From Clostridia bacterium (GTDB taxonomy: Bacteria; Bacillota; Clostridia; Oscillospirales; Acutalibacteraceae): DNA of 64,000 nucleotides. The position numbers and the translations under genes were made by a program. Below, piece after piece: positions 1 to 64,000 of this stretch. The number at the start of each line of letters is the position of its first letter. Within the stretch, counting starts at the first letter, position 1. The notes beneath the pieces were generated by a model. That model had not been told where the DNA came from, ran no database searches, and saw only the letters and a list, made by a program, of their open reading frames with translations. The stretch covers positions 124,001 through 188,000 of the forward strand of contig JAFTVI010000006.1 in the NCBI GenBank assembly GCA_017465825.1, read 5' to 3'.

Positions 1-1
1 T

Positions 2-475
2 ATTGAACACGGTAAACGACCTGAGGTTATTTATGTAAACACAATGTTCCTATTAATAATCTTGGTTTTTCAACTACTGAAAGAGGTTGCAGATGCAATG
101 CTTATCTCTCCTGAAATGAGGCACGCCGCAAAGGATATAAAGCAGTATGTGTCAGACTATCATTTCTTAACCGACAATCAGATTCAGACTACTGATGATT
201 TAACAGTTACTATTGAAGAAACAAAATCTAAAATTGCTGAGCTTGAAGAAAAGCGAAGCAAGGCAGACAACAAAAAACGCAGAGCCACCACTCCCGAAGA
301 TAAAGAGAGATACAAAGCTATGCGTAAGGAGATAACACAAGAAATCACGCCATTGAGAAAGAAACTCAAGCAGGCGGAGGATATTCTTGATAAATCTCCG
401 CACCTGTATAAGCTCTTACAGAAAGAGCATCAGGCAGAAATGAATAAAATTAGAAAAATAGAAAGGAGCCGATAA
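2..475 (+). CDS. Relaxase/mobilization protein, C-terminal fragment
   Basis: The frame is open from the window edge, so the N-terminal relaxase domain with its catalytic Tyr and His triad is not visible. What remains starts with a hydrophobic stretch (LLIILVF) and then a charged helical region rich in Lys, Arg and Glu, including 'ISPEMRHAAKDI' and 'EITPLRKKLKQAEDI'. This resembles the C-terminal tails of MOBP-type relaxases in Clostridia mobilizable elements, where a helix ending in 'L..AEDI....P....L' is common. The stop is one base before the ParB start, so the two are co-translated. The assignment rests on resemblance and on context (relaxase-ParB-recombinase, as at the right end of the window). 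It could instead be another helical protein of the element. Confidence 0.6.
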   Translation: MEHGKRPEVIYVNTMFLLIILVFQLLKEVADAMLISPEMRHAAKDIKQYVSDYHFLTDNQIQTTDDLTVTIEETKSKIAELEEKRSKADNKKRRATTPEDKERYKAMRKEITQEITPLRKKLKQAEDILDKSPHLYKLLQKEHQAEMNKIRKIERSR

Positions 476-476
476 T

Positions 477-1415
477 ATGGCTATTAAACCAAAATCAAAA
501 GCAACACCCCGTGAGATTGAAGAAAGCAATCCTACAAAAGAAACTTTATATGACAAAGTACAGAAAGCCCGCACAGAATATGTGTGGGCTAATAAAATAC
601 CTGTTGAGTATTTGCGACCTTTTGAAAATCATCCTTACAAGGTAATTGACAATGAGGAAATGCAAAACCTTGTTGACAGCATCAATGAACGAGGTATTCT
701 TACCCCGCTTACTGTTCGCAAAATTTCCGGCACGGAATATGAAATCATTTCAGGGCACCGAAGGTTCTATGCGGCAAAGAAGTTAGGTTTTGAAATGATA
801 CCTGCTTTCATATATGAGCTCACTTATGAAGAAGCCGTCATTGCAATGGTAGATGCTAATTTGCAGAGAGAACACATTTTACCAAGTGAGAAAGCTCGTG
901 CATACAAGATGAAACTTGATGCACTTAAACACCAAGGTCAAGCTTCTACCCAACTTGGGCAGAAGTGGTCTGTTGAGCAGGTTGCGGAAGATTCACCTGA
1001 CAGCAGAAGCCAGGTACAAAGATATATTCGTCTTACAAATCTCATTCCAGAACTACTTGACCTTGTTGATGAAGGACGAATTGCGTTTACTCCTGCCGTA
1101 GAGCTTTCATATCTCAACGAAGTAGAGCAGGCTGATTTAGCTGAAGAAATCCGTGTCTGTGATGCGACGCCTAATTTATCTCAGGCACAAAGGCTACGTG
1201 CAATCAGTAGAGAGAAAGGTTTAACTCCTGAGCATATTGGTGAAATCTTAGCTGAGGAAAAAGCAAATCAAAAGCCTATGATAAAGATGCCTATGGAAAA
1301 GATACAGAAAATTGCACCTAAAATAAGGGAAAATGATTTGGAAGACTTTATATTAAAATCTTGCGAGTATTACTACAGACATCTGATGCGAAGTCGTGAT
1401 AGGGATGCGAGGTGA
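477..1415 (+). CDS. ParB/RepB/Spo0J family partition-like protein
   Basis: A 312-residue DNA-binding protein of the ParB family. The ParB N-terminal domain spans about residues 38-130, with the SGHRR box (92-96) that forms the CTP-binding pocket in characterised ParBs and a second box around REHILPSEKA (131-140). A helix-turn-helix follows at about 165-190 (SRSQVQRYIRL). The C-terminus ends in YYYRHLMRSRDRDAR; the second ParB at 61632-62480 ends almost the same way (YYYRVLQRNRDRDAR), which shows common ancestry. In integrated elements such ParBs are thought to act in element maintenance or regulation. The start at 477 has a Shine-Dalgarno-like GAAAGGAG just upstream. Confidence 0.9.
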   Translation: MAIKPKSKATPREIEESNPTKETLYDKVQKARTEYVWANKIPVEYLRPFENHPYKVIDNEEMQNLVDSINERGILTPLTVRKISGTEYEIISGHRRFYAAKKLGFEMIPAFIYELTYEEAVIAMVDANLQREHILPSEKARAYKMKLDALKHQGQASTQLGQKWSVEQVAEDSPDSRSQVQRYIRLTNLIPELLDLVDEGRIAFTPAVELSYLNEVEQADLAEEIRVCDATPNLSQAQRLRAISREKGLTPEHIGEILAEEKANQKPMIKMPMEKIQKIAPKIRENDLEDFILKSCEYYYRHLMRSRDRDAR

Positions 1416-1421
1416 TGAGTA

Positions 1422-1652
1422 ATGATTAGCAGAATTATTGATTTATATGAAGGTTTAAAGGCAGATTTAATAAGAACCATAAGCTGCATAAAAGGCGAAT
1501 GTACTTTTAATATTCCTGATGTTTCGACCTTCACCAAAGAACAAAAAATAGCGTTTGACCAGATGATAGATTTCCTTGCAGATATGATAGAGAAATACGG
1601 TGACAAGATACCAAAAGACGATATTGAAATAAGAAGCAAGAAAACAGCTTAA
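1422..1652 (+). CDS. Small element-encoded protein of unknown function
   Basis: A 76-residue protein between parB and the recombinase, 6 bp after the ParB stop and preceded by GAGGTGATGAGTA, a good ribosome binding site. It is helical and acidic/basic, with no cysteine pairs, signal peptide or membrane segment. An unrelated-looking 75-residue protein sits in exactly the same place in the right-hand element (62487-62714), so a small ORF at this site is part of the module. It could be a recombination directionality factor or accessory protein, but nothing in the sequence proves it. Confidence 0.6.
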   Translation: MISRIIDLYEGLKADLIRTISCIKGECTFNIPDVSTFTKEQKIAFDQMIDFLADMIEKYGDKIPKDDIEIRSKKTA

Positions 1653-1659
1653 ATGGATT

Positions 1660-1684
1660 GTGGGGCGGGTTTATCCTGCCTCAC
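1660..1684 (+). other. Hairpin in the leader of the recombinase gene
   Basis: GTGGGGCGGG (1660-1669) can pair with CCTGCCTCAC (1675-1684) over 10 bp, including two G-U pairs. No run of T follows, so it does not look like a terminator. It sits 65 bp before the recombinase start and could affect its expression. Confidence 0.35.
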
Positions 1685-1749
1685 ACATTTGTCGAATATG
1701 CGAAAGAAAAATATAATCAAAATGAAAAACTACAAGGAGTTGAAAACAT

Positions 1750-3423
1750 ATGAAACGATTAAATTGCTATATTTACACGCGTGTTTCAACATCAATGCAG
1801 GTTGAGGGCTTCAGCCTTGATGCACAGAGAGAAAAGCTCCGTAAATATGCCGAGTATCAGGAAATGCATATTGCAGGTGAATACAGTGATGAAGGTAAAT
1901 CAGGTAAAAATATTGGCGGAAGACTTGAGTTTCAGAGAATGTTATCAGATATTGCAAGCGGTAAAGATAATATAGATTATGTGTTGGTTTTTAAGTTATC
2001 ACGTTTCGGCAGAAATGCTGCTGATGTTCTTTCTTCTTTACAGATTATGCAGGATTACGGTGTAAATCTTATCTGTGTTGAGGACGGTATGGACAGTTCA
2101 AAAGACAGCGGTAAACTGATGATTTCTGTTTTGTCTGCTGTTGCTGAAATAGAGCGTGAGAATATTCTTGTTCAGACAATGGAAGGCAGAAAGCAAAAGG
2201 CAAGAGAAGGCAAGTGGAACGGAGGATTTGCACCTTACGGATATTATCTTGAAAAAGGTGAATTAAAGATTGCAGAAGATGAGGCGGAAACCATACGCAT
2301 TATATTTGATAAATATATAAATACAAATATGGGTGCAAATGGTATTGCTAAATATCTCAATCAACACGGCATTGCTAAAAAGCCAAGGCAGAATGGAACA
2401 TTAAATACTTTCTCGGCACATTTCATAAAATTAGTTATACAGAACCCCGTATATTGCGGAAAGATAGCTTTCGGCAGACGTAAGACGGAAAAGATTAACG
2501 GTACCCGAAATGAGTATCATATAGTCAAGCAAGAAGAATATCCTATTTATGACGGTATACACGAGGCTATTGTATCTGTTGAAGATTGGGAGTTAGCTCA
2601 ACAGAAGTGTAAAAAGTTAGGGGTTAAACGGGAAAAGATTTACAATCTTGACCACGAGCATTTATTGTCAGGTTTGCTTCGCTGTCCTGTTTGCGGTGCG
2701 GCAATGTATGGTAACATAAACCGTAAGAAAAAGCCTGATGGTTCAATCTATAAAGACCACTTTTATTATGCTTGTAAGCACCGAATGAAGGTTGACGGAC
2801 ACAAGTGCGATTATCGCAGACAATGGAATCAGACTGTTATAAACGGTGCTGTTGAAGAAGTTATTGAAAGGCTTGTATCTAATCCTCAATTTGAAAAAGC
2901 ATTATGCGAAAAGATTAATACAAGGGTAAGTACAGAAGGTCTTGAAGAGGAACTTGCCATATTAAAAAAGCAACTCAATCAGCTTGTTATGTCAAAAAGA
3001 AAACTTGCATCACAAATGGATACTCTTGATGTTGCAGACAGGCATTATGATAAAAAGTATCAGGATATGCAGAACAGACTTTATGACTTCTATGATGAGA
3101 TAGAGGTTGTTGAAGAGCAAATAACAGAATTACAATCCCGTATAGCAAATATCAAAGAAGAAAAAATATCAGGAGAAAATGTCTATCTTTTTCTGCATTA
3201 TTATGGTATAATGTACAAAGAGTTTACTGATGCTGAGAAAAAGAGGTTTCTTAACACCTTTATTGAAAGCATTGAAATATTCAAAGAAGAACAGCCCAAC
3301 GGCAGACTGTTAAAGTGTATCAATTTCAAATTCCCCGTCTTTTATGACGGGGATGAGAATGTGACACATATCTGTTGGGACAGTGAAACAACAGTTGAAA
3401 ATATTATTTTGCTTACAAAATAA
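1750..3423 (+). CDS. Large serine recombinase (site-specific integrase)
   Basis: A 557-residue serine recombinase. The N-terminal resolvase catalytic domain is clear: YTRVSTSMQ, with Ser13 as the expected nucleophile, and the Arg-containing SRFGR motif at 84-88. A recombinase domain follows (about 165-290), then a zinc ribbon (CPVC ... YYACKH ... C, about 315-355) and a coiled coil (about 395-470). This is the standard layout of large serine integrases that move Clostridia elements by recombining short attP/attB sites. The gene starts after AAGGAGTTGAAAACAT. It is the last gene of the left element and probably catalyses its integration and excision. Confidence 0.93.
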   Translation: MKRLNCYIYTRVSTSMQVEGFSLDAQREKLRKYAEYQEMHIAGEYSDEGKSGKNIGGRLEFQRMLSDIASGKDNIDYVLVFKLSRFGRNAADVLSSLQIMQDYGVNLICVEDGMDSSKDSGKLMISVLSAVAEIERENILVQTMEGRKQKAREGKWNGGFAPYGYYLEKGELKIAEDEAETIRIIFDKYINTNMGANGIAKYLNQHGIAKKPRQNGTLNTFSAHFIKLVIQNPVYCGKIAFGRRKTEKINGTRNEYHIVKQEEYPIYDGIHEAIVSVEDWELAQQKCKKLGVKREKIYNLDHEHLLSGLLRCPVCGAAMYGNINRKKKPDGSIYKDHFYYACKHRMKVDGHKCDYRRQWNQTVINGAVEEVIERLVSNPQFEKALCEKINTRVSTEGLEEELAILKKQLNQLVMSKRKLASQMDTLDVADRHYDKKYQDMQNRLYDFYDEIEVVEEQITELQSRIANIKEEKISGENVYLFLHYYGIMYKEFTDAEKKRFLNTFIESIEIFKEEQPNGRLLKCINFKFPVFYDGDENVTHICWDSETTVENIILLTK

Positions 3424-3431
3424 TATTTTCC

Positions 3432-3605
3432 GCGATATAAATTCCTTACGGAATTTGCGATATACACTAAAGTGTGCGATATAGCTACGGTACGATATGT
3501 CCCTTCGGGACGTGAATTTATATCATATCGCAGGAGAGCATAGCGAACCTATATCGCAATCGAACGGAGTGAGATTATATCGCACGAGCATAGCGAGTAT
3601 ATCGC
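3432..3605. repeat. Hairpin array A: ATATCGC spacers with variable stem-loops
   Basis: An array of about 174 bp in which the word GCGATATA (left half) and its complement TATATCGC (right half) alternate with short, mutually different hairpins such as AATTCC-TTAC-GGAATT, CACTAAAGTG and TCCCTTCGGGA. The direction of the spacer word flips near the middle, so the whole array can fold into one long stem with hairpin side branches. It ends 20 bp before the four-helix-bundle gene. Two relatives lie at 10425-10596 and 29951-30060. It is not a CRISPR: units are uneven and the variable parts are palindromes. Confidence 0.85.
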
Positions 3606-3624
3606 AAACAAGGAGTTTTAAATA

Positions 3625-3978
3625 ATGGAAAATAAAACAATCAAAGAACTGGCAGTAGAACTGACCGTTGAAACAACAGCCATTTGCGATAACATTAAAG
3701 GACGCTCTGTTTTCGTAAATCAATTACTTCGGTCTTGTTCTTCAATCGGTGCAAATTCCCACGAAGCAAAATATGCCCAAAGCAAAGCTGATTTTATCAA
3801 TAAAATGGAAATAGCTTTAAAAGAATGCTATGAAACTGAATATTGGTTGGAAATCATTTATAAAATCAACGCTATTAATGAACCAACCCACCAACATCTG
3901 CAAAACAAATGCGGAACGATAAGAAGAAAACTTATAGCATCAATAAAAACAGTAAAATCTAATCCAAATGAAAGGTGA
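3625..3978 (+). CDS. Four-helix bundle protein (S23/IVS-encoded protein family)
   Basis: A 117-residue all-helical protein. The pattern 'L..ELAVEL......C..IKGRS.FVNQLLRSCSSIGANSHEAKYAQS...F..KM.IALKE..ETEYWLE' is that of the four-helix-bundle family encoded in 23S rRNA intervening sequences and related to Avd of diversity-generating retroelements. Family length is about 115-130 residues, so it is complete. The family's biochemical role is uncertain; Avd binds nucleic acid and a reverse transcriptase. No reverse transcriptase or 23S rRNA is nearby. Hairpin array A lies directly upstream, which suggests the two form a unit. The ribosome binding site is AAGGAG. Confidence 0.85.
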   Translation: MENKTIKELAVELTVETTAICDNIKGRSVFVNQLLRSCSSIGANSHEAKYAQSKADFINKMEIALKECYETEYWLEIIYKINAINEPTHQHLQNKCGTIRRKLIASIKTVKSNPNER

Positions 3979-3984
3979 AAAACT

Positions 3985-4548
3985 ATGAGCGATGTATATA
4001 CAAGTGTACCCACATTTGAAAGCGGAAAATATATTTTGAGATATGTAACACTTGCTGATTGTTCAGATCTTTTGGAAGTATATTCTGACATAAATGCTGT
4101 TCCTTTTTTCAACAGCGACAACTGCGGCGGTGACGATTTTCATTACACCACTACAGAAAGAATGATTCAGGCAATCAACTATTGGCATTGGGAATACAGC
4201 CGAAAAGGATTTGTCCGTTGGAGTGTAATTGACAAAAGCATCAATAAAGCAGTGGGAACAATTGAACTGTTCCACAGAGATGCAGACGATCATTTTTCAA
4301 ATTGCGGATTACTTCGTCTGGATTTAAAAAGTGCTTATGAAAAATCCGATGAAATTGAAGACATACTGTCATTAATTATTCAACCGACTTTCAGTTTATT
4401 TGACTGCGATAAGATTGCCACAAAAGCAATCTCCTCTGCAACCGAAAGAATCAATGCTCTGAAAAAATCAGGTTTTGAATTTTCTGATGAAAAACTCATC
4501 GGGCACGACGGAACAGAATACTGCGATTATTATGTATTAAGGATTTAA
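3985..4548 (+). CDS. GNAT family N-acetyltransferase
   Basis: A 187-residue protein of the RimJ/RimL-like GNAT group. The N-terminus (YILRYVTLADCSDLLEVY) is the typical first strand and helix, followed by a mid-strand 'WSVIDKSINKAVGTIEL' and a C-terminal 'RINALKKSGFEF', which in this group marks the end of the acetyl-CoA domain. The classical Q/R-x-x-G-x-G/A pyrophosphate loop is not obvious around 'AYEKSDEIED', so acetyl-CoA binding may be weakened. The substrate is unknown. It lies 6 bp after the four-helix gene with its own AAAGGTG site and may be co-transcribed with it. Confidence 0.75.
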   Translation: MSDVYTSVPTFESGKYILRYVTLADCSDLLEVYSDINAVPFFNSDNCGGDDFHYTTTERMIQAINYWHWEYSRKGFVRWSVIDKSINKAVGTIELFHRDADDHFSNCGLLRLDLKSAYEKSDEIEDILSLIIQPTFSLFDCDKIATKAISSATERINALKKSGFEFSDEKLIGHDGTEYCDYYVLRI

Positions 4549-4558
4549 GCAGTCAGCC

Positions 4559-4587
4559 TTGACATCACAGTTAAAATATTGCATAAT
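4559..4587 (+). promoter_or_regulatory. Sigma-A promoter of the alpha-galactosidase operon
   Basis: TTGACA at 4559-4564 and CATAAT at 4582-4587, 17 bp apart, 44 bp before the alpha-galactosidase start. It probably drives the 4631-8351 genes. Confidence 0.65.
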
Positions 4588-4630
4588 ATAATAGGTTAGA
4601 TTTATAAATATTGTATAGGAGCGGATATAT

Positions 4631-6319
4631 ATGAACAATGCAAAATTTCTTTGCTACTACAAGCACAACGGCACTGATATACTTCTTGAAGGCACGACAA
4701 GTGAATATCTTGATGCCGACTACAGCGTTACAGACGGTTCTGTAAAGCTCACACTCAAGCCTAAAGCTCGCGTAGAGCTTATCTGGGCAAGATTTGACTT
4801 TGAGCATAATTTTGACGCAAACGACAGATTCTTTGCAAACGGTTATCAGTCATGGTCCACATCAAGAGAGTATGTAAAGTCCGATATGCAGGATGCTATG
4901 GGTGAATGGATAAGAACTCTCAAGGCAGACAAGTTTGCAGGTCTTGCATCCGATATGTGGCTTTGCAAGCCCGAAACAAAGAAGGGTTGTTTCCACAGCC
5001 ATTGTTATACATACATCAAAAACGGCGAAAAATTCCTGTTTATAGGCTCACTTTCCGAAAGAGCAGGCTATACGATCATCGGTGCGGATATGAATGCAAA
5101 CACTCTTTACATCAGAAAAGATGTTGAGGGCATCACCATTGATTCCGATTACGAGCTCGGTGAGGTCGTTATTTTAAACGGCACGGAAGCAGAAGTTTTC
5201 GATAAGTATTTCGACCTTATGGGCGTTAAGAAAGAGTCCAAAATTGACCACCTTTCCGGTTACACATCCTGGTACAACTACTTCCAGAAGATTGACGAAA
5301 AAATCATTCTCCGCGACCTTAACGCTATGGACAAGGTCAAGGAAGACGTTAACATTTTCCAGGTTGACGACGGTTACGAAACCTTTGTCGGTGACTGGCT
5401 TGACCCTTGCGAAAAATTCCCCAACGGAATGAAATATATTGCAGATAAAATCCACGAAAAGGGTTATATGGCAGGTATTTGGCTTGCACCCTTCAATGTG
5501 CAGATAAAGTCAAGAACCTACAAGGAGCATCCCGACTGGGTAATCAAAGACGAAAAAGGCAGGCCTCAGCTTGGTTGTCAGGGTTGGGGCGGCGCGTTCA
5601 CCCTTGATATTTACAACCCCGAAGTAAGAGAGCACATAAAGCATTTCTTTGACGTTGTGCTCAACGAATGGGGATACGATATGGTAAAGCTCGACTTCCT
5701 TTACAGCGAGTGTATGATGCCCCGTAACAACAAAACAAGAGGCACAATTATGTGCGAGGCTATGGACTTCCTGCGTGAATGTTGCGGTGACAAGCTCATT
5801 CTCGGTTGCGGTGTACCCCTCGGTGCGGCATTCGGCAAGGTTGATGCCTGCCGTATCAGCTGTGACGTTGACCTTAAATACACAGGCAAATTCTACAACA
5901 AAATGGGTATCGGCATTGAGCTCCCCTCTGCACAGAATGCTATGAATAACTCAATTTTCCGCCGTCAGCTCAATCACAGAGTTTTCCTTAACGACCCCGA
6001 TGTTTTCTTCTTAAGATATTCAAACCTTAAATTCGATCAGGACCAGAAGCTTCTGCTTGCGTTCATCAATCACATCTGCGGTGACGTTCTTTTCGTTTCC
6101 GACAATATGGAAGAATACGTAAAAACTGATTTTGACACTGTTAAGAAGATCTTTGCAAAGTCTGAATACAGGATTCTTGATGCAAACTACATTGACAACA
6201 ACAAGAAAATCATTATCAAGCTCCTTGACAAGGACGGCAACGAAAGAATACTCTGGTTCAATATGGACACAGGTATGGGCAATCAGGCTGTTATCAGCGG
6301 TATTTCACCGAAACGATGA
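4631..6319 (+). CDS. Alpha-galactosidase-like glycoside hydrolase (GH36 / clan GH-D)
   Basis: A 562-residue TIM-barrel glycosidase without signal peptide, so presumably cytoplasmic. An N-terminal beta-sandwich (1-200) precedes the barrel, which starts at 'GYTSWYNYF' (210-218). Visible catalytic features are the strand-4 motif MVKLDF with the likely nucleophile Asp355, and RISCDV with the likely acid/base Asp412, both as in GH36/melibiase. 'QVDDGYE' (244-250) and 'AGIWLAPF' (281-288) are further clan signatures. It would remove terminal alpha-galactosyl units from imported oligosaccharides of the raffinose type, or act on a related alpha-sugar. It overlaps the next gene by 4 bp, linking it to two glycosyltransferases, which is unusual for a purely catabolic enzyme. 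Confidence 0.88.
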   Translation: MNNAKFLCYYKHNGTDILLEGTTSEYLDADYSVTDGSVKLTLKPKARVELIWARFDFEHNFDANDRFFANGYQSWSTSREYVKSDMQDAMGEWIRTLKADKFAGLASDMWLCKPETKKGCFHSHCYTYIKNGEKFLFIGSLSERAGYTIIGADMNANTLYIRKDVEGITIDSDYELGEVVILNGTEAEVFDKYFDLMGVKKESKIDHLSGYTSWYNYFQKIDEKIILRDLNAMDKVKEDVNIFQVDDGYETFVGDWLDPCEKFPNGMKYIADKIHEKGYMAGIWLAPFNVQIKSRTYKEHPDWVIKDEKGRPQLGCQGWGGAFTLDIYNPEVREHIKHFFDVVLNEWGYDMVKLDFLYSECMMPRNNKTRGTIMCEAMDFLRECCGDKLILGCGVPLGAAFGKVDACRISCDVDLKYTGKFYNKMGIGIELPSAQNAMNNSIFRRQLNHRVFLNDPDVFFLRYSNLKFDQDQKLLLAFINHICGDVLFVSDNMEEYVKTDFDTVKKIFAKSEYRILDANYIDNNKKIIIKLLDKDGNERILWFNMDTGMGNQAVISGISPKR

Positions 6320-7368
6320 AAAAAATCGCCATATTCCAGAAAGACCTCGGTATAGGCGGAATTCAGCGTTCACTTCTAAACCTGCTGACAAATATGGACC
6401 TGACCAGCTATGAGGTTGATTTATTCCTGTTTGCTCAGCCGGAAATATGCAGTTTTGAGGATTTGAACCACATCAACGTTTATATCCTCAAGCCGCTGTT
6501 TTATCTTAACAGAGTTGTAAGCTTCAACACGCTGAGAAAAATGTTCACCTACAATCTGCCTGACAAGGAATACGACCTTGCAATAGATTACAACAGCTAC
6601 AGCAACGAGTGTGCGCTTTGCACCTTTGCGGTAAAGGCTAAAAAACGCATAATGTGGATTCACAACGACGTTGAGATCGAATACAAAAATTCCGCAAAAT
6701 ACCGTATGCTGTGGAGGCACTTCAAATCAAAATTTGAGCGCTACGATGAATTCGTTGCTGTTTCAAAGGGTATTGTTGAGCCGTTCAGGTATATGACGGG
6801 AATAAAAAACAAGAAAATTACCGTTATTCCCAATTCTATAAACACATTAAGGCTTATACAGAAAAGTCAGGAAGAAATTGATTTCCGTGTTGAACCTGAT
6901 ATTACAAATTTCATATTTGTGGGCAGATTTACACATCAAAAAGGTATTGACATTCTGCTTGACTACTTTGCAAGAGCAGTTATCAAGCGCCCCGACATAC
7001 ATCTTTATCTTCTCGGCGGCGGAGCTGAAGAGCTGAAAATCACTCAGCAGATACAGGAACAGGCATTGAGTGATTATGTTACGGTTATTCCCGCCGTTGA
7101 CAATCCGTATCCATATATGGCGCAGATGGATGCGCTTGTGCTCACGTCAAGGCACGAGGGACAGGGTATGGTGCTGTGGGAAGCAAAAGCGTTGGGACTT
7201 GACCTTATTTTTGAAAAGCATCTTGAAAAGTACAACGATATGCTTATGGGTACGGACGATATTACAGGCGCAATTATCAGTCAGAAAAAGCACACCAAGC
7301 AATTTGACAGCCTTGACTACTACAATATAAACATCAAAAACAGCCTTTATCAGCTGTTTGACAAATAA
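6316..7368 (+). CDS. Family 4-like glycosyltransferase
   Basis: A 350-residue retaining glycosyltransferase of GT-B fold. The N-terminal 'IFQKDLGIGGIQRSLLNLL' is the glycine-rich acceptor-side loop. The C-terminal nucleotide-sugar domain contains 'FIFVGRFTHQKGIDILL' (the VGR..KG motif) and the E-x7-E type motif 'SRHEGQGMVLWEAKALG'. It starts inside the alpha-galactosidase stop (ATGA), indicating translational coupling. It probably adds sugars to a cell-surface glycan or capsule together with the GT2 enzyme downstream. Donor and acceptor cannot be told from sequence. Confidence 0.88.
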   Translation: MKKIAIFQKDLGIGGIQRSLLNLLTNMDLTSYEVDLFLFAQPEICSFEDLNHINVYILKPLFYLNRVVSFNTLRKMFTYNLPDKEYDLAIDYNSYSNECALCTFAVKAKKRIMWIHNDVEIEYKNSAKYRMLWRHFKSKFERYDEFVAVSKGIVEPFRYMTGIKNKKITVIPNSINTLRLIQKSQEEIDFRVEPDITNFIFVGRFTHQKGIDILLDYFARAVIKRPDIHLYLLGGGAEELKITQQIQEQALSDYVTVIPAVDNPYPYMAQMDALVLTSRHEGQGMVLWEAKALGLDLIFEKHLEKYNDMLMGTDDITGAIISQKKHTKQFDSLDYYNINIKNSLYQLFDK

Positions 7369-7382
7369 CGGAGGATATTGCT

Positions 7383-8351
7383 ATGCTTCTGAGCATAATC
7401 ATACCGGCATACAACTGTGCCGATACACTTGAAACAGCAGTATCTTCCGCTGTTTTATTCAAGGATGCTGAGATTATCATTGTTGATGACGGTTCGACGG
7501 GCAACACCCCCGAAATCATAAAAATGCTGACGGAGAAATATCCGTCTGTGAACTCCGTAAAACAAAAAAATGCAGGGCCTGCAAGCGCGAGAAATACAGG
7601 TATTGATATTGCAAAAGGCGAGTATGTGATGTTCATTGACAGCGACGACACATTTGCTGACAATGCGTACCCGGTTATATCTGCAAATCTTGACGCAGAC
7701 ATATTGATTTTCGGCTTTAAGCAATGTTTTTTCGGCAGAGCGGAAGATAAAATTTACTCCCTCTCCTCCCCCTTCACGGTTGATGAATATTACAGTAACA
7801 ATCTGCTCAATCAGGTATGGAACAAAGCCTATAAAAGAGAATTTCTGAATAAAAACAGCATCCGTTTTAAGGATTACCGTTACGGCGAGGACAGAATTTT
7901 CAATGCTGAGGCGCTGAATTGTAATCCAAATGTCAAAGCAATTCCCGATGTGCTGTACAATTACAACATTGATAAATCGGTAAGCCTTATTTCGGGCTAT
8001 ATTCCCGAAAAATTCGATGCCTGCAAAATTATCAGTTTTTATTTCAGCACCCTTTGCGAGAATAAAGCAACTGCGGATTTTATGTTTCTTAAAAATGTTC
8101 TGTCCTGTATGACAGTTTTGTTTGCGGACAACTGCAAGCTCACATCAAAAGAAAAAAAGGAAGAAATCAAAAGAATCATAACAGATGCAGATGTAAAAAA
8201 TGCGCTTTGCGAAAAGCAAAGCGGCAAAGCAAATGAAATTATAAGAAGAATAATTATCAGCGGAAACGTAACGGCGAATTATTGGTTCTCTTTTGCGGTA
8301 GCATTTTGTCAGAAACACTTTTTACCGTTATTTTTAAAATTCAGGAAGTGA
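7383..8351 (+). CDS. Family 2 glycosyltransferase
   Basis: A 322-residue GT-A inverting glycosyltransferase. It begins directly with 'LSIIIPAYNCADTLETAV' and 'AEIIIVDDGSTGNT', the canonical GT2 nucleotide-binding strands, followed by the metal-binding DXD-like 'MFIDSDDTF'. 'YRYGEDRIFNAEAL' matches the ED motif that holds the catalytic base in the family. No membrane helices of a processive synthase are seen, so it should transfer single sugars. It lies 14 bp after the GT4 gene with GGAGGATATTGCT upstream. Together the two look like a short surface-glycan assembly operon. Confidence 0.9.
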   Translation: MLLSIIIPAYNCADTLETAVSSAVLFKDAEIIIVDDGSTGNTPEIIKMLTEKYPSVNSVKQKNAGPASARNTGIDIAKGEYVMFIDSDDTFADNAYPVISANLDADILIFGFKQCFFGRAEDKIYSLSSPFTVDEYYSNNLLNQVWNKAYKREFLNKNSIRFKDYRYGEDRIFNAEALNCNPNVKAIPDVLYNYNIDKSVSLISGYIPEKFDACKIISFYFSTLCENKATADFMFLKNVLSCMTVLFADNCKLTSKEKKEEIKRIITDADVKNALCEKQSGKANEIIRRIIISGNVTANYWFSFAVAFCQKHFLPLFLKFRK

Positions 8352-8358
8352 AAAAAAA

Positions 8359-8781
8359 ATGAAAAAATCATTAATCGTACTGATATGCATTTGTCTTACA
8401 GCATTATGCGGATGCAGTGCAGAAAACGAATTTACAGCAGAAAATCACAGCTGGAAATTCGCATATGTTCAAAGCGGTGAAAGCGGAGATATCCTCTACG
8501 CCTCCGAGGAAAGTCAATCCGTATATGACGGTGAAAAAGTAATTGATCTGAGTTGCACCGCAGAAAACGGAATAATTACAATAACAAACGATTCAACAGG
8601 CGAAGCTTGGAAAATTGCTTACACCGTGAACAACACTCTTGGCGAATCAACCGTTTATGATATAACTTATAACGGAATAAGCGGTAATGCGGCTGTGGGC
8701 AAAACCACATACCTTGACGAGAGCTTTGAATATACATTTGTTATTGTAATAGACGGATATTCACTTTGCTTTACAGACTAA
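8359..8781 (+). CDS. Small putative lipoprotein, function unknown
   Basis: A 140-residue secreted protein. The N-terminus is a typical lipoprotein signal (KK, then a hydrophobic stretch, then the lipobox L16-C17-G18-C19), so it is probably lipidated at Cys19 and held on the outer face of the membrane. The rest is beta-rich with repeated 'G.I.I.N.STGEAWKI' type strands and no recognised domain. It lies 7 bp after the GT2 gene and ends just before a strong terminator, so it is likely the last gene of the alpha-galactosidase/glycosyltransferase operon. Confidence 0.75.
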   Translation: MKKSLIVLICICLTALCGCSAENEFTAENHSWKFAYVQSGESGDILYASEESQSVYDGEKVIDLSCTAENGIITITNDSTGEAWKIAYTVNNTLGESTVYDITYNGISGNAAVGKTTYLDESFEYTFVIVIDGYSLCFTD

Positions 8782-8789
8782 AATCGAAA

Positions 8790-8815
8790 CCACCGGTTCA
8801 ACCGGTGGCTTTTTT
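8790..8815 (+). terminator. Rho-independent terminator
   Basis: CCACCGGTT-C-AACCGGTGG (8790-8808) followed by CTTTTTT. It ends the 4631-8781 operon and lies between convergent genes. A copy differing only in the loop base is at 10368-10386. Confidence 0.9.
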
Positions 8816-8816
8816 G

Positions 8817-9641
8817 TTAATTAAATTCTACATTGACTTCTCCGATTCCGCCGGAGATGTCAATTCTGTTCTCTCCGTTGCCGAAAACTTCGTTATTGTC
8901 AACTCTGTAGCCGTCCACATTGGCTTCGCCGACACCTTTGGTTACGCTGACTGTATAATCGTTTTTATCGCCGAGAAGAATAATATTTGCTTCACCTATA
9001 CCCATATCAATTGAACCCTTGCCGAGCAATTCACCCGTAAAGCTGAATTCGCCAACGCCAAGACTTAATTCAGGCTTATAAAACTTACAGTCTGTAATGT
9101 TCACATTGCCCGTGCCGCCTGAAATCTCCGTCTTATCAGTAACAGTTATGTTTTTCATTTCGGCTTCACCTGCGCCAAGGTCCAATTCAAGCTCGTTCGC
9201 AGAAAGTTCGTTGATAACAACCCTGCCGGCTCCCGTGTCTATATCAGCAACACCGAAAACATATCCTGCAGGAATATAAACATTGAGCACCGCTGTATCA
9301 GCAGACAGCAATGATGCACCTGATTCCACGTTGTCGTCAATTTTAAGGCAACCGTTATTCACTTTAACAGTTATGTTCTCAATATTACTTTCAACATAAA
9401 ACGAATCTGCCTGCATTACGGTAAACTCAGCTGCAGCAACGTCTATTTCTATATCGGCAACCCTATCGGACACGGTATATGTTTTCAGCTCGCCGAGCAG
9501 TACATCTGTTTTCTTATCAAACAGACTGCCTACGATGTTGAACGCGCCCAGTGATGCAAATATACCGCCGAAAATGCTGACTATAAGAAATACGGCAAAA
9601 GCCATAGCAAGATATTTTATCGTTTTCTGCCAGGATTTCAT
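8817..9641 (-). CDS. Membrane-anchored DUF4097-like beta-strand repeat protein
   Basis: A 274-residue protein with one N-terminal membrane helix (about residues 8-32) and an extracellular domain made of short repeating beta strands: 'ADIEIDVAAAEFTV', 'LELDLGAGEAEMKNITV', 'LSLGVGEFSFTGEL', 'IDMGIGEANIIL', 'IDISGGIGEVNVEF'. This G-x-G-E-x-x-hydrophobic ladder is the 'toastrack' DUF4097 fold, often linked to envelope-stress sensing with LiaF/PspC-type proteins. Its start overlaps the stop of the upstream LiaF-like gene (ATGA), so the two are translationally coupled and probably act together at the membrane. Confidence 0.8.
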   Translation of the reverse strand: MKSWQKTIKYLAMAFAVFLIVSIFGGIFASLGAFNIVGSLFDKKTDVLLGELKTYTVSDRVADIEIDVAAAEFTVMQADSFYVESNIENITVKVNNGCLKIDDNVESGASLLSADTAVLNVYIPAGYVFGVADIDTGAGRVVINELSANELELDLGAGEAEMKNITVTDKTEISGGTGNVNITDCKFYKPELSLGVGEFSFTGELLGKGSIDMGIGEANIILLGDKNDYTVSVTKGVGEANVDGYRVDNNEVFGNGENRIDISGGIGEVNVEFN

Positions 9642-10318
9642 TTTATATCAACACCTCCGAACATACAGGTTCCGCTGATATAAATAGTAGGTCTGTTTTT
9701 ATCTGCCGATTCAGCCTTATTTGTTACACCGCCGAAGATTGAATTTGTACCGACCTTTACGTTAACGTTTTCGGGCACAAGTATTGTAATTCCGCCGAAA
9801 ATTGCAGACACCTTGACTGCACAATCCTTATCTATAACAGCGCCGCTCAAATCGCATTTTACGCCGCCGAACACAGCATTCAGCTCTGCACTTTCAAAAA
9901 GCTCACCGTTAAAACTGATATTCTGCGAAGAAAACGTTGCATAATACTCTTTGTGATTAAGCCCGTTTTCTTTCATTTTATTAAACAACTCGTTTGCCTT
10001 ATTTCCGAACAGACCGCCGATAACAAGTCTGATACCGATAATAATTACAATTGCAGGCAAAAGCAGTTTACTCAGAAGCTCAAAGCTCAGTACATCCTGA
10101 CAGCAAAGGAGCAAGAATACACCTATCGCAACGCCGATTATACTGCCAAGCTTATCCGATTCGGTAAAAATTCCCACAGCACAGGGAATAATGATTATCA
10201 ATGTCCACCAACCGTCGAAAAAGATGTTGAAATCAATAACGTTGAGCACCTTCAATGCAAACAAAACACCTGCGGCAATAAGAAGAATTCCCCATAAAAT
10301 ATTTTTAGCTTTTTTCAT
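9638..10318 (-). CDS. LiaF-like membrane protein with LiaI/toastrack-type domains
   Basis: About 226 residues from an ATG preceded by AGGTG. The frame is open further upstream, but that extension lacks a good ribosome binding site and runs through the terminator-like hairpin. The N-terminus has four hydrophobic segments ('ILLIAAGVLFAL', 'WWTLIIIIPCAVGI', 'SIIGVAIGVFLLLC', 'LLLPAIVIIIGIRLVIGGLFG') as in the DUF5668/LiaI family. The C-terminal part has 'FGGVKCDLS', 'FGGITILVP', 'FGGVTN' and 'MFGGVDIK', the repeating FGG strands of the LiaF C-terminal domain. LiaF inhibits the LiaRS stress system in Bacillus; no LiaR/LiaS is adjacent here. It is followed by the coupled DUF4097 gene. Confidence 0.82.
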   Translation of the reverse strand: MKKAKNILWGILLIAAGVLFALKVLNVIDFNIFFDGWWTLIIIIPCAVGIFTESDKLGSIIGVAIGVFLLLCCQDVLSFELLSKLLLPAIVIIIGIRLVIGGLFGNKANELFNKMKENGLNHKEYYATFSSQNISFNGELFESAELNAVFGGVKCDLSGAVIDKDCAVKVSAIFGGITILVPENVNVKVGTNSIFGGVTNKAESADKNRPTIYISGTCMFGGVDIK

Positions 10319-10367
10319 ATTTACACCTGCTTTCATTTTTATTGTAGCACAGATAAATAACAGGAAC

Positions 10368-10394
10368 CCACCGGTTGAACCGGTGGCTTTTTTT
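10368..10394 (+). terminator. Terminator-like hairpin, twin of 8790-8815
   Basis: CCACCGGTT-G-AACCGGTGG followed by CTTTTTTT. No plus-strand gene leads into it; it lies upstream of the LiaF-like operon, so its role as a terminator is doubtful. The two copies bracket the LiaF/DUF4097 pair. Confidence 0.6.
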
Positions 10395-10424
10395 ACTGTT
10401 AACAAAATATTTATAATTAAATAA

Positions 10425-10596
10425 GCGATATGTTGCTGACGCAACGCGATATATTTGCTGACGCAAATTCGATATATTTTAGCTCTGCTCAAATGCGATA
10501 TGATATAAATCCGCGTGCCGACAGGCACATATCGTATACGAATGTATATATCGCACCGTCAGGTATATCGAAAATCCGTTTACGGATTTATATCGC
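10425..10596. repeat. Hairpin array B: ATATCGC spacers with variable stem-loops
   Basis: A 172-bp relative of array A. GCGATAT words in the left half and ATATCGC words in the right half separate differing hairpins: GTTGC-TGAC-GCAAC, TTTGC-TGAC-GCAAA, GTGCCGACAGGCAC and AAATCCG-TTTA-CGGATTT. The spacer words reverse direction near 10490-10540, as in array A. No four-helix-bundle gene is present; the array lies between the LiaF-like gene and the 3' end of the sugar isomerase gene. Confidence 0.85.
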
Positions 10597-10635
10597 TACA
10601 ATAATTTATAGGCTCCCGCCTGTAAATTATTGTTA

Positions 10636-11601
10636 TTATGCCCACCACATCTCGGCAGGGCTTTCTTTAATAAGCACACGCTGAAGCATTTCAACAGCCT
10701 TTGAAAGACCTTCGTTCTGGCTCATAAGTGAATCCTCGTGCTCAATTGAAAGCACGTGATCATAGCCTACAAGGCGAAGATTGCTTACGATATCCTTCCA
10801 ATAAACTTCATCGTTGCCGTAGCCGACACTGCGGAAAATCCAGGCTCTGTTGATTTCATCTGCATAAGGCTTTGTATCAAGCACGCCTGTTCTTGCAATA
10901 TTGTACTTATCGAGCTTGGTATCCTTTGCGTGAACGTGGAAAATCGCGTCACCCAACGCTCTGATAACTGCAACGGGATCCATTCCCTGCCAGATAAGGT
11001 GGCTGGGGTCGAAGTTTGCACCGATTTCGGGACCTACAGCCTCACGGATGCGAAGCATTGTATCGGTATTGTAAACACAGAAACCGGGATGCAGCTCAAA
11101 TGCAATTTTATCAACGCCGTGAGCCTTTGCGAACTCAACGGTATCTTTCCAATAAGGAATGAGCACCTCGTTCCACTGCCACTCAAGAATCTTGCCGAAA
11201 TCATCGGGCCAAGGGCAGGTTACCCAGTTGGGATATTTTGCTGTTTCACAGTCACCGGGACAGCCTGAGAATGTGTTTATCTGATGAATACCCAGTTTTT
11301 CTGCAAGGAGAATTGTATTTTTGATTGCATCGTCAAAATATTTTGCCGTTGCTTTGTCGGGGTGCACGGGGTTGCCGTGACAGCTCAATGCGCTGATACC
11401 CACATCATAATTTTTGATAAGAGACTTGAAATCCTCAAGAGCGTTTGCATCGTTAAGAAGAATTTCGGGGTTTGCGTGAGCGTTACCGGGATAGCCGCCG
11501 CAACCGATTTCTACCATTTCGATGCCCAGAGATTTAAAATATTTAAGAGCTTCTTCAAATGAAAGATTGCTCAGAAGTGTTGTAAATACACCAAGTTTCA
11601 C
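10636..11601 (-). CDS. Sugar phosphate isomerase/epimerase family TIM barrel
   Basis: About 321 residues of the xylose-isomerase-like TIM barrel superfamily. Metal-ligand motifs are visible along the barrel: 'VEIGCGG', 'FELHPGFCVYN' (Glu), 'GANFDPSHLIWQG' (Asp/His), 'HVHAKDTK' (His-x-His-x-x-D) and 'LSIEHEDS' (Glu). A GTG at 11616 opens the frame, but GAGGT lies 9 bp before a second GTG at 11601, which is the likelier start (M-K-L-G-V-F-T-T). Last gene of the 14297-10636 operon with two related barrels and an oxidoreductase. Substrate unknown; such sets often act on oxidised or keto sugars. Confidence 0.88.
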   Translation of the reverse strand: MKLGVFTTLLSNLSFEEALKYFKSLGIEMVEIGCGGYPGNAHANPEILLNDANALEDFKSLIKNYDVGISALSCHGNPVHPDKATAKYFDDAIKNTILLAEKLGIHQINTFSGCPGDCETAKYPNWVTCPWPDDFGKILEWQWNEVLIPYWKDTVEFAKAHGVDKIAFELHPGFCVYNTDTMLRIREAVGPEIGANFDPSHLIWQGMDPVAVIRALGDAIFHVHAKDTKLDKYNIARTGVLDTKPYADEINRAWIFRSVGYGNDEVYWKDIVSNLRLVGYDHVLSIEHEDSLMSQNEGLSKAVEMLQRVLIKESPAEMWWA

Positions 11602-11636
11602 AATTTTGTACCTCACTTAATTTAAGTTCACTGAAT

Positions 11637-11660
11637 AATTCACAATGCGCATTGCGAATT
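11637..11660. repeat. REP-like palindrome between two isomerase genes
   Basis: A 24-bp near-perfect palindrome centred on ATGCGCAT with AATTC and GAATT ends, one mismatched pair. It lies in the only sizeable gap inside the sugar operon and has the look of an interspersed extragenic palindrome. Confidence 0.5.
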
Positions 11661-11674
11661 GTTTCTGTAAATCA

Positions 11675-12388
11675 TTATTTAACAGACATTAAGTATTTCA
11701 TACTTCTTGCCACATCTTCAATACCGTTGGGTACGGGATCGTCGTTTTCAAGAATAACCCATTCAATGCCCGTATCCTTAACTGCTCTGATGATTGCGTC
11801 AAGGTCATTGTTGCCCTCTGTAAGAGCCAAAGGCTTGCCGTCGATGCCGTCCTTGATATGTACAAGAAGAATGTCATCCTTATGCTCTGTGATATACTTA
11901 TAGTTATCAACACCTGCGTGGAAGCTCCAATAAGTGTCTATTTCCAGCTTTGTGCGCTCGGCAAAAATCTCCATTGCAGTCTTGCCGTTTGCGAGAGGTG
12001 TGAACTCCTCTGTGTGGTTGTGATAATAGGTGGGAATGCCCATTTTCTCCGCGCCTGCTCTGAGAACATCACCTGCATACTCACATTCTTCAACAGTATC
12101 GTGAGATGCACCGCCTACTCCGCAGTAAAGGCAACCGAGAGTTTTATGGAATTGAGCTGTTTTTTCGATATTCTCGGGCAGATAATCGTCAAGACCGATA
12201 TGTGCGCCAACAGCAACAAGTCCCAATTCATCGAGCTTTGCTTTGATAGTTTCCGCATCAAGACCGTGATAGCCTGCAAACTCAACACCGTCAAAGCCTA
12301 ATTTTTTTACTTCTTCAAGAATTTTAAGAAAGTCCTCTCCGCATTTTACCATATCGCGCAGAGAATATAACTGTACTGCTAATTTCAT
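11675..12388 (-). CDS. Sugar phosphate isomerase/epimerase family TIM barrel
   Basis: A 237-residue compact barrel of the xylose-isomerase-like superfamily, shorter than its neighbours. Signatures are 'GFDGVEFAGYHG', 'TYYHNHTEEF' (His-Asn-His metal/substrate site), 'EIDTYWSFHAGVD' (Asp and His), 'LLVHIKDGIDG' (His-x-Lys-Asp) and 'WVILENDDP' (Glu). All usual divalent-metal ligands appear present. It follows the 12393-13193 gene by 4 bp and is presumably co-translated with it. The physiological substrate cannot be assigned. Confidence 0.88.
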   Translation of the reverse strand: MKLAVQLYSLRDMVKCGEDFLKILEEVKKLGFDGVEFAGYHGLDAETIKAKLDELGLVAVGAHIGLDDYLPENIEKTAQFHKTLGCLYCGVGGASHDTVEECEYAGDVLRAGAEKMGIPTYYHNHTEEFTPLANGKTAMEIFAERTKLEIDTYWSFHAGVDNYKYITEHKDDILLVHIKDGIDGKPLALTEGNNDLDAIIRAVKDTGIEWVILENDDPVPNGIEDVARSMKYLMSVK

Positions 12389-12392
12389 ATTA

Positions 12393-13193
12393 TCATCCTT
12401 TGAAAATCATAGGTTCGATATAGTTTTTGGTAAGTGTGATACCCCAATCACCCTGTGCGCCGCTTCTCCATACAGCAGAATGAGGCTCGATTGAGAGCAT
12501 ACCGTCGTATTTATGAGCATAGAGAAGTCCCATAATCTGACGCCAGTCAATCATATCAAGACCTGCGGGCGGATCGTCAACGTGGTCGTCACCGATAACG
12601 ATTGTACCTTTAATGTGGAAATGGTGGAACTTATGCGCCCAATCGTTGATTTCTTCAAGATATCTGCCTGTGCCTGCTGTGATGCAATGTGAGGGGTCAT
12701 ATTTGATGCCGAGACCGTCAACCTGTGTAAGAATTGCGGCCCAGGCTTTGGGCTCTCTTACAAAGTTATTCCAATCGCAGTTGTAGCAGCAGACCTTAAC
12801 GCCCTTTGCCTTGCCGTATTCTACTGCCTTTGAAAGAACAGCTACAGCTTTGTCGCAGTTCCACTCAAAGGACTGCTCCTCATTGTAATTTACGCCTGTA
12901 ATAAATACGGGACATCCGATTTCAGCACATACGTCAAGGATTTTGTACGTATTGTTAAGCTCTTCTTCGATAATATTGCCTTCAGCGTCAATTTTATCTG
13001 AACCCCATCTGCCGATTGCGCCGACTTTTACATCGTACTGCTCACTCCACTTTTTAAGGTCGGGAATAAGCTCAACAAGCTTGTCGGGGTCGTTACCGTT
13101 GTTGTAGTCAAGCTCGATATAGTGCATACCTAAATCAGCTATATGCTTGAAGCCTTCTTCGCTCCAATGTTCAATCATACCTAATGTCATCAT
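12393..13193 (-). CDS. Sugar phosphate isomerase/epimerase family TIM barrel
   Basis: A 266-residue barrel, third paralogue of the operon. Motifs include 'MHYIELDYNNG' (Glu), 'CCYNCDWNNF', 'GIKYDPSHCIT' (Asp-Pro-Ser-His), 'FHHFHIKGTI' (His-x-Lys) and 'MLSIEPHS' (Glu), so the metal site looks complete. AGGAGATAACTACA precedes the ATG at 13193; a second ATG directly follows. It lies 15 bp after the Gfo/Idh/MocA gene. The three barrels are only distantly similar, which suggests successive steps of one pathway rather than recent duplication. Confidence 0.86.
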   Translation of the reverse strand: MMTLGMIEHWSEEGFKHIADLGMHYIELDYNNGNDPDKLVELIPDLKKWSEQYDVKVGAIGRWGSDKIDAEGNIIEEELNNTYKILDVCAEIGCPVFITGVNYNEEQSFEWNCDKAVAVLSKAVEYGKAKGVKVCCYNCDWNNFVREPKAWAAILTQVDGLGIKYDPSHCITAGTGRYLEEINDWAHKFHHFHIKGTIVIGDDHVDDPPAGLDMIDWRQIMGLLYAHKYDGMLSIEPHSAVWRSGAQGDWGITLTKNYIEPMIFKG

Positions 13194-13208
13194 TGTAGTT
13201 ATCTCCTG

Positions 13209-14297
13209 TTAATCGTTATTGATGTAAACGGGCTTGCCTGTCTTTGCAGACTCATAAATAGCCTCAAGAATCTGTGTAACAACCATTGCCTGTTCGGGCT
13301 TTACGCACTGCTCACGCTTGCCGAGAACAGCGTCGATCCATATACGCTGGTCGATAAATGCGTTATCGTCGGAATCACCCTCGTAGAATGCAACGCCGCC
13401 GCAATCCATATTGGGCTTTTCGATGCACTGTCTGCCGTTCTTTACGTAGTTGACACGGATATCATCAAGAGTATCAATACCGCCCTTGTCACCGCAGAGA
13501 ACGAAACAAGCCTCTCTCGGTTCTGCAACGTTGAGTGCCCAGCTGGATTCAAGAGTGACAACTGCGCCGTTTTCCATTACGATATAGCCGAATGCGGAAT
13601 CCTCAACAGTGAACTTTTCGGGATCCCAGTCGCCCCAGGCGTTAGCGGTATTTGTCTGGTTTGCAAGCTTTCTGAATGTGTTGCCCACAACCATTTTAGG
13701 CTTGTAGTTGTTCATCATCCAGAGTGTAAGGTCAAGAGCGTGTGTACCGATATCAATAAGAGGACCGCCGCCCTGCTCGTACTCGTTAAGGAATACGCCC
13801 CAGGTGGGAACTGCTCTTCTGCGGATAGCAACAGCCTTTGCGTAGTAGATTTCGCCGATCTCGCCTGCATCACATACAGCCTTTGCATAGAGATTTTCGC
13901 CGCACTGTCTGTTCTGATAACCGATAGAAAGGAGCTTACCTGTTCTTACGGATGCCTCATACATAGCCTTTGCTTCCGCATAAGTCTTTGCCATAGGCTT
14001 TTCGCACATTACGTGCTTACCTGACTCAAGTGCATCAATAGTGATAAAGCTGTGGGAACGGTTGGGGGTACAAACGTGAACAACGTCGATTGTTTCATCC
14101 TTCAACAGCTCTTTGTAGTCTGTATATGTTTTTGCATTCTCTGTGCCGAACTTAGCTTTTGCTTTTTCTGCTCTTTCGGGGATAATGTCACAGAATGCAA
14201 CAATTTCAACTTCGGGTATCATTTTAAGGTTGGGCATATGCTTTCCGTTTGCTATACCGCCGCAGCCAACAACACCGATTCGTACTTTCTTTTCCAT
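13209..14297 (-). CDS. Gfo/Idh/MocA family NAD(P)-dependent oxidoreductase
   Basis: 362 residues from the ATG at 14297; the frame is open 47 codons further up, but the AT-rich extension is non-protein-like and GGAAAGGATG lies at the right distance before this ATG. The N-terminal Rossmann loop is 'IGVVGCGGIANGKHMPNL', and 'HVMCEKPMAKT' carries the family EKP motif whose Lys is catalytic. 'LIDIGTHALDLTLWMM' supplies the conserved substrate-site Asp and His. Enzymes of this family oxidise or reduce a sugar hydroxyl, often at C2 or C3. First gene of the operon with three sugar isomerase barrels, suggesting oxidation of a sugar or glycoside before further conversion. Confidence 0.92.
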   Translation of the reverse strand: MEKKVRIGVVGCGGIANGKHMPNLKMIPEVEIVAFCDIIPERAEKAKAKFGTENAKTYTDYKELLKDETIDVVHVCTPNRSHSFITIDALESGKHVMCEKPMAKTYAEAKAMYEASVRTGKLLSIGYQNRQCGENLYAKAVCDAGEIGEIYYAKAVAIRRRAVPTWGVFLNEYEQGGGPLIDIGTHALDLTLWMMNNYKPKMVVGNTFRKLANQTNTANAWGDWDPEKFTVEDSAFGYIVMENGAVVTLESSWALNVAEPREACFVLCGDKGGIDTLDDIRVNYVKNGRQCIEKPNMDCGGVAFYEGDSDDNAFIDQRIWIDAVLGKREQCVKPEQAMVVTQILEAIYESAKTGKPVYINND

Positions 14298-14336
14298 AAA
14301 ACAAAACATCCTTTCCGGATAAATTTTTACACATAT

Positions 14337-14365
14337 AGAATAAAACAATAAAAATAAAAAATCAA
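14337..14365 (-). promoter_or_regulatory. Candidate promoter of the oxidoreductase/isomerase operon
   Basis: On the minus strand, TTGATT (14365-14360) and TATTCT (14342-14337), 17 bp apart, about 40 bp before the start at 14297. The -35 box is weak in a very AT-rich stretch. Confidence 0.45.
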
Positions 14366-14452
14366 TATTTTTATTAAAATAAGGAGCGTATAAAAAAAGA
14401 CAAAAAAATTGTGCAGAATCAACAAAACAAGTCTGCACGTTTGATTATTGTA

Positions 14453-14572
14453 GTTAGGAGTTAGGAGTGATGAGTTAGGAGTTAAGGAAGCCGCAAAGCG
14501 GCTTGGATTTAAATGGTTCAAAAGGCGGAGCCTTTTCCTTCACTCCTCACTTCTCACTACTAACTACTAACT
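14453..14572. repeat. MITE-like inverted repeat with two inner hairpins
   Basis: About 38 bp of GTTAGGAGT-type heptamers (14453-14490) pairs imperfectly with TAACTACTAACT-type sequence (14535-14572). Between them lie two short perfect hairpins, AAGCCGC-AAA-GCGGCTT (14488-14504) and AAAAGGC-GGA-GCCTTTT (14520-14536). The whole folds as a cruciform with two side branches. It carries no ORF and lies between two minus-strand operons. Confidence 0.7.
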
Positions 14573-14578
14573 GATAAA

Positions 14579-15184
14579 TTATTGTTTACAGTTTTCAACA
14601 ATATAATTCTTAATAAGCTCAAAGAACATTTTGCTGTCATATGAATTTCTGAATTTCACATCAAGCTCTTCTGCTCTGTTTTTATCGAGCGAAACATTTT
14701 CGTTATTTTCATCGTACATTGAGTACATCTGCGCAACCGTGGAATAAATTTTATCGTAGCCGATGCTTTTAAGTCCTTCAAGCACTACAGAGGGCAGAGG
14801 TTCGCCGTTATTCCTGAAAAAATATGAAAGTGATTGCTGACAATCCTCACTGAAATAATAAAGTGCGTACACTTCCCTTTTCCACTGTTCGGCATTTTTG
14901 TATTCTTCATCGGGATTGACGGATTTTTCGAGTTTATATTGCAATACGGCTGTAACACCCTCTGCAAGCTCCGACGGCTCGGAAGATTCAATAAGTGCGG
15001 AATCAAGAGAAGAATATTTATTAACAAGATATTTGAACCGTTCTGCGAACTCTCTTTCTTTCTCAATTCTCTCACTGCGTTTTTTCATTGCGGCTGAGGC
15101 TTTGCGCATCACAAGAACCAGCGCGACAACAAGCACTACCAAAACAAGCCACAAATACCAGAACTGTGTAATAGATGCAATCAT
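14579..15184 (-). CDS. Membrane-anchored protein of unknown function
   Basis: 201 residues with one N-terminal membrane helix (about 8-26, 'FWYLWLVLVVLVVALVLVM'), a highly charged Lys/Arg/Glu segment (28-50) and a mostly helical cytoplasmic domain. No recognised motif. Its ATG overlaps the rsmI stop (ATGA), so it is translationally coupled to RsmI and is the last gene of the 18697-14579 run. It may only be a passenger of that operon. Confidence 0.7.
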   Translation of the reverse strand: MIASITQFWYLWLVLVVLVVALVLVMRKASAAMKKRSERIEKEREFAERFKYLVNKYSSLDSALIESSEPSELAEGVTAVLQYKLEKSVNPDEEYKNAEQWKREVYALYYFSEDCQQSLSYFFRNNGEPLPSVVLEGLKSIGYDKIYSTVAQMYSMYDENNENVSLDKNRAEELDVKFRNSYDSKMFFELIKNYIVENCKQ

Positions 15185-16011
15185 CTGTCTTCCTCCGTTA
15201 AGGCTTTATAAATATCACCTTTTTTGATTCCCGTTTCCTTTGCGGCTCTTTTTGCCGCTTCACTCAAGGACATTCCCTCGCTCAAAAATCTTTTTGCAAG
15301 AGCAATGCCGTCTGTTTCGTCAAAAACAACATCTTCTGTCTTTTTTCCTTCGATAATCACAACGAATTCACCCTTGGGCGGCGTTTGCGAATACTTTTCA
15401 CAAGCCTCTGACAACGTCGTAAGCTCTACGTTTTCGTGAATTTTGGTAAGCTCCTTTACAAGGGCGATTTTTCTGTCACCCAGATATTCAAGAAAATCCT
15501 TGAGTGTGGCAGGGAGCTTATGAGGTGCTTCATAGAATATCATCGTACGTTTTTCATTGACTATATCCGCAAGATGTTCTCTTCTCTTTGGCTTATTCAT
15601 AGATAAAAAGCCTTCAAAGGTAAATCTTGACACGTCCATTCCGCTGATAGCCGCCGCAGTTATGATTGCAGAGGGACCGGGAACGGACACGACCTCAATA
15701 TTATACTGATGGCAGAGCGCAACGAGGTCAATTCCGGGGTCGGAGATTGCGGGCATACCTGCATCGGTAACGAGAGCACAATTCTCCCCTTCCAGTATTC
15801 TTGATATGATATGCTCGCTTTTGGACGCCTTGTTATGCTCGTAATAGCTGACCATAGGCTTTTTTATTTCAAAATGATTAAGCAGTTTTACGGTAACTCT
15901 TGTATCCTCTGCGGCGATAAAATCCACATCGGCAAGAGTCTGCGCGGCTCTGGGCGAAAAATCACCAAGATTGCCTATAGGCGTGCCAACTACAAATAAT
16001 TTTCCGCTCAT
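15181..16011 (-). CDS. rsmI: 16S rRNA (cytidine-1402-2'-O)-methyltransferase RsmI
   Basis: 276 residues, full length for RsmI. The tetrapyrrole-methylase-like fold is evident from 'LFVVGTPIGNLGDFSPRA', the glycine-rich SAM loop near the start, 'FIAAEDTRVT', 'HNKASK', 'ALVTDAGMPAISDPG' and 'VVSVPGPSAIITAAAISG', all diagnostic for RsmI. It 2'-O-methylates C1402 in the decoding centre of 16S rRNA with S-adenosylmethionine. It overlaps the DUF6897-like gene by 4 bp and follows a tRNA methyltransferase, as in other Firmicutes (trmN6-like with rsmI). Confidence 0.96.
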   Translation of the reverse strand: MSGKLFVVGTPIGNLGDFSPRAAQTLADVDFIAAEDTRVTVKLLNHFEIKKPMVSYYEHNKASKSEHIISRILEGENCALVTDAGMPAISDPGIDLVALCHQYNIEVVSVPGPSAIITAAAISGMDVSRFTFEGFLSMNKPKRREHLADIVNEKRTMIFYEAPHKLPATLKDFLEYLGDRKIALVKELTKIHENVELTTLSEACEKYSQTPPKGEFVVIIEGKKTEDVVFDETDGIALAKRFLSEGMSLSEAAKRAAKETGIKKGDIYKALTEEDR

Positions 16012-16340
16012 TCTATAACAACTTTCCTTTTACCGTTTCTGTTTTTGGGATATTCTCTTATCCTGCATATGTAATCTGTATTTACAGCCTGAATATTTCC
16101 GTCCTGTCCTTCAAGCTCAACCCAGCCTTCAGAAACGGATTTGACAATTCCGTCTGCCGTGCCGCCCGAACCTAAATTGATAAGACAGTCCTTACCGATA
16201 AATCTTTCTATCATATGGGGCATAATTTTTTCTCTCCTTTTTCGTTTTATTCGCAGAACATTAAAAATGCTGTTGCGCCGTTTTTTCTCATAAAAAATGA
16301 TAAAAATGAGCAACAGCAACCAGATATAAGATGTATCCAT
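16008..16340 (-). CDS. DUF6897-like small membrane protein
   Basis: 110 residues. The N-terminus is a membrane helix ('YIWLLLLIFIIFY') followed by a strongly basic linker; the C-terminal 70 residues ('FIGKDCLINLGSGGTADGI', 'EGWVELEGQDGNIQAVN', 'ICRIREYPKN') look like a small Sm-like beta barrel. An internal ATG at 16223 with AAGGAG upstream could give a soluble 71-residue form. The larger start is kept because the helix plus positive-inside linker is a credible membrane anchor. It sits 4 bp after the methyltransferase gene and overlaps rsmI. Function unknown. Confidence 0.72.
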   Translation of the reverse strand: MDTSYIWLLLLIFIIFYEKKRRNSIFNVLRIKRKRREKIMPHMIERFIGKDCLINLGSGGTADGIVKSVSEGWVELEGQDGNIQAVNTDYICRIREYPKNRNGKRKVVIE

Positions 16341-16344
16341 ACCG

Positions 16345-17079
16345 TCACTCTTTTCTGTATGAACCTAAAATTTTAATCATCTCTGCAGACAGGCTTCCGT
16401 CTGCATTTTCTATATGCAACTCCGGCTCAACTGCAAGCCCCGGTTTTCTGCCCAGCTTGCCTTCAACAAGCACCAGCCAAGGGGTAAGACCGTCACGCTG
16501 AGATACAAAACGCAGTCTTTTAGGCTCGATATTGAACTTCTGCATAGCTCCCGTCAGCTCAAACAGCCTTTCGGGGCGCAGACACATACACAGCTTGCCG
16601 CCGAATTTAAGCATTTTTGAGGCTGTCTGACAAACATCCTCAAGTGAACACATTATGCCGTGACGGGCGATTTTATCGCTTTCCGCTTCGCTCACAATAC
16701 CCGAATTTGCCTTTGTATAAGGCGGATTCATTGTGATTACGTCAAATTTACCTTTAGGAATGTCCTTTGGAATTTCCCTGAGATCGCAGTTATAGGGCGA
16801 AATTTTATCGACAGAATTAATTTCAATTGAACGGGTAAGCTGATTAAAGCCTTTTTTCTGTATTTCAACAGTATAAATCTGCCTGCACAAGCCTTCACGC
16901 AGCCAGTAAAACGGGATAATTCCGCATCCCGTGCCGAAATCGCAGGCGAGGGAATTTTTTAAGGGGGTAGCGAAAGAAGCGAGCAAAAGTGCATCAGTCC
17001 CGAAGGTATGCGCCTTCGAGACTATAAGTTGAAGCTTTTCGCCGATATATTCTATATGTTCACCGTCATTAAGTATCAT
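16345..17079 (-). CDS. tRNA1(Val) (adenine-37-N6)-methyltransferase-like protein
   Basis: 244 residues of the class I SAM-dependent methyltransferase family. The SAM-binding motif is 'LACDFGTGCGIIPFYWL', and 'DVITMNPPYTKA' is the NPPY tetrad of N6-adenine methyltransferases; 'YTVEIQKKGFNQLTRSIEIN' is typical of TrmN6/YabB. Its usual Firmicutes neighbour is rsmI, as here, which supports the call. The ATG lies inside the last codons of the dockerin gene upstream (11-bp overlap), an odd arrangement between a surface protein and an RNA-modification gene. Confidence 0.9.
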   Translation of the reverse strand: MILNDGEHIEYIGEKLQLIVSKAHTFGTDALLLASFATPLKNSLACDFGTGCGIIPFYWLREGLCRQIYTVEIQKKGFNQLTRSIEINSVDKISPYNCDLREIPKDIPKGKFDVITMNPPYTKANSGIVSEAESDKIARHGIMCSLEDVCQTASKMLKFGGKLCMCLRPERLFELTGAMQKFNIEPKRLRFVSQRDGLTPWLVLVEGKLGRKPGLAVEPELHIENADGSLSAEMIKILGSYRKE

Positions 17080-18697
17080 AATTAAACTTATCCAGTCCTG
17101 CGGAAACTCTTAATATATACCTTGCATCTGCCGCAGTTATACCGTCGTCACCGTTAACATTTGCCGCAACTTCATATGCACCTGTAAGCGTATCAATGCT
17201 TGCTGATGCACGAAGCGCTTTTCTTGCATCGGCGGCTGAAACTTTTCCGTCGCCGTCAATATCACCCATTACACTGACATAGTAGTTTGTAACCTTGCCG
17301 TTTTCCGCTCTGTGGTTAATTCTTGTACCTGTGCCGATAACAGTATCTGCGCTGATTACGTTACCCGTAACTGAATAAACGTAAAATTCATCAAAATTTT
17401 TAAAGTTAGAGCTGAAGGTCTTAAGTGTCATACCTGTTTTGACGTTTAAAACAATCAAAGCGTCATCATCAACAATAAAGCTTGAATCAGCAGTTGTTTT
17501 TAATCTGTAATATCCTGCGGGAGTGTAATCGCTGTCGTCTTTTCCTGAATTATAGGGAATTATTGTGATATATTCATAATCGCAGACTTTACAGGTATAT
17601 TTCACCTGAGCAGAAAGCTCATCTGCAGAAATCTGCAGAATTTCACCCTCCTCACCGTAGGAATGGTCAGTTTTTTCAATGAGAACTGATACGGAATTGC
17701 AACCGCAAAGAGTGCAGACTTTATGCTTAAGTCCCATTTCGGCGCAGGTTGCTTCTTTTGTAACGACCCATTCTTCACCGTAGGAATGAGCGTTGATATC
17801 AACGGGAATCTCAGTAACGTCCGTTCTGTTATTGCAATGAATGCAGTATTTTGACTTTTCGCCTGTTGAAACGCAGGTTGCAGGCTTATCAACAGTATAA
17901 TCTTCATATACGTGAGCGTCAGGCTCAACAGCTATGGACTGAACATACATAGGAGTATCACAGACAGCACAATGATATGAGCAAGAGCCCTCGTAAGTGC
18001 AATTCGGAGCTACATCAATAATGAGCTCCTTATTCGGTACGTGGTTACCTGTAGGTGGAATGGGAGTTGTAACTGCCACATTATTGCAGTAATCGCAATA
18101 TGTAACCGCCTCACCTTCAAGAGCACAAGTAGGAATAACAGTTATTTTTGATTTTGATGTTTCGGTAACCGTATGCTTACTTGGATTGTATGCGATTTCA
18201 GTTTGGTTGCAATGCTCACCGCACAATTCACATATCTCAGCCTGCACACCCTTTGTTGAGCAGGTAGATTCCGTTACAATAACATACTTACCGCTGCCCT
18301 TATGTGAATTTTCGTTTTCGGGCACTACTTCTTCGTCAACGTGAGCATTACAGGCATAGCAGATATGATATCTCACACCCGATTCAACACAGGTTGCCTC
18401 AGGGAAATAGATCCATTCGTCAGCATCAAGCTCAGTATGGTTGTCCGAATCCTTCGCTGTTTCAACAATATCCTTATAACTGCAGACGGTACAGGTTCTG
18501 TACTTTGTACCCTTGGTTGTACAGGTTGCAACAGTAATTACTTTGTAATCACCGTCATAATTATGACCGTCCGTACAGCTGCCGTAAGCGACCTTTGCAT
18601 TTTCCGTAACGGTTACCGTATCAGCACCAAATTGACCGAAAACAGCTACTGATGCAAAAATCACAGCCGCCGCAATTAAAAAATACAGTCTTTTCAT
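17069..18697 (-). CDS. Secreted Cys-rich repeat protein with C-terminal type I dockerin
   Basis: 542 residues. Signal peptide at 1-22 (MKRLYFLIAAAVIFASVAVFG). The body consists of about seven repeats of 45-55 residues with the core 'T-C-x4-G-x5-C-x2-C', for example 'TCTTKGTKYRTCTVC', 'TCVESGVRYHICYAC' and 'TCAEMGLKHKVCTLC', plus degenerate last copies. A linker with a short beta domain leads to a dockerin: 'GDIDGDGKVSAADARKALR' and 'NVNGDDGITAADARYILR', two calcium-binding loops each followed by the ADARxxLR helix. Dockerins attach secreted proteins to cohesins on scaffoldins. No catalytic domain is visible. The promoter is divergent from rluA. Confidence 0.85.
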   Translation of the reverse strand: MKRLYFLIAAAVIFASVAVFGQFGADTVTVTENAKVAYGSCTDGHNYDGDYKVITVATCTTKGTKYRTCTVCSYKDIVETAKDSDNHTELDADEWIYFPEATCVESGVRYHICYACNAHVDEEVVPENENSHKGSGKYVIVTESTCSTKGVQAEICELCGEHCNQTEIAYNPSKHTVTETSKSKITVIPTCALEGEAVTYCDYCNNVAVTTPIPPTGNHVPNKELIIDVAPNCTYEGSCSYHCAVCDTPMYVQSIAVEPDAHVYEDYTVDKPATCVSTGEKSKYCIHCNNRTDVTEIPVDINAHSYGEEWVVTKEATCAEMGLKHKVCTLCGCNSVSVLIEKTDHSYGEEGEILQISADELSAQVKYTCKVCDYEYITIIPYNSGKDDSDYTPAGYYRLKTTADSSFIVDDDALIVLNVKTGMTLKTFSSNFKNFDEFYVYSVTGNVISADTVIGTGTRINHRAENGKVTNYYVSVMGDIDGDGKVSAADARKALRASASIDTLTGAYEVAANVNGDDGITAADARYILRVSAGLDKFNYDT

Positions 18698-18726
18698 TTT
18701 TATATCACCTTCCCATAGATATTTTT

Positions 18727-18755
18727 ATTTTAACACGATATTCAATTTAAGTCAA
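18727..18755 (-). promoter_or_regulatory. Sigma-A promoter of the dockerin/trmN6/rsmI run
   Basis: On the minus strand, TTGACT (18755-18750) and TAAAAT (18732-18727), 17 bp apart, 30 bp before the start at 18697. It lies back to back with the rluA promoter. Confidence 0.75.
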
Positions 18756-18769
18756 CATAAATTAAAGTA

Positions 18770-18798
18770 TTGTATAAATTGTCAGTTTATGTTACTAT
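18770..18798 (+). promoter_or_regulatory. Promoter of the RluA-family gene
   Basis: TTGTAT (18770-18775) and TACTAT (18793-18798), spacing 17 bp, 17 bp before the ATG. Confidence 0.55.
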
Positions 18799-18814
18799 TT
18801 GAAAGGTGAAGATA

Positions 18815-19456
18815 ATGATAAATATTTTATTCGAAGATGAACATATCTGTATATGTGAAAAACTACCCGGTATGCTGTCCGAAGATTCGCAATCAGATGA
18901 GAGCTTGCCGAAAATGCTGAAGGAACAGCTGAAATGTGACATTTATACACTTCACAGGCTCGACAAACCTGTAGGCGGAGCGATAGTTTATGCAAAAACA
19001 AAGGTTGCCGCCTCTGCTTTTTCAAAATTAATAAGCGAAAATGCAATAACAAAGCAATACATAACAGTGCTCGATGCTATACCGGCAGAGGATGAAGCAG
19101 AGCTTGATGATCTCCTTTTCCGTGACAGGCAGAAAAATAAAACATATATTGTCGGGAGAATTCGTAAGGGTGTAAAGGATGCGAAGCTTACATATTCCGT
19201 CATTGGCAAAGCAGAAAATCACGCACTCACGCTCGTTACGCTGATAACGGGCAGAACCCACCAGATAAGAGCTCAGTTTGCATCAAGGAAAATGCCCGTA
19301 ACAGGTGACGGCAAATACGGCAGCCGTGACAACAGGTGCGAAACTGCACTCTGGTCACACAAGCTGATATTTACACATCCTATCACGGGTGAAAAGATAT
19401 CCGTTACAAGTCAGCCTCCTTATGAAAGCTATCCTTGGAGTCTGTTTAAAAGATAA
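18815..19456 (+). CDS. RluA family pseudouridine synthase
   Basis: About 213 residues from the ATG at 18815, which has AGGTGA 5 bp upstream; the GTG at 18806 overlaps that site and is less likely. Motifs: 'LHRLDKPVGGAIVYAKTK' with the catalytic Asp of the RLDK box, 'KQYITVLDA', and 'ALTLVTLITGRTHQIRAQFA', the RluA family motif III. No S4 domain is present, so it is of the short RluA/RluE-like kind. It isomerises uridine to pseudouridine in rRNA or tRNA; the exact position cannot be predicted. It ends 11 bp inside the convergent gene at 19446. Confidence 0.92.
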   Translation: MINILFEDEHICICEKLPGMLSEDSQSDESLPKMLKEQLKCDIYTLHRLDKPVGGAIVYAKTKVAASAFSKLISENAITKQYITVLDAIPAEDEAELDDLLFRDRQKNKTYIVGRIRKGVKDAKLTYSVIGKAENHALTLVTLITGRTHQIRAQFASRKMPVTGDGKYGSRDNRCETALWSHKLIFTHPITGEKISVTSQPPYESYPWSLFKR

Positions 19457-19880
19457 TATGAAACTTAAGGTCGTTACCGCAACGGGGGCATCTGATATTT
19501 CTGGTGCCTCTTACCTTTTTGAGTCTTAAAAATTCGCCGCAATGCTTGCAGGTTCTGAACCTATGAGTTTTTATAAACTGAACGCGAAGCTTAAGATGCT
19601 CAAAATAAGGCTTCCACGCGGTGAGAAATCTCTCAAAAGCGGCGTTTTCCCTGTATCTTTTCTGCAGATTTTTTGACATAATTCTGTATATTATATAGCC
19701 TAAAAACGCGTATTGCAAAATACTTACTACTATATACGGCACATAAAAGGCTCTCAAAAATACCTTGACCGCGGCAAAAATGCAGTAAACCACAAGCAAG
19801 CCGTAGGTCAGCTTATCTATGCCGTTTCTGCCTGCCATAAAGGACCTTAATTTCATTAAAAAATTATTCATTTTACTCAC
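19446..19880 (-). CDS. Small membrane protein with C-terminal zinc ribbon
   Basis: 144 residues. Two hydrophobic segments (about 27-44 'LTYGLLVVYCIFAAVKVF' and 50-67 'YIVVSILQYAFLGYIIY') are followed by a basic helical stretch and a zinc ribbon near the end: 'CKHCGEFLRLKKVRG' and 'CPRCGNDLKF'. The final two CxxC pairs could bind one zinc ion. Such proteins are widespread in Clostridia and uncharacterised. It is transcribed towards rluA and overlaps its end by 11 bp. Confidence 0.72.
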   Translation of the reverse strand: MSKMNNFLMKLRSFMAGRNGIDKLTYGLLVVYCIFAAVKVFLRAFYVPYIVVSILQYAFLGYIIYRIMSKNLQKRYRENAAFERFLTAWKPYFEHLKLRVQFIKTHRFRTCKHCGEFLRLKKVRGTRNIRCPRCGNDLKFHIIF

Positions 19881-19908
19881 TCTTTCTTTAAATTTGCATA
19901 CAATACAA

Positions 19909-19937
19909 TTGACAAAATATTAAAAAAATACTATAAT
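19909..19937 (+). promoter_or_regulatory. Perfect-consensus sigma-A promoter
   Basis: TTGACA (19909-19914) and TATAAT (19932-19937) with a 17-bp spacer, 33 bp before the cysteine-synthase-like gene. All twelve hexamer bases match consensus. Confidence 0.9.
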
Positions 19938-19970
19938 TCAAATGTTTGATTAATTTATAGAGGTATTTAT

Positions 19971-20897
19971 ATGATATATAACAACATTCTTGAAGCTATG
20001 GGTAGCACACCTCTCATAAGGCTGTCCCGAATGGCGGATGATGACAGTGCGGAAATTCTTGTAAAATACGAGGGCCTTAATGTGGGCGGCTCGATAAAAA
20101 CAAGAACAGCGTTCAATATGATAAAGGTTGCCGAAAAAGAAGGCAAAATAAACAAGGATACAATAATTGTTGAGCCCACAAGCGGCAATCAGGGCATCGG
20201 ACTTGCACTGGTCGGTGCTGTAAAAGGCTACAAGACAAAGATTATTATGCCCGACTCAGTAAGTATTGAGAGAAAAAAGCTTGTTGAGCATTACGGTGCT
20301 GAGGTAATTCTTGTTCACGACGACGGCAACATAGGTGAATGCATTGAAAAGTGCGTCAAGACCGCAAAGGAGCTTGCCGAAAATGACAGCAGGGTTTTCA
20401 TTCCGCAACAATTTGAGAACGAAGCAAATCCCACCGTACACAGGCATCATACCGCGCTTGAAATACTTGAGCAGGTTGCAGGACCCATTCACGGCTTCTG
20501 CTCAGGCATAGGCACAGGCGGCACAATAACCGGTATCGGTGAAGTGCTCAAGGCTCAGAATCCTGACATTGAAATATGGGCGGTTGAGCCTGAAAATGCC
20601 GCAATCCTTGCCGGCGGAAACATCGGCACACATCTGCAGATGGGCATTGGTGACGGTCTTATCCCTAAGATTCTCAACACGGAAATATACGATGACGTTT
20701 GCATAATATCTGACGAAGAGGCTATCGGCACCGCAAAGGCTCTTGCAAAAGAAGAAGGTCTTATGTGCGGAATATCAAGCGGAACGAACGTAGCCGCCGC
20801 GTTAAAGCTTGCTAAAAAGCTCGGCAAAGGCAAAACAGTTGTTACCGTACTGCCGGATACAGCGGAAAGATACTTCTCCACTCCCCTTTTTGATTAA
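19971..20897 (+). CDS. Cysteine-synthase-like PLP enzyme (CysK/CBS family)
   Basis: 308 residues of fold-type II PLP enzymes. The PLP lysine is Lys43 in 'GGSIKTRTAFNMI' and the phosphate loop is 'GIGTGGTITG'. Overall length and order match O-acetylserine sulfhydrylases. Two usually invariant positions differ: the canonical S-x-K-D-R is S-I-K-T-R, and the Asn loop T-S-G-N-T-G is T-S-G-N-Q-G (70-75). These residues bind the amino-acid substrate, so the acceptor or donor may not be O-acetylserine/sulfide. A strong promoter and the terminator at 20912 make it monocistronic, with no cysteine-metabolism neighbour. Gene symbol withheld for this reason. Confidence 0.85.
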   Translation: MIYNNILEAMGSTPLIRLSRMADDDSAEILVKYEGLNVGGSIKTRTAFNMIKVAEKEGKINKDTIIVEPTSGNQGIGLALVGAVKGYKTKIIMPDSVSIERKKLVEHYGAEVILVHDDGNIGECIEKCVKTAKELAENDSRVFIPQQFENEANPTVHRHHTALEILEQVAGPIHGFCSGIGTGGTITGIGEVLKAQNPDIEIWAVEPENAAILAGGNIGTHLQMGIGDGLIPKILNTEIYDDVCIISDEEAIGTAKALAKEEGLMCGISSGTNVAAALKLAKKLGKGKTVVTVLPDTAERYFSTPLFD

Positions 20898-20911
20898 ATA
20901 GAAAAAAATTC

Positions 20912-20938
20912 AGAGCCGGATTTACGGCTCTGTTTTTT
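20912..20938 (+). terminator. Terminator after the cysteine-synthase-like gene
   Basis: AGAGCCG-GATTTA-CGGCTCT then GTTTTTT. The stem overlaps the last codon of the convergent CBS-domain gene. Confidence 0.88.
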
Positions 20939-21341
20939 CGTCTGAAAGATACTTTATAATATCTCGTCTTGTAACTATGCCGATGAATGAGCCGAGATCA
21001 TCAACAACAGGCACAAAATTCTGATTCATTGCAACATTGAACAGTTCATCCATATTTGCGGTTATTTTAACAGGCTTATAGCTGTCAGATTTGAGAATCT
21101 TTTTCAGCGGTATTTCTTCAATATACCGCTGGTCCACATTTTCGCCGCTGTTAAAGCAGGACAGCATATACCAGAGAAAATCGCCTTCGCTGACTGTTCC
21201 GTTATATTTGCCGTCCCTCCCGATAACAGGTATTGCAGTATAACCGTAATAATGCATTTTTTCAAGTGCCTGCCGAAGTGTAAAATCGGAATACAGAAAT
21301 GCTACCGAAATCTTTGGCTTTAAAAAGAAAGCTACATTCAT
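20922..21341 (-). CDS. CBS domain pair protein
   Basis: 139 residues made of two CBS domains. The first is 'LRQALEKMHYYGYTAIPVIGRDGKYNGTVSEGDFLWYM' and the second 'MDELFNVAMNQNFVPVVDDLGSFIGIVTRRDIIKYL'. The ends 'G.VSEGDFLW' and 'GIVTRRDIIKYL' are the typical strand-helix motifs that bind adenosyl ligands. No enzyme or transporter domain is attached, so it is a stand-alone CBS regulator; its target is unknown. Confidence 0.9.
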   Translation of the reverse strand: MNVAFFLKPKISVAFLYSDFTLRQALEKMHYYGYTAIPVIGRDGKYNGTVSEGDFLWYMLSCFNSGENVDQRYIEEIPLKKILKSDSYKPVKITANMDELFNVAMNQNFVPVVDDLGSFIGIVTRRDIIKYLSDEKTEP

Positions 21342-21405
21342 TAATTTTCATCTCCCTTGGAGATTGTATAAGATTAATATTAAATCAATATTAAAAATCG
21401 GCTCA

Positions 21406-23865
21406 TTATGAAATTTTTTCAAGATTTGCGGCACATCTTAATATAAGTCTTGCATCTGCTGATGTGATTTCACCGTCTTTTGTTGCATCTGCGGCTATGC
21501 GGGCAGAACCCTCAAGCGTTTCAAGCTGTGCGGCACATCTCAAAGCGCGGCGTGCATCACTTGCAGTAATATTACCGTCGCCGTCAACGTCACCCAACAT
21601 ATTGTCTGTAACGGTTAATTCCAAGGATTTACTGATAACGTTGCCGGCTTCACCTTTGACAAAGCAGTAAATACTGTACTCTCCTGCCGCATCAAATGTA
21701 AAGCTTGCGGAGCTTTTTGCAGAATATTCCGTATTCATCACGGTGTCACCGTTTTTGTACACATAAAATGCAAACTCTGCTTCACCTGTTCCGCCAGAAA
21801 CAGAAGCCGTACAATGAACTATTGCTCCTGTTTTTGCTGTGTGTGTACTCAGTTCAAAAGAATCAATGCTTACAGTGTTTACAACCTCAACTTCATTTTT
21901 TAAGATTCCCGAAGATGAATGAGAATCCTTAAGCTGAACTTCAAGGGTATATACACCAGCCTTCCCGGGTGTATATGAAAATGCGGAAACAGACGATTCA
22001 GCAGTCTTAACAACTTCTCCGTTAAAATACAGCTTATAGCTGTAAACCGCATCATCGGAAACTGCAGCTGCTTTTACTGACCAATTTATCGGCTGATCTA
22101 CATAAACTGCTCCGTTTGCATTGCTTGTAACAGAGCTTAAAACCAGCTTTTCATATGCAATGAAGTTTGCACTGAATATATAAGCAGTGCTTGCATCATT
22201 ATTACGCAATTGTACACCAAAATAATATTCGCCTGCGTTGTCAGGTATGAAGGAAAAAGATTTCTTAATTACAAAATCATCAGTAGAATAAACCACATTA
22301 CCCGACGAGTCATAAACTGAATATTTATATTGGCTTGCACCCTCACTCTCAACGGTACAAGTTATTTTTTCACCTGTATGTATAATTGATTTATCTATCG
22401 TAACCGCTGAAGTTGCACTGTTCTGTGCATCTGCAACAAGCACAAGATATTTCATTGAAACCCACGCGTATGAATTGTTATAGAGGATTTTGCACCAGCC
22501 GTCAGCCACATCAAGCACCTCAACATATTCACCGTTTTTAAGTGTGCCGACGATTTCGCCGTCAACAGCGGATTTTCTTACATTCAAAGCTGATGCAGTT
22601 ACTTTATAAAGCTGAGCATCGCCGTTATAGTGAACATCCTCAACAGGCTCAGCCGAATATTTGCCCGAGAGTGAACCTATCTGCGTATTAAAATCAGAAT
22701 TTTCTGTTTTTGCCTTGGATTCAAACTCCATTTCGGAGGCTTTCACATAATAACCGTCTTCGGTTTTAAGCCACAGTGCGCCGGCCGAATTGTAACCTGA
22801 GTGGGTCACATAAAGACGTATTCCGTTTTCAATATGAGCTACGATATTGTTGCCCTCTGTTGCATCAACACGAACTGCAACGGTTTCGCCCGACACGGAA
22901 GCAGCAGTATACGTACCTGAATTTTCGGATGCTGTGTTATTGAATTTACCGATATCTTCCGAATACTCGGAAAGAGGAATAAGATTCGTGCTGAAAATAT
23001 AATACCCACCGCTCGTTTTGTACCACTTTGCGCCGTAGTTATTATTGCCGGAACATTCAACATAAAGAAGGTCACCAGTTGAAACATTAGCCGCAACGGA
23101 AGAGTTACCGCTCGGATAATATCTCATAACGGTGGAAACCGTGCTTGTAACCACAAAATACTCCCCGATTGGCTGCTGAGATTCATTAAATTTTGCGATA
23201 TCTTTATCCGGATTGTATTCATTTGACGATACGATGTTTTCTGCCGTGTACTCATTATTTTTAACGGTAACAGAGGGTGATGTGACAAACCAGCAAGCGT
23301 CAAGATTATTTATCTGTGCCTCCTGAGTTGAGCCTGCCATAGATGTTTGCGAAAGAGGCATACGCCCAGCCGCAACATTATTTGCCGGATCGGCGGCATA
23401 AAAAACATCCTTCTCTGCATCATAATCGCAAAGAAAAACTGCGTGACTCTGCCCCTGAGAGCCGCTGTTATATATAACAAAACCCTGAGGATAGGTTTCA
23501 AGAAGGTCAATTAACTGCTGTTTTTTATTTGCAGCTGTAAAATATGCGTGGTCAACACTCATACCGAACACGGTAAACTTCCACCTGAGTCCCACACCTT
23601 CTACCCAGCCCTCAGCCTTGATGGATTCTTCAGTTATGTCCTTCCAGCCTGCATAATCAGCGCAGATAGCTGTTCTTCTGAGCATCATTGCCGCCGATGA
23701 CAAGGTGCAGGTTATGGCAGTATTCTGTTTTAAGAAAATGCTGTCCTGCATCAGCTCCTGCTCAGATGCCGCAAATGCCGTGTCTGAAAGATAACTGAGA
23801 TTTGCAGACAAACATATAACGACAGCAAGAACATATGCAACACTTTTTTTGATTCTCCTGAACAT
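21406..23865 (-). CDS. Secreted C39-like papain-fold protein with SH3 domains and dockerin
   Basis: About 819 residues from the ATG at 23865, which has AAAAGG 8 bp upstream; upstream ATGs at 23871 and 23895 are worse placed. Signal peptide ends near 'AFAASEQ'. Residues roughly 35-190 resemble a C39-family cysteine peptidase: 'NTAITCTLSSAAMML' (Cys), 'GQSHAVFLCDYD' (His) and 'YAADPA' (Asp). Bacterial SH3-like segments follow ('ALNVRKSAVDGEIVGTLKNG', and earlier degenerate copies), then two or three Ig-like beta domains. The end is a dockerin: 'GDVDGDGNITASDARRALR' and 'DATKDGEITSADARLILR'. It is probably a cell-surface or scaffoldin-bound peptidase. Activity is inferred only. Confidence 0.82.
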   Translation of the reverse strand: MFRRIKKSVAYVLAVVICLSANLSYLSDTAFAASEQELMQDSIFLKQNTAITCTLSSAAMMLRRTAICADYAGWKDITEESIKAEGWVEGVGLRWKFTVFGMSVDHAYFTAANKKQQLIDLLETYPQGFVIYNSGSQGQSHAVFLCDYDAEKDVFYAADPANNVAAGRMPLSQTSMAGSTQEAQINNLDACWFVTSPSVTVKNNEYTAENIVSSNEYNPDKDIAKFNESQQPIGEYFVVTSTVSTVMRYYPSGNSSVAANVSTGDLLYVECSGNNNYGAKWYKTSGGYYIFSTNLIPLSEYSEDIGKFNNTASENSGTYTAASVSGETVAVRVDATEGNNIVAHIENGIRLYVTHSGYNSAGALWLKTEDGYYVKASEMEFESKAKTENSDFNTQIGSLSGKYSAEPVEDVHYNGDAQLYKVTASALNVRKSAVDGEIVGTLKNGEYVEVLDVADGWCKILYNNSYAWVSMKYLVLVADAQNSATSAVTIDKSIIHTGEKITCTVESEGASQYKYSVYDSSGNVVYSTDDFVIKKSFSFIPDNAGEYYFGVQLRNNDASTAYIFSANFIAYEKLVLSSVTSNANGAVYVDQPINWSVKAAAVSDDAVYSYKLYFNGEVVKTAESSVSAFSYTPGKAGVYTLEVQLKDSHSSSGILKNEVEVVNTVSIDSFELSTHTAKTGAIVHCTASVSGGTGEAEFAFYVYKNGDTVMNTEYSAKSSASFTFDAAGEYSIYCFVKGEAGNVISKSLELTVTDNMLGDVDGDGNITASDARRALRCAAQLETLEGSARIAADATKDGEITSADARLILRCAANLEKIS

Positions 23866-23909
23866 AATCATATCCTTTTCATATATTTCATACATAATTC
23901 TACAATTAT

Positions 23910-23938
23910 ATTCTAAATTATTAAGCTAAATATGTCAA
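23910..23938 (-). promoter_or_regulatory. Promoter of the C39-like/dockerin gene
   Basis: Minus strand TTGACA (23938-23933) and TAGAAT (23915-23910), 17-bp spacer, 45 bp before the chosen start. Confidence 0.75.
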
Positions 23939-23951
23939 TAGCAATTATTGC

Positions 23952-23982
23952 AAAAAAAAACGGTGCCGTTTCCGACACCGTT
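23952..23982 (-). terminator. Terminator of the 1783-residue protein gene
   Basis: Minus strand AACGGTGTCGG-AA-ACGGCACCGTT type stem (23982-23959) followed by a run of T's (23960-23952 on the minus strand), 13 bp after the stop. Confidence 0.9.
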
Positions 23983-23994
23983 TCTCTATTATTT

Positions 23995-26900
23995 TTAGCT
24001 GAACAGATTCTGGAAGAACTTTGCGATGTTTGCAAAGAAATCCTTAATCATCTGAATGATTTTAGCAAAGCCTGAGAGTGTTTCACTCTTGCTTTCGCCT
24101 GCATTCATCAACGCGCTTGCGTATGAACCGATATTATCCATATCTTCGAACATATCCATAACACTGAAATCAACATTCTTGAATCTCGTACCGAGATTAT
24201 CTGCAAGAGGAACAAGAACCTTATAAATCGTAAGGATAAGTCCCATAAGAACGTCGTTCATACGAGCATCCTGTGCCTTGGTGTGGATATACATCATAAT
24301 TTCCATAAGAAGGGCATCGTTATCGTCTTCGTCATCAAGATCACAGAAGCCGATGAGGAAGTTTGTAATATTTTCCCAGTTTTCCTTATAGAACAGAGTA
24401 TCTGTTACAAGTCTTAATACAAGGGTGATGAAGTCTGCACCGCCGGATGAGTTAAGATAGATGTAATGATAGCCTGCAACTGATGTTTTATCCTGAATTG
24501 TACCTGAGCAAAGGGTTGTAAGATCAAGATAAGGAAGTGTGATATTAAGAGTACCTACAGCGTAAACATCCTCAGTTACGGTCTGCATTTCCTTTGTTGT
24601 AAGAGGAAGACCTGTAGCTTTATCGTAAAGCTGATTACCGTTTGCATCAACAACAGGAACATCAACTTCCTTTTCAACAGTCTGCTGACCGAGTACAATG
24701 TTGTCATTCTCAATATCAAAGCTTAATGCAGAACCGAGAAGACCGTCAAGTAACTCATTTACAAGCTGGTTAAGGTCAACATCAAGAGGAAGTGAAAGGT
24801 TGAGGACGATGCCGCCTAAATCAAGGTTGCTCAAGAAGCTGTTAAGAATGGGATATACATCTACGATAGGCTCGAGAATATCAAGAAGAACATATGCAAA
24901 GTGTGCAATGTTATTAATGATACTGTTAAGACCGCCGATTGAAAGAACGAAAATAAGGTTGGGAATAAGGTTAAGAACCGTTTCAATGGGAGATGCAATA
25001 AGATTTTCTGCAAGTCTTACAATAGGCTGGAGCAGATAGTAGAATGCGGCTGTACCGCCTTCAATGCCGTCACCGTTTTTATCGTCTTCATTTGCAAACA
25101 CATAGCCGTAGTAATCTCTGAATGATACAAGACCGTCAGTAGCACCGAGAGCCTCCATAAGAGGAATCCATGCGTAATGATAGATTTCATACATAGGCAA
25201 GTGAACGATGCCGAGAAGGTTAATATCCTCACCCATAAAGAGGTACTCAACAAGAATTGAGAAAGGACCGAATGCTGCTGAAAGAGCTCTTAAGAAGATT
25301 TCGGAGTTGGAATACTTTGCAGTAACTTCGGGATTATTGAAGCCCCAGTCAAATGAAGTGCCTACAATAACTTCACCTGTTTCACTGTCAACAGTTGCAT
25401 TTGAGAAAGAATATTCGGTATATTCATAATCCTTATTGCTGATCTGTGCATTGAGCTTCTGATACATTTCAATCTTTGTGTAGTCAACCTTATTGAACAT
25501 ATATGCAATAGAATCAAGCATAGCCTGCTTTGAGTAGTCAACGCCGAGCACCTCATAGAGAAGAGTTTCAAGGTCAATGTCACCCAAGCTACCGAGCAAT
25601 GTGTATACCATGCTTACTATCATAGTAACCATTTCATTATTGAACACATACTCTGCAAGCATATCTTCAAGAAGACCTGAAAGTGAATTCATATCGTCAA
25701 GCTTGAGCATTGCGAGAACGTTTTCAACAATATCGTCAAGATTATCTACAACATATTCACCGTCTTCTTCAGACCAGTATTCATTGTAAAGAACGGCAGT
25801 ACCGTATTTATAGTCATTATGTTCTTCTGCTGCTGAAAGGATTTCATCAGCATAGGTGTTCATAGTTGTGGGAGCGTAAGAATAATCTTTACCGGAAATA
25901 ACCGTGATAGCATTATTAATGATATCAGTTGTGTAAAGTGAGCCTTCTTCGCCGCCGATAAGAAGTTCAAAGAGTGAAGCAATGATTGCATCAGGATTAA
26001 GGCATACGTGGTATACGATATCACCAAGAGTAACGCCGAGACCGCTGATAAGCTCATCGCCAAGCATTTCGTCATCAAGACCGAAAGCATCAAGAAGTGT
26101 GTATTCACTTACGAAGTCGCCGTCTGCATACTGGCTGTAGCCAAGAGCAGAAAGTACATAACGGAGAAGGAATACGAATACAAGACCGTAGGACTCGTAT
26201 GTACCGTTATCATCAGTAAGTTCCATTACGATGTAATTTCTCTTGTGATCTCCCCAAGTTACAGAGCCGCCTTCTCTATCTGTAAACGTCCAATTATCAT
26301 GTCTACAAGAGTAAATCTCTTTAAGAGTACCGCAAGCCTGGAGCTTATAGTCCATAATTGCAGGAAGAGCAATATCCTCTTCAAGTGTTACGTGAGATTC
26401 TACCTTCTTGCAGGAATCAATATACTCAGCAGGAACCTCATCAATAGTTGCAACCTTATAAGTAACTGTTCTGCCAACGATTTCTTCAAGGTCGGGATCA
26501 TAATACTCCGAATAAACATCGTATGTATAATATTCCTTCAAAGGTGTATAAACTGCACGGACACCCTCGTTATCAACAATCTTATTTGTTTCGGTGTTAA
26601 GATATGCAACATCATCTCTGATTGCCCATTCGGTATAGTTACCGTCAGCATCCATTGCATTTCTTTCAATATTATACTCACCGCTTGTGTAGTACAGGTT
26701 CATTTCACCGTATGCGTTAGCATAAGCAATAGAAGTAGGTGTCTTATGAACCTCGGGATCATAATTCGGATCTTCGGGAGTGTAAACATTATAGTTAGAA
26801 CCTTCAGCATCGCTGTAGTAACCGACAACGCCTACACCTGTATCTACGCCGAAGCTGATAAGTTCAAGAACACCCTGTACTGAATCAAGGAAGGCAATTG

Positions 26901-29346
26901 CATCGCCAAGCAGTTCATCAAGTTTAAGTGTATAAACAGTAATCTTTATACCGCCGTCACCAATTTGTATTCTGATTGGAATTTCAATTGCTTTTACAGA
27001 TGATAATAATGCGCCTGAAGTAAGATAGTATGAAAGGTTGGGAAGAAGCTCCATAACACACTTAATGGGGTCTTTAAGAAGCTTACCTGTTACCCAGTTA
27101 AGAAGAGGGTTGAGAAGACCGTCATTAAGGAACGTTGCAATAGTTGTAGCATTTCTGCCATTTGCAGACTGAAGAACCTTTGCATTTTCCTCAAACTTTT
27201 CACCGGTTATAAGTCCTTCTTTTGTAGTAATGCCAAGTGTTTCAAACAGCGGAACGATAACATCATTGTAAAGGAAGAATGTATCGCCTTCATTCAAAAG
27301 CAAATGAAGATTCATAAGAAGAACTGAAATAACTGTCATATCTGATTCAGCATCACCAAGAAGAACAGCAAGCAAGGGAGCAAGAGGAGCAAGAACAGCA
27401 TCAAGAGCTAAAAGGAACCTGTTTTTATCACCATTGATGTTCCATACCATTTGGCTCCAATCAACATCTCTCCAGTGATCCATATAATATTCGTTATACT
27501 GACAGCCGATTGCATAGTAATCATCTGTTTTATGACCTGCACCGTCATTGTTGATACCGCCTTTAGCTGCTTTGAGCATATCATGCATGCCTTTCATATC
27601 ACAAAAGCTGTATGCGGCATCAGTTGTAAATCCGTACTTATTCCAAACCCAAGCCATACCTGCAGGAGTAAGTGTTACATACATGTTGGAAGCAAGTACA
27701 CCGTAAATAAGAGCGTTCCAGCTCGTTGCGTTATCGGCAACAGCATCAACAATTGCCGCAAGGTCAATACCGTCAACAAGACCGGTTAATGTTTCCTCAA
27801 TAAATTCATCTGTGATAAGGTCATCAAGAAGATTACAAACCATGGGATAAACCAACTCAAGGAGCATATTAAGAATTTCATCACTAAATACCATGTTCTC
27901 AATGATCATATTGATAACTTCATGAGGAGTTGCATTATTGTTAGCCTCAAGGTCAACGCCGAACTCTGAAAGATCAAGGAACATTCCAAGAACCTTTGTA
28001 ATAGCCTTGTTCTCGAGAAGAGCGTCTATGTTGCTGATAAGAGTAGTGATATTTTCTGCAGTAACAGCAAACTCAATATTATTGCCGTATCTGTCAGTAT
28101 ACTTTTCGTATGTATGAGTAGGTGCATATTTGTTAACGTCATCATCGCCTACGATGGGTCTGAGCTGTGTGACAAGGTTAACATAGCTGTATGCACGCTG
28201 ACCGAAAACTGCAATCTTTGCTTCGTCTGAAATGCTTTCAAACAGTGCAAGTGATGAAGATATATCGGGATAATAGTTTTCGATAAGCATGGGATTTGTA
28301 GCGTAATCAAGCACACCGTCAGCATAATAAGTATTAAAGTATGTGGTAAGCTTTGCATCAAGCTTTTTGAGCTCAGATCTGATTGTGCTTACGGTTGATG
28401 TTTCATCCTTAGTATAACCGAGGTTATAATACTGTGCTTTAAGACCGGAATCATCAAACTGTCTGTCATTTGTCCATGTTACGGTAGTCTCATAAACAGT
28501 AAGGTTGGAGCTCTTAAGAGCTTCGCCCTCGGTAACGAGAACTGTATCAATATCAGTATATACATAGAAAACAAAATCGTGGAACCAGTTACCTGAATTA
28601 ACGCTTGTGCAGTTACCGCACATATACTTGACGATTGTTTCTATATCGCAGATTTCAGCAAGAGTGTTTGCTGCATACTCGCCTGCTTCAATCTTTGCCT
28701 GAAGCTCTGCTGCTTCTTCGTCAACATCATCAGTCATAACAACATTATAAACAATGTCGCCGTCATCATCAACTGTGTATGTCTTCTCCTCTGAACGGGC
28801 TACAACATTACCGAGAGCATCAGTATAATATGTATAACCGTCAAGGAAAAGATACTCGCCGTCATCACCTTTGAAATACAGCAATTCGTCGGAAATCTCT
28901 TCAATAAGCATAGGAACGGTATAAAGACCTACACCGAACTCATAGCTTATGAGATTGTCAACGATACCAAGCAAGATGTTTGTTGCATTTCTGATGGTGT
29001 AGTTACCGTCATCCTGTGCAGTAACCTTGTGGGTATATGATACGGAACGGATTGCCGAGCCGTCATCTGCCGCATACTCATATGTACCCGATTCGGTAGA
29101 TGTGGTATACTTTGAAAGGTCACCAAGGATAGTAAGTGACGGAATGCCCGCATCATCTTTGGTTACAACGTTATTGTTTGAACCAAGAGACGTGTCCTTA
29201 GTGTAGTTAAAGAAACTGTAAGCAAGAGCTCTGTATGCGTCTGACAACCCCGAATCCGCCGCATAAGACACAAGACCTATGGACATTACGGAAAAGAGCA
29301 TCAAAGCAGCCATAAATACACTCAAAGCTTTTTTCATAAGTTTCAT
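23995..29346 (-). CDS. Giant secreted protein of unknown function with internal duplication
   Basis: 1783 residues starting after AAGGAG (8-bp spacing). A classical signal peptide occupies about 1-29 (ending 'IGLVSYAA'). The protein is acidic and rich in Asp, Tyr, Leu and Asn, with alternating hydrophobic helices and Asp/Glu/Tyr-rich segments such as 'YTVDDDGDIVYNV'. Residues about 643-780 ('FLLALDAVLAP', 'VIVPLFETLGIT', 'CVMELLPNL') and 1351-1470 ('FLRALSAAFGP', 'WIPLMEALGAT', 'TVLNLIPNL') align in order, so the protein contains at least two homologous halves. No dockerin, LPXTG, SLH or catalytic motif is seen. It is monocistronic with its own promoter and terminator. Extracellular location is inferred from the signal peptide; role unknown. 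Confidence 0.85.
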   Translation of the reverse strand: MKLMKKALSVFMAALMLFSVMSIGLVSYAADSGLSDAYRALAYSFFNYTKDTSLGSNNNVVTKDDAGIPSLTILGDLSKYTTSTESGTYEYAADDGSAIRSVSYTHKVTAQDDGNYTIRNATNILLGIVDNLISYEFGVGLYTVPMLIEEISDELLYFKGDDGEYLFLDGYTYYTDALGNVVARSEEKTYTVDDDGDIVYNVVMTDDVDEEAAELQAKIEAGEYAANTLAEICDIETIVKYMCGNCTSVNSGNWFHDFVFYVYTDIDTVLVTEGEALKSSNLTVYETTVTWTNDRQFDDSGLKAQYYNLGYTKDETSTVSTIRSELKKLDAKLTTYFNTYYADGVLDYATNPMLIENYYPDISSSLALFESISDEAKIAVFGQRAYSYVNLVTQLRPIVGDDDVNKYAPTHTYEKYTDRYGNNIEFAVTAENITTLISNIDALLENKAITKVLGMFLDLSEFGVDLEANNNATPHEVINMIIENMVFSDEILNMLLELVYPMVCNLLDDLITDEFIEETLTGLVDGIDLAAIVDAVADNATSWNALIYGVLASNMYVTLTPAGMAWVWNKYGFTTDAAYSFCDMKGMHDMLKAAKGGINNDGAGHKTDDYYAIGCQYNEYYMDHWRDVDWSQMVWNINGDKNRFLLALDAVLAPLAPLLAVLLGDAESDMTVISVLLMNLHLLLNEGDTFFLYNDVIVPLFETLGITTKEGLITGEKFEENAKVLQSANGRNATTIATFLNDGLLNPLLNWVTGKLLKDPIKCVMELLPNLSYYLTSGALLSSVKAIEIPIRIQIGDGGIKITVYTLKLDELLGDAIAFLDSVQGVLELISFGVDTGVGVVGYYSDAEGSNYNVYTPEDPNYDPEVHKTPTSIAYANAYGEMNLYYTSGEYNIERNAMDADGNYTEWAIRDDVAYLNTETNKIVDNEGVRAVYTPLKEYYTYDVYSEYYDPDLEEIVGRTVTYKVATIDEVPAEYIDSCKKVESHVTLEEDIALPAIMDYKLQACGTLKEIYSCRHDNWTFTDREGGSVTWGDHKRNYIVMELTDDNGTYESYGLVFVFLLRYVLSALGYSQYADGDFVSEYTLLDAFGLDDEMLGDELISGLGVTLGDIVYHVCLNPDAIIASLFELLIGGEEGSLYTTDIINNAITVISGKDYSYAPTTMNTYADEILSAAEEHNDYKYGTAVLYNEYWSEEDGEYVVDNLDDIVENVLAMLKLDDMNSLSGLLEDMLAEYVFNNEMVTMIVSMVYTLLGSLGDIDLETLLYEVLGVDYSKQAMLDSIAYMFNKVDYTKIEMYQKLNAQISNKDYEYTEYSFSNATVDSETGEVIVGTSFDWGFNNPEVTAKYSNSEIFLRALSAAFGPFSILVEYLFMGEDINLLGIVHLPMYEIYHYAWIPLMEALGATDGLVSFRDYYGYVFANEDDKNGDGIEGGTAAFYYLLQPIVRLAENLIASPIETVLNLIPNLIFVLSIGGLNSIINNIAHFAYVLLDILEPIVDVYPILNSFLSNLDLGGIVLNLSLPLDVDLNQLVNELLDGLLGSALSFDIENDNIVLGQQTVEKEVDVPVVDANGNQLYDKATGLPLTTKEMQTVTEDVYAVGTLNITLPYLDLTTLCSGTIQDKTSVAGYHYIYLNSSGGADFITLVLRLVTDTLFYKENWENITNFLIGFCDLDDEDDNDALLMEIMMYIHTKAQDARMNDVLMGLILTIYKVLVPLADNLGTRFKNVDFSVMDMFEDMDNIGSYASALMNAGESKSETLSGFAKIIQMIKDFFANIAKFFQNLFS

Positions 29347-29453
29347 TCTCTCAACTCCTTAAATGATTTACCTGAATTTAAAACTTAGCAATATTTTGGT
29401 AACAATTTGTACACAATTCACTACCAAATCTACCGCCATTTTTAGTTATGACC

Positions 29454-29482
29454 ATTATAACCTAATTCGTGGATTTTTTCAA
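29454..29482 (-). promoter_or_regulatory. Promoter of the 1783-residue protein gene
   Basis: Minus strand TTGAAA (29482-29477) and TATAAT (29459-29454), 17-bp spacer. It implies an untranslated leader of about 100 nt. Confidence 0.8.
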
Positions 29483-29827
29483 TATATTTTTGAAAAAATG
29501 TAAAAGAAAGATTATTTTTGAACATTTTAACAGAATACTTTATTTACTTTTATGCACTTTGATGAAAAAAAATATTTACTATTGATTTCTGAAAAAAAAT
29601 CAAGTATAATACATTTTGAATTTGCCGCTGTGTGCGTGCAGATAACAAGAATATGCCGGTGTGGTGGAATTGGCAGCATCGAATTCGACTGCCGCCGGTG
29701 GCTGATGCAAGGAGAATGAGATGGCGCAGCGGTCAAAATTCTGCGATGCGAACAGCGAGCAAAGAATTTTGGGCACCGCAAGAGTCACGCGACAGTTTTC
29801 CGTGCAGACAACAAATCAGAAAAATAT
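29483..29827. other. Intergenic stretch with partial tRNA duplication, no gene
   Basis: Reading frames here cross the tRNA copies and have no credible starts. Besides the 5' tRNA-Leu fragment at 29655, it holds a long inverted repeat, CAAAATTCT (about 29735) with AGAATTTTG (about 29764), and a second copy of the tRNA upstream sequence (GTGCAGA-CAACAA). Nothing else is recognised. Confidence 0.5.
29655..29676 (+). pseudogene. 5' fragment of tRNA-Leu
   Basis: The 22 bases from GCCGGTG to TTGGCAG match the first 22 bases of the intact tRNA-Leu at 29828, and the preceding AATAT and GTGCAGAnAACAA are also shared. Beyond base 22 the sequences diverge, so it cannot fold as a tRNA. Confidence 0.8.
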
Positions 29828-29914
<87 letters not shown>

Positions 29915-29950
29915 AAAGTCGACAGGTTTCGCCCTGTCGATTTTTTATAC

Positions 29951-30060
29951 ATTGCAAAAGCAATGGTATATCATCACGCGAAGCGTGTATCACATCAGCC
30001 GCAGACTGTATTCTGCTTTCGCAATGTTGATATACAATTCCTACGGAATTGATGATATGC
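29951..30060. repeat. Hairpin array C: GATGATAT-type spacers with stem-loops
   Basis: About 110 bp downstream of tRNA-Leu with the same design as arrays A and B but a slightly different spacer word (TATATCATC on the left, GATGATATG on the right). Hairpins include ATTGC-AAAA-GCAAT, ACGC-GAA-GCGT and AATTCC-TAC-GGAATT; the last is nearly the same as the first hairpin of array A. Confidence 0.72.
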
Positions 30061-30212
30061 AAACTTCGCCGTAATTTTAATTGCAGTCAAATTGGTCACC
30101 ATACACACATTTGTGTAAAAAACGAATTTTTCATTAAATTATGCGTTATGCATAGTGCAATTTGTATTGTTTTGTGTTACTATGGTTATATATTGGAAAG
30201 CAGGTGGAGCTT

Positions 30213-31688
30213 ATGACAACCGAAGAGTATTTAAAGCTTATTGACGAAGTAAACGAAAACGGAAAATACAAAGCCGATTGGTGTTCCCTCTCCCATCACA
30301 AAGTTCCCGAATGGTATATGAATGATAAATTAGGTGTGTTTATTCATTGGGGAATTTATTCCGTACCCGCTTACGGCAGTGAATGGTATTCAAGAAGTAT
30401 GTACGATAAAAACGTGCGCGAATTTGAGTACCACAGAAAAACCTACGGCGAACAAAAGGATTTCGGCTACAAGGATTTTATTCCTATGTTCAAAGCCGAA
30501 AAGTTTGATGCTGAAAAATGGATATCGTTATTCAAAAAAGCCGGAATTAAATATGTAATGCCCGTTGCTGAGCATCACGACGGCTTTGCGATGTATGATA
30601 CAGCATTCAACCGCTGGAATGCCAAAGAAATGGGTCCCTGCCGTGATGTTGTCGGCGAGCTTAAAGCAGAATGCGAAAAGCAGGGACTTACGCTTTGTGC
30701 GTCAACTCACCGTGCAGAGCACTATTTCTTTATGAATATGGGCAGAACATTTGACAGCGATGTCAATGACGATAATTACCGTGATTTTTACGGTCCTGCC
30801 ATTCACTGCGAAGAATGGGACTCACACACACTTCATAAAACAACTGCTGACACATATTCAAAGGGCGCAAGCAAAGAATGGCTTGAGGACTGGCTTGTGC
30901 GCACCTGTGAATTAATTGATAAATATCGGCCGTCGGTTCTCTATTTTGACTGGTGGATTCACAATCACTCATTCAAGCCGTATCTTAAAAAGTTAGCCGC
31001 TTATTACTACAACCGCGCCGACGAATGGGGCAAGGAAGTTACAATCAACTACAAGCACGAGGCGTTTCCGCCCACGGTTGCCACATTTGATGTGGAAAGA
31101 GGTGCATTGACAGGCATTTCACCGATTTATTGGCAGACAGATACTGCAATAGGCAAGCAATCCTGGGGTTATCGTGCCGACAACGAATACAAGAGTGCAA
31201 GACAGGTGATCTGTGACCTTGTTGACATAGTGAGTAAAAACGGTAATTTACTTATCAATATCGGCCCCAAAGCTGACGGCACAATCACCGACGAAGAAAC
31301 GCAGGTGTTGCTTGATATGGGACAATGGCTTAATATCAACGGCGAAGGCATTTACGAAACTACCTTCTGGAAACAGTTCGGTGAGGGTGAAGTAAACGCT
31401 GTTGAAGGCTTTTTCAAAGACGGCGATGAAAAGCAGTTCACTAATGAAGATTTCAGATTTACATACAAAAACGGCTACCTTTATGCGTTCCAGATGCGTC
31501 CTTCAAAGACAGTAAAAATTAAAACTCTTCGCAAGCATAATCCTCACGATTTTCTTATTGAAAGCATTGAACTTCTGGGCAGTGACGAGAAGATTGATTT
31601 TGAGAGAAATGAAGATTATCTTGCAATCAACCTGAAAAATGACTTCAGAAATGATTTGCCCATTTGTTTCAGAATTGCATTAGGTTAA
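30213..31688 (+). CDS. Alpha-L-fucosidase (GH29)
   Basis: 491 residues from the ATG at 30213, preceded by AGGTGGAG; an upstream in-frame ATG at 30162 has no such site. N-terminal barrel motifs are 'KLGVFIHWGIYSVPAYGSEWY' in part (39-59), 'YVMPVAEHHDGFAMYD' (114-129) and 'SVLYFDWW' (241-248), whose Asp246 matches the GH29 nucleophile. A short C-terminal beta domain follows. It has no signal peptide, so it should act inside the cell on imported fucosylated glycans, for example from host mucin or milk. It stands alone between tRNA-Leu and a terminator. Confidence 0.92.
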   Translation: MTTEEYLKLIDEVNENGKYKADWCSLSHHKVPEWYMNDKLGVFIHWGIYSVPAYGSEWYSRSMYDKNVREFEYHRKTYGEQKDFGYKDFIPMFKAEKFDAEKWISLFKKAGIKYVMPVAEHHDGFAMYDTAFNRWNAKEMGPCRDVVGELKAECEKQGLTLCASTHRAEHYFFMNMGRTFDSDVNDDNYRDFYGPAIHCEEWDSHTLHKTTADTYSKGASKEWLEDWLVRTCELIDKYRPSVLYFDWWIHNHSFKPYLKKLAAYYYNRADEWGKEVTINYKHEAFPPTVATFDVERGALTGISPIYWQTDTAIGKQSWGYRADNEYKSARQVICDLVDIVSKNGNLLINIGPKADGTITDEETQVLLDMGQWLNINGEGIYETTFWKQFGEGEVNAVEGFFKDGDEKQFTNEDFRFTYKNGYLYAFQMRPSKTVKIKTLRKHNPHDFLIESIELLGSDEKIDFERNEDYLAINLKNDFRNDLPICFRIALG

Positions 31689-31736
31689 AACTTAGATGTA
31701 TAAATATTAAAAAGACGATGATTCGTAATACAAAAT

Positions 31737-31765
31737 ACTCCGGATAGCGCAGAACTATCCGGAGT
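31737..31765. terminator. Bidirectional terminator
   Basis: ACTCCGGATAG-CGCAGAA-CTATCCGGAGT with TTTGATTTTG after it and AAAATACAAA-type sequence before it. It separates the fucosidase from the convergent CAT-like gene. Confidence 0.8.
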
Positions 31766-31780
31766 TTGATTTTGTCTGAT

Positions 31781-32422
31781 TCATTCTAACTCTGCAAGCT
31801 TTGATTCCAATTTCTGCACAAACAAACCGACAAAATAACCGTCAATCAAACGGTGATTGACATCAAGTGTCATATTGATGATATATCTGCCTTCACGTTC
31901 AACATATTTTCCCCAAACGAGAATCGGGGCTGTATCATCCTTCAATTTCGGGTCATTATAATCACGCTCATTGGAACACATTGTAATATCTGCCCAAGGA
32001 ATACAGGAATATATTATCTGCGGCTCACTTACTCCTGCAAGTGCATTCACCGGCAGAGGATTATTTGCGCTTTCTTCGCGGGCTTTTGTTGCGAATTCAA
32101 TTATATCTCCCTCACACGGGAGCGATACCATATGAAAGCTTGTTTCGCCCTTTTTGAGGTCTGTAAAACAAGGCACACGGCGTTCTGCCCTGAATACCCC
32201 GTTATCTTCAATTTCAAGAAGAAATTCGTCAATCTCATTCAAAGACTGTGTGCACAGATAAATCAGTGAATAATAAAATGAAATATGATGCTTGCGGGTG
32301 AATTGCAAAAGATTTGTAATATCAACATTGAATGCAATGCAATAGTGCGGCGTTGATATTTTGGAATAATATTCAAAATGCTGTTTTCTTCCCCACTCGT
32401 TCAGATTTATTTCCTGTCTCAT
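31781..32422 (-). CDS. Chloramphenicol acetyltransferase-like protein
   Basis: 213 residues, the length of type A CAT. The catalytic region 'VNHRLIDGYFVG' aligns with the CAT motif H-H-x3-D-G: His190 matches the catalytic histidine and Asp194 the structural aspartate, while the preceding His is Asn189. 'HISFYYSLIYLC', 'FTDLKKGETSFHMV' and 'PWADITMCSN' follow the CAT order. Several conserved chloramphenicol-pocket residues cannot be confirmed by eye, so it may be a CAT-like acyltransferase with another substrate. It is single and not within a resistance cluster. Confidence 0.85.
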   Translation of the reverse strand: MRQEINLNEWGRKQHFEYYSKISTPHYCIAFNVDITNLLQFTRKHHISFYYSLIYLCTQSLNEIDEFLLEIEDNGVFRAERRVPCFTDLKKGETSFHMVSLPCEGDIIEFATKAREESANNPLPVNALAGVSEPQIIYSCIPWADITMCSNERDYNDPKLKDDTAPILVWGKYVEREGRYIINMTLDVNHRLIDGYFVGLFVQKLESKLAELE

Positions 32423-32604
32423 ATTTACCTCCGCAAATTCAGTTCATTGAAGTGATTATAACATAAATGTTTCAGCTTTTCAATAAATCACCGATAATAT
32501 AATATATGGTGAAGATTGAGCTTTATTTTGAGCAGTTTTTTTGAATGTGCTTTGGCGTAAAATTAAATAAAGAATGCACGCCTTTTATGGAATGCATTCA
32601 AGCT

Positions 32605-33150
32605 TTATTCTATCTTCAATATAAATTTACTGTTTCTACCATATGTTATTTTTCCGGCAAAATCCCCCGAATACTCACACAAACCTTCCCAAACATTTGA
32701 CATATCAATTTGATATGTTTCTTCACTGTTTTCAAAAGTAACAAAGCGAGGGTCAACAATCAAATCAAACAATACACTGTCGTGTAAAAAATGAACCGGT
32801 GCTGATACATACGCCGCTCCATCATAAACTGCAACAGAACCTTGATTCAAGTCTTTTTTCAAATTGTTCAATGTAGTAACATCGCTTTTAACAAACAATA
32901 CTTCGAGAACAATTAAGAGGACAGAAACAGCAATTTGACTGATAAGAGCATTTCTTTTAGATTCTTTTTCCAATCTAAGCTTTCTTTTTGTTTTGCGTAT
33001 TTTACGTTTCTTGTTCATTTTCTTATCAATATAAGGAATAATCCAAGCCAAAAGCAATACAAGAATTATTGGCACGGTCTTGGCAAAAATCAAAAGTGTA
33101 TACCTGTTTATTAAAGATTCCAAGTCCATAGTATAGCCTATAAAATCCAC
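32605..33150 (-). CDS. Membrane protein of unknown function
   Basis: 181 residues from a GTG start (AAAGGA upstream). Two hydrophobic helices ('LLIFAKTVPIILVLLLAWIIPYI', about 19-41, and 'ISQIAVSVLLIVLEVLFV', about 71-88) flank a very basic loop (KKMNKKRKIRKTKRKLRLEK, 44-63), so the loop should be cytoplasmic. The C-terminal 90 residues are probably extracytoplasmic and beta-rich. It is flanked by two similar AT-rich segments (around 32510 and 33238). No family recognised. Confidence 0.55.
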   Translation of the reverse strand: MDFIGYTMDLESLINRYTLLIFAKTVPIILVLLLAWIIPYIDKKMNKKRKIRKTKRKLRLEKESKRNALISQIAVSVLLIVLEVLFVKSDVTTLNNLKKDLNQGSVAVYDGAAYVSAPVHFLHDSVLFDLIVDPRFVTFENSEETYQIDMSNVWEGLCEYSGDFAGKITYGRNSKFILKIE

Positions 33151-33301
33151 TGGTTTTCATTCCTTTGTCAACCATAATTTTTTTAATTATACCATAAATA
33201 CAATAATTTTTCAACCAAACCACAATAATTGCAAACTGAAGATTGAGTTGAATTTTGATTTGAGCAGTTTTTGGTTGGATTAGATAAGGTGGCATAAAAG
33301 A

Positions 33302-33335
33302 ATAACTCCGGGTAGTTAATGCTACTCGGAGTTAT
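33302..33335. terminator. Hairpin terminator below the ion channel gene
   Basis: ATAACTCCGGGTAG and CTACTCGGAGTTAT pair around TTAATG with one mismatch. It follows the minus-strand channel gene by 16 bp; the T-run is poor. Confidence 0.6.
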
Positions 33336-33350
33336 GAATTTAAGTTAATG

Positions 33351-34067
33351 TTATTGATGGTTTTCTTTGTTTACCTCTTCAAGATATCCGGCTGTTATAA
33401 CACCGGATGGTAACGCTATGATAGCAATACCAAAAACAGATGAAATCATAGTGACAATTCTGCCAATGGTTGTTACAGGGTAAATATCTCCATAACCTAC
33501 TGTTGTTAGTGATATTGTTGCCCAATAAATCGCATCAAAAAAGGTTTCAAAAGATTCAGGCTCAATATTATAAATAACTAAAGCTGATATTAAGACATAC
33601 GCTACAGCCATTGTTGCGACAGCAGATAAGACCTTTTTCTGTTTTTTGAACACATTGGAAATTATATCAAAACTTTTGGAATATCTTAAAAACTTAAAAG
33701 CTCTTAAAACCTTTAATGTTCTTAATAACCTAAAGAGTTTTAACAATCTGAAACTGCTGTTTAATACTGTTAATGAGGGTAAAATTGAAATTAAATCAAT
33801 AACTGCCATCGGGGTAAGCGGATACACAAAAAATGAAACAACTGATTTATTAAGTTTATAATCAGCAGTTAATAATCTCAGAAAATAATCTAAGATAAAA
33901 ATGCTGACAGTAATATAATCAATCCATTGAAAAAGAGTATTTGTGTCTTTAAATGCAAGAGGGATTATACTTACAACAATAGTTGTCATCATCATAAAAT
34001 CATATATATTACTTAATTTATTATCATTATCAACAGGCTCAATAATAGAATACAATTTCTTTCTCAT
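33351..34067 (-). CDS. Voltage-gated-type potassium channel
   Basis: About 238 residues from the ATG at 34067; an ATG three codons upstream has no ribosome binding site. It is a six-helix channel. S1-S3 hydrophobic helices precede an S4-like helix with regularly spaced basic residues ('FRLLKLFRLLRTLKVLRAFKFLR', within 106-128), and the pore loop carries the K+ selectivity filter T189-V-G-Y-G-D194. S6 contains 'IIALPSGVITAGY'. It lacks an obvious RCK/TrkA-N domain. It would conduct K+ across the cytoplasmic membrane in response to voltage; no regulator is adjacent. Confidence 0.93.
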   Translation of the reverse strand: MRKKLYSIIEPVDNDNKLSNIYDFMMMTTIVVSIIPLAFKDTNTLFQWIDYITVSIFILDYFLRLLTADYKLNKSVVSFFVYPLTPMAVIDLISILPSLTVLNSSFRLLKLFRLLRTLKVLRAFKFLRYSKSFDIISNVFKKQKKVLSAVATMAVAYVLISALVIYNIEPESFETFFDAIYWATISLTTVGYGDIYPVTTIGRIVTMISSVFGIAIIALPSGVITAGYLEEVNKENHQ

Positions 34068-34141
34068 AATACACATCCATAGAATTATTTTCTAAATTAT
34101 ACCATAGATATTTGAACATTTCAACAAATCCTCTCTACAAG

Positions 34142-34176
34142 AAAAAATCCGCAATCATAACGATTACGGATTTTTT

Positions 34177-34177
<1 letters not shown>
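34142..34177. terminator. Terminator at the tRNA-Ala fragment
   Basis: AAAAAATCCGcAATC and GATTaCGGATTTTTTT pair around ATAAC. With A's on one side and T's on the other it can stop transcription from both directions, including from the island operon at 34263-42608. Confidence 0.82.
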
Positions 34178-34235
<58 letters not shown>

Positions 34236-34262
34236 GATACACGCAAAAACGCACCCCTTGTT

Positions 34263-35549
34263 TTATAATGATTTTCTATATGGAATGGTGGATGCTATGA
34301 TTTCAACATCCATTAACCAATAAGTGTGCTTACAATAATGTCGTATTGCTTCAATTATATTTTTTTGATTTGGACACGGGCCAACTGTAATTTTCCTTAA
34401 TGGTAAATGCCCTTCACACCATACTGAAATTTTGGTATTTTCCTTTTCATTGAACGTTTGGACAGTTCTATGTACAACTTCAAAAATTTCTTTTTGATTA
34501 TCGCCTTGAGATATAATTACACTACTTTCTTTTTCGTGTAATACATATTCATAATTGACATCAGAAGAATCATAATTATATCTACAATTGTGATAACTAT
34601 TAACAGTTGCCCAACGACGTAATATACATCCTGTACAAAAGGGTTCTCCTGCATCTGCTTTAATCCCTTCACCCAAATGACAACCTTGTACAGAAACCGG
34701 ATAAGTTGTTTTTAATGCGGTTTCAATTTTTTCTGTCAATTCTTTTTCTTTATCTTTGTGAATACAAACACGAACAACACAAGTTGGAGCACTTTTTGGG
34801 GGAAGTGCAGATTTTACAACAATATATGGATATCGCAAGGTTTCGCTTTCAGAATCTCGATACTTAATACAATCGTCTAAAACACCATCAATATTTCTAA
34901 ATACTAGCCGATATTCATCCTCCTCAAAAAATCCACTATGCTTAATGTATGGGGCTTTTTTTTCAATTTCCTTGTGGTAAGTTTCATTTTTCCTCGCCAA
35001 ATCTATAGGATTTTTTAAAGCGAGTTCTTTGTGACAATAGTTGCAATACTCATCAACACTTTGATGAAGTTGTTTTGGAGCTATATAACGTACTGTGTCT
35101 AATCCTACATATTGAAGAATGTTATTTGATGAATCATCGCTTGAATCAGATTTGTTACTTATTATTGAAAAAGCTCGGGGCATACCAAAATCAAACCCCA
35201 TAGATACTCCACCTTCTGGAGCATAGCCCCTCCATTGACTCAATTTATCATCTTCTTTACAAAAACAAATTATATAATTTTCATTCAATCCAAATTTGTC
35301 ATTTTGATTATCTGTCAAACTTTTGTCTTCAACTAAGGTTGAAATTACGTCCATTCCGAATTGTTGTTCTTCTTCATCGTTACTAAATCTAGCATTTGTT
35401 GCCCAAAATGAATCACTTTTAAGTATTTGCCAAAAGCTTTTAAACGATCGGTATTGATAAACTAACGGAAGAACTTCCGGTTGTCTTGCAGTTGATTCAA
35501 AATGTGGGAGTTGTTCTTGTGCTTGCACAATTTTTTGGTATTCTTTCAT
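34263..35549 (-). CDS. DUF2971 domain protein, third gene of the giant-protein operon
   Basis: 428 residues. The DUF2971 core is recognisable: 'VYQYRSFKSFWQILKSDSFWATNARFSND' type start (30-58, with YRSF and FSND), 'NYIICFCKEDDKLSQWRGYA' (91-110) and 'GGVSMGFDFG' (113-122), corresponding to the family's 'CFS......W..YA....G...GF' pattern. A middle segment has Cys/His pairs ('CNYCHKEL', 'FCTGCILRRW') that may bind metal. The last 100 residues form an extra domain. DUF2971 has no established activity to my knowledge. It starts 3 bp after the receiver-like gene, so the operon is tightly coupled. It could be the effector. Confidence 0.8.
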   Translation of the reverse strand: MKEYQKIVQAQEQLPHFESTARQPEVLPLVYQYRSFKSFWQILKSDSFWATNARFSNDEEEQQFGMDVISTLVEDKSLTDNQNDKFGLNENYIICFCKEDDKLSQWRGYAPEGGVSMGFDFGMPRAFSIISNKSDSSDDSSNNILQYVGLDTVRYIAPKQLHQSVDEYCNYCHKELALKNPIDLARKNETYHKEIEKKAPYIKHSGFFEEDEYRLVFRNIDGVLDDCIKYRDSESETLRYPYIVVKSALPPKSAPTCVVRVCIHKDKEKELTEKIETALKTTYPVSVQGCHLGEGIKADAGEPFCTGCILRRWATVNSYHNCRYNYDSSDVNYEYVLHEKESSVIISQGDNQKEIFEVVHRTVQTFNEKENTKISVWCEGHLPLRKITVGPCPNQKNIIEAIRHYCKHTYWLMDVEIIASTIPYRKSL

Positions 35550-35552
35550 ATA

Positions 35553-36203
35553 TCATTCTCCAATTTTTAAACATTTATAAATCTCATCCTTAAATGGTTT
35601 ATAAATTACATTACCATCAATTACAAATCTCTCGTATGGAGTTTTCGGTGGAACCACTCCATGTGACCATTTATTAGGAAAAGAGAAATCACCTTCATCG
35701 TAGTTGGTATAGGGTATACAATTTCCAACATATTTTTGATACAGAACCTGGGATAATATTTTATCGCCATTTTCTGTTATTCGATTTTGGTCTACTTCTT
35801 TTAATAGCACTAAGTCTAGCATTATTACAAAACTAGAATCTTTGCGAATAGTATCGATTTTTGCACAAATCTTATCACTACAAACATCTATTTCATCTGG
35901 ATATTTATTTTTCTCTAAAGAAACAAATTCGTATTCATATTTTAATTTAGGTATAAAACCTTGACCTTGAGTTGCCAAATCTTGTTGCCTGGTTTCAAGC
36001 AATCTTTTTATTCTATCAAAACTATCGGTATCACGTTTTTGATTATCCCATAGAGTATGAAGTACACATATTTTTGTATCAGAATCTTGAGGAGAGTTTG
36101 TTAAACCCATTTTGCTTGATACAAAAATTATCGACTGAATACTTAAAAGAATATCTTGAACTTGACTAAGATCATCTTCTACTAATATTATTGTTTTTTT
36201 CAT
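35553..36203 (-). CDS. Receiver-like (response-regulator-fold) protein with a long insertion
   Basis: 216 residues. The start 'KKTIILVEDDLSQVQDILLSI' matches the first strand, acidic pair (E9 D10 D11) and helix of a receiver domain. The next acidic strand 'FVIMLDLVLL' with Asp130 fits the phosphoacceptor strand, and 'ENGDKILSQVLYQKY' fits helix 3. About 70 extra residues lie between the two compared with standard receivers. No DNA-binding output domain follows. Its stop and start abut the giant protein (1 bp apart) and DUF2971 (3 bp), so it probably relays a signal between them. A degenerate, non-phosphorylated receiver is possible. Confidence 0.65.
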   Translation of the reverse strand: MKKTIILVEDDLSQVQDILLSIQSIIFVSSKMGLTNSPQDSDTKICVLHTLWDNQKRDTDSFDRIKRLLETRQQDLATQGQGFIPKLKYEYEFVSLEKNKYPDEIDVCSDKICAKIDTIRKDSSFVIMLDLVLLKEVDQNRITENGDKILSQVLYQKYVGNCIPYTNYDEGDFSFPNKWSHGVVPPKTPYERFVIDGNVIYKPFKDEIYKCLKIGE

Positions 36204-39200
36204 TTAAATATCCTCCTTTGATTTTAAAATGGGTAATTTAATTATATATGTGTTATTATGTGATCCCTTTATTACTTTAGGACTATTATTTCCAGGGTAA
36301 ATATAATTGCGCCAAAGGCCTTCGATATACCAACATATAGCAGCTTGAGACATTCCTGGACCTTTCTTTTTAAATCTTTGCTGAAAATAAATGTCATTAC
36401 TAATTACGAGATAATCAAAAGAAACACCATCGAAAGAATTTCCTGGCTCACGATTAATGTATATTTTACACTTATTGGATGCAATTGAGGAATTAAGCTT
36501 ATTAAAAGCTTCTCCTCCCCATTTGGATTCATTCCAAATTTTGCCAGCTTTTAAACCACTGATAAAACAATCCAACAGAATTATGGACAAATATTCAGCC
36601 AAATAAGCATAATTGCAATCATTATTATTATCATAAAAACTAATACACTTAAAGTCTTCAAAATATTTTTCAAGATTATTTAGCCTCTGTTCAATTGATG
36701 CATTGTTATCTGTTCCATAATCCGGGTTATCGTTAACAACAAAAGTAATAGTTTTCATCATTTGCTCAAGATAATTTTTTCTTATATATCCTATTTTAAG
36801 AGGTGTAAAAAAAACTGATTGTAGATCCAGAACAGGTCTCATCATAACACTTCTGGCATCTCTCAAATAGTATTTTTCCATATTTGTTGTTTCACGATTA
36901 GTGGTAGATTCATCAACACTTCTTGCCATAGCTCGAAATAGTCTTGCAATTCTAGAATTAACATAGGTTCGTAACAAAAACCATTCTCTAACTTCAGAAA
37001 GTTGTCCACCAAGAGGAATACTTACATCATAAGAAGAAATCTCGTACAATCGTTCTCGATTTCCTTTTGGTGTAATTGCATATTCCCAATTTTTACTAAC
37101 TAATTCTTTATTAAAGCCGTCAGAGGTGCATAGCATTAATAACTTTTGCTGACACTCAACAAAATCATTTTCTGCATGATCACCCATTTTATCTGTGGAT
37201 AAAATTTGTGCAAGATGTTGCTGTTGAGATAATATAGAAATAGCATTGTTATTAAAATCATTCTCTAACCATTCGATTATCTTTTTACGAAACATTAATA
37301 TCATTCTTGTTAAATATAATGCTTTCGATCTACTTGTTTCGCAAGGAATATATATATATATTGGTTCGATTTTCTGATGCCCTGTTTCTACTATTCCCGA
37401 TGATTTTAAACTATCATAATTATTATCAAGTTTAATCATAATATTGAAATTTTCGGCATTAGTGTTTGAGGTTAACAATTGGAAACCATTTCTTTCTAAA
37501 AAGGGTTCGATAGAACCATTCCCAATTATTTCTTCCCATTGGGATTCAAATCTTTTTTTCTGTTCAGACTTTTCACGTTTTGCTTCGTTATCGAAATGTT
37601 TAGGAAATAGTGTAAAGTAGTTTGGTAAACTTAAATATTCGCTATTTGCAGCTGAACTTAGAGAGTTTTTTCCGACTATAATTATATTATCATAGTTGCT
37701 CATTTCATGATAAGCAATTTTTTGTAATTTATCTCCAAGTTTATCATAACATTTTATATCATGGCTTTTATCTTTCAACTGGTCTAATAATGCCCCCAAT
37801 TCACATAATAATGCGTAGTATATATCTATGTTTTGGTGGCTGTAACTTATGAATGAAAATGCATTTTTCATATGGTACTCGTCTAATAAATTTTTAGCCA
37901 TGTTATACAAGCTTGTCGGCGATAAATCTGGTATCAAAACCTTTCTTTTGTTAAATTCATTAACGGCTTGATAAAGAGGTCTATTGTTTTCAATTAACAG
38001 AACTTCAATAAAATTAATGAATTTTGATTTGATTGCTTGGGGAACTGCATTTGACAAATTAACAGTTCCAGATGTTTCTGACAGTACACTATGTTGAGGA
38101 TACTCTTCACCATATTGCAATAAATATTCTAACCATACACTTTTACTTTCATCACTACTGCTCTGTGTCATTCGTAAAATAGTTCGTGTGTAATGTTCGA
38201 AAAACTCTTCTATCTCTGTATCACAATCCGGAGTATAAGCATCATTTAATCGCATTGTCAAACCTATTATTGTATTTTTTCGCAAAACATAGTTGCTTTT
38301 AATATCTGCCAAACCTTTAAGTATATTATTACGTATAAATACCATATGAGCACGATTATCTTTAGCAACAATGTTCATCAAACTATTTGCAAAATCAACA
38401 ATCCATTCAATATTATCATTTTTTAATAAATAACTTTTATTTTCGGCTTTTTTTAAGCGAAGAACAAAGTTTTCAACAGTGCAACCATTTATCAAATACT
38501 CTGAAAGAATCAAATACAAATCCATAACTACACAGCGCATTCTATAGTCATATGAAAAAAATGGACGAACAAGAATTTTTAATGCGGCTGACAACCATAA
38601 ATGATGATTGTTTTCATTAATATCATCATATATGTGTGTTCTATATACATTGGCGGTTCGAGCAGTTCTTATTTCTTCAAGAAAATTTCTTACAGCCGAA
38701 AAGTAAGTTGATATTTCAGCACCTTGAATAGGTCTAATATAATGAGCCGCTCTATGTGTGCACATCATTCGTTTGTAGCCTTCTTCTTGCATTTCAGTAT
38801 TACCTTGAATTGAATCATCAATTGCGTCGAAGGAAATACATGCTCGATCAAAAATTTTCTTTTCCCAATAGGCACTTATAGATTTTGTAGCAGCTTTTTT
38901 ATAATAATCTTTTGCTTCTTGTTGTAATTTGCAGGGCACACAACTATCCCCAAATGTACGCATAGCAGAAATATTAACCTCTACATAAGAATGGAAATTT
39001 TTATTCGCGTTTTGCACATACATATGTTTAGAATCATTAGACAATCTACTAATCAGCAAAAAAATCTTACTAAACTGAAAACGATATGCTTCTGCATCTT
39101 GATTTATCTCCTTACAATAATCATTCATACATGAAGAAATAAGTGATACCATTCTGCTGAAACTATTACCACTATTTATTGCAACATCAACATAATGGAA

Positions 39201-42200
39201 ATTAATATTAACAGATGGGTTATCAACATCAAGCAACCTCTTAAATAAACCGCTATACTCAGCTTTTAAGTTGCTTCTAAATTCTTTTTCTGTGTTTATT
39301 ATAATGCATTCCGCACAACCTTTAAAATAATACTCATAAACATATTGACCAAACTCAACATTGTTGGTTTGTTGTGGTATAACTAAAATATTAATACATT
39401 TAGGAGAAAAAATTGTGCTATCTTCATCTTCGGTTTTTTTACGTAAATTTTCTAACCATTCTTTAACATATGCACTTTCTTGCTGAAAAAATTCTCTGGT
39501 CTTAATATAATACTGGTAGTGGCTGCTTCCCTTTGAGGTGTGTCCGTATATTATGTTGTTTTTTAGTTTCGCTACCTTTATATCATTTTGTTCTTCCTGT
39601 TCAGAGTCTACTGATGTAGGTACACATAAAACATTTTTTTTGCAATAAAATTGTTGCGTGGGAACAGTGGACGTCGGATCTGTTTCTACTAGCGGAAGTT
39701 CTAAAATAGGATCATCCGGAAAACATTTCTTACAACCTAGAGAATTACTCCACTTACTAGTAACACTTACCAAATAATTTATGTTCCCCAAAACAATATC
39801 ACTTTTAATTGTTTTGTTTAAACTATCAGTATGTGACCAAAAATTCTCTTCTTCTTTTGTGGGTTGATTTATATTTTCATATTTATTTCTCACCCAAAAA
39901 GCTGTAAAATTTTCAACTACTTCAAATTTTTGATTTGTAGCTCTAGTTAATTCTGCACGCATCTTATTAAATGTCGTTAATGATGAACTAATGGGTACAA
40001 TCATCACTAAAGCACTATCACTTGATTTCCATATGCTATGGGGATTTCTTTGCCATTCTTCCTTACTGTAATACATTTGAATTTGTGGCTGTTCGCTTTC
40101 AAGTTTTAAATCATTTTGGTAAATAACAAATGCTATATCCGGGAAAATTTCTTCTTTAATGAGTTTATATTCTTTCAATATCTGTATTATTGCCCATACG
40201 ATTGCACGAGAATATGAAGCATAACCATAAAATATAATTTTCTTCTTTTTGATTAAATCTTTACGTCTTTTAAGGAAAGACTGTAAAAAAAGAAAAGCGG
40301 TATAGTAAGCATAATTTGGATTTTCAAAAAACAAAGCCATTTCGTAAAATGTATCTAGATGAACTTTATTTCCCAATCTCATATGAGTTTCCTCTATTTT
40401 AAATCCCTGATTTTTATTGTTTAAAATAGAAGTGTTGGCCTGTTTTAATAGTTCTTCTTCAAAAAGAGTGTGTCCGTTGCTATTTTTCAAAAAAAGAAAA
40501 TACGGAAAAACACGAGGAAAAACTTGGGTATTTATTTCTTTATTTAATAAATCATGAAGAGTTGCTGCACAATAAATAAGGCCTTTTCCGTTCATATCCT
40601 TTGGATAAAAATAAACACATGAATTATTTAACTTGAAAAAATCTTGACTATAAACAGCTTGTAGAGTACCTGAAAATATTCTACTAAACAGCGGATTGGG
40701 ATTGAGAAATAATATACTATAGTAAGAATTTTCTTTTACATTAACAAAAAAATTGCTACTGAGAAATCCTTTGCAAAAAGGTTCTCCTATTTCTTGATTA
40801 TCATTTAAATATTGACACAGTATTTCTAAATCGCAAACATAGACTTCTTTTTTATTAGTTTCGCTGAAATCAATTTGTGAATTAAACCAATTTTTCCAGC
40901 TCTGCGCTGATGTATCTTTATTTTCTTGTGAAAACGGAAGACACAATTTCTTAATATGCTCATTAGATATGATAAATTCTTTTACCTCGCAATTAAAAGT
41001 TAATGCTTGTGCTAATTCTCGATAAGTTGTAGCATAAACAAATTTATTAAAATCGAATGCCCATGTTTTATCTGTAACGGTAGGTTCAGTTGGAGCTAAA
41101 GGGTTAATAATAACAGAAAACTGCGTTCCGGGAATAAAAGAACCTTCAAATAGCTTAGCCGTTTTATTGATGTCAAAAGTATGTTTACTGAAATATATAT
41201 CTTTTAAACTTTGATTGTTAAACTCTGGAGAACTACGAACAACAACTTCTCCGCCAAGCTTTTTTACACTATTCAAGAAAGAGTGTAATCCATGACACAT
41301 TTCTGGTCTTTTTTCTCTTGCATTTTGCCAAATAGTTTTAATATCTGTATCTCCATAGTCTCCAAAAAGATGCGATAAATATATCTTTGAGGATAACTCT
41401 TTGATAGCAGTATCAGCTTTATTGCTATTGAGGAAATGGCGAACAATACCATCATTTTGATTTGTATCAGAAATCAATATTTCTAAACATGTTTTGTCAT
41501 TGTTTATTTCATAACCTGGGTAGTGTGACGTTAAATATTGAAGATTACTTTGTTGCCTAAATGTAAAAACACCAGTACCGCGTTCAGAGTGATTTACAAT
41601 ATTTTCAAGAATCTGACTAACAGCTAACGATAACATTTGAATTCTACCTAGCAACTCCTTAATACTATTAGAATCTATATTGCTTCTTATTGTGCCTTTA
41701 ATTAACGAACCTAATAATAATATATCTAATGGAGATATGCCCTGAACCTCTTCAACCACATTGCACAATAGCGTTAATAATTCTTTTTTGCTTGTTGATG
41801 TTTTGTACTTTTTACCATTTAAATTTCTAAACAGCATTTTGAACCCAATATTAAACAATAAAAAACTAACATCTTCACTGTTACAATTCTTAGGATAAAG
41901 AGCCGTATATAATTTGTCATAATTTTGATTCTGATAATTATTTGATATAAGCCACGTTTTGTTTAACATTTGACACAATTTCCCATCCACTTCCAAAAGT
42001 GGTAAAAATGTACTTTGCGTTCCATCAGTATTTTGCGACAAAGATTGTAATGAATCAAAATTTTTATTATAACATGCATAAAAACAATGATATTTTTGTT
42101 GAACAAAGCGCAAAAAATGAGAAACTCTAAAATAATCCTTGGTTTCCCATGTTATAGAATTACCTTTCATAATTCTTACAGCAATTTTATTTTGAATATT

Positions 42201-42608
42201 CGGAATTGATTGTAAAAGCAGAATTAAATGTTGTAATTCAATAATATCATTTTCGTCTTCATTTAAAACAAGTCGAAAATAGTAAAAGAACCGATTTGCT
42301 TTTTCGTCTTTTTCTAATCCACTTAAAAGTTTATTTTTAGAAATAATTTTTTTAATTTTATTCGGATTCTTATTATTTAAGACTTCTTCGTGTGTTAATA
42401 ATGTTTTAATATTATTAATTCCATTGTTGTTAACACGAGAAATATCGAATGATAAAAAATCATCTGTTTTATCATCATAACGACAATCAGCAAACTGTGC
42501 TATATTTTCTAACCAAATAATAGTTTGTATACATCTTGAAAAATTATGTTGTGTTGGGGTAAACTCAAAGGTACAAAGCCAATTATTTACAGGTGTTGTA
42601 ATTTCCAT
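36204..42608 (-). CDS. Giant 2134-residue GHKL-ATPase / phosphoribosyltransferase-like protein
   Basis: First gene of the operon, starting after AAGGAGAAAAAT. Residues 320-505 form a GHKL ATPase (histidine-kinase-type): N box 'ILENIVNHSERG' (333-344), G1 'ISDTNQNDG' (379-387), G2 'CHGLHSFLNSVKKLGGEV' (438-455) and final strand 'GTQFSVIINPL'. Two stretches resemble PRTase cores: 787-890 ('IIFYGYASYSRAIVWAI', 'VMIVPISSSLTTFNKM') and 1071-1160 ('FHYVDVAINSGNSFSRMV', like the PRPP loop). CxxC-type cysteines lie between (959-995). A divergent second GHKL-like domain closes the protein (about 2000-2134: 'EYLSIILLDCF', 'DYLVISND', 'KKGPGMSQAAICWY', 'TYIIKLPIL'). No clear phospho-histidine helix. Cytoplasmic. 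I know no named family with this architecture. Confidence 0.75.
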   Translation of the reverse strand: MEITTPVNNWLCTFEFTPTQHNFSRCIQTIIWLENIAQFADCRYDDKTDDFLSFDISRVNNNGINNIKTLLTHEEVLNNKNPNKIKKIISKNKLLSGLEKDEKANRFFYYFRLVLNEDENDIIELQHLILLLQSIPNIQNKIAVRIMKGNSITWETKDYFRVSHFLRFVQQKYHCFYACYNKNFDSLQSLSQNTDGTQSTFLPLLEVDGKLCQMLNKTWLISNNYQNQNYDKLYTALYPKNCNSEDVSFLLFNIGFKMLFRNLNGKKYKTSTSKKELLTLLCNVVEEVQGISPLDILLLGSLIKGTIRSNIDSNSIKELLGRIQMLSLAVSQILENIVNHSERGTGVFTFRQQSNLQYLTSHYPGYEINNDKTCLEILISDTNQNDGIVRHFLNSNKADTAIKELSSKIYLSHLFGDYGDTDIKTIWQNAREKRPEMCHGLHSFLNSVKKLGGEVVVRSSPEFNNQSLKDIYFSKHTFDINKTAKLFEGSFIPGTQFSVIINPLAPTEPTVTDKTWAFDFNKFVYATTYRELAQALTFNCEVKEFIISNEHIKKLCLPFSQENKDTSAQSWKNWFNSQIDFSETNKKEVYVCDLEILCQYLNDNQEIGEPFCKGFLSSNFFVNVKENSYYSILFLNPNPLFSRIFSGTLQAVYSQDFFKLNNSCVYFYPKDMNGKGLIYCAATLHDLLNKEINTQVFPRVFPYFLFLKNSNGHTLFEEELLKQANTSILNNKNQGFKIEETHMRLGNKVHLDTFYEMALFFENPNYAYYTAFLFLQSFLKRRKDLIKKKKIIFYGYASYSRAIVWAIIQILKEYKLIKEEIFPDIAFVIYQNDLKLESEQPQIQMYYSKEEWQRNPHSIWKSSDSALVMIVPISSSLTTFNKMRAELTRATNQKFEVVENFTAFWVRNKYENINQPTKEEENFWSHTDSLNKTIKSDIVLGNINYLVSVTSKWSNSLGCKKCFPDDPILELPLVETDPTSTVPTQQFYCKKNVLCVPTSVDSEQEEQNDIKVAKLKNNIIYGHTSKGSSHYQYYIKTREFFQQESAYVKEWLENLRKKTEDEDSTIFSPKCINILVIPQQTNNVEFGQYVYEYYFKGCAECIIINTEKEFRSNLKAEYSGLFKRLLDVDNPSVNINFHYVDVAINSGNSFSRMVSLISSCMNDYCKEINQDAEAYRFQFSKIFLLISRLSNDSKHMYVQNANKNFHSYVEVNISAMRTFGDSCVPCKLQQEAKDYYKKAATKSISAYWEKKIFDRACISFDAIDDSIQGNTEMQEEGYKRMMCTHRAAHYIRPIQGAEISTYFSAVRNFLEEIRTARTANVYRTHIYDDINENNHHLWLSAALKILVRPFFSYDYRMRCVVMDLYLILSEYLINGCTVENFVLRLKKAENKSYLLKNDNIEWIVDFANSLMNIVAKDNRAHMVFIRNNILKGLADIKSNYVLRKNTIIGLTMRLNDAYTPDCDTEIEEFFEHYTRTILRMTQSSSDESKSVWLEYLLQYGEEYPQHSVLSETSGTVNLSNAVPQAIKSKFINFIEVLLIENNRPLYQAVNEFNKRKVLIPDLSPTSLYNMAKNLLDEYHMKNAFSFISYSHQNIDIYYALLCELGALLDQLKDKSHDIKCYDKLGDKLQKIAYHEMSNYDNIIIVGKNSLSSAANSEYLSLPNYFTLFPKHFDNEAKREKSEQKKRFESQWEEIIGNGSIEPFLERNGFQLLTSNTNAENFNIMIKLDNNYDSLKSSGIVETGHQKIEPIYIYIPCETSRSKALYLTRMILMFRKKIIEWLENDFNNNAISILSQQQHLAQILSTDKMGDHAENDFVECQQKLLMLCTSDGFNKELVSKNWEYAITPKGNRERLYEISSYDVSIPLGGQLSEVREWFLLRTYVNSRIARLFRAMARSVDESTTNRETTNMEKYYLRDARSVMMRPVLDLQSVFFTPLKIGYIRKNYLEQMMKTITFVVNDNPDYGTDNNASIEQRLNNLEKYFEDFKCISFYDNNNDCNYAYLAEYLSIILLDCFISGLKAGKIWNESKWGGEAFNKLNSSIASNKCKIYINREPGNSFDGVSFDYLVISNDIYFQQRFKKKGPGMSQAAICWYIEGLWRNYIYPGNNSPKVIKGSHNNTYIIKLPILKSKEDI

Positions 42609-42799
42609 ATTTTTCTCCTTAGTCTTTGTTGTTATTTAACAAAAAGTTTTTAATAGATACTATATTTTTAAGTAATTGTCAGAATTGTCAAATATTCCTA
42701 TTTTTCAGACTATAATGGAATATATTTTAACAATAAACCAACAACTAATTATACATATTTAATATATTACGAATACTAATTAACCTCAATTCATGTTGC

Positions 42800-42840
42800 A
42801 AAAATGCTTTATTTTTCGACAAAAATGCTTATTTTTCGAC
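42800..42840. repeat. Tandem 20/21-bp repeat upstream of tnpV and the giant gene
   Basis: Copy 1 (42800-42820) and copy 2 (42821-42840) differ only by one T in the first copy. The repeated word AAAAATGC...TTTTTCGAC may be a protein-binding site. Confidence 0.75.
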
Positions 42841-42871
42841 TTTTTTGCCTCAATTGTATAATCCCGCACAT

Positions 42872-42900
42872 TAGACAAACTCTCCTTTAATTTGTACAAT
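42872..42900 (+). promoter_or_regulatory. Promoter of tnpV
   Basis: TAGACA (42872-42877) and TACAAT (42895-42900), 17-bp spacer, 30 bp before the ATG. Confidence 0.6.
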
Positions 42901-42930
42901 GATGTTACAAAATTAAAGGAGGCTATTTTT

Positions 42931-43296
42931 ATGTCAAACAAAAACTCTATCAGTTACCGTCGAGTTGGAGATTATAATATACCTAACCTCTCACTTCCGC
43001 CCAAAGAAGCAAATATTACTCTCGGCAAATGGGGAATGTTACATAAGGACTATCTTCTCAAGCAAAAGAAAGTGGTATTCACAACCCTGCTCGCAGAAGG
43101 TAAACTGTGGCAGTATCTTGCAGATATTGATACCCAAGCTCAACAGATGTGCAACACAATTGTTGAGCAGATAAAAAAGGCTGAAGACGTAACCGAGCAA
43201 CTTAAAGAAGAAAATCAGCTGGAGTGGGTGTGCCGTATGCAGAATATTGAAGATAGGGCGAGAGAAATAGTGGTCGAAGAGTTAATTAACATATAA
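42931..43296 (+). CDS. tnpV: TnpV family transposon-encoded protein
   Basis: 121 residues from the ATG at 42931, preceded by AAAGGAGG; an ATG 13 codons upstream lacks a site. The sequence 'LGKWGMLHKDYLLKQKKVVFTTLLAEGKLWQYLADIDTQAQ' in part, with 'QMKAEGVTEQLK'-like continuation ('IKKAEDVTEQLKEENQLEWVCRMQNIE'), is the hallmark of TnpV proteins of Clostridia transposons. TnpV is a small accessory protein of unknown role, usually carried inside integrative elements. It is followed by its own terminator and marks this region as mobile. Confidence 0.85.
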   Translation: MSNKNSISYRRVGDYNIPNLSLPPKEANITLGKWGMLHKDYLLKQKKVVFTTLLAEGKLWQYLADIDTQAQQMCNTIVEQIKKAEDVTEQLKEENQLEWVCRMQNIEDRAREIVVEELINI

Positions 43297-43304
43297 TTAA
43301 AGTC

Positions 43305-43340
43305 GAGAGCAGTAGCCAAAAACTACTGCTCTCTTCTCGT
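43305..43340 (+). terminator. Terminator of tnpV
   Basis: GAGAGCAGTAG and CTACTGCTCTC pair perfectly around CCAAAAA, followed by TTCTCGTTTT. Confidence 0.85.
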
Positions 43341-43385
43341 TTTAAGAATTTGAATATGTTCCAAAGTGTAATTGAAAAATGTGAA

Positions 43386-45068
43386 TCATTTGGAACATAG
43401 TTCTATTAAGATAGATGAATTATCTTCATAATCTTCTGTGTTCAACAAATGATATTTATCATTATCAAGACGTATAACCGTATCAAAAGAAATTCCATAT
43501 GTCTGCTCATTTTCGTACCCAATTCCGGAAACGATTAATTGATTGTCTTGGGGTGTATTTTCAACAATATATTTATAAAGTTGTCCCTTCTTCTCCAAAT
43601 CTGTTTCTGCGTTATTAGGACTATCGAATACCACTGGGAAATCAATGGCTGCTGGATTAAATTCTTTCCTCAATTTCAAAAGATTAATATACCAAATAAT
43701 GGTTGCGATTGGCTTATTACTGCCACCACCTTTGAACGAGTTAGTTATTTTCTCAAAAGCCTTTTCTTTGATTTCCTCAAGTTTGAATTGTTGTTTTGCT
43801 GCCATCATTAACTCATAGTATCGAGTATTAATCCTGTTTTTGGTTTCAGTATAACTACGTTCTTCTTTTTTTAAGGCTTTCTCTTGCTGTGTGAGTCCAT
43901 CTATTTTTTCGCATATAATATGCAACTCTTGAATTATTTCATCTCTTATTTCAACAAATCCTTTGTGAGCTAATACATCATCAATCTCACCATGCTTCTC
44001 AGCAATGGAATCTTCATATTTTTTTAATTCTTCCAGCCATTTTCGGTATTCCTTTTCCTGCATTTCAATCTTTCTTTCAATCTCACTGATAGCTATTTGC
44101 ATATTGTTACTTAGTAAGATAACATCTTCCGCCGTATTGTACTTAGATATGCGCAGAGCCACAGTATCACCAAGAGAAGAACAACAGAAAGGACATATAT
44201 GGTTATTAAGAGATTTGATTTGTTTTTCATTGTCGCGATCAAGCATTTTCAATGCATCTAAAGAGGAAAATATTTCAGCTCGCTCATTTCTTAAATTTAT
44301 GAGATTTGTTCTTGTTTTACTCAATGAGTTAGCAATGCGGATATATTGCTCTTTTGTTCGTTCCACATCACGCTTTAATAACTCCAAGCTTTGAGTATAT
44401 GAAACATCACGTATACTAGAAACAACCTTTTCATACATTCCCTCAGAAATTTCTTTCTTTTTCTCAGTATTCTTTATTTCTTCGTGAACCCGTTCAAGTT
44501 GGCGTTCTATTTCGTAATATTTCTCATCGAATGCTCCAAAATGATAATAAAGCACATTTTCTTTAAAATCAGGATATTGTCCTAAATTATCAAAAGAGGC
44601 AAATTGTGTACCTAAAATTCTGTCTTGATCCAAGAAATATAGCAAATAGCTATATGCCGGAGGTGTTATTTCTAATTTTTCTTCCCCTCTTTTTGGAAGC
44701 TGTACAGCAAAATTGAAAATTGATTTTAGTTTTTCGCCCAACTCATTTCTATGTATAGTTTTAAAAATTACATTTTTATTAGAATCAAACAGCTTAAAAA
44801 GACTACTGCAGCGATACATATAGTATTCGCACCCGTCTATTTCAAAGTTTAAAATATATGTCTTATCCTTGTCGTCCCAAATAGGTTCAAAAAAACAATC
44901 AGCTCCCATTGTGTGATATAAACACTTTGTTATCAAAGATTTTCCTCGTTTAGTGCCATCAACAGAACTTGAAGTGATGATATTTGTTCCTGCTGAAAAA
45001 CTTACAACCTTAGCTTTTTTCTCAACACTACAAAAAATATATAGTGTTTTAAATACAAGTTTACTCAT
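43386..45068 (-). CDS. Rad50/SMC-like ABC ATPase (DUF2326-like), defence component
   Basis: About 560 residues from the ATG at 45068 (AAGGTGG upstream; the GTG at 45077 overlaps that site). An N-terminal half-ATPase has a P-loop-like 'VDGTKRGKSLITK' (39-51). Long coiled coils (about 185-285 and 320-430) flank a zinc-hook-like 'HICPFCCSS' (293-301). The C-terminal half has a signature-like 'FKGGGSNKPIATIIWYI' and the Walker B strand 'IDFPVVFDSPN'. This is the plan of DUF2326 and LmuB-type ATPases, which sense DNA structures and license an effector. It overlaps the upstream nuclease gene by 8 bp, so the two form one system. Confidence 0.85.
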   Translation of the reverse strand: MSKLVFKTLYIFCSVEKKAKVVSFSAGTNIITSSSVDGTKRGKSLITKCLYHTMGADCFFEPIWDDKDKTYILNFEIDGCEYYMYRCSSLFKLFDSNKNVIFKTIHRNELGEKLKSIFNFAVQLPKRGEEKLEITPPAYSYLLYFLDQDRILGTQFASFDNLGQYPDFKENVLYYHFGAFDEKYYEIERQLERVHEEIKNTEKKKEISEGMYEKVVSSIRDVSYTQSLELLKRDVERTKEQYIRIANSLSKTRTNLINLRNERAEIFSSLDALKMLDRDNEKQIKSLNNHICPFCCSSLGDTVALRISKYNTAEDVILLSNNMQIAISEIERKIEMQEKEYRKWLEELKKYEDSIAEKHGEIDDVLAHKGFVEIRDEIIQELHIICEKIDGLTQQEKALKKEERSYTETKNRINTRYYELMMAAKQQFKLEEIKEKAFEKITNSFKGGGSNKPIATIIWYINLLKLRKEFNPAAIDFPVVFDSPNNAETDLEKKGQLYKYIVENTPQDNQLIVSGIGYENEQTYGISFDTVIRLDNDKYHLLNTEDYEDNSSILIELCSK

Positions 45069-46107
45069 ATTTTCCACCTTCCCATTTCAATAAAACTATC
45101 AACATAAATACTTTTCTATCACTTTCGGAAAACTCTAAGGAGAATTTTGAATCAAATTCCTCATACAACATATTTAGTGTATCTAATTGATTATCGGGTA
45201 ACTCATTCTCATTCTCTGTTAAATAACTTGCGATAAGTTTTTCATTTGTTTTCAACTCTACAGACATTGAATAGTGCTGAGTTATAGAAACCAATGATGC
45301 CTTATACTTTCGAATTGTACGAGGTGCTGTGATATTAGCACTTATAAATTTCTCTGCCTCAGATATAGAATTATCTGTCAAAGATGAGTGTTTACAAAGC
45401 ATACTATGTAGTTCTTGTTTCGTTATTCCCTTGTTTTGCACTAATTCATTATAACTATTAGACTTCATCTCATAACAAGCTTTTGTTTCAACCGTATCTT
45501 TGATTAAGCGATATAATGCGTTGGGTTTCTCAGGTTCGCATCCTATGATTTGTTCAAAACTACCAATAATTTTACCGCGTAAGTCATTGTCGGGATTCAG
45601 CAAATTCATAGAGGTGTAAATAAATCCTACATTATTTAAATCAATCGTTGGACCTAATTCGCTGTTAAGTGCTTCGCGAATTTTCTTTTGTGTTTTTTCG
45701 TCTAAAGAAGCAAAATCAAGTGTTTCGTATTCTGAATATACTTTATTTCCTATTTTAAGAAAAGCATTTGAAACAATAGCAATTTTAATTGGTACCGAAG
45801 GATTAAATGCATTTTTCAGAAGGTAAAGTCTACCCATTATTGATTTTTCAGTTTTATCCTGTTTTGATAACTTTGTAAAAGTATATGGTGATTGAACTCT
45901 ATGTGTTTTAACTTGATAAAATTCAAGGGAATTATTCAAATGAACTTCGATATCACACTTATAGTCAAAAACAACGCAAAAATCATCTTTTTCAAACAAA
46001 TCAAACATTTTGCTTGCGCCCCAAAGCATTTCTAGGCGAAAACGATTTTTGCTAGATGAGCCGGATGTATCAACTGGTATTTTTTCATATTCATCAATTA
46101 TACTCAT
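45061..46107 (-). CDS. DUF4297 (Cap4-like) nuclease domain protein, defence effector
   Basis: 348 residues starting after AAGGAGGATAAGATTAG. The N-terminal part has the PD-(D/E)xK pattern of DUF4297/Cap4 nucleases: 'RFRLEMLWGASKMFDLF' helix, then 'CVVFDYKCDIEVHL' (Asp52, Glu54) and 'LEFYQVKTH' (Gln65-Val-Lys67). The C-terminal 150 residues are helical and unlike the SAVED domain of CBASS Cap4. It is followed by, and overlaps, the Rad50-like ATPase. Nuclease plus SMC-like ATPase is the core of Lamassu-Cap4 and of the wider ABC-3C group. A small middle component (LmuC-like) was not found. Confidence 0.85.
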   Translation of the reverse strand: MSIIDEYEKIPVDTSGSSSKNRFRLEMLWGASKMFDLFEKDDFCVVFDYKCDIEVHLNNSLEFYQVKTHRVQSPYTFTKLSKQDKTEKSIMGRLYLLKNAFNPSVPIKIAIVSNAFLKIGNKVYSEYETLDFASLDEKTQKKIREALNSELGPTIDLNNVGFIYTSMNLLNPDNDLRGKIIGSFEQIIGCEPEKPNALYRLIKDTVETKACYEMKSNSYNELVQNKGITKQELHSMLCKHSSLTDNSISEAEKFISANITAPRTIRKYKASLVSITQHYSMSVELKTNEKLIASYLTENENELPDNQLDTLNMLYEEFDSKFSLEFSESDRKVFMLIVLLKWEGGKYE

Positions 46108-46676
46108 CTAATCTTATCCTCCTTAACTTTTGATATGTCTTATTAATTCAGCTATTGCTTTTATTATTTAATTTAAAATTTCAAGTAAATATTTCTGTAC
46201 TTCTACTGCACTTTATTGGTTTCAGAATTGGCAAATAATTATCAATAGTGTGTGCGCGACATTCCATTTCTCAACCTTCATTTTTTTGGGATGTTTTTGC
46301 AATATTGAAAATTCATAGATCCTCTCTACTTTAATTATTAAGCATATTAGTTTTATTTTCCGAAATATGTTTACTTAACATAAAAATATATCAATATATT
46401 ACTTGCTTCAATTAACTCTACAAAAACGTGCCGTTTTTCAACAAAAATGTTGTATTTATCCCTAGTTTTGATATCAAAAACGTCAACCCGTCCTGTAGCC
46501 TGTACTTTTTTAGTAAGACAGGTGATTTTGTTATTGTAACATTTCCACAAATCAACTTTCTTGAAATTATGTATTTCGACAAATTTTAAAAATTAGTCAT
46601 TTAAAGTGTTACTTTTTCTTGTTATCTGCACTTTATAAATATAAGAGAATTCATATAAAACCAAGGAAAAGTAATT
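46108..46676. other. 569-bp AT-rich intergenic region, no gene
   Basis: Between the minus-strand nuclease operon and the plus-strand LytTR gene. It contains two small adjacent hairpins, AAAAACG-TGC-CGTTTTT (46423-46439) and CAACA-AAAA-TGTTG (46438-46451), within a stretch resembling 42761-42840 (shared AATATATTAC, CAATTAAC and AAAAATG words). A CAGAATTGGCAAATA word at 46222 matches CAGAATTGTCAAATA at 42680 upstream of the other operon. No ORF above noise. Confidence 0.5.
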
Positions 46677-47147
46677 ATGACAGTAAATGAAGTTAAAACA
46701 AAAGCAGAAATAATTGAGATATTAGATACAAACGGTATAGATTACAGAATGACAACATGTTTCGGGCATGAAAGAATTTGTATTTCATTGGGTGATGAAG
46801 TAAATTGTAATTCTGCGATAATTGTTCAGACCTGCAACAAAGATGTGCTTTGCAAAGTATATCTTAACGAAATTATGTTTATTGCAATCGAAAACAGAAA
46901 ATCAGTTCTGTATCTGACTGACAAAAAGATTGAAACGCACTACTCAATAGATTATTGGAAAGAAATACTTGATGCAGAGGTTTTCGTTCAGCCTCATTAC
47001 AGCTACATAGTAAATCTGAATTATGTTGATGAAGTGACAAAGGATTTTGTTAAAGTTAAGTATAATGTCAAAGAATATTCTGTATATACATCATCAAGAA
47101 AAATCGGAGCGTTCAGAAAAGCTTTCTTAAAATTCAGCGGACATTAA
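46677..47147 (+). CDS. LytTR domain DNA-binding regulator
   Basis: 156 residues. The C-terminal half (about 62-153) is a LytTR domain: 'NEIMFIAIENRKSVLYLTDKKIETHYSIDYWKEIL' with the usual 'EVFVQPHYSYIVNLNYVDEV' stretch (the H-x-S-x-I-V-N-x-x-x-V motif) and 'YTSSRKIGAFRKAFLKF'. No receiver domain is attached, and the N-terminal 60 residues are of unknown type, so it is a stand-alone regulator like those controlling bacteriocin or competence genes. AAGGAAAAGTAATT precedes the ATG, and a terminator follows, so it is monocistronic. Confidence 0.9.
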   Translation: MTVNEVKTKAEIIEILDTNGIDYRMTTCFGHERICISLGDEVNCNSAIIVQTCNKDVLCKVYLNEIMFIAIENRKSVLYLTDKKIETHYSIDYWKEILDAEVFVQPHYSYIVNLNYVDEVTKDFVKVKYNVKEYSVYTSSRKIGAFRKAFLKFSGH

Positions 47148-47155
47148 TATAACAA

Positions 47156-47195
47156 ACATCACCTCGATCAGAAAAGACCGGGGTGATGTTGCTTT
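47156..47195 (+). terminator. Terminator of the LytTR gene
   Basis: ACATCACC-T-CG pairs with CG-G-GGTGATGT across a loop, followed by TGCTTTATT. Confidence 0.75.
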
Positions 47196-47217
47196 ATTCA
47201 AACAATTAATGTATAAT
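47189..47217 (+). promoter_or_regulatory. Promoter of the toroid/NUDIX operon
   Basis: TTGCTT (47189-47194) and TATAAT (47212-47217), 17-bp spacer. The -10 box covers the ATG at 47216, which rules that ATG out as the start of the next gene. Confidence 0.65.
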
Positions 47218-47245
47218 GGTTGTATCAAAGTACGAGGATATAATT

Positions 47246-48157
47246 ATGGATAAAAACAAAGCAATAAAATATGTTTTGCAAAATGCACGGCATCTTGAAT
47301 TAGCTGTTTACAAATATTACTTTGAAAATGAATCAAGTCAAGCTGTTATTGATGAGCTTTCAAAATTTCAGAATGATGACGGTGGATTCGGACATGCTCT
47401 TGAGCCTGATTTCTTTAATCCCGATTCAAGTCCCATTGCGACGAATGACGCTATTATTACTCTCTCCCGTGTAAATGCACTTGACAGAGATTCTGATATA
47501 GTAAAAGGAATAGTAAGATATTTGGCATCTCACGATTCTTTTGACGAAGACAAAAAGCGTTGGCTGTTTGCGATAGACAGCAACAAGGATTATCCTCATG
47601 CAATATGGTGGGAGAAAAAGGGCGACGGTATCAGCAAATTTAATCCGTCTGTTTCTCTGGCTGCATTTATGGTTTGTTACGGCAACCGCACTTCTCTTTA
47701 TGAAGAAATCATAAAAGAGGGATTTGAGTATCTTCAAACCGGCAGAGAAGTCAGTGGCGATGATATAAATTGTTATCTGTTGGCATACGAGCTCTTAACA
47801 AAAAACGGCATCAATAATATCATTGATATAAATGTTTTCAAAAATTTGTTATGTAAGGCTGTTGAAAATTGCATTTGCAAAGATACAGAGAAATATGGTG
47901 TTGAATATGTTCCGATGCCTTCAACTATATTTACCGGCAGATATATGGAGTTTATTACTACTGAAATTGAACCGTTAATTGCTGCAGAAAAAGATATTTT
48001 AGGTAAACTGCAAATGGAAGACGGTAGCTTTGATATTACTTGGAAATGGTACACTCCATATCCCGATGAATATGAACAGGCACGAGTTTGGTGGCGTCCT
48101 CGCATTACTATTGAAAAACTTCTTTTTAATGAAATTCAGATAGGAGAATCATTATGA
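47246..48157 (+). CDS. Alpha/alpha-toroid (terpene-cyclase-like) protein of unknown function
   Basis: 303 residues from the ATG at 47246, which has GAGG 9 bp upstream and lies 29 bp beyond the promoter. Repeats resemble squalene-cyclase/prenyltransferase toroids: 'LSKFQNDDGGFGHALEPDF', 'LAAFMVCYG', 'LLGKLQMEDGSFDITWKWYTP' in part, with QW-like 'Q.DDGGFG' and 'Q.EDGSF' motifs at both ends. The DXDD cyclase motif is absent, so terpene cyclisation is unlikely. Similar proteins are common in Firmicutes next to NUDIX genes. Its stop overlaps the NUDIX start by 4 bp. Confidence 0.7.
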   Translation: MDKNKAIKYVLQNARHLELAVYKYYFENESSQAVIDELSKFQNDDGGFGHALEPDFFNPDSSPIATNDAIITLSRVNALDRDSDIVKGIVRYLASHDSFDEDKKRWLFAIDSNKDYPHAIWWEKKGDGISKFNPSVSLAAFMVCYGNRTSLYEEIIKEGFEYLQTGREVSGDDINCYLLAYELLTKNGINNIIDINVFKNLLCKAVENCICKDTEKYGVEYVPMPSTIFTGRYMEFITTEIEPLIAAEKDILGKLQMEDGSFDITWKWYTPYPDEYEQARVWWRPRITIEKLLFNEIQIGESL

Positions 48158-48600
48158 GTTATATCGGCGATATGAGAAAATTTGTAGGTCATTCACCTAT
48201 TATGGCGGTTGCAGCAATGGCTATTCTTTATAATGAAGAAAAAGGTATACTTCTTGAAAAGAGAACAGACACGGGAGAATGGTGCACTCCCGGTGGTGCT
48301 ATTGAACTCGGGGAATCTTTAGAGTATGCTCTTAAAAGAGAAATCAAAGAAGAAACAAATCTTGATTTCACAAATCCTAAGCTGTTTGATATTAAGGCAA
48401 ATGTACATATGGTTTATCCCAACGGCGATGAAGTGTATTACACCGATATCGTGTATGAAATCAATGATTTTTATGGTGAATTAAAACATGACGGTGAAAG
48501 CACCGAATTAAGATTTTTTGATATAAACAATCTTCCCGAAAACATAATGCCTACTCAGATAGGGTATATTGAAAAGTTTGTTTCAGAAAAAATCAAATAA
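48154..48600 (+). CDS. NUDIX hydrolase
   Basis: 148 residues. The Nudix box is at 48-70: G48-x5-E54-x7-R62-E63-I-x-E66-E67, complete for metal binding, with the usual glycine near its end replaced by Asn69. 'GILLEKRTDTGEWCTPGG' precedes it. It hydrolyses a nucleoside diphosphate linked to another group; the substrate cannot be named. It is translationally coupled to the toroid protein (ATGA overlap). Confidence 0.92.
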   Translation: MSYIGDMRKFVGHSPIMAVAAMAILYNEEKGILLEKRTDTGEWCTPGGAIELGESLEYALKREIKEETNLDFTNPKLFDIKANVHMVYPNGDEVYYTDIVYEINDFYGELKHDGESTELRFFDINNLPENIMPTQIGYIEKFVSEKIK

Positions 48601-48630
48601 TCATAGGTGTTAAATATTAAGGTGATAAAT

Positions 48631-49029
48631 ATGGAAATAAGTGAGTTTATCAAACAGCGAAATATAGAAGTTAGAGACAATGCACATTTAAGGGTTATCA
48701 ATTGTTTTTATCCATATCTCCGCAGCGTTTCCGGTGATGAACGATTACTGGCGTCAGTTCTTGAAAAACTTCTGGGTATTGATTTAACAGATGATTTTGT
48801 TATTACCGCCTGTTTTAATGGTGTAAACGACGGCAGTCAGCCACCTTACGATAATGTTGACCTCTATATTAAGTTGAATAACGATGTAAAAGTTTTTGTT
48901 TACGGCAGAAAACATGAACATCTTGCTGAACTAAAAGAAAATGAGTATACTGTTTTTGTTCTTAATGATTCACTTGATAACATTGCGAGAATCAATAGAA
49001 ATGTATTTATTGGTGAGGGATTGATATGA
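48631..49029 (+). CDS. Hypothetical protein
   Basis: 132 residues from the ATG at 48631, which has AAGGTGATAAAT upstream. An alpha/beta protein without membrane segments or Cys motifs; strands 'DDFVITACFNG', 'VDLYIKLNNDVKVFVYG' and 'EYTVFVLND' suggest a small mixed-fold domain. No family recognised. It overlaps the next gene (ATGA) and belongs to the 47246-50585 operon. Confidence 0.55.
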   Translation: MEISEFIKQRNIEVRDNAHLRVINCFYPYLRSVSGDERLLASVLEKLLGIDLTDDFVITACFNGVNDGSQPPYDNVDLYIKLNNDVKVFVYGRKHEHLAELKENEYTVFVLNDSLDNIARINRNVFIGEGLI

Positions 49030-49850
49030 AAAAACAATTCAATAAAATAAAAAAGTTTATAAAAATTTCAAAAGGAACTACCGATATTATTTACATTTTT
49101 TTGACTGCTGTTTTTATCACAATAGCATTGTTGATTTTAGTATGCTTATTTGAGCAATGGAACATTCATGTGCCCGGAAGCAGAGAAATGTGGATAGGTT
49201 TAATAGGTGCATTGTTAGGTGGCGTATACACAATGTTAGGTGTGAAAATGACCATCAATTATCAATCAAAAGTGGATAATGAAAAGGACCGATTATCAAA
49301 CATTCCTATATTAAAATTTGAAACAGGTTATTCAACTATGACTGATTTTAATGGTGACGGGATTTTCTCAATAGACAAAAATTCAATATACACAACAGCC
49401 TTTCCTCAAGACGAAACAAAGCCCTATCCCACACTTACAATTTCTCTGGCTAATAATAATTCAGCATTTGATATTTATATTGAATCATTCGTAACTTTGG
49501 AAAATATGAATAATAGTTTTGATAGAGAGTTTTTCTTTCCTCAAGAATATAGACTTGTGTCAAATGAAAAAGTACAATATATGCTCTATGTTATAGATTA
49601 CGAAAAATATAGTTGTAGCAATGTTTTAGGTGTAGTTAGAATTGCATATTCGGATATTTTTGGAAATGCATATTATCAAGATGTTGCTGTGGCTTATTAT
49701 GAAGATATTGAATCTCTTGACAACTTGTTGGAAATAGAACACATTAGAATGCCTATCCTTAAAAAAGATGCATTAGATTTATCTGAAATAATCAAAATAG
49801 AATATGGTTATTTGCACACTGAAAATATTGAAGAGCAAAATAATACATAA
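49026..49850 (+). CDS. Membrane protein with two N-terminal helices
   Basis: 274 residues. Helix 1 (about 20-41, 'IIYIFLTAVFITIALLILVCLF') and helix 2 (about 57-76, 'MWIGLIGALLGGVYTMLGVK') form a hairpin, followed by a large soluble part with 'LTISLANNNSAFDIYIESF', beta-rich, probably cytoplasmic. No catalytic motif. Coupled to the preceding ORF and 9 bp before the TIM-barrel gene. Confidence 0.6.
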   Translation: MKKQFNKIKKFIKISKGTTDIIYIFLTAVFITIALLILVCLFEQWNIHVPGSREMWIGLIGALLGGVYTMLGVKMTINYQSKVDNEKDRLSNIPILKFETGYSTMTDFNGDGIFSIDKNSIYTTAFPQDETKPYPTLTISLANNNSAFDIYIESFVTLENMNNSFDREFFFPQEYRLVSNEKVQYMLYVIDYEKYSCSNVLGVVRIAYSDIFGNAYYQDVAVAYYEDIESLDNLLEIEHIRMPILKKDALDLSEIIKIEYGYLHTENIEEQNNT

Positions 49851-49859
49851 GGTGATTTT

Positions 49860-50585
49860 ATGATTACTATAGGCAGAACAATTAGGTGGTATAACAATTA
49901 CATAGATGAAGTTAATTTCTGTAAAGAAAACGGTTTTGATTTTATGCAGATTTGGTTCAAGAAGGGGCAGATAGTTTTAGACAATATCCCCGAACCGAAA
50001 ATCGAGTACATAAAGAAAATCTGTTTTCCTGTTATCTTTCACGCTGTTTTTACACCAGCAGACATTGATTTGTATGGTGATACTTTGCTTGATATGGTTC
50101 AATATCTTGGCGATACCGAAGTCATTATCCATCCTGTTTACAATAAAGAAAACGTAACCGAAAACACAGAACTGGAACTTATTGAAAAAACAGTTGAGTT
50201 TTCACGAAAAGTAAAAAGCAGAGGTATTACTTGGTATTTAGAAAATAACAGCATCATTGATAAGTTTCACTATAAAAAAGAAGAATTGCTGATGTTATAC
50301 AATGCAGATAATTATGTAGAGCAACTGTTGGACGTAGCCCATATTGATAACTATGAACATCTGAAAGAGATAATTGATGTGAAATATCCTAAATGTTTGC
50401 ATGTCGCAGGAAAGCACTTCAGCAAAGAACACGAACATCTGTCATTAACCCAAGGAGATATTGACTATAATCTTGTATTCAAACAGTATTTACAGGATTT
50501 CGACGGTAGAATAATTCTTGAAGTTGTTGATACAGACGAAGAAATCATCAAATCAAAAGAAATTATTGAAAAGGCAATAGGATAA
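49860..50585 (+). CDS. Xylose-isomerase-like TIM barrel protein
   Basis: 241 residues. Barrel-type strands 'GFDFMQIWFKK', 'VIFHAVFTPADIDLYG' (His), 'TEVIIHPVYN' (His), 'ITWYLENNSI' (Glu), 'QLLDVAHIDNYEHL' (Asp, His), 'CLHVAGKHFS' (His) and 'IILEVVDTD' (Glu) match the metal-binding positions of the AP-endonuclease-2/sugar-isomerase superfamily. It is shorter than the operon barrels at 10636-13193 and not close to them. A good terminator follows. Confidence 0.78.
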   Translation: MITIGRTIRWYNNYIDEVNFCKENGFDFMQIWFKKGQIVLDNIPEPKIEYIKKICFPVIFHAVFTPADIDLYGDTLLDMVQYLGDTEVIIHPVYNKENVTENTELELIEKTVEFSRKVKSRGITWYLENNSIIDKFHYKKEELLMLYNADNYVEQLLDVAHIDNYEHLKEIIDVKYPKCLHVAGKHFSKEHEHLSLTQGDIDYNLVFKQYLQDFDGRIILEVVDTDEEIIKSKEIIEKAIG

Positions 50586-50590
50586 AATGT

Positions 50591-50625
50591 AAGGATAGCT
50601 TTTTAATCGGAGCTATCCTTTATCA
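50591..50625 (+). terminator. Terminator of the 47246-50585 operon
   Basis: AAGGATAGCT and AGCTATCCTT pair perfectly around TTTTAATCGG, followed by TATCATTTTTATT. Confidence 0.85.
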
Positions 50626-50734
50626 TTTTTATTGCTTTCAACGATTGGTTGAAATGCCAAACTGTTTTCTGTAAAAGAGTTATTAAAATTACTTGCAATG
50701 TATGTTAAAATAAAAGCATAGGGAGGTAATAGCT

Positions 50735-51554
50735 ATGAACATCGGTAAAATTATATCTGCAAAAAGAAAGGAACTCGGAATCACTCAGCAAGTTTTAGCT
50801 GACAGGTTACATGTTTCATTTCAGGCAATTTCAAAGTGGGAGAACGGAATATCATATCCCGATATCGAAACATTACCGCTTATTGCATCAGCACTTAATA
50901 TTTCAATAGAATCTCTTCTGGGCTATCCCACAAGATCTTTAACAGAATACGACAATCACTATGCGGGTAAAGAATATTATTGGGGATTAGAGCCAAACAA
51001 ACTTTGCTATGAAATAATGCAAAGAAAGCCCCCGGTTAAACCGCATAAAGTACTTGATATCGGTTGCGGTGAAGGAAAAGATGCAGTATTTCTTGCCAAA
51101 AACGGCTATGATGTAACAGCATTTGATGTTTCCGACACGGGAATACAAAAAGCAAAAGCACTTGCTGAAATTCACGGTGTAACGGTTGATTTCTTCAAAG
51201 CCGATATAAAAGATTTCAGAATAGAAGCCGATTATGATATTATTTTCTCAAGTGGTGTATTTCATTATATTCCTCATAATTTAAGGCAAAGTGTTATTGA
51301 TAACCTGAAAGCACATACAAAAATTGGCGGTTTGAATGTCATAAATGTATTTGTAGGTAAGTCTTTTTATTCCATCTGCTCCTGATATGGAAAAAGAAGA
51401 ATTACAGGTTGATACTTGGAAATCAGGTGAACTGTTCACATACTATCACGATTGGCTTTTTCATAAATGCGAAGAAATTATTTTTAATTGTAACAGTGGC
51501 GGTGTTCCACATAAGCACTGCAAGAATGTATTAATTGCAGAAAAAACCATATAA
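50735..51554 (+). pseudogene. Frameshifted HTH-XRE / SAM methyltransferase fusion
   Basis: Residues 1-65 are an XRE helix-turn-helix (ISAKRKELGITQQVLADRL, VSFQAISKWENG). From about 80 a class I methyltransferase follows: 'KVLDIGCGEGKDAVFLAKNG' (motif I), 'VTAFDVSD' and 'YDIIFSSGVFHYI', of the tellurite-resistance (TehB-like) kind. The frame ends early at 51385; shifting by one base in the T-run at about 51364-51368 restores 'PSAPDMEKEELQVDTWKSGELFTYYHDW' type sequence to a stop at 51554. Regulators fused to such methyltransferases are common in Clostridia, so the intact form is about 272 residues. It is either a recent pseudogene, a phase-variable tract or a sequencing error. AGGGAGGTAATAGCT precedes the ATG. 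Confidence 0.8.
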
Positions 51555-51560
51555 AATGTT

Positions 51561-51595
51561 CCGCACCATAGCAATCTGCTATAATGCGGATTTTT
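51561..51595. terminator. Terminator between convergent genes
   Basis: CCGCA-CC-ATAGCA pairs with TGCTAT-AA-TGCGG, followed by ATTTTT. It serves the methyltransferase pseudogene and faces the AraC gene end. Confidence 0.8.
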
Positions 51596-51599
51596 CACT

Positions 51600-52469
51600 T
51601 TATTTCTTTACAACAGGAACCCATATTTCACTACGGTAATCGGGACTACCCATATTACCCTCGGTATAAGCCTCAATATCCATTTCATAGGTAGGCTCAT
51701 AACCTGATGTTGGGAAGAATTCTGAAACAATTTTGTGCCACATATCCTGCATAGCTTTAGGCATAGCACCTTTGCATTCAAATACTGCCCACGTTCTTGC
51801 AGGAATTGTGCTTTTTCTGAAGCCTTCGGGAATTTCAATGTTTTCATCACATTTTGCTGCGATTGAATAATCAAAAGTCGTTGCGTTTTCGGGAAGATTT
51901 CCATAGCACACACCCAATATGAAGGTTTTGTCTGTAGTTAATTCAGTTAATTTCTTAACAGTACCGTCTTTGTGAGAACGTGTCCAGAAGTCAGGAATAC
52001 TCTTGGCATTTTCTGAATTTTCAACAGTGTGTGCTTCAACCTTTTCAATAATACCAAAAGCCTCTTTTTCTACAATTTTGTAGTCCATTATACTGCCTCC
52101 GCTTAATGTAATTTTTACAGTAAGGCGAGAAAAAGATTTGAGTTTTGAACCGTCCTTCTTTGCTTCGGATGGAGTTGTGCCGTGAAATTTTGCAAATGCT
52201 CTTGTGAAGCTTTCAGGGCTTTCATAGCCGTATTTCAATGCAACATCAATTACTTTTTTATCAGTAGCGCACAACTCACTGCCGGCAAGTGTAAGCCGTC
52301 TGTTTCTGATGTAATCACCTAAAGTGATTCCGCACAAAATACTGAAAATTCTTTGAAAATAAAACTCCGAACAAGCCGCTTCTTTTGCAACAAGCTCCAT
52401 ATCAATTTCATCTGTAAGATGATTCTCAATATAATTTATTGCATTCTGTATGCCTGTAACCCAATCCAT
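51600..52469 (-). CDS. AraC family regulator with GyrI-like effector-binding domain
   Basis: 289 residues. The N-terminal AraC DNA-binding domain has both helix-turn-helices: 'DMELVAKEAACSEFYFQRIFSIL' and 'DVALKYGYESPESFTRAFAKFHGTTPSEAKK', the latter the AraC signature. The C-terminal half (from about 125, 'DYKIVEKEAFGIIEKVEAH' to 'SEIWVPVVKK') is a GyrI/BmrR-like ligand domain that usually binds drugs or hydrophobic cations. This is the Rob/SoxS-like arrangement (AraC-GyrI) tied to multidrug responses. No efflux gene lies next to it. Confidence 0.93.
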   Translation of the reverse strand: MDWVTGIQNAINYIENHLTDEIDMELVAKEAACSEFYFQRIFSILCGITLGDYIRNRRLTLAGSELCATDKKVIDVALKYGYESPESFTRAFAKFHGTTPSEAKKDGSKLKSFSRLTVKITLSGGSIMDYKIVEKEAFGIIEKVEAHTVENSENAKSIPDFWTRSHKDGTVKKLTELTTDKTFILGVCYGNLPENATTFDYSIAAKCDENIEIPEGFRKSTIPARTWAVFECKGAMPKAMQDMWHKIVSEFFPTSGYEPTYEMDIEAYTEGNMGSPDYRSEIWVPVVKK

Positions 52470-52605
52470 ATACTCACCTCATTGTGTGATTACATTATAA
52501 AGCAAAAGGAATGATTGTTCCTGACTTTTTATGCTCAGTGCTGTATGGATATATTTTAACATACTTTATCTGTTGTTTCAATTAATGTGATATTCTTTTT
52601 GGTTA

Positions 52606-52634
52606 TTGAAATAACGTAATGGTTGTGCTACAAT
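52606..52634 (+). promoter_or_regulatory. Promoter of the APH-like gene leader
   Basis: TTGAAA (52606-52611) and TACAAT (52629-52634), 17-bp spacer. It starts a leader of about 300 nt before the GTG at 52946. Confidence 0.75.
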
Positions 52635-52682
52635 ATAGTTAAATAAATCTGCAAAAGCAGATGCCGAAAGGAGAACAATTGT

Positions 52683-52715
52683 ATGAAAGTTTTTTATGAG
52701 GTAATCGCATCTTAA
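52683..52715 (+). CDS. Leader peptide MKVFYEVIAS
   Basis: Ten codons ending in TAA, with GAAAGGAG 9 bp before the ATG. Its position between the promoter and two terminators suggests a regulatory leader peptide whose translation or stalling controls read-through. Confidence 0.5.
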   Translation: MKVFYEVIAS

Positions 52716-52812
52716 ACTGAATATGTGGTGCAAACGATAATCGAGGCAAAGGCCTCTGTGTTGTTGCGCCGTTTTAAAGTAACCTTTCGTGAATACTATA
52801 ACTTTCGGTTGT

Positions 52813-52838
52813 AGCACACTTTAGGGTGTGTTATTTTT
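52813..52838 (+). terminator. Leader terminator 1
   Basis: AGCACACT pairs with GGTGTGTT (8 bp with two G-U) around TTAG, followed by ATTTTTA. Confidence 0.6.
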
Positions 52839-52851
52839 ATGCCTAAAATCA

Positions 52852-52897
52852 GCCGTAGGAAGTACCCACTAATTAGGGTTGCTTTCTACGGCATTTT
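52852..52897 (+). terminator. Leader terminator 2
   Basis: GCCGTAG (52852) pairs with CTACGGC (52886), with an inner ACCC/GGGT stem, followed by ATTTTTG, 50 bp before the GTG start. Confidence 0.75.
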
Positions 52898-52945
52898 TGT
52901 GCCCATTTTCAGATGTTGTCAACATAAATATTTGGAGGAATAACA

Positions 52946-53908
52946 GTGAATAAAAATATAATAGAAAATAATTTTGATTTAAAAGTGTCTGACATAAAGC
53001 TTCTTGATAAGCATTTTGGCACTGAGCTTTATTTAATTAACACAGATGTCGGCAAATACATAGTTAAGGTTTTGCCTTTGTATATGGAAAATGTAAAAAA
53101 CGAAGGTGAGCTTACCGAATATCTTTATAATCATGGACTTAAAGTTGCAAGATTTATGAAAAGCAATGAAAATGCTTACGTAGTAAAAACACCTGAATTT
53201 CAGTTTACCGTTCAACAGTTTATTGAAGGAGAATCACTATCGGTGAATACTGCACCTGATTGGTTCATCAGCAAATCGGCAGATTTTCTCGGACAAACCG
53301 CATTATTGTTGAAAGGTTATGAGGGATTATCGTTACGCTTTGGTAAAGAGTTCTTTTCAACCAAAACAGTTCGCAGGAAATTGTGGCAATACAACAAAGA
53401 ACTCATCAAAGCGAAAATGATAAAAAATACGGATACTATACCTGTTTGGGAAGAACAAATCCGACACCTCAAAAGAATATCTAAATTTCACATTGATACT
53501 AAAAAACTGACTTATACCAATTCGCACGGTGATTACCACATAGGTCAGGCTATCATACATAACAATGATTTTACCGTTGTTGATTGGAGTTCAGCTTGTC
53601 GTTTGCCAATTTGCTTGGATGTTATAACTTCTTATGTATTTTCAAGTCCAGCTTGTGTTACAGGTAAAATCGATGCAGACGGACTAAAGAAATATATCAG
53701 GCAATTCACGGAAAAGTTTCCATTAACCAAGTATGACATAAAAGCAATGCCGTATGTGTTGTATTATTGGCACTGTATGTGTAATTATCGTCCTGATGAA
53801 CTTGTAGATATTCCTGACAGTTATAAAGCAATTGCCAAGCTCATAAATAACTTTCTGAATTGGCTTTATGATAATGTTGAAGAATTATCGAAAGAACTAA
53901 TAAAATAA
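52946..53908 (+). CDS. Aminoglycoside-phosphotransferase-fold kinase
   Basis: 320 residues from a GTG with GGAGG 7 bp upstream. It has the APH/CotS/HSK2 kinase fold: N-lobe 'YLINTDVGKYIVKVLPLY' with the ATP lysine, catalytic loop 'SHGDYHIGQAI' (HGD-x4-N type with Gln in place of Asn), and metal loop 'FTVVDWSSACRLPICLDV' (D-W in place of D-F-D). It may phosphorylate a drug, choline, homoserine or another alcohol. Known resistance enzymes are not closely matched by eye, but the attenuator-like leader hints at induction by a ribosome inhibitor. Confidence 0.82.
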   Translation: MNKNIIENNFDLKVSDIKLLDKHFGTELYLINTDVGKYIVKVLPLYMENVKNEGELTEYLYNHGLKVARFMKSNENAYVVKTPEFQFTVQQFIEGESLSVNTAPDWFISKSADFLGQTALLLKGYEGLSLRFGKEFFSTKTVRRKLWQYNKELIKAKMIKNTDTIPVWEEQIRHLKRISKFHIDTKKLTYTNSHGDYHIGQAIIHNNDFTVVDWSSACRLPICLDVITSYVFSSPACVTGKIDADGLKKYIRQFTEKFPLTKYDIKAMPYVLYYWHCMCNYRPDELVDIPDSYKAIAKLINNFLNWLYDNVEELSKELIK

Positions 53909-53916
53909 ACTAATTT

Positions 53917-53966
53917 GCCCCGTTAGGATTGCAGATTTTCTGCTTTCCCAACGGGGCCTTTCTTTT
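53917..53966. terminator. Strong terminator of the APH-like gene
   Basis: GCCCCGTT and AACGGGGC pair, with an inner CAGA/TCTG hairpin, followed by CTTTCTTTTTT. Confidence 0.85.
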
Positions 53967-53978
53967 TTGTTATTAATT

Positions 53979-54416
53979 TTATACTCTTACCGGATCTCCG
54001 TACTCGCGCTTCATAGCTTCCATTGAAACTATCCATTGTTTGCCGAACTTACAGACATCAACACCATTCACAAGCTTACCGTATGCAATAGCCTTACGGA
54101 GTGTGCTTTCGTTCAGATTCCAAAGGAAGGTGGCATCGCTGAAAGCCATAAGTCCGTCAAAGGGTGTATCAATTTCTTCGCCGTTTGCCCAAAGCTCGTC
54201 ACAAGAGATGTCAATATCATCGTTCCAAATGATACCATAACCGCCTTGGTCAACAATTACAGAACAAAAAAGTTCAGGTGAATCCTTAAGGGGTAAAAAG
54301 AAACTGTACTTTTCAAAAAGAGGTGCAACATCATAAATCTTTGTTACGCCCTCGGCAAATTGCACACTGAGCTTGTAATCAGGCAGAGCATTTACATTCT
54401 TAACCTTATGAAACAT
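53979..54416 (-). CDS. DUF2442 domain protein
   Basis: 145 residues. N-terminal DUF2442 ('VKNVNALPDYKLSVQFAEGVTKIYDV', 'YGIIWNDDIDISCDELWANG') followed by a short C-terminal helical segment resembling a DNA-binding helix-turn-helix ('STLRKAIAYGKLVNGVDVCKFG', 'WIVSMEAMKREYG'). It is encoded 12 bp after a DUF4160 gene; DUF4160-DUF2442 pairs are common and resemble toxin-antitoxin modules, with DUF2442 as the likely regulator. The operator in the shared promoter (54711-54730) fits autoregulation. Biochemical function unproven. Confidence 0.85.
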   Translation of the reverse strand: MFHKVKNVNALPDYKLSVQFAEGVTKIYDVAPLFEKYSFFLPLKDSPELFCSVIVDQGGYGIIWNDDIDISCDELWANGEEIDTPFDGLMAFSDATFLWNLNESTLRKAIAYGKLVNGVDVCKFGKQWIVSMEAMKREYGDPVRV

Positions 54417-54428
54417 ACAAAAACCTCC

Positions 54429-54683
54429 TTACTCGAGAGGAGAAAGAGTGATAAACTCCTGTGTTTCCCAAATCTTCAAAAGCTCATCCTTGTGCATAGC
54501 ACTCCATTCGAGAACCATTTCAAGTGCTTTCTTGGGAAGTTCTCCTTCTAAAACAGTACCGTCATTTATACAAATTGCAGCCATATGGTCACCGTAAATT
54601 GCGTGGAAATGCGGCGGATTATGTTCAGACTGCTGAAAATACATACGAATAACAATTCCGTAAAATCTTGATAATACAGGCAT
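54429..54683 (-). CDS. DUF4160 domain protein
   Basis: 84 residues, full length for the family: 'VLSRFYGIVIRMYFQQSEHNPPHFHAIYG' type core with the conserved H-N-P-P-H-F-H (within residues 21-27) and 'WSAMHKDELLKIWE'. The His-rich HNPPHFH motif could bind metal. It precedes its DUF2442 partner and starts after AAAGGAG. Putative toxin of the pair by analogy only. Confidence 0.88.
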   Translation of the reverse strand: MPVLSRFYGIVIRMYFQQSEHNPPHFHAIYGDHMAAICINDGTVLEGELPKKALEMVLEWSAMHKDELLKIWETQEFITLSPLE

Positions 54684-54707
54684 CGGATAATCTCTCCTTT
54701 CACTTGC

Positions 54708-54736
54708 ATTATATCACGGTATCGTGATATTGTCAA
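54708..54736 (-). promoter_or_regulatory. Consensus promoter with operator in the spacer
   Basis: Minus strand TTGACA (54736-54731) and TATAAT (54713-54708), spacing 17 bp, both perfect. The palindrome ATATCACG-GTAT-CGTGATAT (54711-54730) fills the spacer and overlaps the -10 box, so a dimeric repressor bound there would exclude RNA polymerase. It controls the DUF4160/DUF2442 pair. Confidence 0.88.
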
Positions 54737-54941
54737 TAATATTATAGCGTGAAGCAAAGAAAATATACATTTTTCAATAGAAAACTTTGAAACATACAAT
54801 ATATCATTAATACAAATTCTATTTGACAATTGGTGTATTCCGCCCATAGTACTAAGGTAAAAAAGTGCTAAAAAGACCCCTTTTGAAAGAATAAATATTT
54901 TTCAAAGAAACGAAAACTGCCCTCACGAGGAGAGCAGGTAA

Positions 54942-55394
54942 TCATAGTATTTTTGTCTTGAGAACTAAATTAGATGCATCTTTATAACCAAGCTTTCCGT
55001 AAAAGTGATTATGCAAATCATCGTTTACTGACTGTAGCTGAATGAGCATTGCACCTTTTTTTTTTACACAATCTTCTAACTGTTTCATGAATACTGTTCC
55101 ATAACCTTTGTTTTGCAACTGTGTAGCAACAACAATTTCAACCAAGTCATACGCAAAACAATCATCATATTGCTCGAAATAACCAATCGCAAATGCAATA
55201 ATATTATTCTTGTTTTCCCAAACTAAACAATACGAATCCTCACGGCTCCAGACCTGATGAATACGTTTGTATGTAGTTTCGGTTGTCCATTCAGCCTCTT
55301 CATTATTGTTATAGTATTCAATATAAAGCGGCACAATATTTTTAATATCTTCCTCAGACATTTTTCTGAGTGTGGTTTTTATTTTCCCAAACAT
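54942..55394 (-). CDS. GNAT family N-acetyltransferase
   Basis: 150 residues with a clear acetyl-CoA loop: 'LVEIVVATQLQNKGYGTVFMKQL', containing Q94-N-K-G97-Y-G99 (Q/R-x-x-G-x-G). 'NDDLHNHFYGKLGYKDASNLV' is the usual C-terminal 'FY.K.GF' motif. Substrate unknown. It ends the accessory gene block and has no operon partner apart from the MazG-like gene 21 bp upstream of its start. Confidence 0.9.
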   Translation of the reverse strand: MFGKIKTTLRKMSEEDIKNIVPLYIEYYNNNEEAEWTTETTYKRIHQVWSREDSYCLVWENKNNIIAFAIGYFEQYDDCFAYDLVEIVVATQLQNKGYGTVFMKQLEDCVKKKGAMLIQLQSVNDDLHNHFYGKLGYKDASNLVLKTKIL

Positions 55395-55415
55395 AATTTA
55401 TCCTCGTATGTTATT

Positions 55416-55733
55416 TTATCTGTTTTCTTCAAATTTTACGGTTGAGGGATATTTACTTTCAGTCATTTGTGATTTTATTTTTGCTACCTGCTCTATATCA
55501 ATATCATATATATTTGCAATAGCCAAAGCATAATAAATGACATCAAACAATTCTTCATCAACCGTACCTGAAATATCGGTGCTGTTATCAGCTTTTAATC
55601 CTTTTCGAATAGCACGGGATAATTCCCCGACCTCTTCGGATAGTTTCAAGAAATAATCTTTCAATAGTTCAGGATGAAAGTCCTTTTCTTTAATATAAGT
55701 CTGTAAGTATTTAATTGTTGTTTTTCCATCCAT
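55416..55733 (-). CDS. MazG-like nucleotide pyrophosphohydrolase
   Basis: 105 residues, all-alpha. The metal-binding pattern E-E-x-x-E (E33, E34, E37 in 'KLSEEVGELSRAI') and E-x-x-D (E61, D64 in 'DEELFDVIYYAL') is that of the MazG/all-alpha NTP pyrophosphatase superfamily, single-domain type. It probably hydrolyses a (d)NTP or related nucleotide. Lies just upstream of the GNAT gene on the same strand. Confidence 0.87.
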   Translation of the reverse strand: MDGKTTIKYLQTYIKEKDFHPELLKDYFLKLSEEVGELSRAIRKGLKADNSTDISGTVDEELFDVIYYALAIANIYDIDIEQVAKIKSQMTESKYPSTVKFEENR

Positions 55734-55807
55734 AAATATTTACCTCATCAAAAATCATAATATATTAATTATAACACAGCAAATCAAAACAAATCAACCT
55801 ACATACA

Positions 55808-56668
55808 TCAATATCCATTCAAGTCTGTATCAAAAACCTCATTCAATCTATACCTGCTGACATTGTAGCTGTTTTCACGCACAATGGCACCGGATTTAAC
55901 AAGTTCGGTTAATCGTTTCTTTGAAAATGATGTTGAGCCGAAATATGCATCAAAGTTTGCAACGGGAAGCACAACCCAATCTGTGTCCTCTTGTCGGTTG
56001 GCATAGTAATACTTTATGAGAGTTTCAAGAGCATTTGCTGTACTTGGTGTAGTTGTAAAATCTGCTATATTTACTTTTGTTTCTTCGGGCAGTTCAAAAT
56101 CCTTGTTTTTAAGTTCACCAAGCTCTAATGCAGATGAAAGAATATCATCAAATCTCAGAATCCAGGCACCTTTGGTCTTCAGGTAATATGTGCTGAAATG
56201 CATACGAGTAACCTTATCACGCCAAGCGGTATCAAAGTTTTTATCCATAAGAATATACTTTTCAATTTCTTTTGCCGTGAATTTCTCGGGATTAGATATA
56301 ACAAATCTCATAGCATTATGAAAGTGCTTGTAAAACCAACCTTCACCGTTTTCTGATACAAGTTCGGGAAATTCGCTGTGATATTCTCTGAAGTCTGTCC
56401 TGAACCGCCAATCTTCTTTTTCTTTTGTAATATCCTTGTCGGGAATACTGCACCAAGCAGAGATTGCCCGTCTTGCATATTCAATGTCAGCACTACCGTT
56501 TTTGAACATATATCCTCTTGTAATTATGGTCAGCACCCTTGGAAACCCCTCAAAGCCTTGTATTCCCTCACGGGTGAATCTGCCGAGAAATGAGTTATCA
56601 TTTCTGTTATCACGCTTGTATATCGGTGCTTTCGTATAAGCCTTAAATTCGGCTATTTCGTTTAACAT
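55808..56668 (-). CDS. Unknown protein coupled to the RdRP-like gene
   Basis: 286 residues, 4 bp after the polymerase-like gene and surely co-transcribed. It has no signal peptide or membrane helix. Aromatic- and charge-rich helices ('EDWRFRTDFREYHSEF', 'GWFYKHFHNAMRFV') are followed by a C-terminal segment, 'FSKKRLTELVKSGAIVRENSYNVSRYRLN' in part, that looks like a winged helix. This could be a nucleic-acid-binding partner of the polymerase. No family recognised. Confidence 0.7.
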   Translation of the reverse strand: MLNEIAEFKAYTKAPIYKRDNRNDNSFLGRFTREGIQGFEGFPRVLTIITRGYMFKNGSADIEYARRAISAWCSIPDKDITKEKEDWRFRTDFREYHSEFPELVSENGEGWFYKHFHNAMRFVISNPEKFTAKEIEKYILMDKNFDTAWRDKVTRMHFSTYYLKTKGAWILRFDDILSSALELGELKNKDFELPEETKVNIADFTTTPSTANALETLIKYYYANRQEDTDWVVLPVANFDAYFGSTSFSKKRLTELVKSGAIVRENSYNVSRYRLNEVFDTDLNGY

Positions 56669-56672
56669 AAGC

Positions 56673-59600
56673 CTAACTCCTGTCGATAATATATTTCTCT
56701 GTTTCGGTCAGTAAAATATCAAAGATATATTTTCTGTAGCCTGCAGCAACAACATAGGATACTGCATCATTCAGCCTGACGATTTTTGAAAGCAGCTTTC
56801 TGCATTCCTCTGTTACAGCTTCCTTGTAATCGTAGGTCTTTGATTTATTTCTGTATGCAAGTACCATAGCCGTCATTTCATCACTGTCATTTTCAAAATG
56901 AAGGGATGTGAGATTATTAAGCTTGTTTTCAGCATATCTGTCACAGATAATATCAGAAAACACTCTGTCTCCGTTGTGTCTGAAATCACAGAATAACTCA
57001 ATGTAGCTTTCAAAGCGTTCACCCACAAGATATGACCGTAAAAACTGTTCTCTTTCTTCGGGGAGCATAAACTGCCATTTACGCTCCTGCATTTGAATAT
57101 AGATTTCTTCAATTTCTTCGGGTGTAAAATCGGTAAAGAGTGCATAAAGCTCATCTGTATCATAATCATTTTCCTGACCACGCATAAAGAGAATACGCTC
57201 AACATCTGATTTTCTTTCCGGTATATCAGACCTGTTTCTGTTGTTACGGATTCTTTTCAAGCAATGCTCGTAATCATTTAACAGTGCTGAAACCTTGTTC
57301 AGTCTCTTTCTATCAAGCTGTGTTTTCCAATCAGGATTCTGAGCAAAGGTAAAAATTTTACTGTCAGGTGCAGGCGATTCCTTTGCTTTAGGTGTATTTC
57401 TTTTCAGCTCATAAGCATAATACGGCAGTCTTTCAAGGTTTGAGCTGACATCCGACCAATCGGTGTTTTTGAAGAATTCTCTGAATTGCTCATCATAAGT
57501 CTTTTCATACCAAGCCCTGCGTTCATTCTGTTTTTCAACAAGAGATTTGTATTTAAGAAACAGACTTTTCGGTGCTCTGTTTGTCACAAGATATTCAGAA
57601 AGGTCAGGCTTTACACCGCTTTTCGCAGAGTCAATTTCCAAACCTGTAAGTATAGCAAGAGTTTCCGTTTCTTTTCTGTACTGTGCCTTTTTGCCCTTTG
57701 CATTTTCGTCATAAGCTAAAATACTTCTGTTAAGTGCAGCATTCGAGATTTGTCCCACACGAGAGGAAAATGTATCCTTAACAGTTTCAAATCTTGCTTC
57801 CCAATCCGTTGCGTCTGACACTATAGGTTCTTCTGTAGGTATAAATAACAGCGGTAATGGGTTATCACTCTTGCCGTAATACTCGGGTTCGGTTTCCTTT
57901 GTGTAAAGATAAGAAATGATAATACTGTCAGCAATTGTTTTTACCATATCGCCGTCAAAATCTGCACCGCCAAGTCTCATAGGTATGTCGGAATTATCCG
58001 ATACCATAATGACATCGGTTAAATGGCTGAAATATTTGTTTCTGTAATATCCCACACTCTTTAAAGGCCGCACCTGAACACTTTCGTTTTTTGAGATGTG
58101 CGGATTGCGAAGAAGTGAATATTTGTAATCTGTGCCGTAGCTGTTACCGGGAGCATAAACAGTATTACCGGACAATTCTTCGTTAATAACGTCAGCAAAT
58201 TTTCTGCTGCCATCAGCAAGAAAAGCCAAAAGTGACATTAAGTCAGCAGATAAATATCTGTTATCACCCTCTACAAAAAGCTGACCGATTGCATACTTCC
58301 TTAAAATGTTTTCTGCAATATCATCTATGTCTTTAGAGAAAAACGGCTCATCAATAAGTAAAGAGTTTTTGTTAATAAGCCTTGCCTTAATTTTTAAATT
58401 CTCATCACTGTCATCTAAATTTTTCGTATAGTAATCTATTCTGTATTTTCGGTTATTGCAGTAATCGTAATATGCCTGCTCCGTTGCTTTGGTAAGCCAT
58501 TCTCTTTTATCACGTGACGGACTTTCTTCCCAACCCAAAGGTAAATCTTTAGGTCTGAATTTTTCTTCAGGTATTGCAACGGTATTTAAAAACTGAAAGT
58601 TAAGTTCAGTTAAATTTTCCTTTTCGCCTTTACCTACATTTGAAATGTATAACGAGTGTTTGTACTTTTTACAGCGGTCAAGATAATCGTTAAAAGTTAA
58701 ATTGTTTTCACTTAACCAACCTTTACCCTTGAACATTGTATCGGTAAGAATGAGATTTATTTTATCAACAGGATGCTCAACACCCCACATATCTTTAACG
58801 GAATATATACCGACACTTTTAAGAAAGGATTTGAAATCAACCTCGTGTACCATTCCTTTTATGTAAGGTAAACGAATCTGAAAAGAAGAATGAATGTGTT
58901 TACCGCAGAACTGTTTATCAATTTCTTTTGCGAATGCAGGAGAGAGGAAACCTTCGCCATCAAATGAATCATAAGAAAATTCAATATCCTTTTCGGCTCG
59001 GTTGTATTTTTTTACTGCCGTGTTTTTATCCTTTGATGTAACAGTTACTGCGTGAGTTTTAATAAATCGCTCCCAAGTTTTAATGATAACAATACTGTCT
59101 TTATCAAAAAGTTTTTTACTTTCAATTCTCGTACCGCCCGAAAACATAAGTCCGTTGTAAGCATAAAGCTTACTTAACTGACATAAACCGATGTTCATAT
59201 CAAGCTGTATTCTCTCTTTAACTTTTTCATAAACATCACTTCTTATGAAAGATAAGCGAGCATTTCTGCTCATACTTGCAGAGCGTTCAAAGGCAACAAA
59301 GTTTTTAACACCTGTTCCTAAATCAATATTTATTCCCTCGGGACGAAACATTGATTTTGCTTTTAACTGTCTTAAACGGATGCGTTCACTCTTTGCATCT
59401 CTGTCAAAAATCCCACTGAAGTCCATGTAAACTATCACATCGGAAAGGTCAGAAATTTTTGTATCGTCCTTCGGCTGAGTGAATTTATCCGAAGTTAAAA
59501 CACTCATTAACTGATAAAACATAGCACAGTCTTCTTGTAAAGTATTTTCTTTATTCATCAAACACTTTGCAGTTGCACCTGAATTAAGATTAAAAATATA

Positions 59601-59681
59601 TGTTTCATCATTTTGCTTTTCGGCATAAGAGATAATTCCTCTTGCAGAAAGCATAGGTATTTCATAAGTAATATGTGCCAT
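56673..59681 (-). CDS. Eukaryotic-type RdRP-like RNA polymerase (two-barrel, DFDGD)
   Basis: 1002 residues starting after GAGGTG. It shows both double-psi-barrel signatures of the cellular RNA-dependent RNA polymerase / YonO superfamily. Barrel 1: 'DGEGFLSPAFAKEI' (241-254), then 'SFQIRLPYIKGMVHEVDF' (266-283) with Lys275. Barrel 2: 'SLLRNPHISKNESVQVRPL' (522-540), 'LTDVIMVS' and 'RLGGADFDGDMV' (569-580) with the catalytic DFDGD at 574-578. Downstream 'LEIDSAKSGVKPDL' (681-694) matches the family 'AVDFPKTG' block. 'LMFSGGTRIES' (178-188) matches the upstream family motif. It should make RNA on an RNA or DNA template; which one is unknown. No capsid or phage gene is near. Confidence 0.87.
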   Translation of the reverse strand: MAHITYEIPMLSARGIISYAEKQNDETYIFNLNSGATAKCLMNKENTLQEDCAMFYQLMSVLTSDKFTQPKDDTKISDLSDVIVYMDFSGIFDRDAKSERIRLRQLKAKSMFRPEGINIDLGTGVKNFVAFERSASMSRNARLSFIRSDVYEKVKERIQLDMNIGLCQLSKLYAYNGLMFSGGTRIESKKLFDKDSIVIIKTWERFIKTHAVTVTSKDKNTAVKKYNRAEKDIEFSYDSFDGEGFLSPAFAKEIDKQFCGKHIHSSFQIRLPYIKGMVHEVDFKSFLKSVGIYSVKDMWGVEHPVDKINLILTDTMFKGKGWLSENNLTFNDYLDRCKKYKHSLYISNVGKGEKENLTELNFQFLNTVAIPEEKFRPKDLPLGWEESPSRDKREWLTKATEQAYYDYCNNRKYRIDYYTKNLDDSDENLKIKARLINKNSLLIDEPFFSKDIDDIAENILRKYAIGQLFVEGDNRYLSADLMSLLAFLADGSRKFADVINEELSGNTVYAPGNSYGTDYKYSLLRNPHISKNESVQVRPLKSVGYYRNKYFSHLTDVIMVSDNSDIPMRLGGADFDGDMVKTIADSIIISYLYTKETEPEYYGKSDNPLPLLFIPTEEPIVSDATDWEARFETVKDTFSSRVGQISNAALNRSILAYDENAKGKKAQYRKETETLAILTGLEIDSAKSGVKPDLSEYLVTNRAPKSLFLKYKSLVEKQNERRAWYEKTYDEQFREFFKNTDWSDVSSNLERLPYYAYELKRNTPKAKESPAPDSKIFTFAQNPDWKTQLDRKRLNKVSALLNDYEHCLKRIRNNRNRSDIPERKSDVERILFMRGQENDYDTDELYALFTDFTPEEIEEIYIQMQERKWQFMLPEEREQFLRSYLVGERFESYIELFCDFRHNGDRVFSDIICDRYAENKLNNLTSLHFENDSDEMTAMVLAYRNKSKTYDYKEAVTEECRKLLSKIVRLNDAVSYVVAAGYRKYIFDILLTETEKYIIDRS

Positions 59682-59716
59682 TGTTTCACCTCAAATGCAC
59701 TTGTTCTGTATAAGAG

Positions 59717-59743
59717 ATACTACAGCCACCCCTGTAATGTCAA
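59717..59743 (-). promoter_or_regulatory. Promoter of the RdRP-like operon
   Basis: Minus strand TTGACA (59743-59738), with either GTATCT (17-bp spacer) or TAGTAT (15-bp spacer) as the -10 box, about 35 bp before the start. Confidence 0.6.
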
Positions 59744-59750
59744 CTCTTTT

Positions 59751-59776
59751 GCACCCGAATAATCGGGTGCTTTTTT
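59751..59776 (+). terminator. Terminator-like hairpin before oriT
   Basis: GCACCCGA-ATAA-TCGGGTGC followed by TTTTTT. No plus-strand gene enters from the left, so it may insulate the oriT region from outside transcription. Confidence 0.75.
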
Positions 59777-59810
59777 CATTTAAAACAGCGGTATTACTTT
59801 AACGAGCATT

Positions 59811-59857
59811 GGATTTTGGTACCACAAAATCCGTTTCGGGGGAAGTTTCCCCGAAAC
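59811..59857 (+). other. Putative oriT: two adjacent inverted repeats upstream of mobC
   Basis: GGATTTTG (59811) and CAAAATCC (59825) flank GTACCA; directly after them GTTTCGGGG (59833) and CCCCGAAAC (59849) flank GAAGTTT. Paired inverted repeats just upstream of mobC and relaxase genes are typical of MOBP transfer origins. The nick site cannot be placed. Confidence 0.6.
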
Positions 59858-59884
59858 CCAAAACAGAAAAGAGGTGAAAGTTTT

Positions 59885-60229
59885 ATGAAAGAAAACAAAA
59901 AGACAAGACTTGTAAAAGCATATTTTACCGAAGAAGATTACGAAAGACTTAATTATCTTTGCAGTATTATGAAAATTTCTAAATCGAAAATGATTCGGTT
60001 TCTGCTTTATTACAAGAACATTAAAGAAGCTCCGCCTGTTGATTACACAGTTTTAATCAGAGAAATGCGGGCAGTCGGTAACAATTTAAATCAGCTTGCA
60101 AGAGCTGCAAACGCAAAAGGTTGGATAAATGAAAAGGAATTGCGTGCCGCCATTCTTTCTCTTCGTGAACTCGAAAAGAAAATATCGGCTGAGTTTCATT
60201 TAAGTAAGGAGGCTGAATATTGGCAGTAA
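59885..60229 (+). CDS. mobC: MobC-like relaxosome accessory protein
   Basis: About 114 residues from the ATG at 59885, preceded by AGAGGTG; the frame extends upstream through the oriT inverted repeats, which is not credible coding. An N-terminal ribbon-helix-helix-like segment 'RLVKAYFTEEDYERLNYLCSIMKISKSKMIRFLL' and the C-terminal MobC motif 'LIREMRAVGNNLNQLARAANAKG' are clear. MobC opens DNA at oriT so the relaxase can nick it. It overlaps the relaxase start by 10 bp. Confidence 0.9.
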   Translation: MKENKKTRLVKAYFTEEDYERLNYLCSIMKISKSKMIRFLLYYKNIKEAPPVDYTVLIREMRAVGNNLNQLARAANAKGWINEKELRAAILSLRELEKKISAEFHLSKEAEYWQ

Positions 60230-61611
60230 CAAAAATATGGTCGGTTAAAGGAACGCTTAAAAGTGTTGTTGATTATGCAATGAATCCCGATAAAACACTT
60301 AATGATTATTACAGTAATTCTGAATTGCAATCACTCAAAGATGTAATTGATTATGCTGTTGAAAGTGAAAAAACAGAAATGCAATATTTTGTAAGCGGAA
60401 TAAATTGCAACCCTGAGTTTGCCCGTGACCAGATGACAGAAACTAAAAAGTTGTTTCATAAGCAAGACGGTATAATAGCATTTCACGGTTATCAGAGCTT
60501 TAAACCGGGTGAAGTTACCCCCGAACTTGCTCACGAAATCGGAAAAGAGCTTGCACAAAAACTTTGGGGAGATCGACACGAGGTTGTTGTTGCAACTCAT
60601 CTTGATAGAGGTCACATTCATAATCATTTTGTTGTGAATAGTGTTTCAATGGTTGACGGAAAAAAGTTCAATGCCTGCAAACAAAGTTATGCACTTATGA
60701 GAAAAACATCTGACGAGCTTTGCATCAAATACGGTTTATCTATTGTTGAAAAACCGCAGAAGTCTCCGAGAAGAATTACCTATCTCAAAGAAAAATATGG
60801 AGAAAATCACGAACACGATTTATTGAAATTCCACATTGATGATTGTTTATCACGCAGTTCCAACATCAAAACTTTCATTTGGCAAATGGAAAAAAAGGGA
60901 TATACTTTTGATTTTAACCGTCCCGAACCGACAGTTTATCACAAAAGATTTAATCGTCCCGTATGGCTTTGCGACCTTGGTGACGGTTATACAATTAATG
61001 ATATTGAAGAAGTAATACTGACTAAAAGACATTACACGAGAAGAGTAACTCACGATTCAATCACCTTCAAAACATTATTCTTTGACGGCAACCCTTACAA
61101 TTACAAAAGCGGAATCAGCGGCTCTTACACTTGTTTGTGTAAAGGGCTGTTAATGTTTACGGAGCATCCACACTGTAACGAGGTTGAAATTTATCTTGAA
61201 CAGGAGCTTTTGAAATTTGACCAGCTTTGCGAAGAACAGAACTTGTTACTTGATAACAATGTTGAAAGTTATGAGGACCTTGAAGCACTGATTACAAACA
61301 CCGAAAAAGAATTAAAGGAAATGGATGAAGCAAGAAATGTATTCAGAAACAAACTGAAGTGTGCCGTACGTTCAGGTGATGAAAACCTGCAGAATGAAAT
61401 CCGTGAAGACATTGCAACTCTTACCGCCGCTATGAGAGTTGCAAGAAAGAATCTGAAAATTTTAAACAGAGTTAAATACAGAGCTGAGGATGTAGTAAAC
61501 AGAATGGATAGTATCAACGAGCATTCAAGAATGTATGAACGTTACGCCCGTGATGATTTCCGAACCAAAACAAATACAAACAAAATTCAGGAAAGAAATT
61601 ATGAAAGATAA
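60220..61611 (+). CDS. MOBP-type relaxase/mobilization nuclease
   Basis: 463 residues from a TTG start with AAGGAGG 7 bp upstream. The N-terminal relaxase domain has 'LKSVVDYAMNPDKT' and Tyr residues that could be nucleophiles, and the metal-binding histidine motif 'ATHLDRGHIHNHFVVNS' (His127, His132, His134, His136). The C-terminal 150 residues are coiled coil. It nicks oriT and leads the strand through a conjugation pore supplied by another element, since no type IV secretion genes are seen here. The left-edge fragment at 2-475 is the tail of another relaxase. Confidence 0.93.
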   Translation: MAVTKIWSVKGTLKSVVDYAMNPDKTLNDYYSNSELQSLKDVIDYAVESEKTEMQYFVSGINCNPEFARDQMTETKKLFHKQDGIIAFHGYQSFKPGEVTPELAHEIGKELAQKLWGDRHEVVVATHLDRGHIHNHFVVNSVSMVDGKKFNACKQSYALMRKTSDELCIKYGLSIVEKPQKSPRRITYLKEKYGENHEHDLLKFHIDDCLSRSSNIKTFIWQMEKKGYTFDFNRPEPTVYHKRFNRPVWLCDLGDGYTINDIEEVILTKRHYTRRVTHDSITFKTLFFDGNPYNYKSGISGSYTCLCKGLLMFTEHPHCNEVEIYLEQELLKFDQLCEEQNLLLDNNVESYEDLEALITNTEKELKEMDEARNVFRNKLKCAVRSGDENLQNEIREDIATLTAAMRVARKNLKILNRVKYRAEDVVNRMDSINEHSRMYERYARDDFRTKTNTNKIQERNYER

Positions 61612-61631
61612 ATCAGGAGGAATATTTTATT

Positions 61632-62480
61632 ATGATTAATGTAAAAGAAGTAAAAATTAAGGATTTAATTCCCTTTGAGGACAGTCCCTTTGAATTCAGA
61701 GAGGACGAAGGCTTTACACAGCTTTTTGACAGTATTTCTGAAAGCGGTGTGTTTACTCCGATTGTTGTGTGTGAAAGAGACGGCAGGTATGAAATTGTAA
61801 GCGGATATCGCAGAGTTGAAGCGTGTAAAAGGCTTAATATTGATATTATCCCTGCAATCATCAAAGAGCTCACAAGGGAAGAAGCTATTGTTATGCACGT
61901 TGATTCCAACCTTCAGCGTGACAAGGTTTTGCCGAGCGAAAAGGCTTTTGGTTATAAAATGAAGCTTGCAGCAATGAAAAGACAAGGCTTCCGTTCTGAT
62001 TTAACCTCCAACCAAGCTGGTCGGAAGTGTGAATCGGCAGAAATTATTGCAAGTGAATCAGATGACAGTAAAACTCAGGTCAGGCGGTATATTCGTCTGA
62101 CCTTTCTTATTCCCGAAATCTTGAAGCTTGTGGATAGCGAAAGAATTGCATTTACACCTGCTGTTGCATTGTCGTATTTATCATCTGAAGAACAATATAT
62201 GATTTACAAATTTTATGACGAAATGGAGGTTACACCTTCATATTCGCAGGCGGTTGAGCTTAAAAATCTTTCTTCGGCGGGTAATCTTAACGAAAGTGTT
62301 ATTACGGAAATTATGTCCCAGGACAAGCCTAATCAGCAGGAATTCTTCAAGGTGCCGATGGAGCGTTTGAAAAGCGTTGCACCGAAAATCAGAGATAAGG
62401 ATTTTGAGAACTTTGTTATCAAAGCGTGTGAGTATTATTACAGGGTTTTACAGCGAAACCGTGACAGAGATGCGAGGTGA
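61632..62480 (+). CDS. ParB/RepB/Spo0J family partition-like protein
   Basis: 282 residues. The ParB domain begins at once: 'VKIKDLIPFEDSPFEFRED', then 'RYEIVSGYRRVEACKRL' with S-G-Y-R-R (57-61) where most ParBs have G-H-R-R or G-E-R-R, and 'NLQRDKVLPSEKA' (93-105). HTH at about 145-165. The C-terminus matches the left-edge ParB (YYYR-x4-RDRDAR). It lacks the 37-residue N-terminal extension of that copy. AAATCAGGAGGAATATTTTATT in part precedes the ATG. Confidence 0.9.
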   Translation: MINVKEVKIKDLIPFEDSPFEFREDEGFTQLFDSISESGVFTPIVVCERDGRYEIVSGYRRVEACKRLNIDIIPAIIKELTREEAIVMHVDSNLQRDKVLPSEKAFGYKMKLAAMKRQGFRSDLTSNQAGRKCESAEIIASESDDSKTQVRRYIRLTFLIPEILKLVDSERIAFTPAVALSYLSSEEQYMIYKFYDEMEVTPSYSQAVELKNLSSAGNLNESVITEIMSQDKPNQQEFFKVPMERLKSVAPKIRDKDFENFVIKACEYYYRVLQRNRDRDAR

Positions 62481-62486
62481 TGCGTA

Positions 62487-62714
62487 TTGAAGTATATTGG
62501 AATTCTTAAAGCATATATCCGTTATCTTGATGATGACATCAGAGGTGAATATTCCTTCAAGGTTAAAGGTCATGAGGTTACTGCAACCTTTACAGAAAAG
62601 CCCAATACTGATATTCTCTCTCGTCTTCGTGAAATATTACTCGGTGATTCGCACATTCGACAAAGTGACACCCCTGATATTAAACTAAAGAAAAATATCA
62701 AGGAGGCGGTTTAA
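62487..62714 (+). CDS. Small element-encoded protein of unknown function
   Basis: 75 residues from a TTG with GAGGTG 7 bp upstream; it ends in TAATG, sharing a base with the recombinase start. Alpha/beta, charged, no motif. Position equals the 76-residue protein at 1422-1652 in the left element, though the sequences are not clearly related. Confidence 0.65.
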   Translation: MKYIGILKAYIRYLDDDIRGEYSFKVKGHEVTATFTEKPNTDILSRLREILLGDSHIRQSDTPDIKLKKNIKEAV

Positions 62715-64000
62715 TGTCAAAACGAGTGTGCTGTCTGTACCGAGTTTCAACGGGTAAACAGGTTGATTATGACAGTAATAATGAAGCAGACATCCCGATG
62801 CAGAGAAAGGCTTGTCATAAATTTGCAAGTGAAATGGGTTGGAAGATTGTTTATGAGGAGCAGGAGGACGGTGTTTCAGGTCATAAGGTACGAGCTGAAA
62901 ACCGTGACAAAATTCAAATCATAAAGGACCTTGCAAGAAAGAAAAAATTTGATATTCTGCTTGTGTTTATGTTTGACCGTATCGGCAGAATCGCAGACGA
63001 AACACCTTTTGTTGTTGAGTGGTTTGTTAAAAACGGTATCGAGATCTGGAGTACGCAAGAGGGCGAACAGAGATTTGATAATCACATTGATAAGCTCCTG
63101 AACTATATCCGCTTTTGGCAGGCTGACGGTGAAAGTGAGAAAACATCAGTACGAACAAAAACAAGTCTTGGTCAGTTAGTTGAGTCAGGTCATTTCAAGG
63201 GTGGTATTGCCGCCTTTGGGTACGACCTTGTAAAAAGCGGCAGATTCAACAAAAAAAAACACGAGCTTTATGATTTGAAGGTTAATCCCGATGAAGCGAT
63301 TGTTGTTAAGATTATCTTTGACAAGTACACTACCGAAGGTTACGGTGCACACAGAATCACAACGTGGCTGAACAATAACGGTTATCGAGCAAGAACGGGT
63401 AAAATGTGGCACGAAGCTACAATCCGAGGTATTCTTTGTAATCTGACATACACAGGTGTTCTTCGTAGTGGTGATTCACATTCCGAGGTTATACCCGAAC
63501 TGCAGATAATTCCGTCTGAACAGTTTGACAGAGCAAAAATGATTATGAAAGAGCGTTCAGACAGGAAGAAAGAAAATCCCACAGTTCCCCTTAATACAAA
63601 AGGCAAATCTCTTATCTCCGGAAAGGTTTACTGTGGGCATTGCGGTTCAAGGCTGAATCTCACAACAAGCGGAAGATACCGTAAAAGAAAAGACGGTTCT
63701 GTTGATACTACCAAACGTATCAGATACGCCTGCTACGGTAAAAGCAGAAAGCAAACGGAGTGTGACGGTCAGTCGGGTTACACTCTGCACATTCTTGATG
63801 ATTTGATTGATGAAATAGTCCGTGATATTTTCAAGAAAATGAAAGGTGTATCAAAAAGCGATGTAATCAAGCTCCGTTATGCTGATGAGCTCGAAGCAAG
63901 AAAAGCAAGGCTCAATATGTTAAAAGCAGATTACTCAAAAGAGTTTGAAAACCTCACTATACTGAAATCCGAGGTTATAAAAGCAATCAAGGGTGAAAGC
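62714..64000 (+). CDS. Large serine recombinase, cut by the window end
   Basis: 429 codons with no stop before 64000; AAGGAGGCGGTTTA precedes the ATG. The resolvase domain starts 'KRVCCLYRVSTGKQ' with Ser12 as expected nucleophile and has 'FMFDRIGR' for the catalytic Arg. A recombinase domain ('GGIAAFGYDL', 'NPDEAIVVKIIFDKYTTEGYG' in part), a zinc ribbon ('YCGHCGSRLNL', 'RYACYGKSR') and the start of a coiled coil follow. It differs from the left-edge recombinase, so the two elements probably use different att sites. It should integrate and excise this element. Confidence 0.93.
   Translation, partial: MSKRVCCLYRVSTGKQVDYDSNNEADIPMQRKACHKFASEMGWKIVYEEQEDGVSGHKVRAENRDKIQIIKDLARKKKFDILLVFMFDRIGRIADETPFVVEWFVKNGIEIWSTQEGEQRFDNHIDKLLNYIRFWQADGESEKTSVRTKTSLGQLVESGHFKGGIAAFGYDLVKSGRFNKKKHELYDLKVNPDEAIVVKIIFDKYTTEGYGAHRITTWLNNNGYRARTGKMWHEATIRGILCNLTYTGVLRSGDSHSEVIPELQIIPSEQFDRAKMIMKERSDRKKENPTVPLNTKGKSLISGKVYCGHCGSRLNLTTSGRYRKRKDGSVDTTKRIRYACYGKSRKQTECDGQSGYTLHILDDLIDEIVRDIFKKMKGVSKSDVIKLRYADELEARKARLNMLKADYSKEFENLTILKSEVIKAIKGES

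Follow-up and report, generated by a model that had tools for sequence, protein, structure and literature searches.

A conserved three-gene unit of Clostridia joining a GHKL and phosphoribosyltransferase-fold giant protein, a receiver-like protein and a DUF2971 protein: a candidate phage defence switch

Two-component phosphorelays are known chiefly for gene regulation, and Burroughs and Aravind (2020, J Bacteriol) reportedly predicted histidine-kinase-based prokaryotic immune systems. The available text of PMC13373217 describes VapKSC, whose three-gene operon encodes a GHKL kinase that releases the toxin by phosphorylating a small STAS protein, and CapK-CapS, in which a GHKL kinase and its STAS substrate are found with an immune operon. 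In that source the STAS-GHKL kinase phosphorylates a serine of the STAS protein, and activation by ssDNA is shown for CapK and proposed for VapK. As presented in the accessible part of PMC12137116, VcSduA is a Shedu protein with an N-terminal GHKL domain fused directly to a DUF4263 nuclease. The figure legends of DefensePredictor (PMC13092281) list a phosphoribosyltransferase (PRTase) domain in the set of validated E. coli systems and, in the predicted set, HATPase and REC domains. The portion of PMC9503650 at hand treats cRec, a domain related to receivers that is tied to RNA repair and to the processing of cADPr.

Here, we describe a locus from a Clostridia bacterium (assembly GCA_017465825.1, contig JAFTVI010000006.1, positions 124,001-188,000, forward strand); this 64,000-nt stretch, analysed as a whole, is referred to as the window. 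Three open reading frames, hereafter the triplet, lie on its minus strand with spacings of 0 and 3 bp. The original prediction had the genes, the strand and the 3-bp gap right, and gave as 1 bp the gap that measures 0. Tentatively, and with something short of even confidence, we read the triplet as a switch of the abortive-infection type: the giant protein would sense a nucleotide, phosphorylate the receiver-like protein and thereby unleash the DUF2971 protein. Its features are:

36204..42608, minus strand: giant protein, 2134 aa, with an N-terminal region, a GHKL ATPase domain, two PRTase folds, a helical region and putative GAF/PHY-like, DHp-like and degenerate CA domains
41106..41672, minus strand: GHKL ATPase domain, residues about 313-501 (hhalign; box conservation)
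39735..40499, minus strand: PRTase fold 1, residues about 704-958, with the loop IVPISSSLTTF where a PRPP loop would lie, the usual acidic pair being absent
38928..39599, minus strand: PRTase fold 2, residues about 1004-1227
39156..39200, minus strand: FHYVDVAINSGNSFS, the PRTase 2 PRPP loop, which has lost its second Asp
37254..37811, minus strand: putative GAF/PHY-like domain, residues about 1600-1785
36909..37250, minus strand: DHp-like helices, residues about 1787-1900
37176..37178, minus strand: codon of His1811, candidate phosphoacceptor (52/52 rows; 13/13 in a second alignment)
36207..36686, minus strand: C-terminal CA domain, GHKL-like with degenerate ATP boxes, residues about 1975-2134
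35553..36203, minus strand: receiver-like protein (gene 2), 216 aa, with the acidic pair E9-D10, D130 and T166
35814..35816, minus strand: codon of D130, candidate phosphoacceptor (15/15 aligned rows)
34263..35549, minus strand: DUF2971 protein, 428 aa, with a C-terminal extension, predicted effector (PF11185, E 3.6e-8; alignment)

The triplet is a conserved, unnamed three-gene unit in some Clostridia. At E <= 1e-3, the listed relatives of the giant number 78 with the own protein counted, mostly full length and none functionally named. A pattern scan of 84,980 species, one genome each, yielded five loci, and searches of four overlapping genome samples, own genome included, found the giant in 3/98, 3/391, 2/398 and 4/394 genomes; it was found neither in plasmids and phages by tblastn nor in viral contigs by pattern scan. 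The distinct loci are ten: the window, L005-L009, L015 (genome G031), L016 (G072), L017 (G464) and L022 (G1066). A receiver-like gene comes next after the giant in 8/8 window-type loci with further DNA (the window, L005-L009, L015 and L016), recognised by sequence comparison in three of the eight (the window, L005 and L007) and called in the other five from place, size (178-267 aa) and motifs. The third gene encodes a DUF2971 protein in all seven loci with sufficient DNA, the L007 contig ending earlier; the L016 copy passes the Pfam cut-off, and those of the other five loci were identified by phmmer at E <= 1.7e-27. This constant composition (7/7) bears out the expectation that the three genes would be found together elsewhere. 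Gene junctions range from -53 to +5 bp, with starts chosen mechanically. The giant of L016 is encoded in two parts, one of 758 aa with GHKL and one of 1308 aa running from PRTase to CA, and both partner genes come after them. The L017 giant is likewise in two frames, but its contig stops within the giant. Among seven loci, the similarity matrices correlate between giant and DUF2971 (Spearman 0.88, exact Mantel 19/5040), giant and receiver (0.57, 44/5040) and receiver and DUF2971 (0.41, 169/5040), as would be expected of genes that travel together.

An ion channel gene at 33351-34076 was considered as a fourth component. It lies close to the triplet also in L015 and is present in 17/60 relatives (own genome counted); it was rejected because just two of the 17 carriers, the own genome and G031, have the giant.

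Database searches place the triplet outside named families. The giant and gene 2 have no Pfam family, all three proteins lack an NCBIfam match at E <= 1, and each matches 0 families of PADLOC-DB 2.0.0 at the same threshold; profile searches against sequences of solved structures gave no credible match for the giant, its core, gene 2 or DUF2971. The claim that no named system has this composition held up against PADLOC, NCBIfam and the literature searched. By its composition, by a giant and gene 2 outside Pfam, and by its absence from PADLOC and NCBIfam, the triplet appears to be new among the systems compared.

Within the giant, the GHKL domain near the N-terminus and its full set of boxes stand as first described: hhalign matches it to HATPase_c of the own genome (90.7 %, E 1e-6), and the boxes are conserved in the alignment rows, as in the ATP-binding GHKL domain of a histidine kinase. 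The absence of GHKL rows from the fold search of the giant carries no weight, since PRTase rows filled its list. Those rows, which include a PurR-like match, together with confident predicted structures reveal two tandem PRTase folds where the original prediction had seen PRTase-like motifs. The giant is not classed as a PRTase enzyme because the PRPP loop of PRTase 2 does not keep both acidic residues of a type I phosphoribosyltransferase. Conservation was read from 53 rows (the window, 49 of the 77 other giant relatives, L007, L009 and L015), of which 10 keep both Asp in PRTase 2; L006, L008, L016 and L017 also keep both. The loop reads VDVAINSG in the window, VDTSIITG in L007 and VNTAITSG in L022, and the form VDDxIxTGxT is common among deep relatives. 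In PRTase 1, the aligned rows show VPISSxLTTF-type loops with the acidic pair missing.

These loops bear on whether the giant senses or makes a nucleotide-type signal, both of which had been proposed. Since the window's branch has a degenerate PRPP loop (VDVAINSG rather than VDDxIxTG), sensing fits better and synthesis is less likely, and the pair would in this branch act as sensors of a nucleotide or PRPP rather than as enzymes. It is unlikely, in our estimate, that the PRTase domains make a nucleotide-type messenger without any phosphate relay, with the messenger bound by the GAF-like domain or the receiver-like protein and activating DUF2971 or a metallophosphoesterase as the effector. The VDDxIxTGxT loop in many deep relatives, the GAF-like domain that precedes the output and the published occurrence of receiver-related domains outside kinase systems (cRec, in the available part of PMC9503650) speak for such a messenger; the loss of the second acidic residue in the window's branch (DD in 10/53 rows), the L022 loop VNTAITSG, and the lack of the acidic pair from PRTase 1 in the aligned rows speak against it. 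Synthesis would, moreover, leave an invariant histidine and a kinase-like tail without a role.

This tail is modelled less surely than the PRTase folds. Predicted structures suggest that a GAF/PHY-like domain is present and that the giant ends in a histidine-kinase-like DHp-CA tail. By hhalign, GAF, DHp, PRTase 1 and the receiver were all unrecovered despite the folds or motifs that point to them, and maxima were 10 % for PRTase 2 and 1-4 % for the C-terminal CA. The original prediction saw no DHp histidine, and here the alignments contradict it: His1811 is kept in 52/52 aligned rows, P0078 being left out because it is without that module, and in 13/13 rows of a second alignment, where the split L016 is among the rows. 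In three HK853 rows of the fold search, model residues 794-798 pair with chain residues 244-246; this places His260, the phosphoacceptor of HK853, at model residue 810-813 as judged from the ends of the aligned ranges rather than residue by residue; His1811 is model residue 812. His260 is mutated in one of the HK853 entries. The C-terminal GHKL-like domain is degenerate, as first reported: the N-box Asn is Ser in 46/52 rows, so that intact ATP boxes are not found beside the DHp, and L016 retains the Asn (FIRNAVEHS). Given this degeneracy, the N-terminal GHKL domain would supply the ATP used in phosphorylation. With a conserved candidate histidine in a tail of GAF-DHp-CA-like make-up, a phosphorelay to the receiver-like protein becomes more concrete than it first seemed.

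The conserved ATPase boxes and invariant His of the giant also predict an enzymatic switch, which tells against a toxin-antitoxin-like arrangement in which a DUF2971 toxin is held by the receiver-like protein and the giant and is triggered by their loss rather than by phosphate. The tight operon with the effector last and the AT-rich island would suit such an arrangement (G+C is 30-33 % across 32-50 kb of the window vs 40 % at 28-32 kb and 35-40 % at 50-64 kb). We nevertheless regard it as very improbable, and we know of no antitoxin with 2134 residues, conserved ATPase boxes and an invariant histidine.

Gene 2, the partner in the favoured phosphate switch, has 15 relatives at E <= 1e-3, own one counted. 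Across 15 aligned rows (nine of those proteins and the copies of L006-L009, L015 and L016), D/E at 9, D/N at 10, D130 and T/S166 are each present in 15/15, which are the motifs of a receiver; D130 sits in a hydrophobic strand, the receiver Lys is not conserved, and the window's copy has an insert ahead of the phosphoacceptor strand. Profile comparison does not recover a receiver: hhalign against 11 receivers of the own genome gave 0.35-1.7 %, PRTase references outscored receivers in four of five variants, and Pfam found Response_reg in one of 15 members (E 0.13). Gene 2 may be called receiver-like at the level of motifs. The proposed receiver-like start and matching phosphoacceptor strand are upheld by the motifs and not by a profile match to receivers.

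A sister branch carries a different output. In L022, a 1609-aa relative comprising the GHKL and PRTase core precedes a protein of 752 aa that contains a calcineurin-like metallophosphoesterase (E 2e-14), and P0078 and P0114 combine core and phosphoesterase within a single chain; among the matches listed, 19 more proteins are of the 1609-aa kind and full-length or nearly so. At L022, the one such locus with genomic context, there is no DUF2971 match and no open reading frame with a receiver-like start, and the kinase-like tail is also missing, a joint absence that counts against the messenger reading. Initial hhalign values of 94-96 % between the two branches were discarded as circular because P0078 sat in both alignments. 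Compared without P0078, residues 1420-1600 match the C-terminal part of the sister branch at 26 % (E 7e-4), as do 33 columns of the GAF linker, with residues 1240-1420 at 0.06 % and DHp and CA at 0.1-1.5 %. This pattern suggests that the sensor side is likely common to both branches, and that the kinase tail, receiver and DUF2971 appear to have been exchanged en bloc. It is possible, if doubtful, that the two branches represent a new immune class, in which a PRTase pair and a GAF-like domain form a cytosolic nucleotide receptor whose His-Asp phosphorelay fires a toxin and whose output cartridge has been swapped in evolution; the cartridge would consist either of the metallophosphoesterase or of the kinase tail together with receiver and DUF2971.

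The third gene matches PF11185 at E 3.6e-8 (35.1 bits, cut-off 22), in agreement with its initial assignment as DUF2971 with a C-terminal extension, and its sole family matches are this Pfam entry and an unnamed PHROG. DUF2971 is almost absent from the literature searched (1 of 5.39 million papers). An ADP-ribosyltransferase fold was considered as a candidate for this domain. Its putative role as effector is suggested indirectly by the relatives with a metallophosphoesterase output.

The genomic setting is in keeping with defence, as had been claimed. Upstream of the triplet in the window lies a Lamassu pair:

43386..45077, minus strand: LmuB, a Lamassu neighbour outside the triplet (PADLOC E 1.7e-191)
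45061..46107, minus strand: LmuA with a Cap4 nuclease domain, Lamassu neighbour (PADLOC E 1.1e-118; Pfam E 5.8e-38)

A small TnpV gene lies on the opposite strand between this pair and the triplet. Known defence genes occur within 10 kb in at least five of the ten loci, a lower bound. L005 has AbiD (PADLOC 5e-68), L006 a SIR2 protein resembling ThsA/Dsr2 (3e-26), L016 the BREX genes BrxA-BrxB-BrxC-PglX (PADLOC) and L017 NsnA/NsnB (9e-111 and 5e-93). L009 and L022 have no weighty defence match among the one or two flanking frames scanned in each. An AbiH gene slightly above the Pfam cut-off was also seen in L016, an FRG protein of a candidate family (1.7e-10) in L015, and weak defence matches alone in L008. 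Overall, 14 of 20 flanking frames, picked by eye, match PADLOC at E <= 1e-10 (2/2, 6/8 and 6/10), and none of ten random frames matches a defence model (drawn from 52 in five 20-kb stretches of genomes G031, G072, G1066, G464 and G000).

The BREX, Lamassu, AbiD, SIR2 and Nsn neighbours argue against a cytosolic two-component-like regulator of nucleotide stress that has no anti-phage role and resides in islands by mobility, as does the different output enzyme of the relatives; Pfam, NCBIfam and PADLOC likewise recognise no DNA-binding or transcription domain in the triplet. Ordinary regulation of this kind would accommodate the PurR-like fold match, a patchy spread that suits any mobile gene, and the five of ten loci without a strong known defence gene among the few flanking frames scanned (none in L007), and we judge it improbable.

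We return to the abortive-infection-type switch, for which genes, folds and conserved residues are observed and all signalling steps are ones that we infer. The PRTase pair and the GAF-like domain would bind PRPP or another nucleotide altered during infection, and ATP bound by the N-terminal GHKL domain would feed phosphorylation of His1811 on the DHp-like helices within a dimer. The phosphate would then move from His1811 to Asp130 of the receiver-like protein, these residues and Thr/Ser166 being invariant in the aligned rows; the receiver-like protein would alter its hold on DUF2971, and DUF2971 would damage cell or phage and stop the infected cell. Taken as wholes, the earlier observation is partly confirmed and the earlier interpretation partly supported. 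If the switch is real, two-component phosphorelays also directly arm toxins in phage defence, PRTase folds act as receptors of infection stress, and DUF2971 gains a first functional setting. The predicted transfer is a precise one, from H1811 to D130.

Finally, we compare the triplet with described systems. It is undescribed in the literature searched, with the gene make-up of Burroughs and Aravind 2020 and DefensePredictor outside the comparison, and the available parts of PMC7824862, PMC7159879 and PMC12839542 do not describe it. The systems of Burroughs and Aravind are said to share with it the general idea of kinase signalling in immunity, and those in the DefensePredictor legends may resemble it in the domains named. 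PurR, HP1257, APRT and OPRT have the same PRTase fold as the giant, which differs in carrying a tandem pair in a giant signalling protein, with a degenerate PRPP loop in the window's branch. Sensor kinases of GAF/PHY-DHp-CA type (phytochromes, HK853, SrrB) resemble the giant in the order of a GAF-like domain, a putative DHp with His and a CA, and resemble the triplet in having a partner with receiver motifs. Unlike them, the giant has degenerate CA boxes, a further GHKL domain some 1300 residues upstream whose boxes are conserved, and a PRTase core, and the triplet is without a recognised transcription output. Gene 2 resembles cRec as a receiver-related domain in conflict settings; in the accessible text of PMC9503650, however, cRec is said never to accompany a histidine kinase, whereas the triplet encodes a kinase-like tail next door. 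VcSduA, as covered by the available text, resembles the giant in having a GHKL ATPase that is proposed to exert control in phage defence, but the triplet has no DUF4263 and instead has PRTase folds and separate partner genes. Like VapKSC and CapK-CapS, as far as the available source describes them, the triplet would place a GHKL kinase, a small phosphosite protein and an effector in one operon; the phosphosite is a STAS serine in those systems and would be a receiver-like aspartate here, where the partners are a DUF2971 protein and a giant bearing PRTase and GAF-like folds. The closest known logic therefore appears to be that of VapK-VapS-VapC, built here from other parts and with a different phosphosite.

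The triplet, an operon of the GHKL/PRTase giant, a receiver-like gene and a DUF2971 gene, lies near an ion channel gene in two genomes (window 33351-34076, minus strand; L015 17016-17765, minus strand). This channel gene was present in 17 of the 60 related genomes surveyed, and 15 of those 17 lacked the giant. A PDC-S15 match also occurs near the triplet at two loci from other genomes, L005 (15404-16540) and L015 (15508-17019), and is accompanied by an FRG domain at the latter. Between the giant and the neighboring Lamassu pair (LmuB/LmuA), the window encodes a TnpV transposon protein (42892-43296, plus strand; PF14198, E = 1.4e-40).

An intact tRNA-Leu(caa) gene occupies window positions 29828-29914, and a 22-base copy of its 5' end is found approximately 170 bases ahead of it (29655-29676); this copy is possibly an integration scar. 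The 1783-residue protein encoded at 23995-29346 (minus strand) had no Pfam hit at a threshold of E <= 0.001. Another protein, encoded downstream at 21406-23895, carries dockerin, SH3 and Y_Y_Y domains.

Elsewhere in the window, an APH-family phosphotransferase (52946-53908, plus strand; PF01636, E = 6.8e-12) adjoins an AraC/GyrI-like regulator (51600-52469). Finally, a 1002-residue protein (56673-59681, minus strand) matches Pfam PF05183 (RdRP, RNA-dependent RNA polymerase; E = 1.2e-15) and is adjoined by a relaxase and a ParB_N protein, with the associated stretch at 60220-62480 (plus strand). An RdRP-family polymerase on what is apparently a bacterial mobile element seems unusual.
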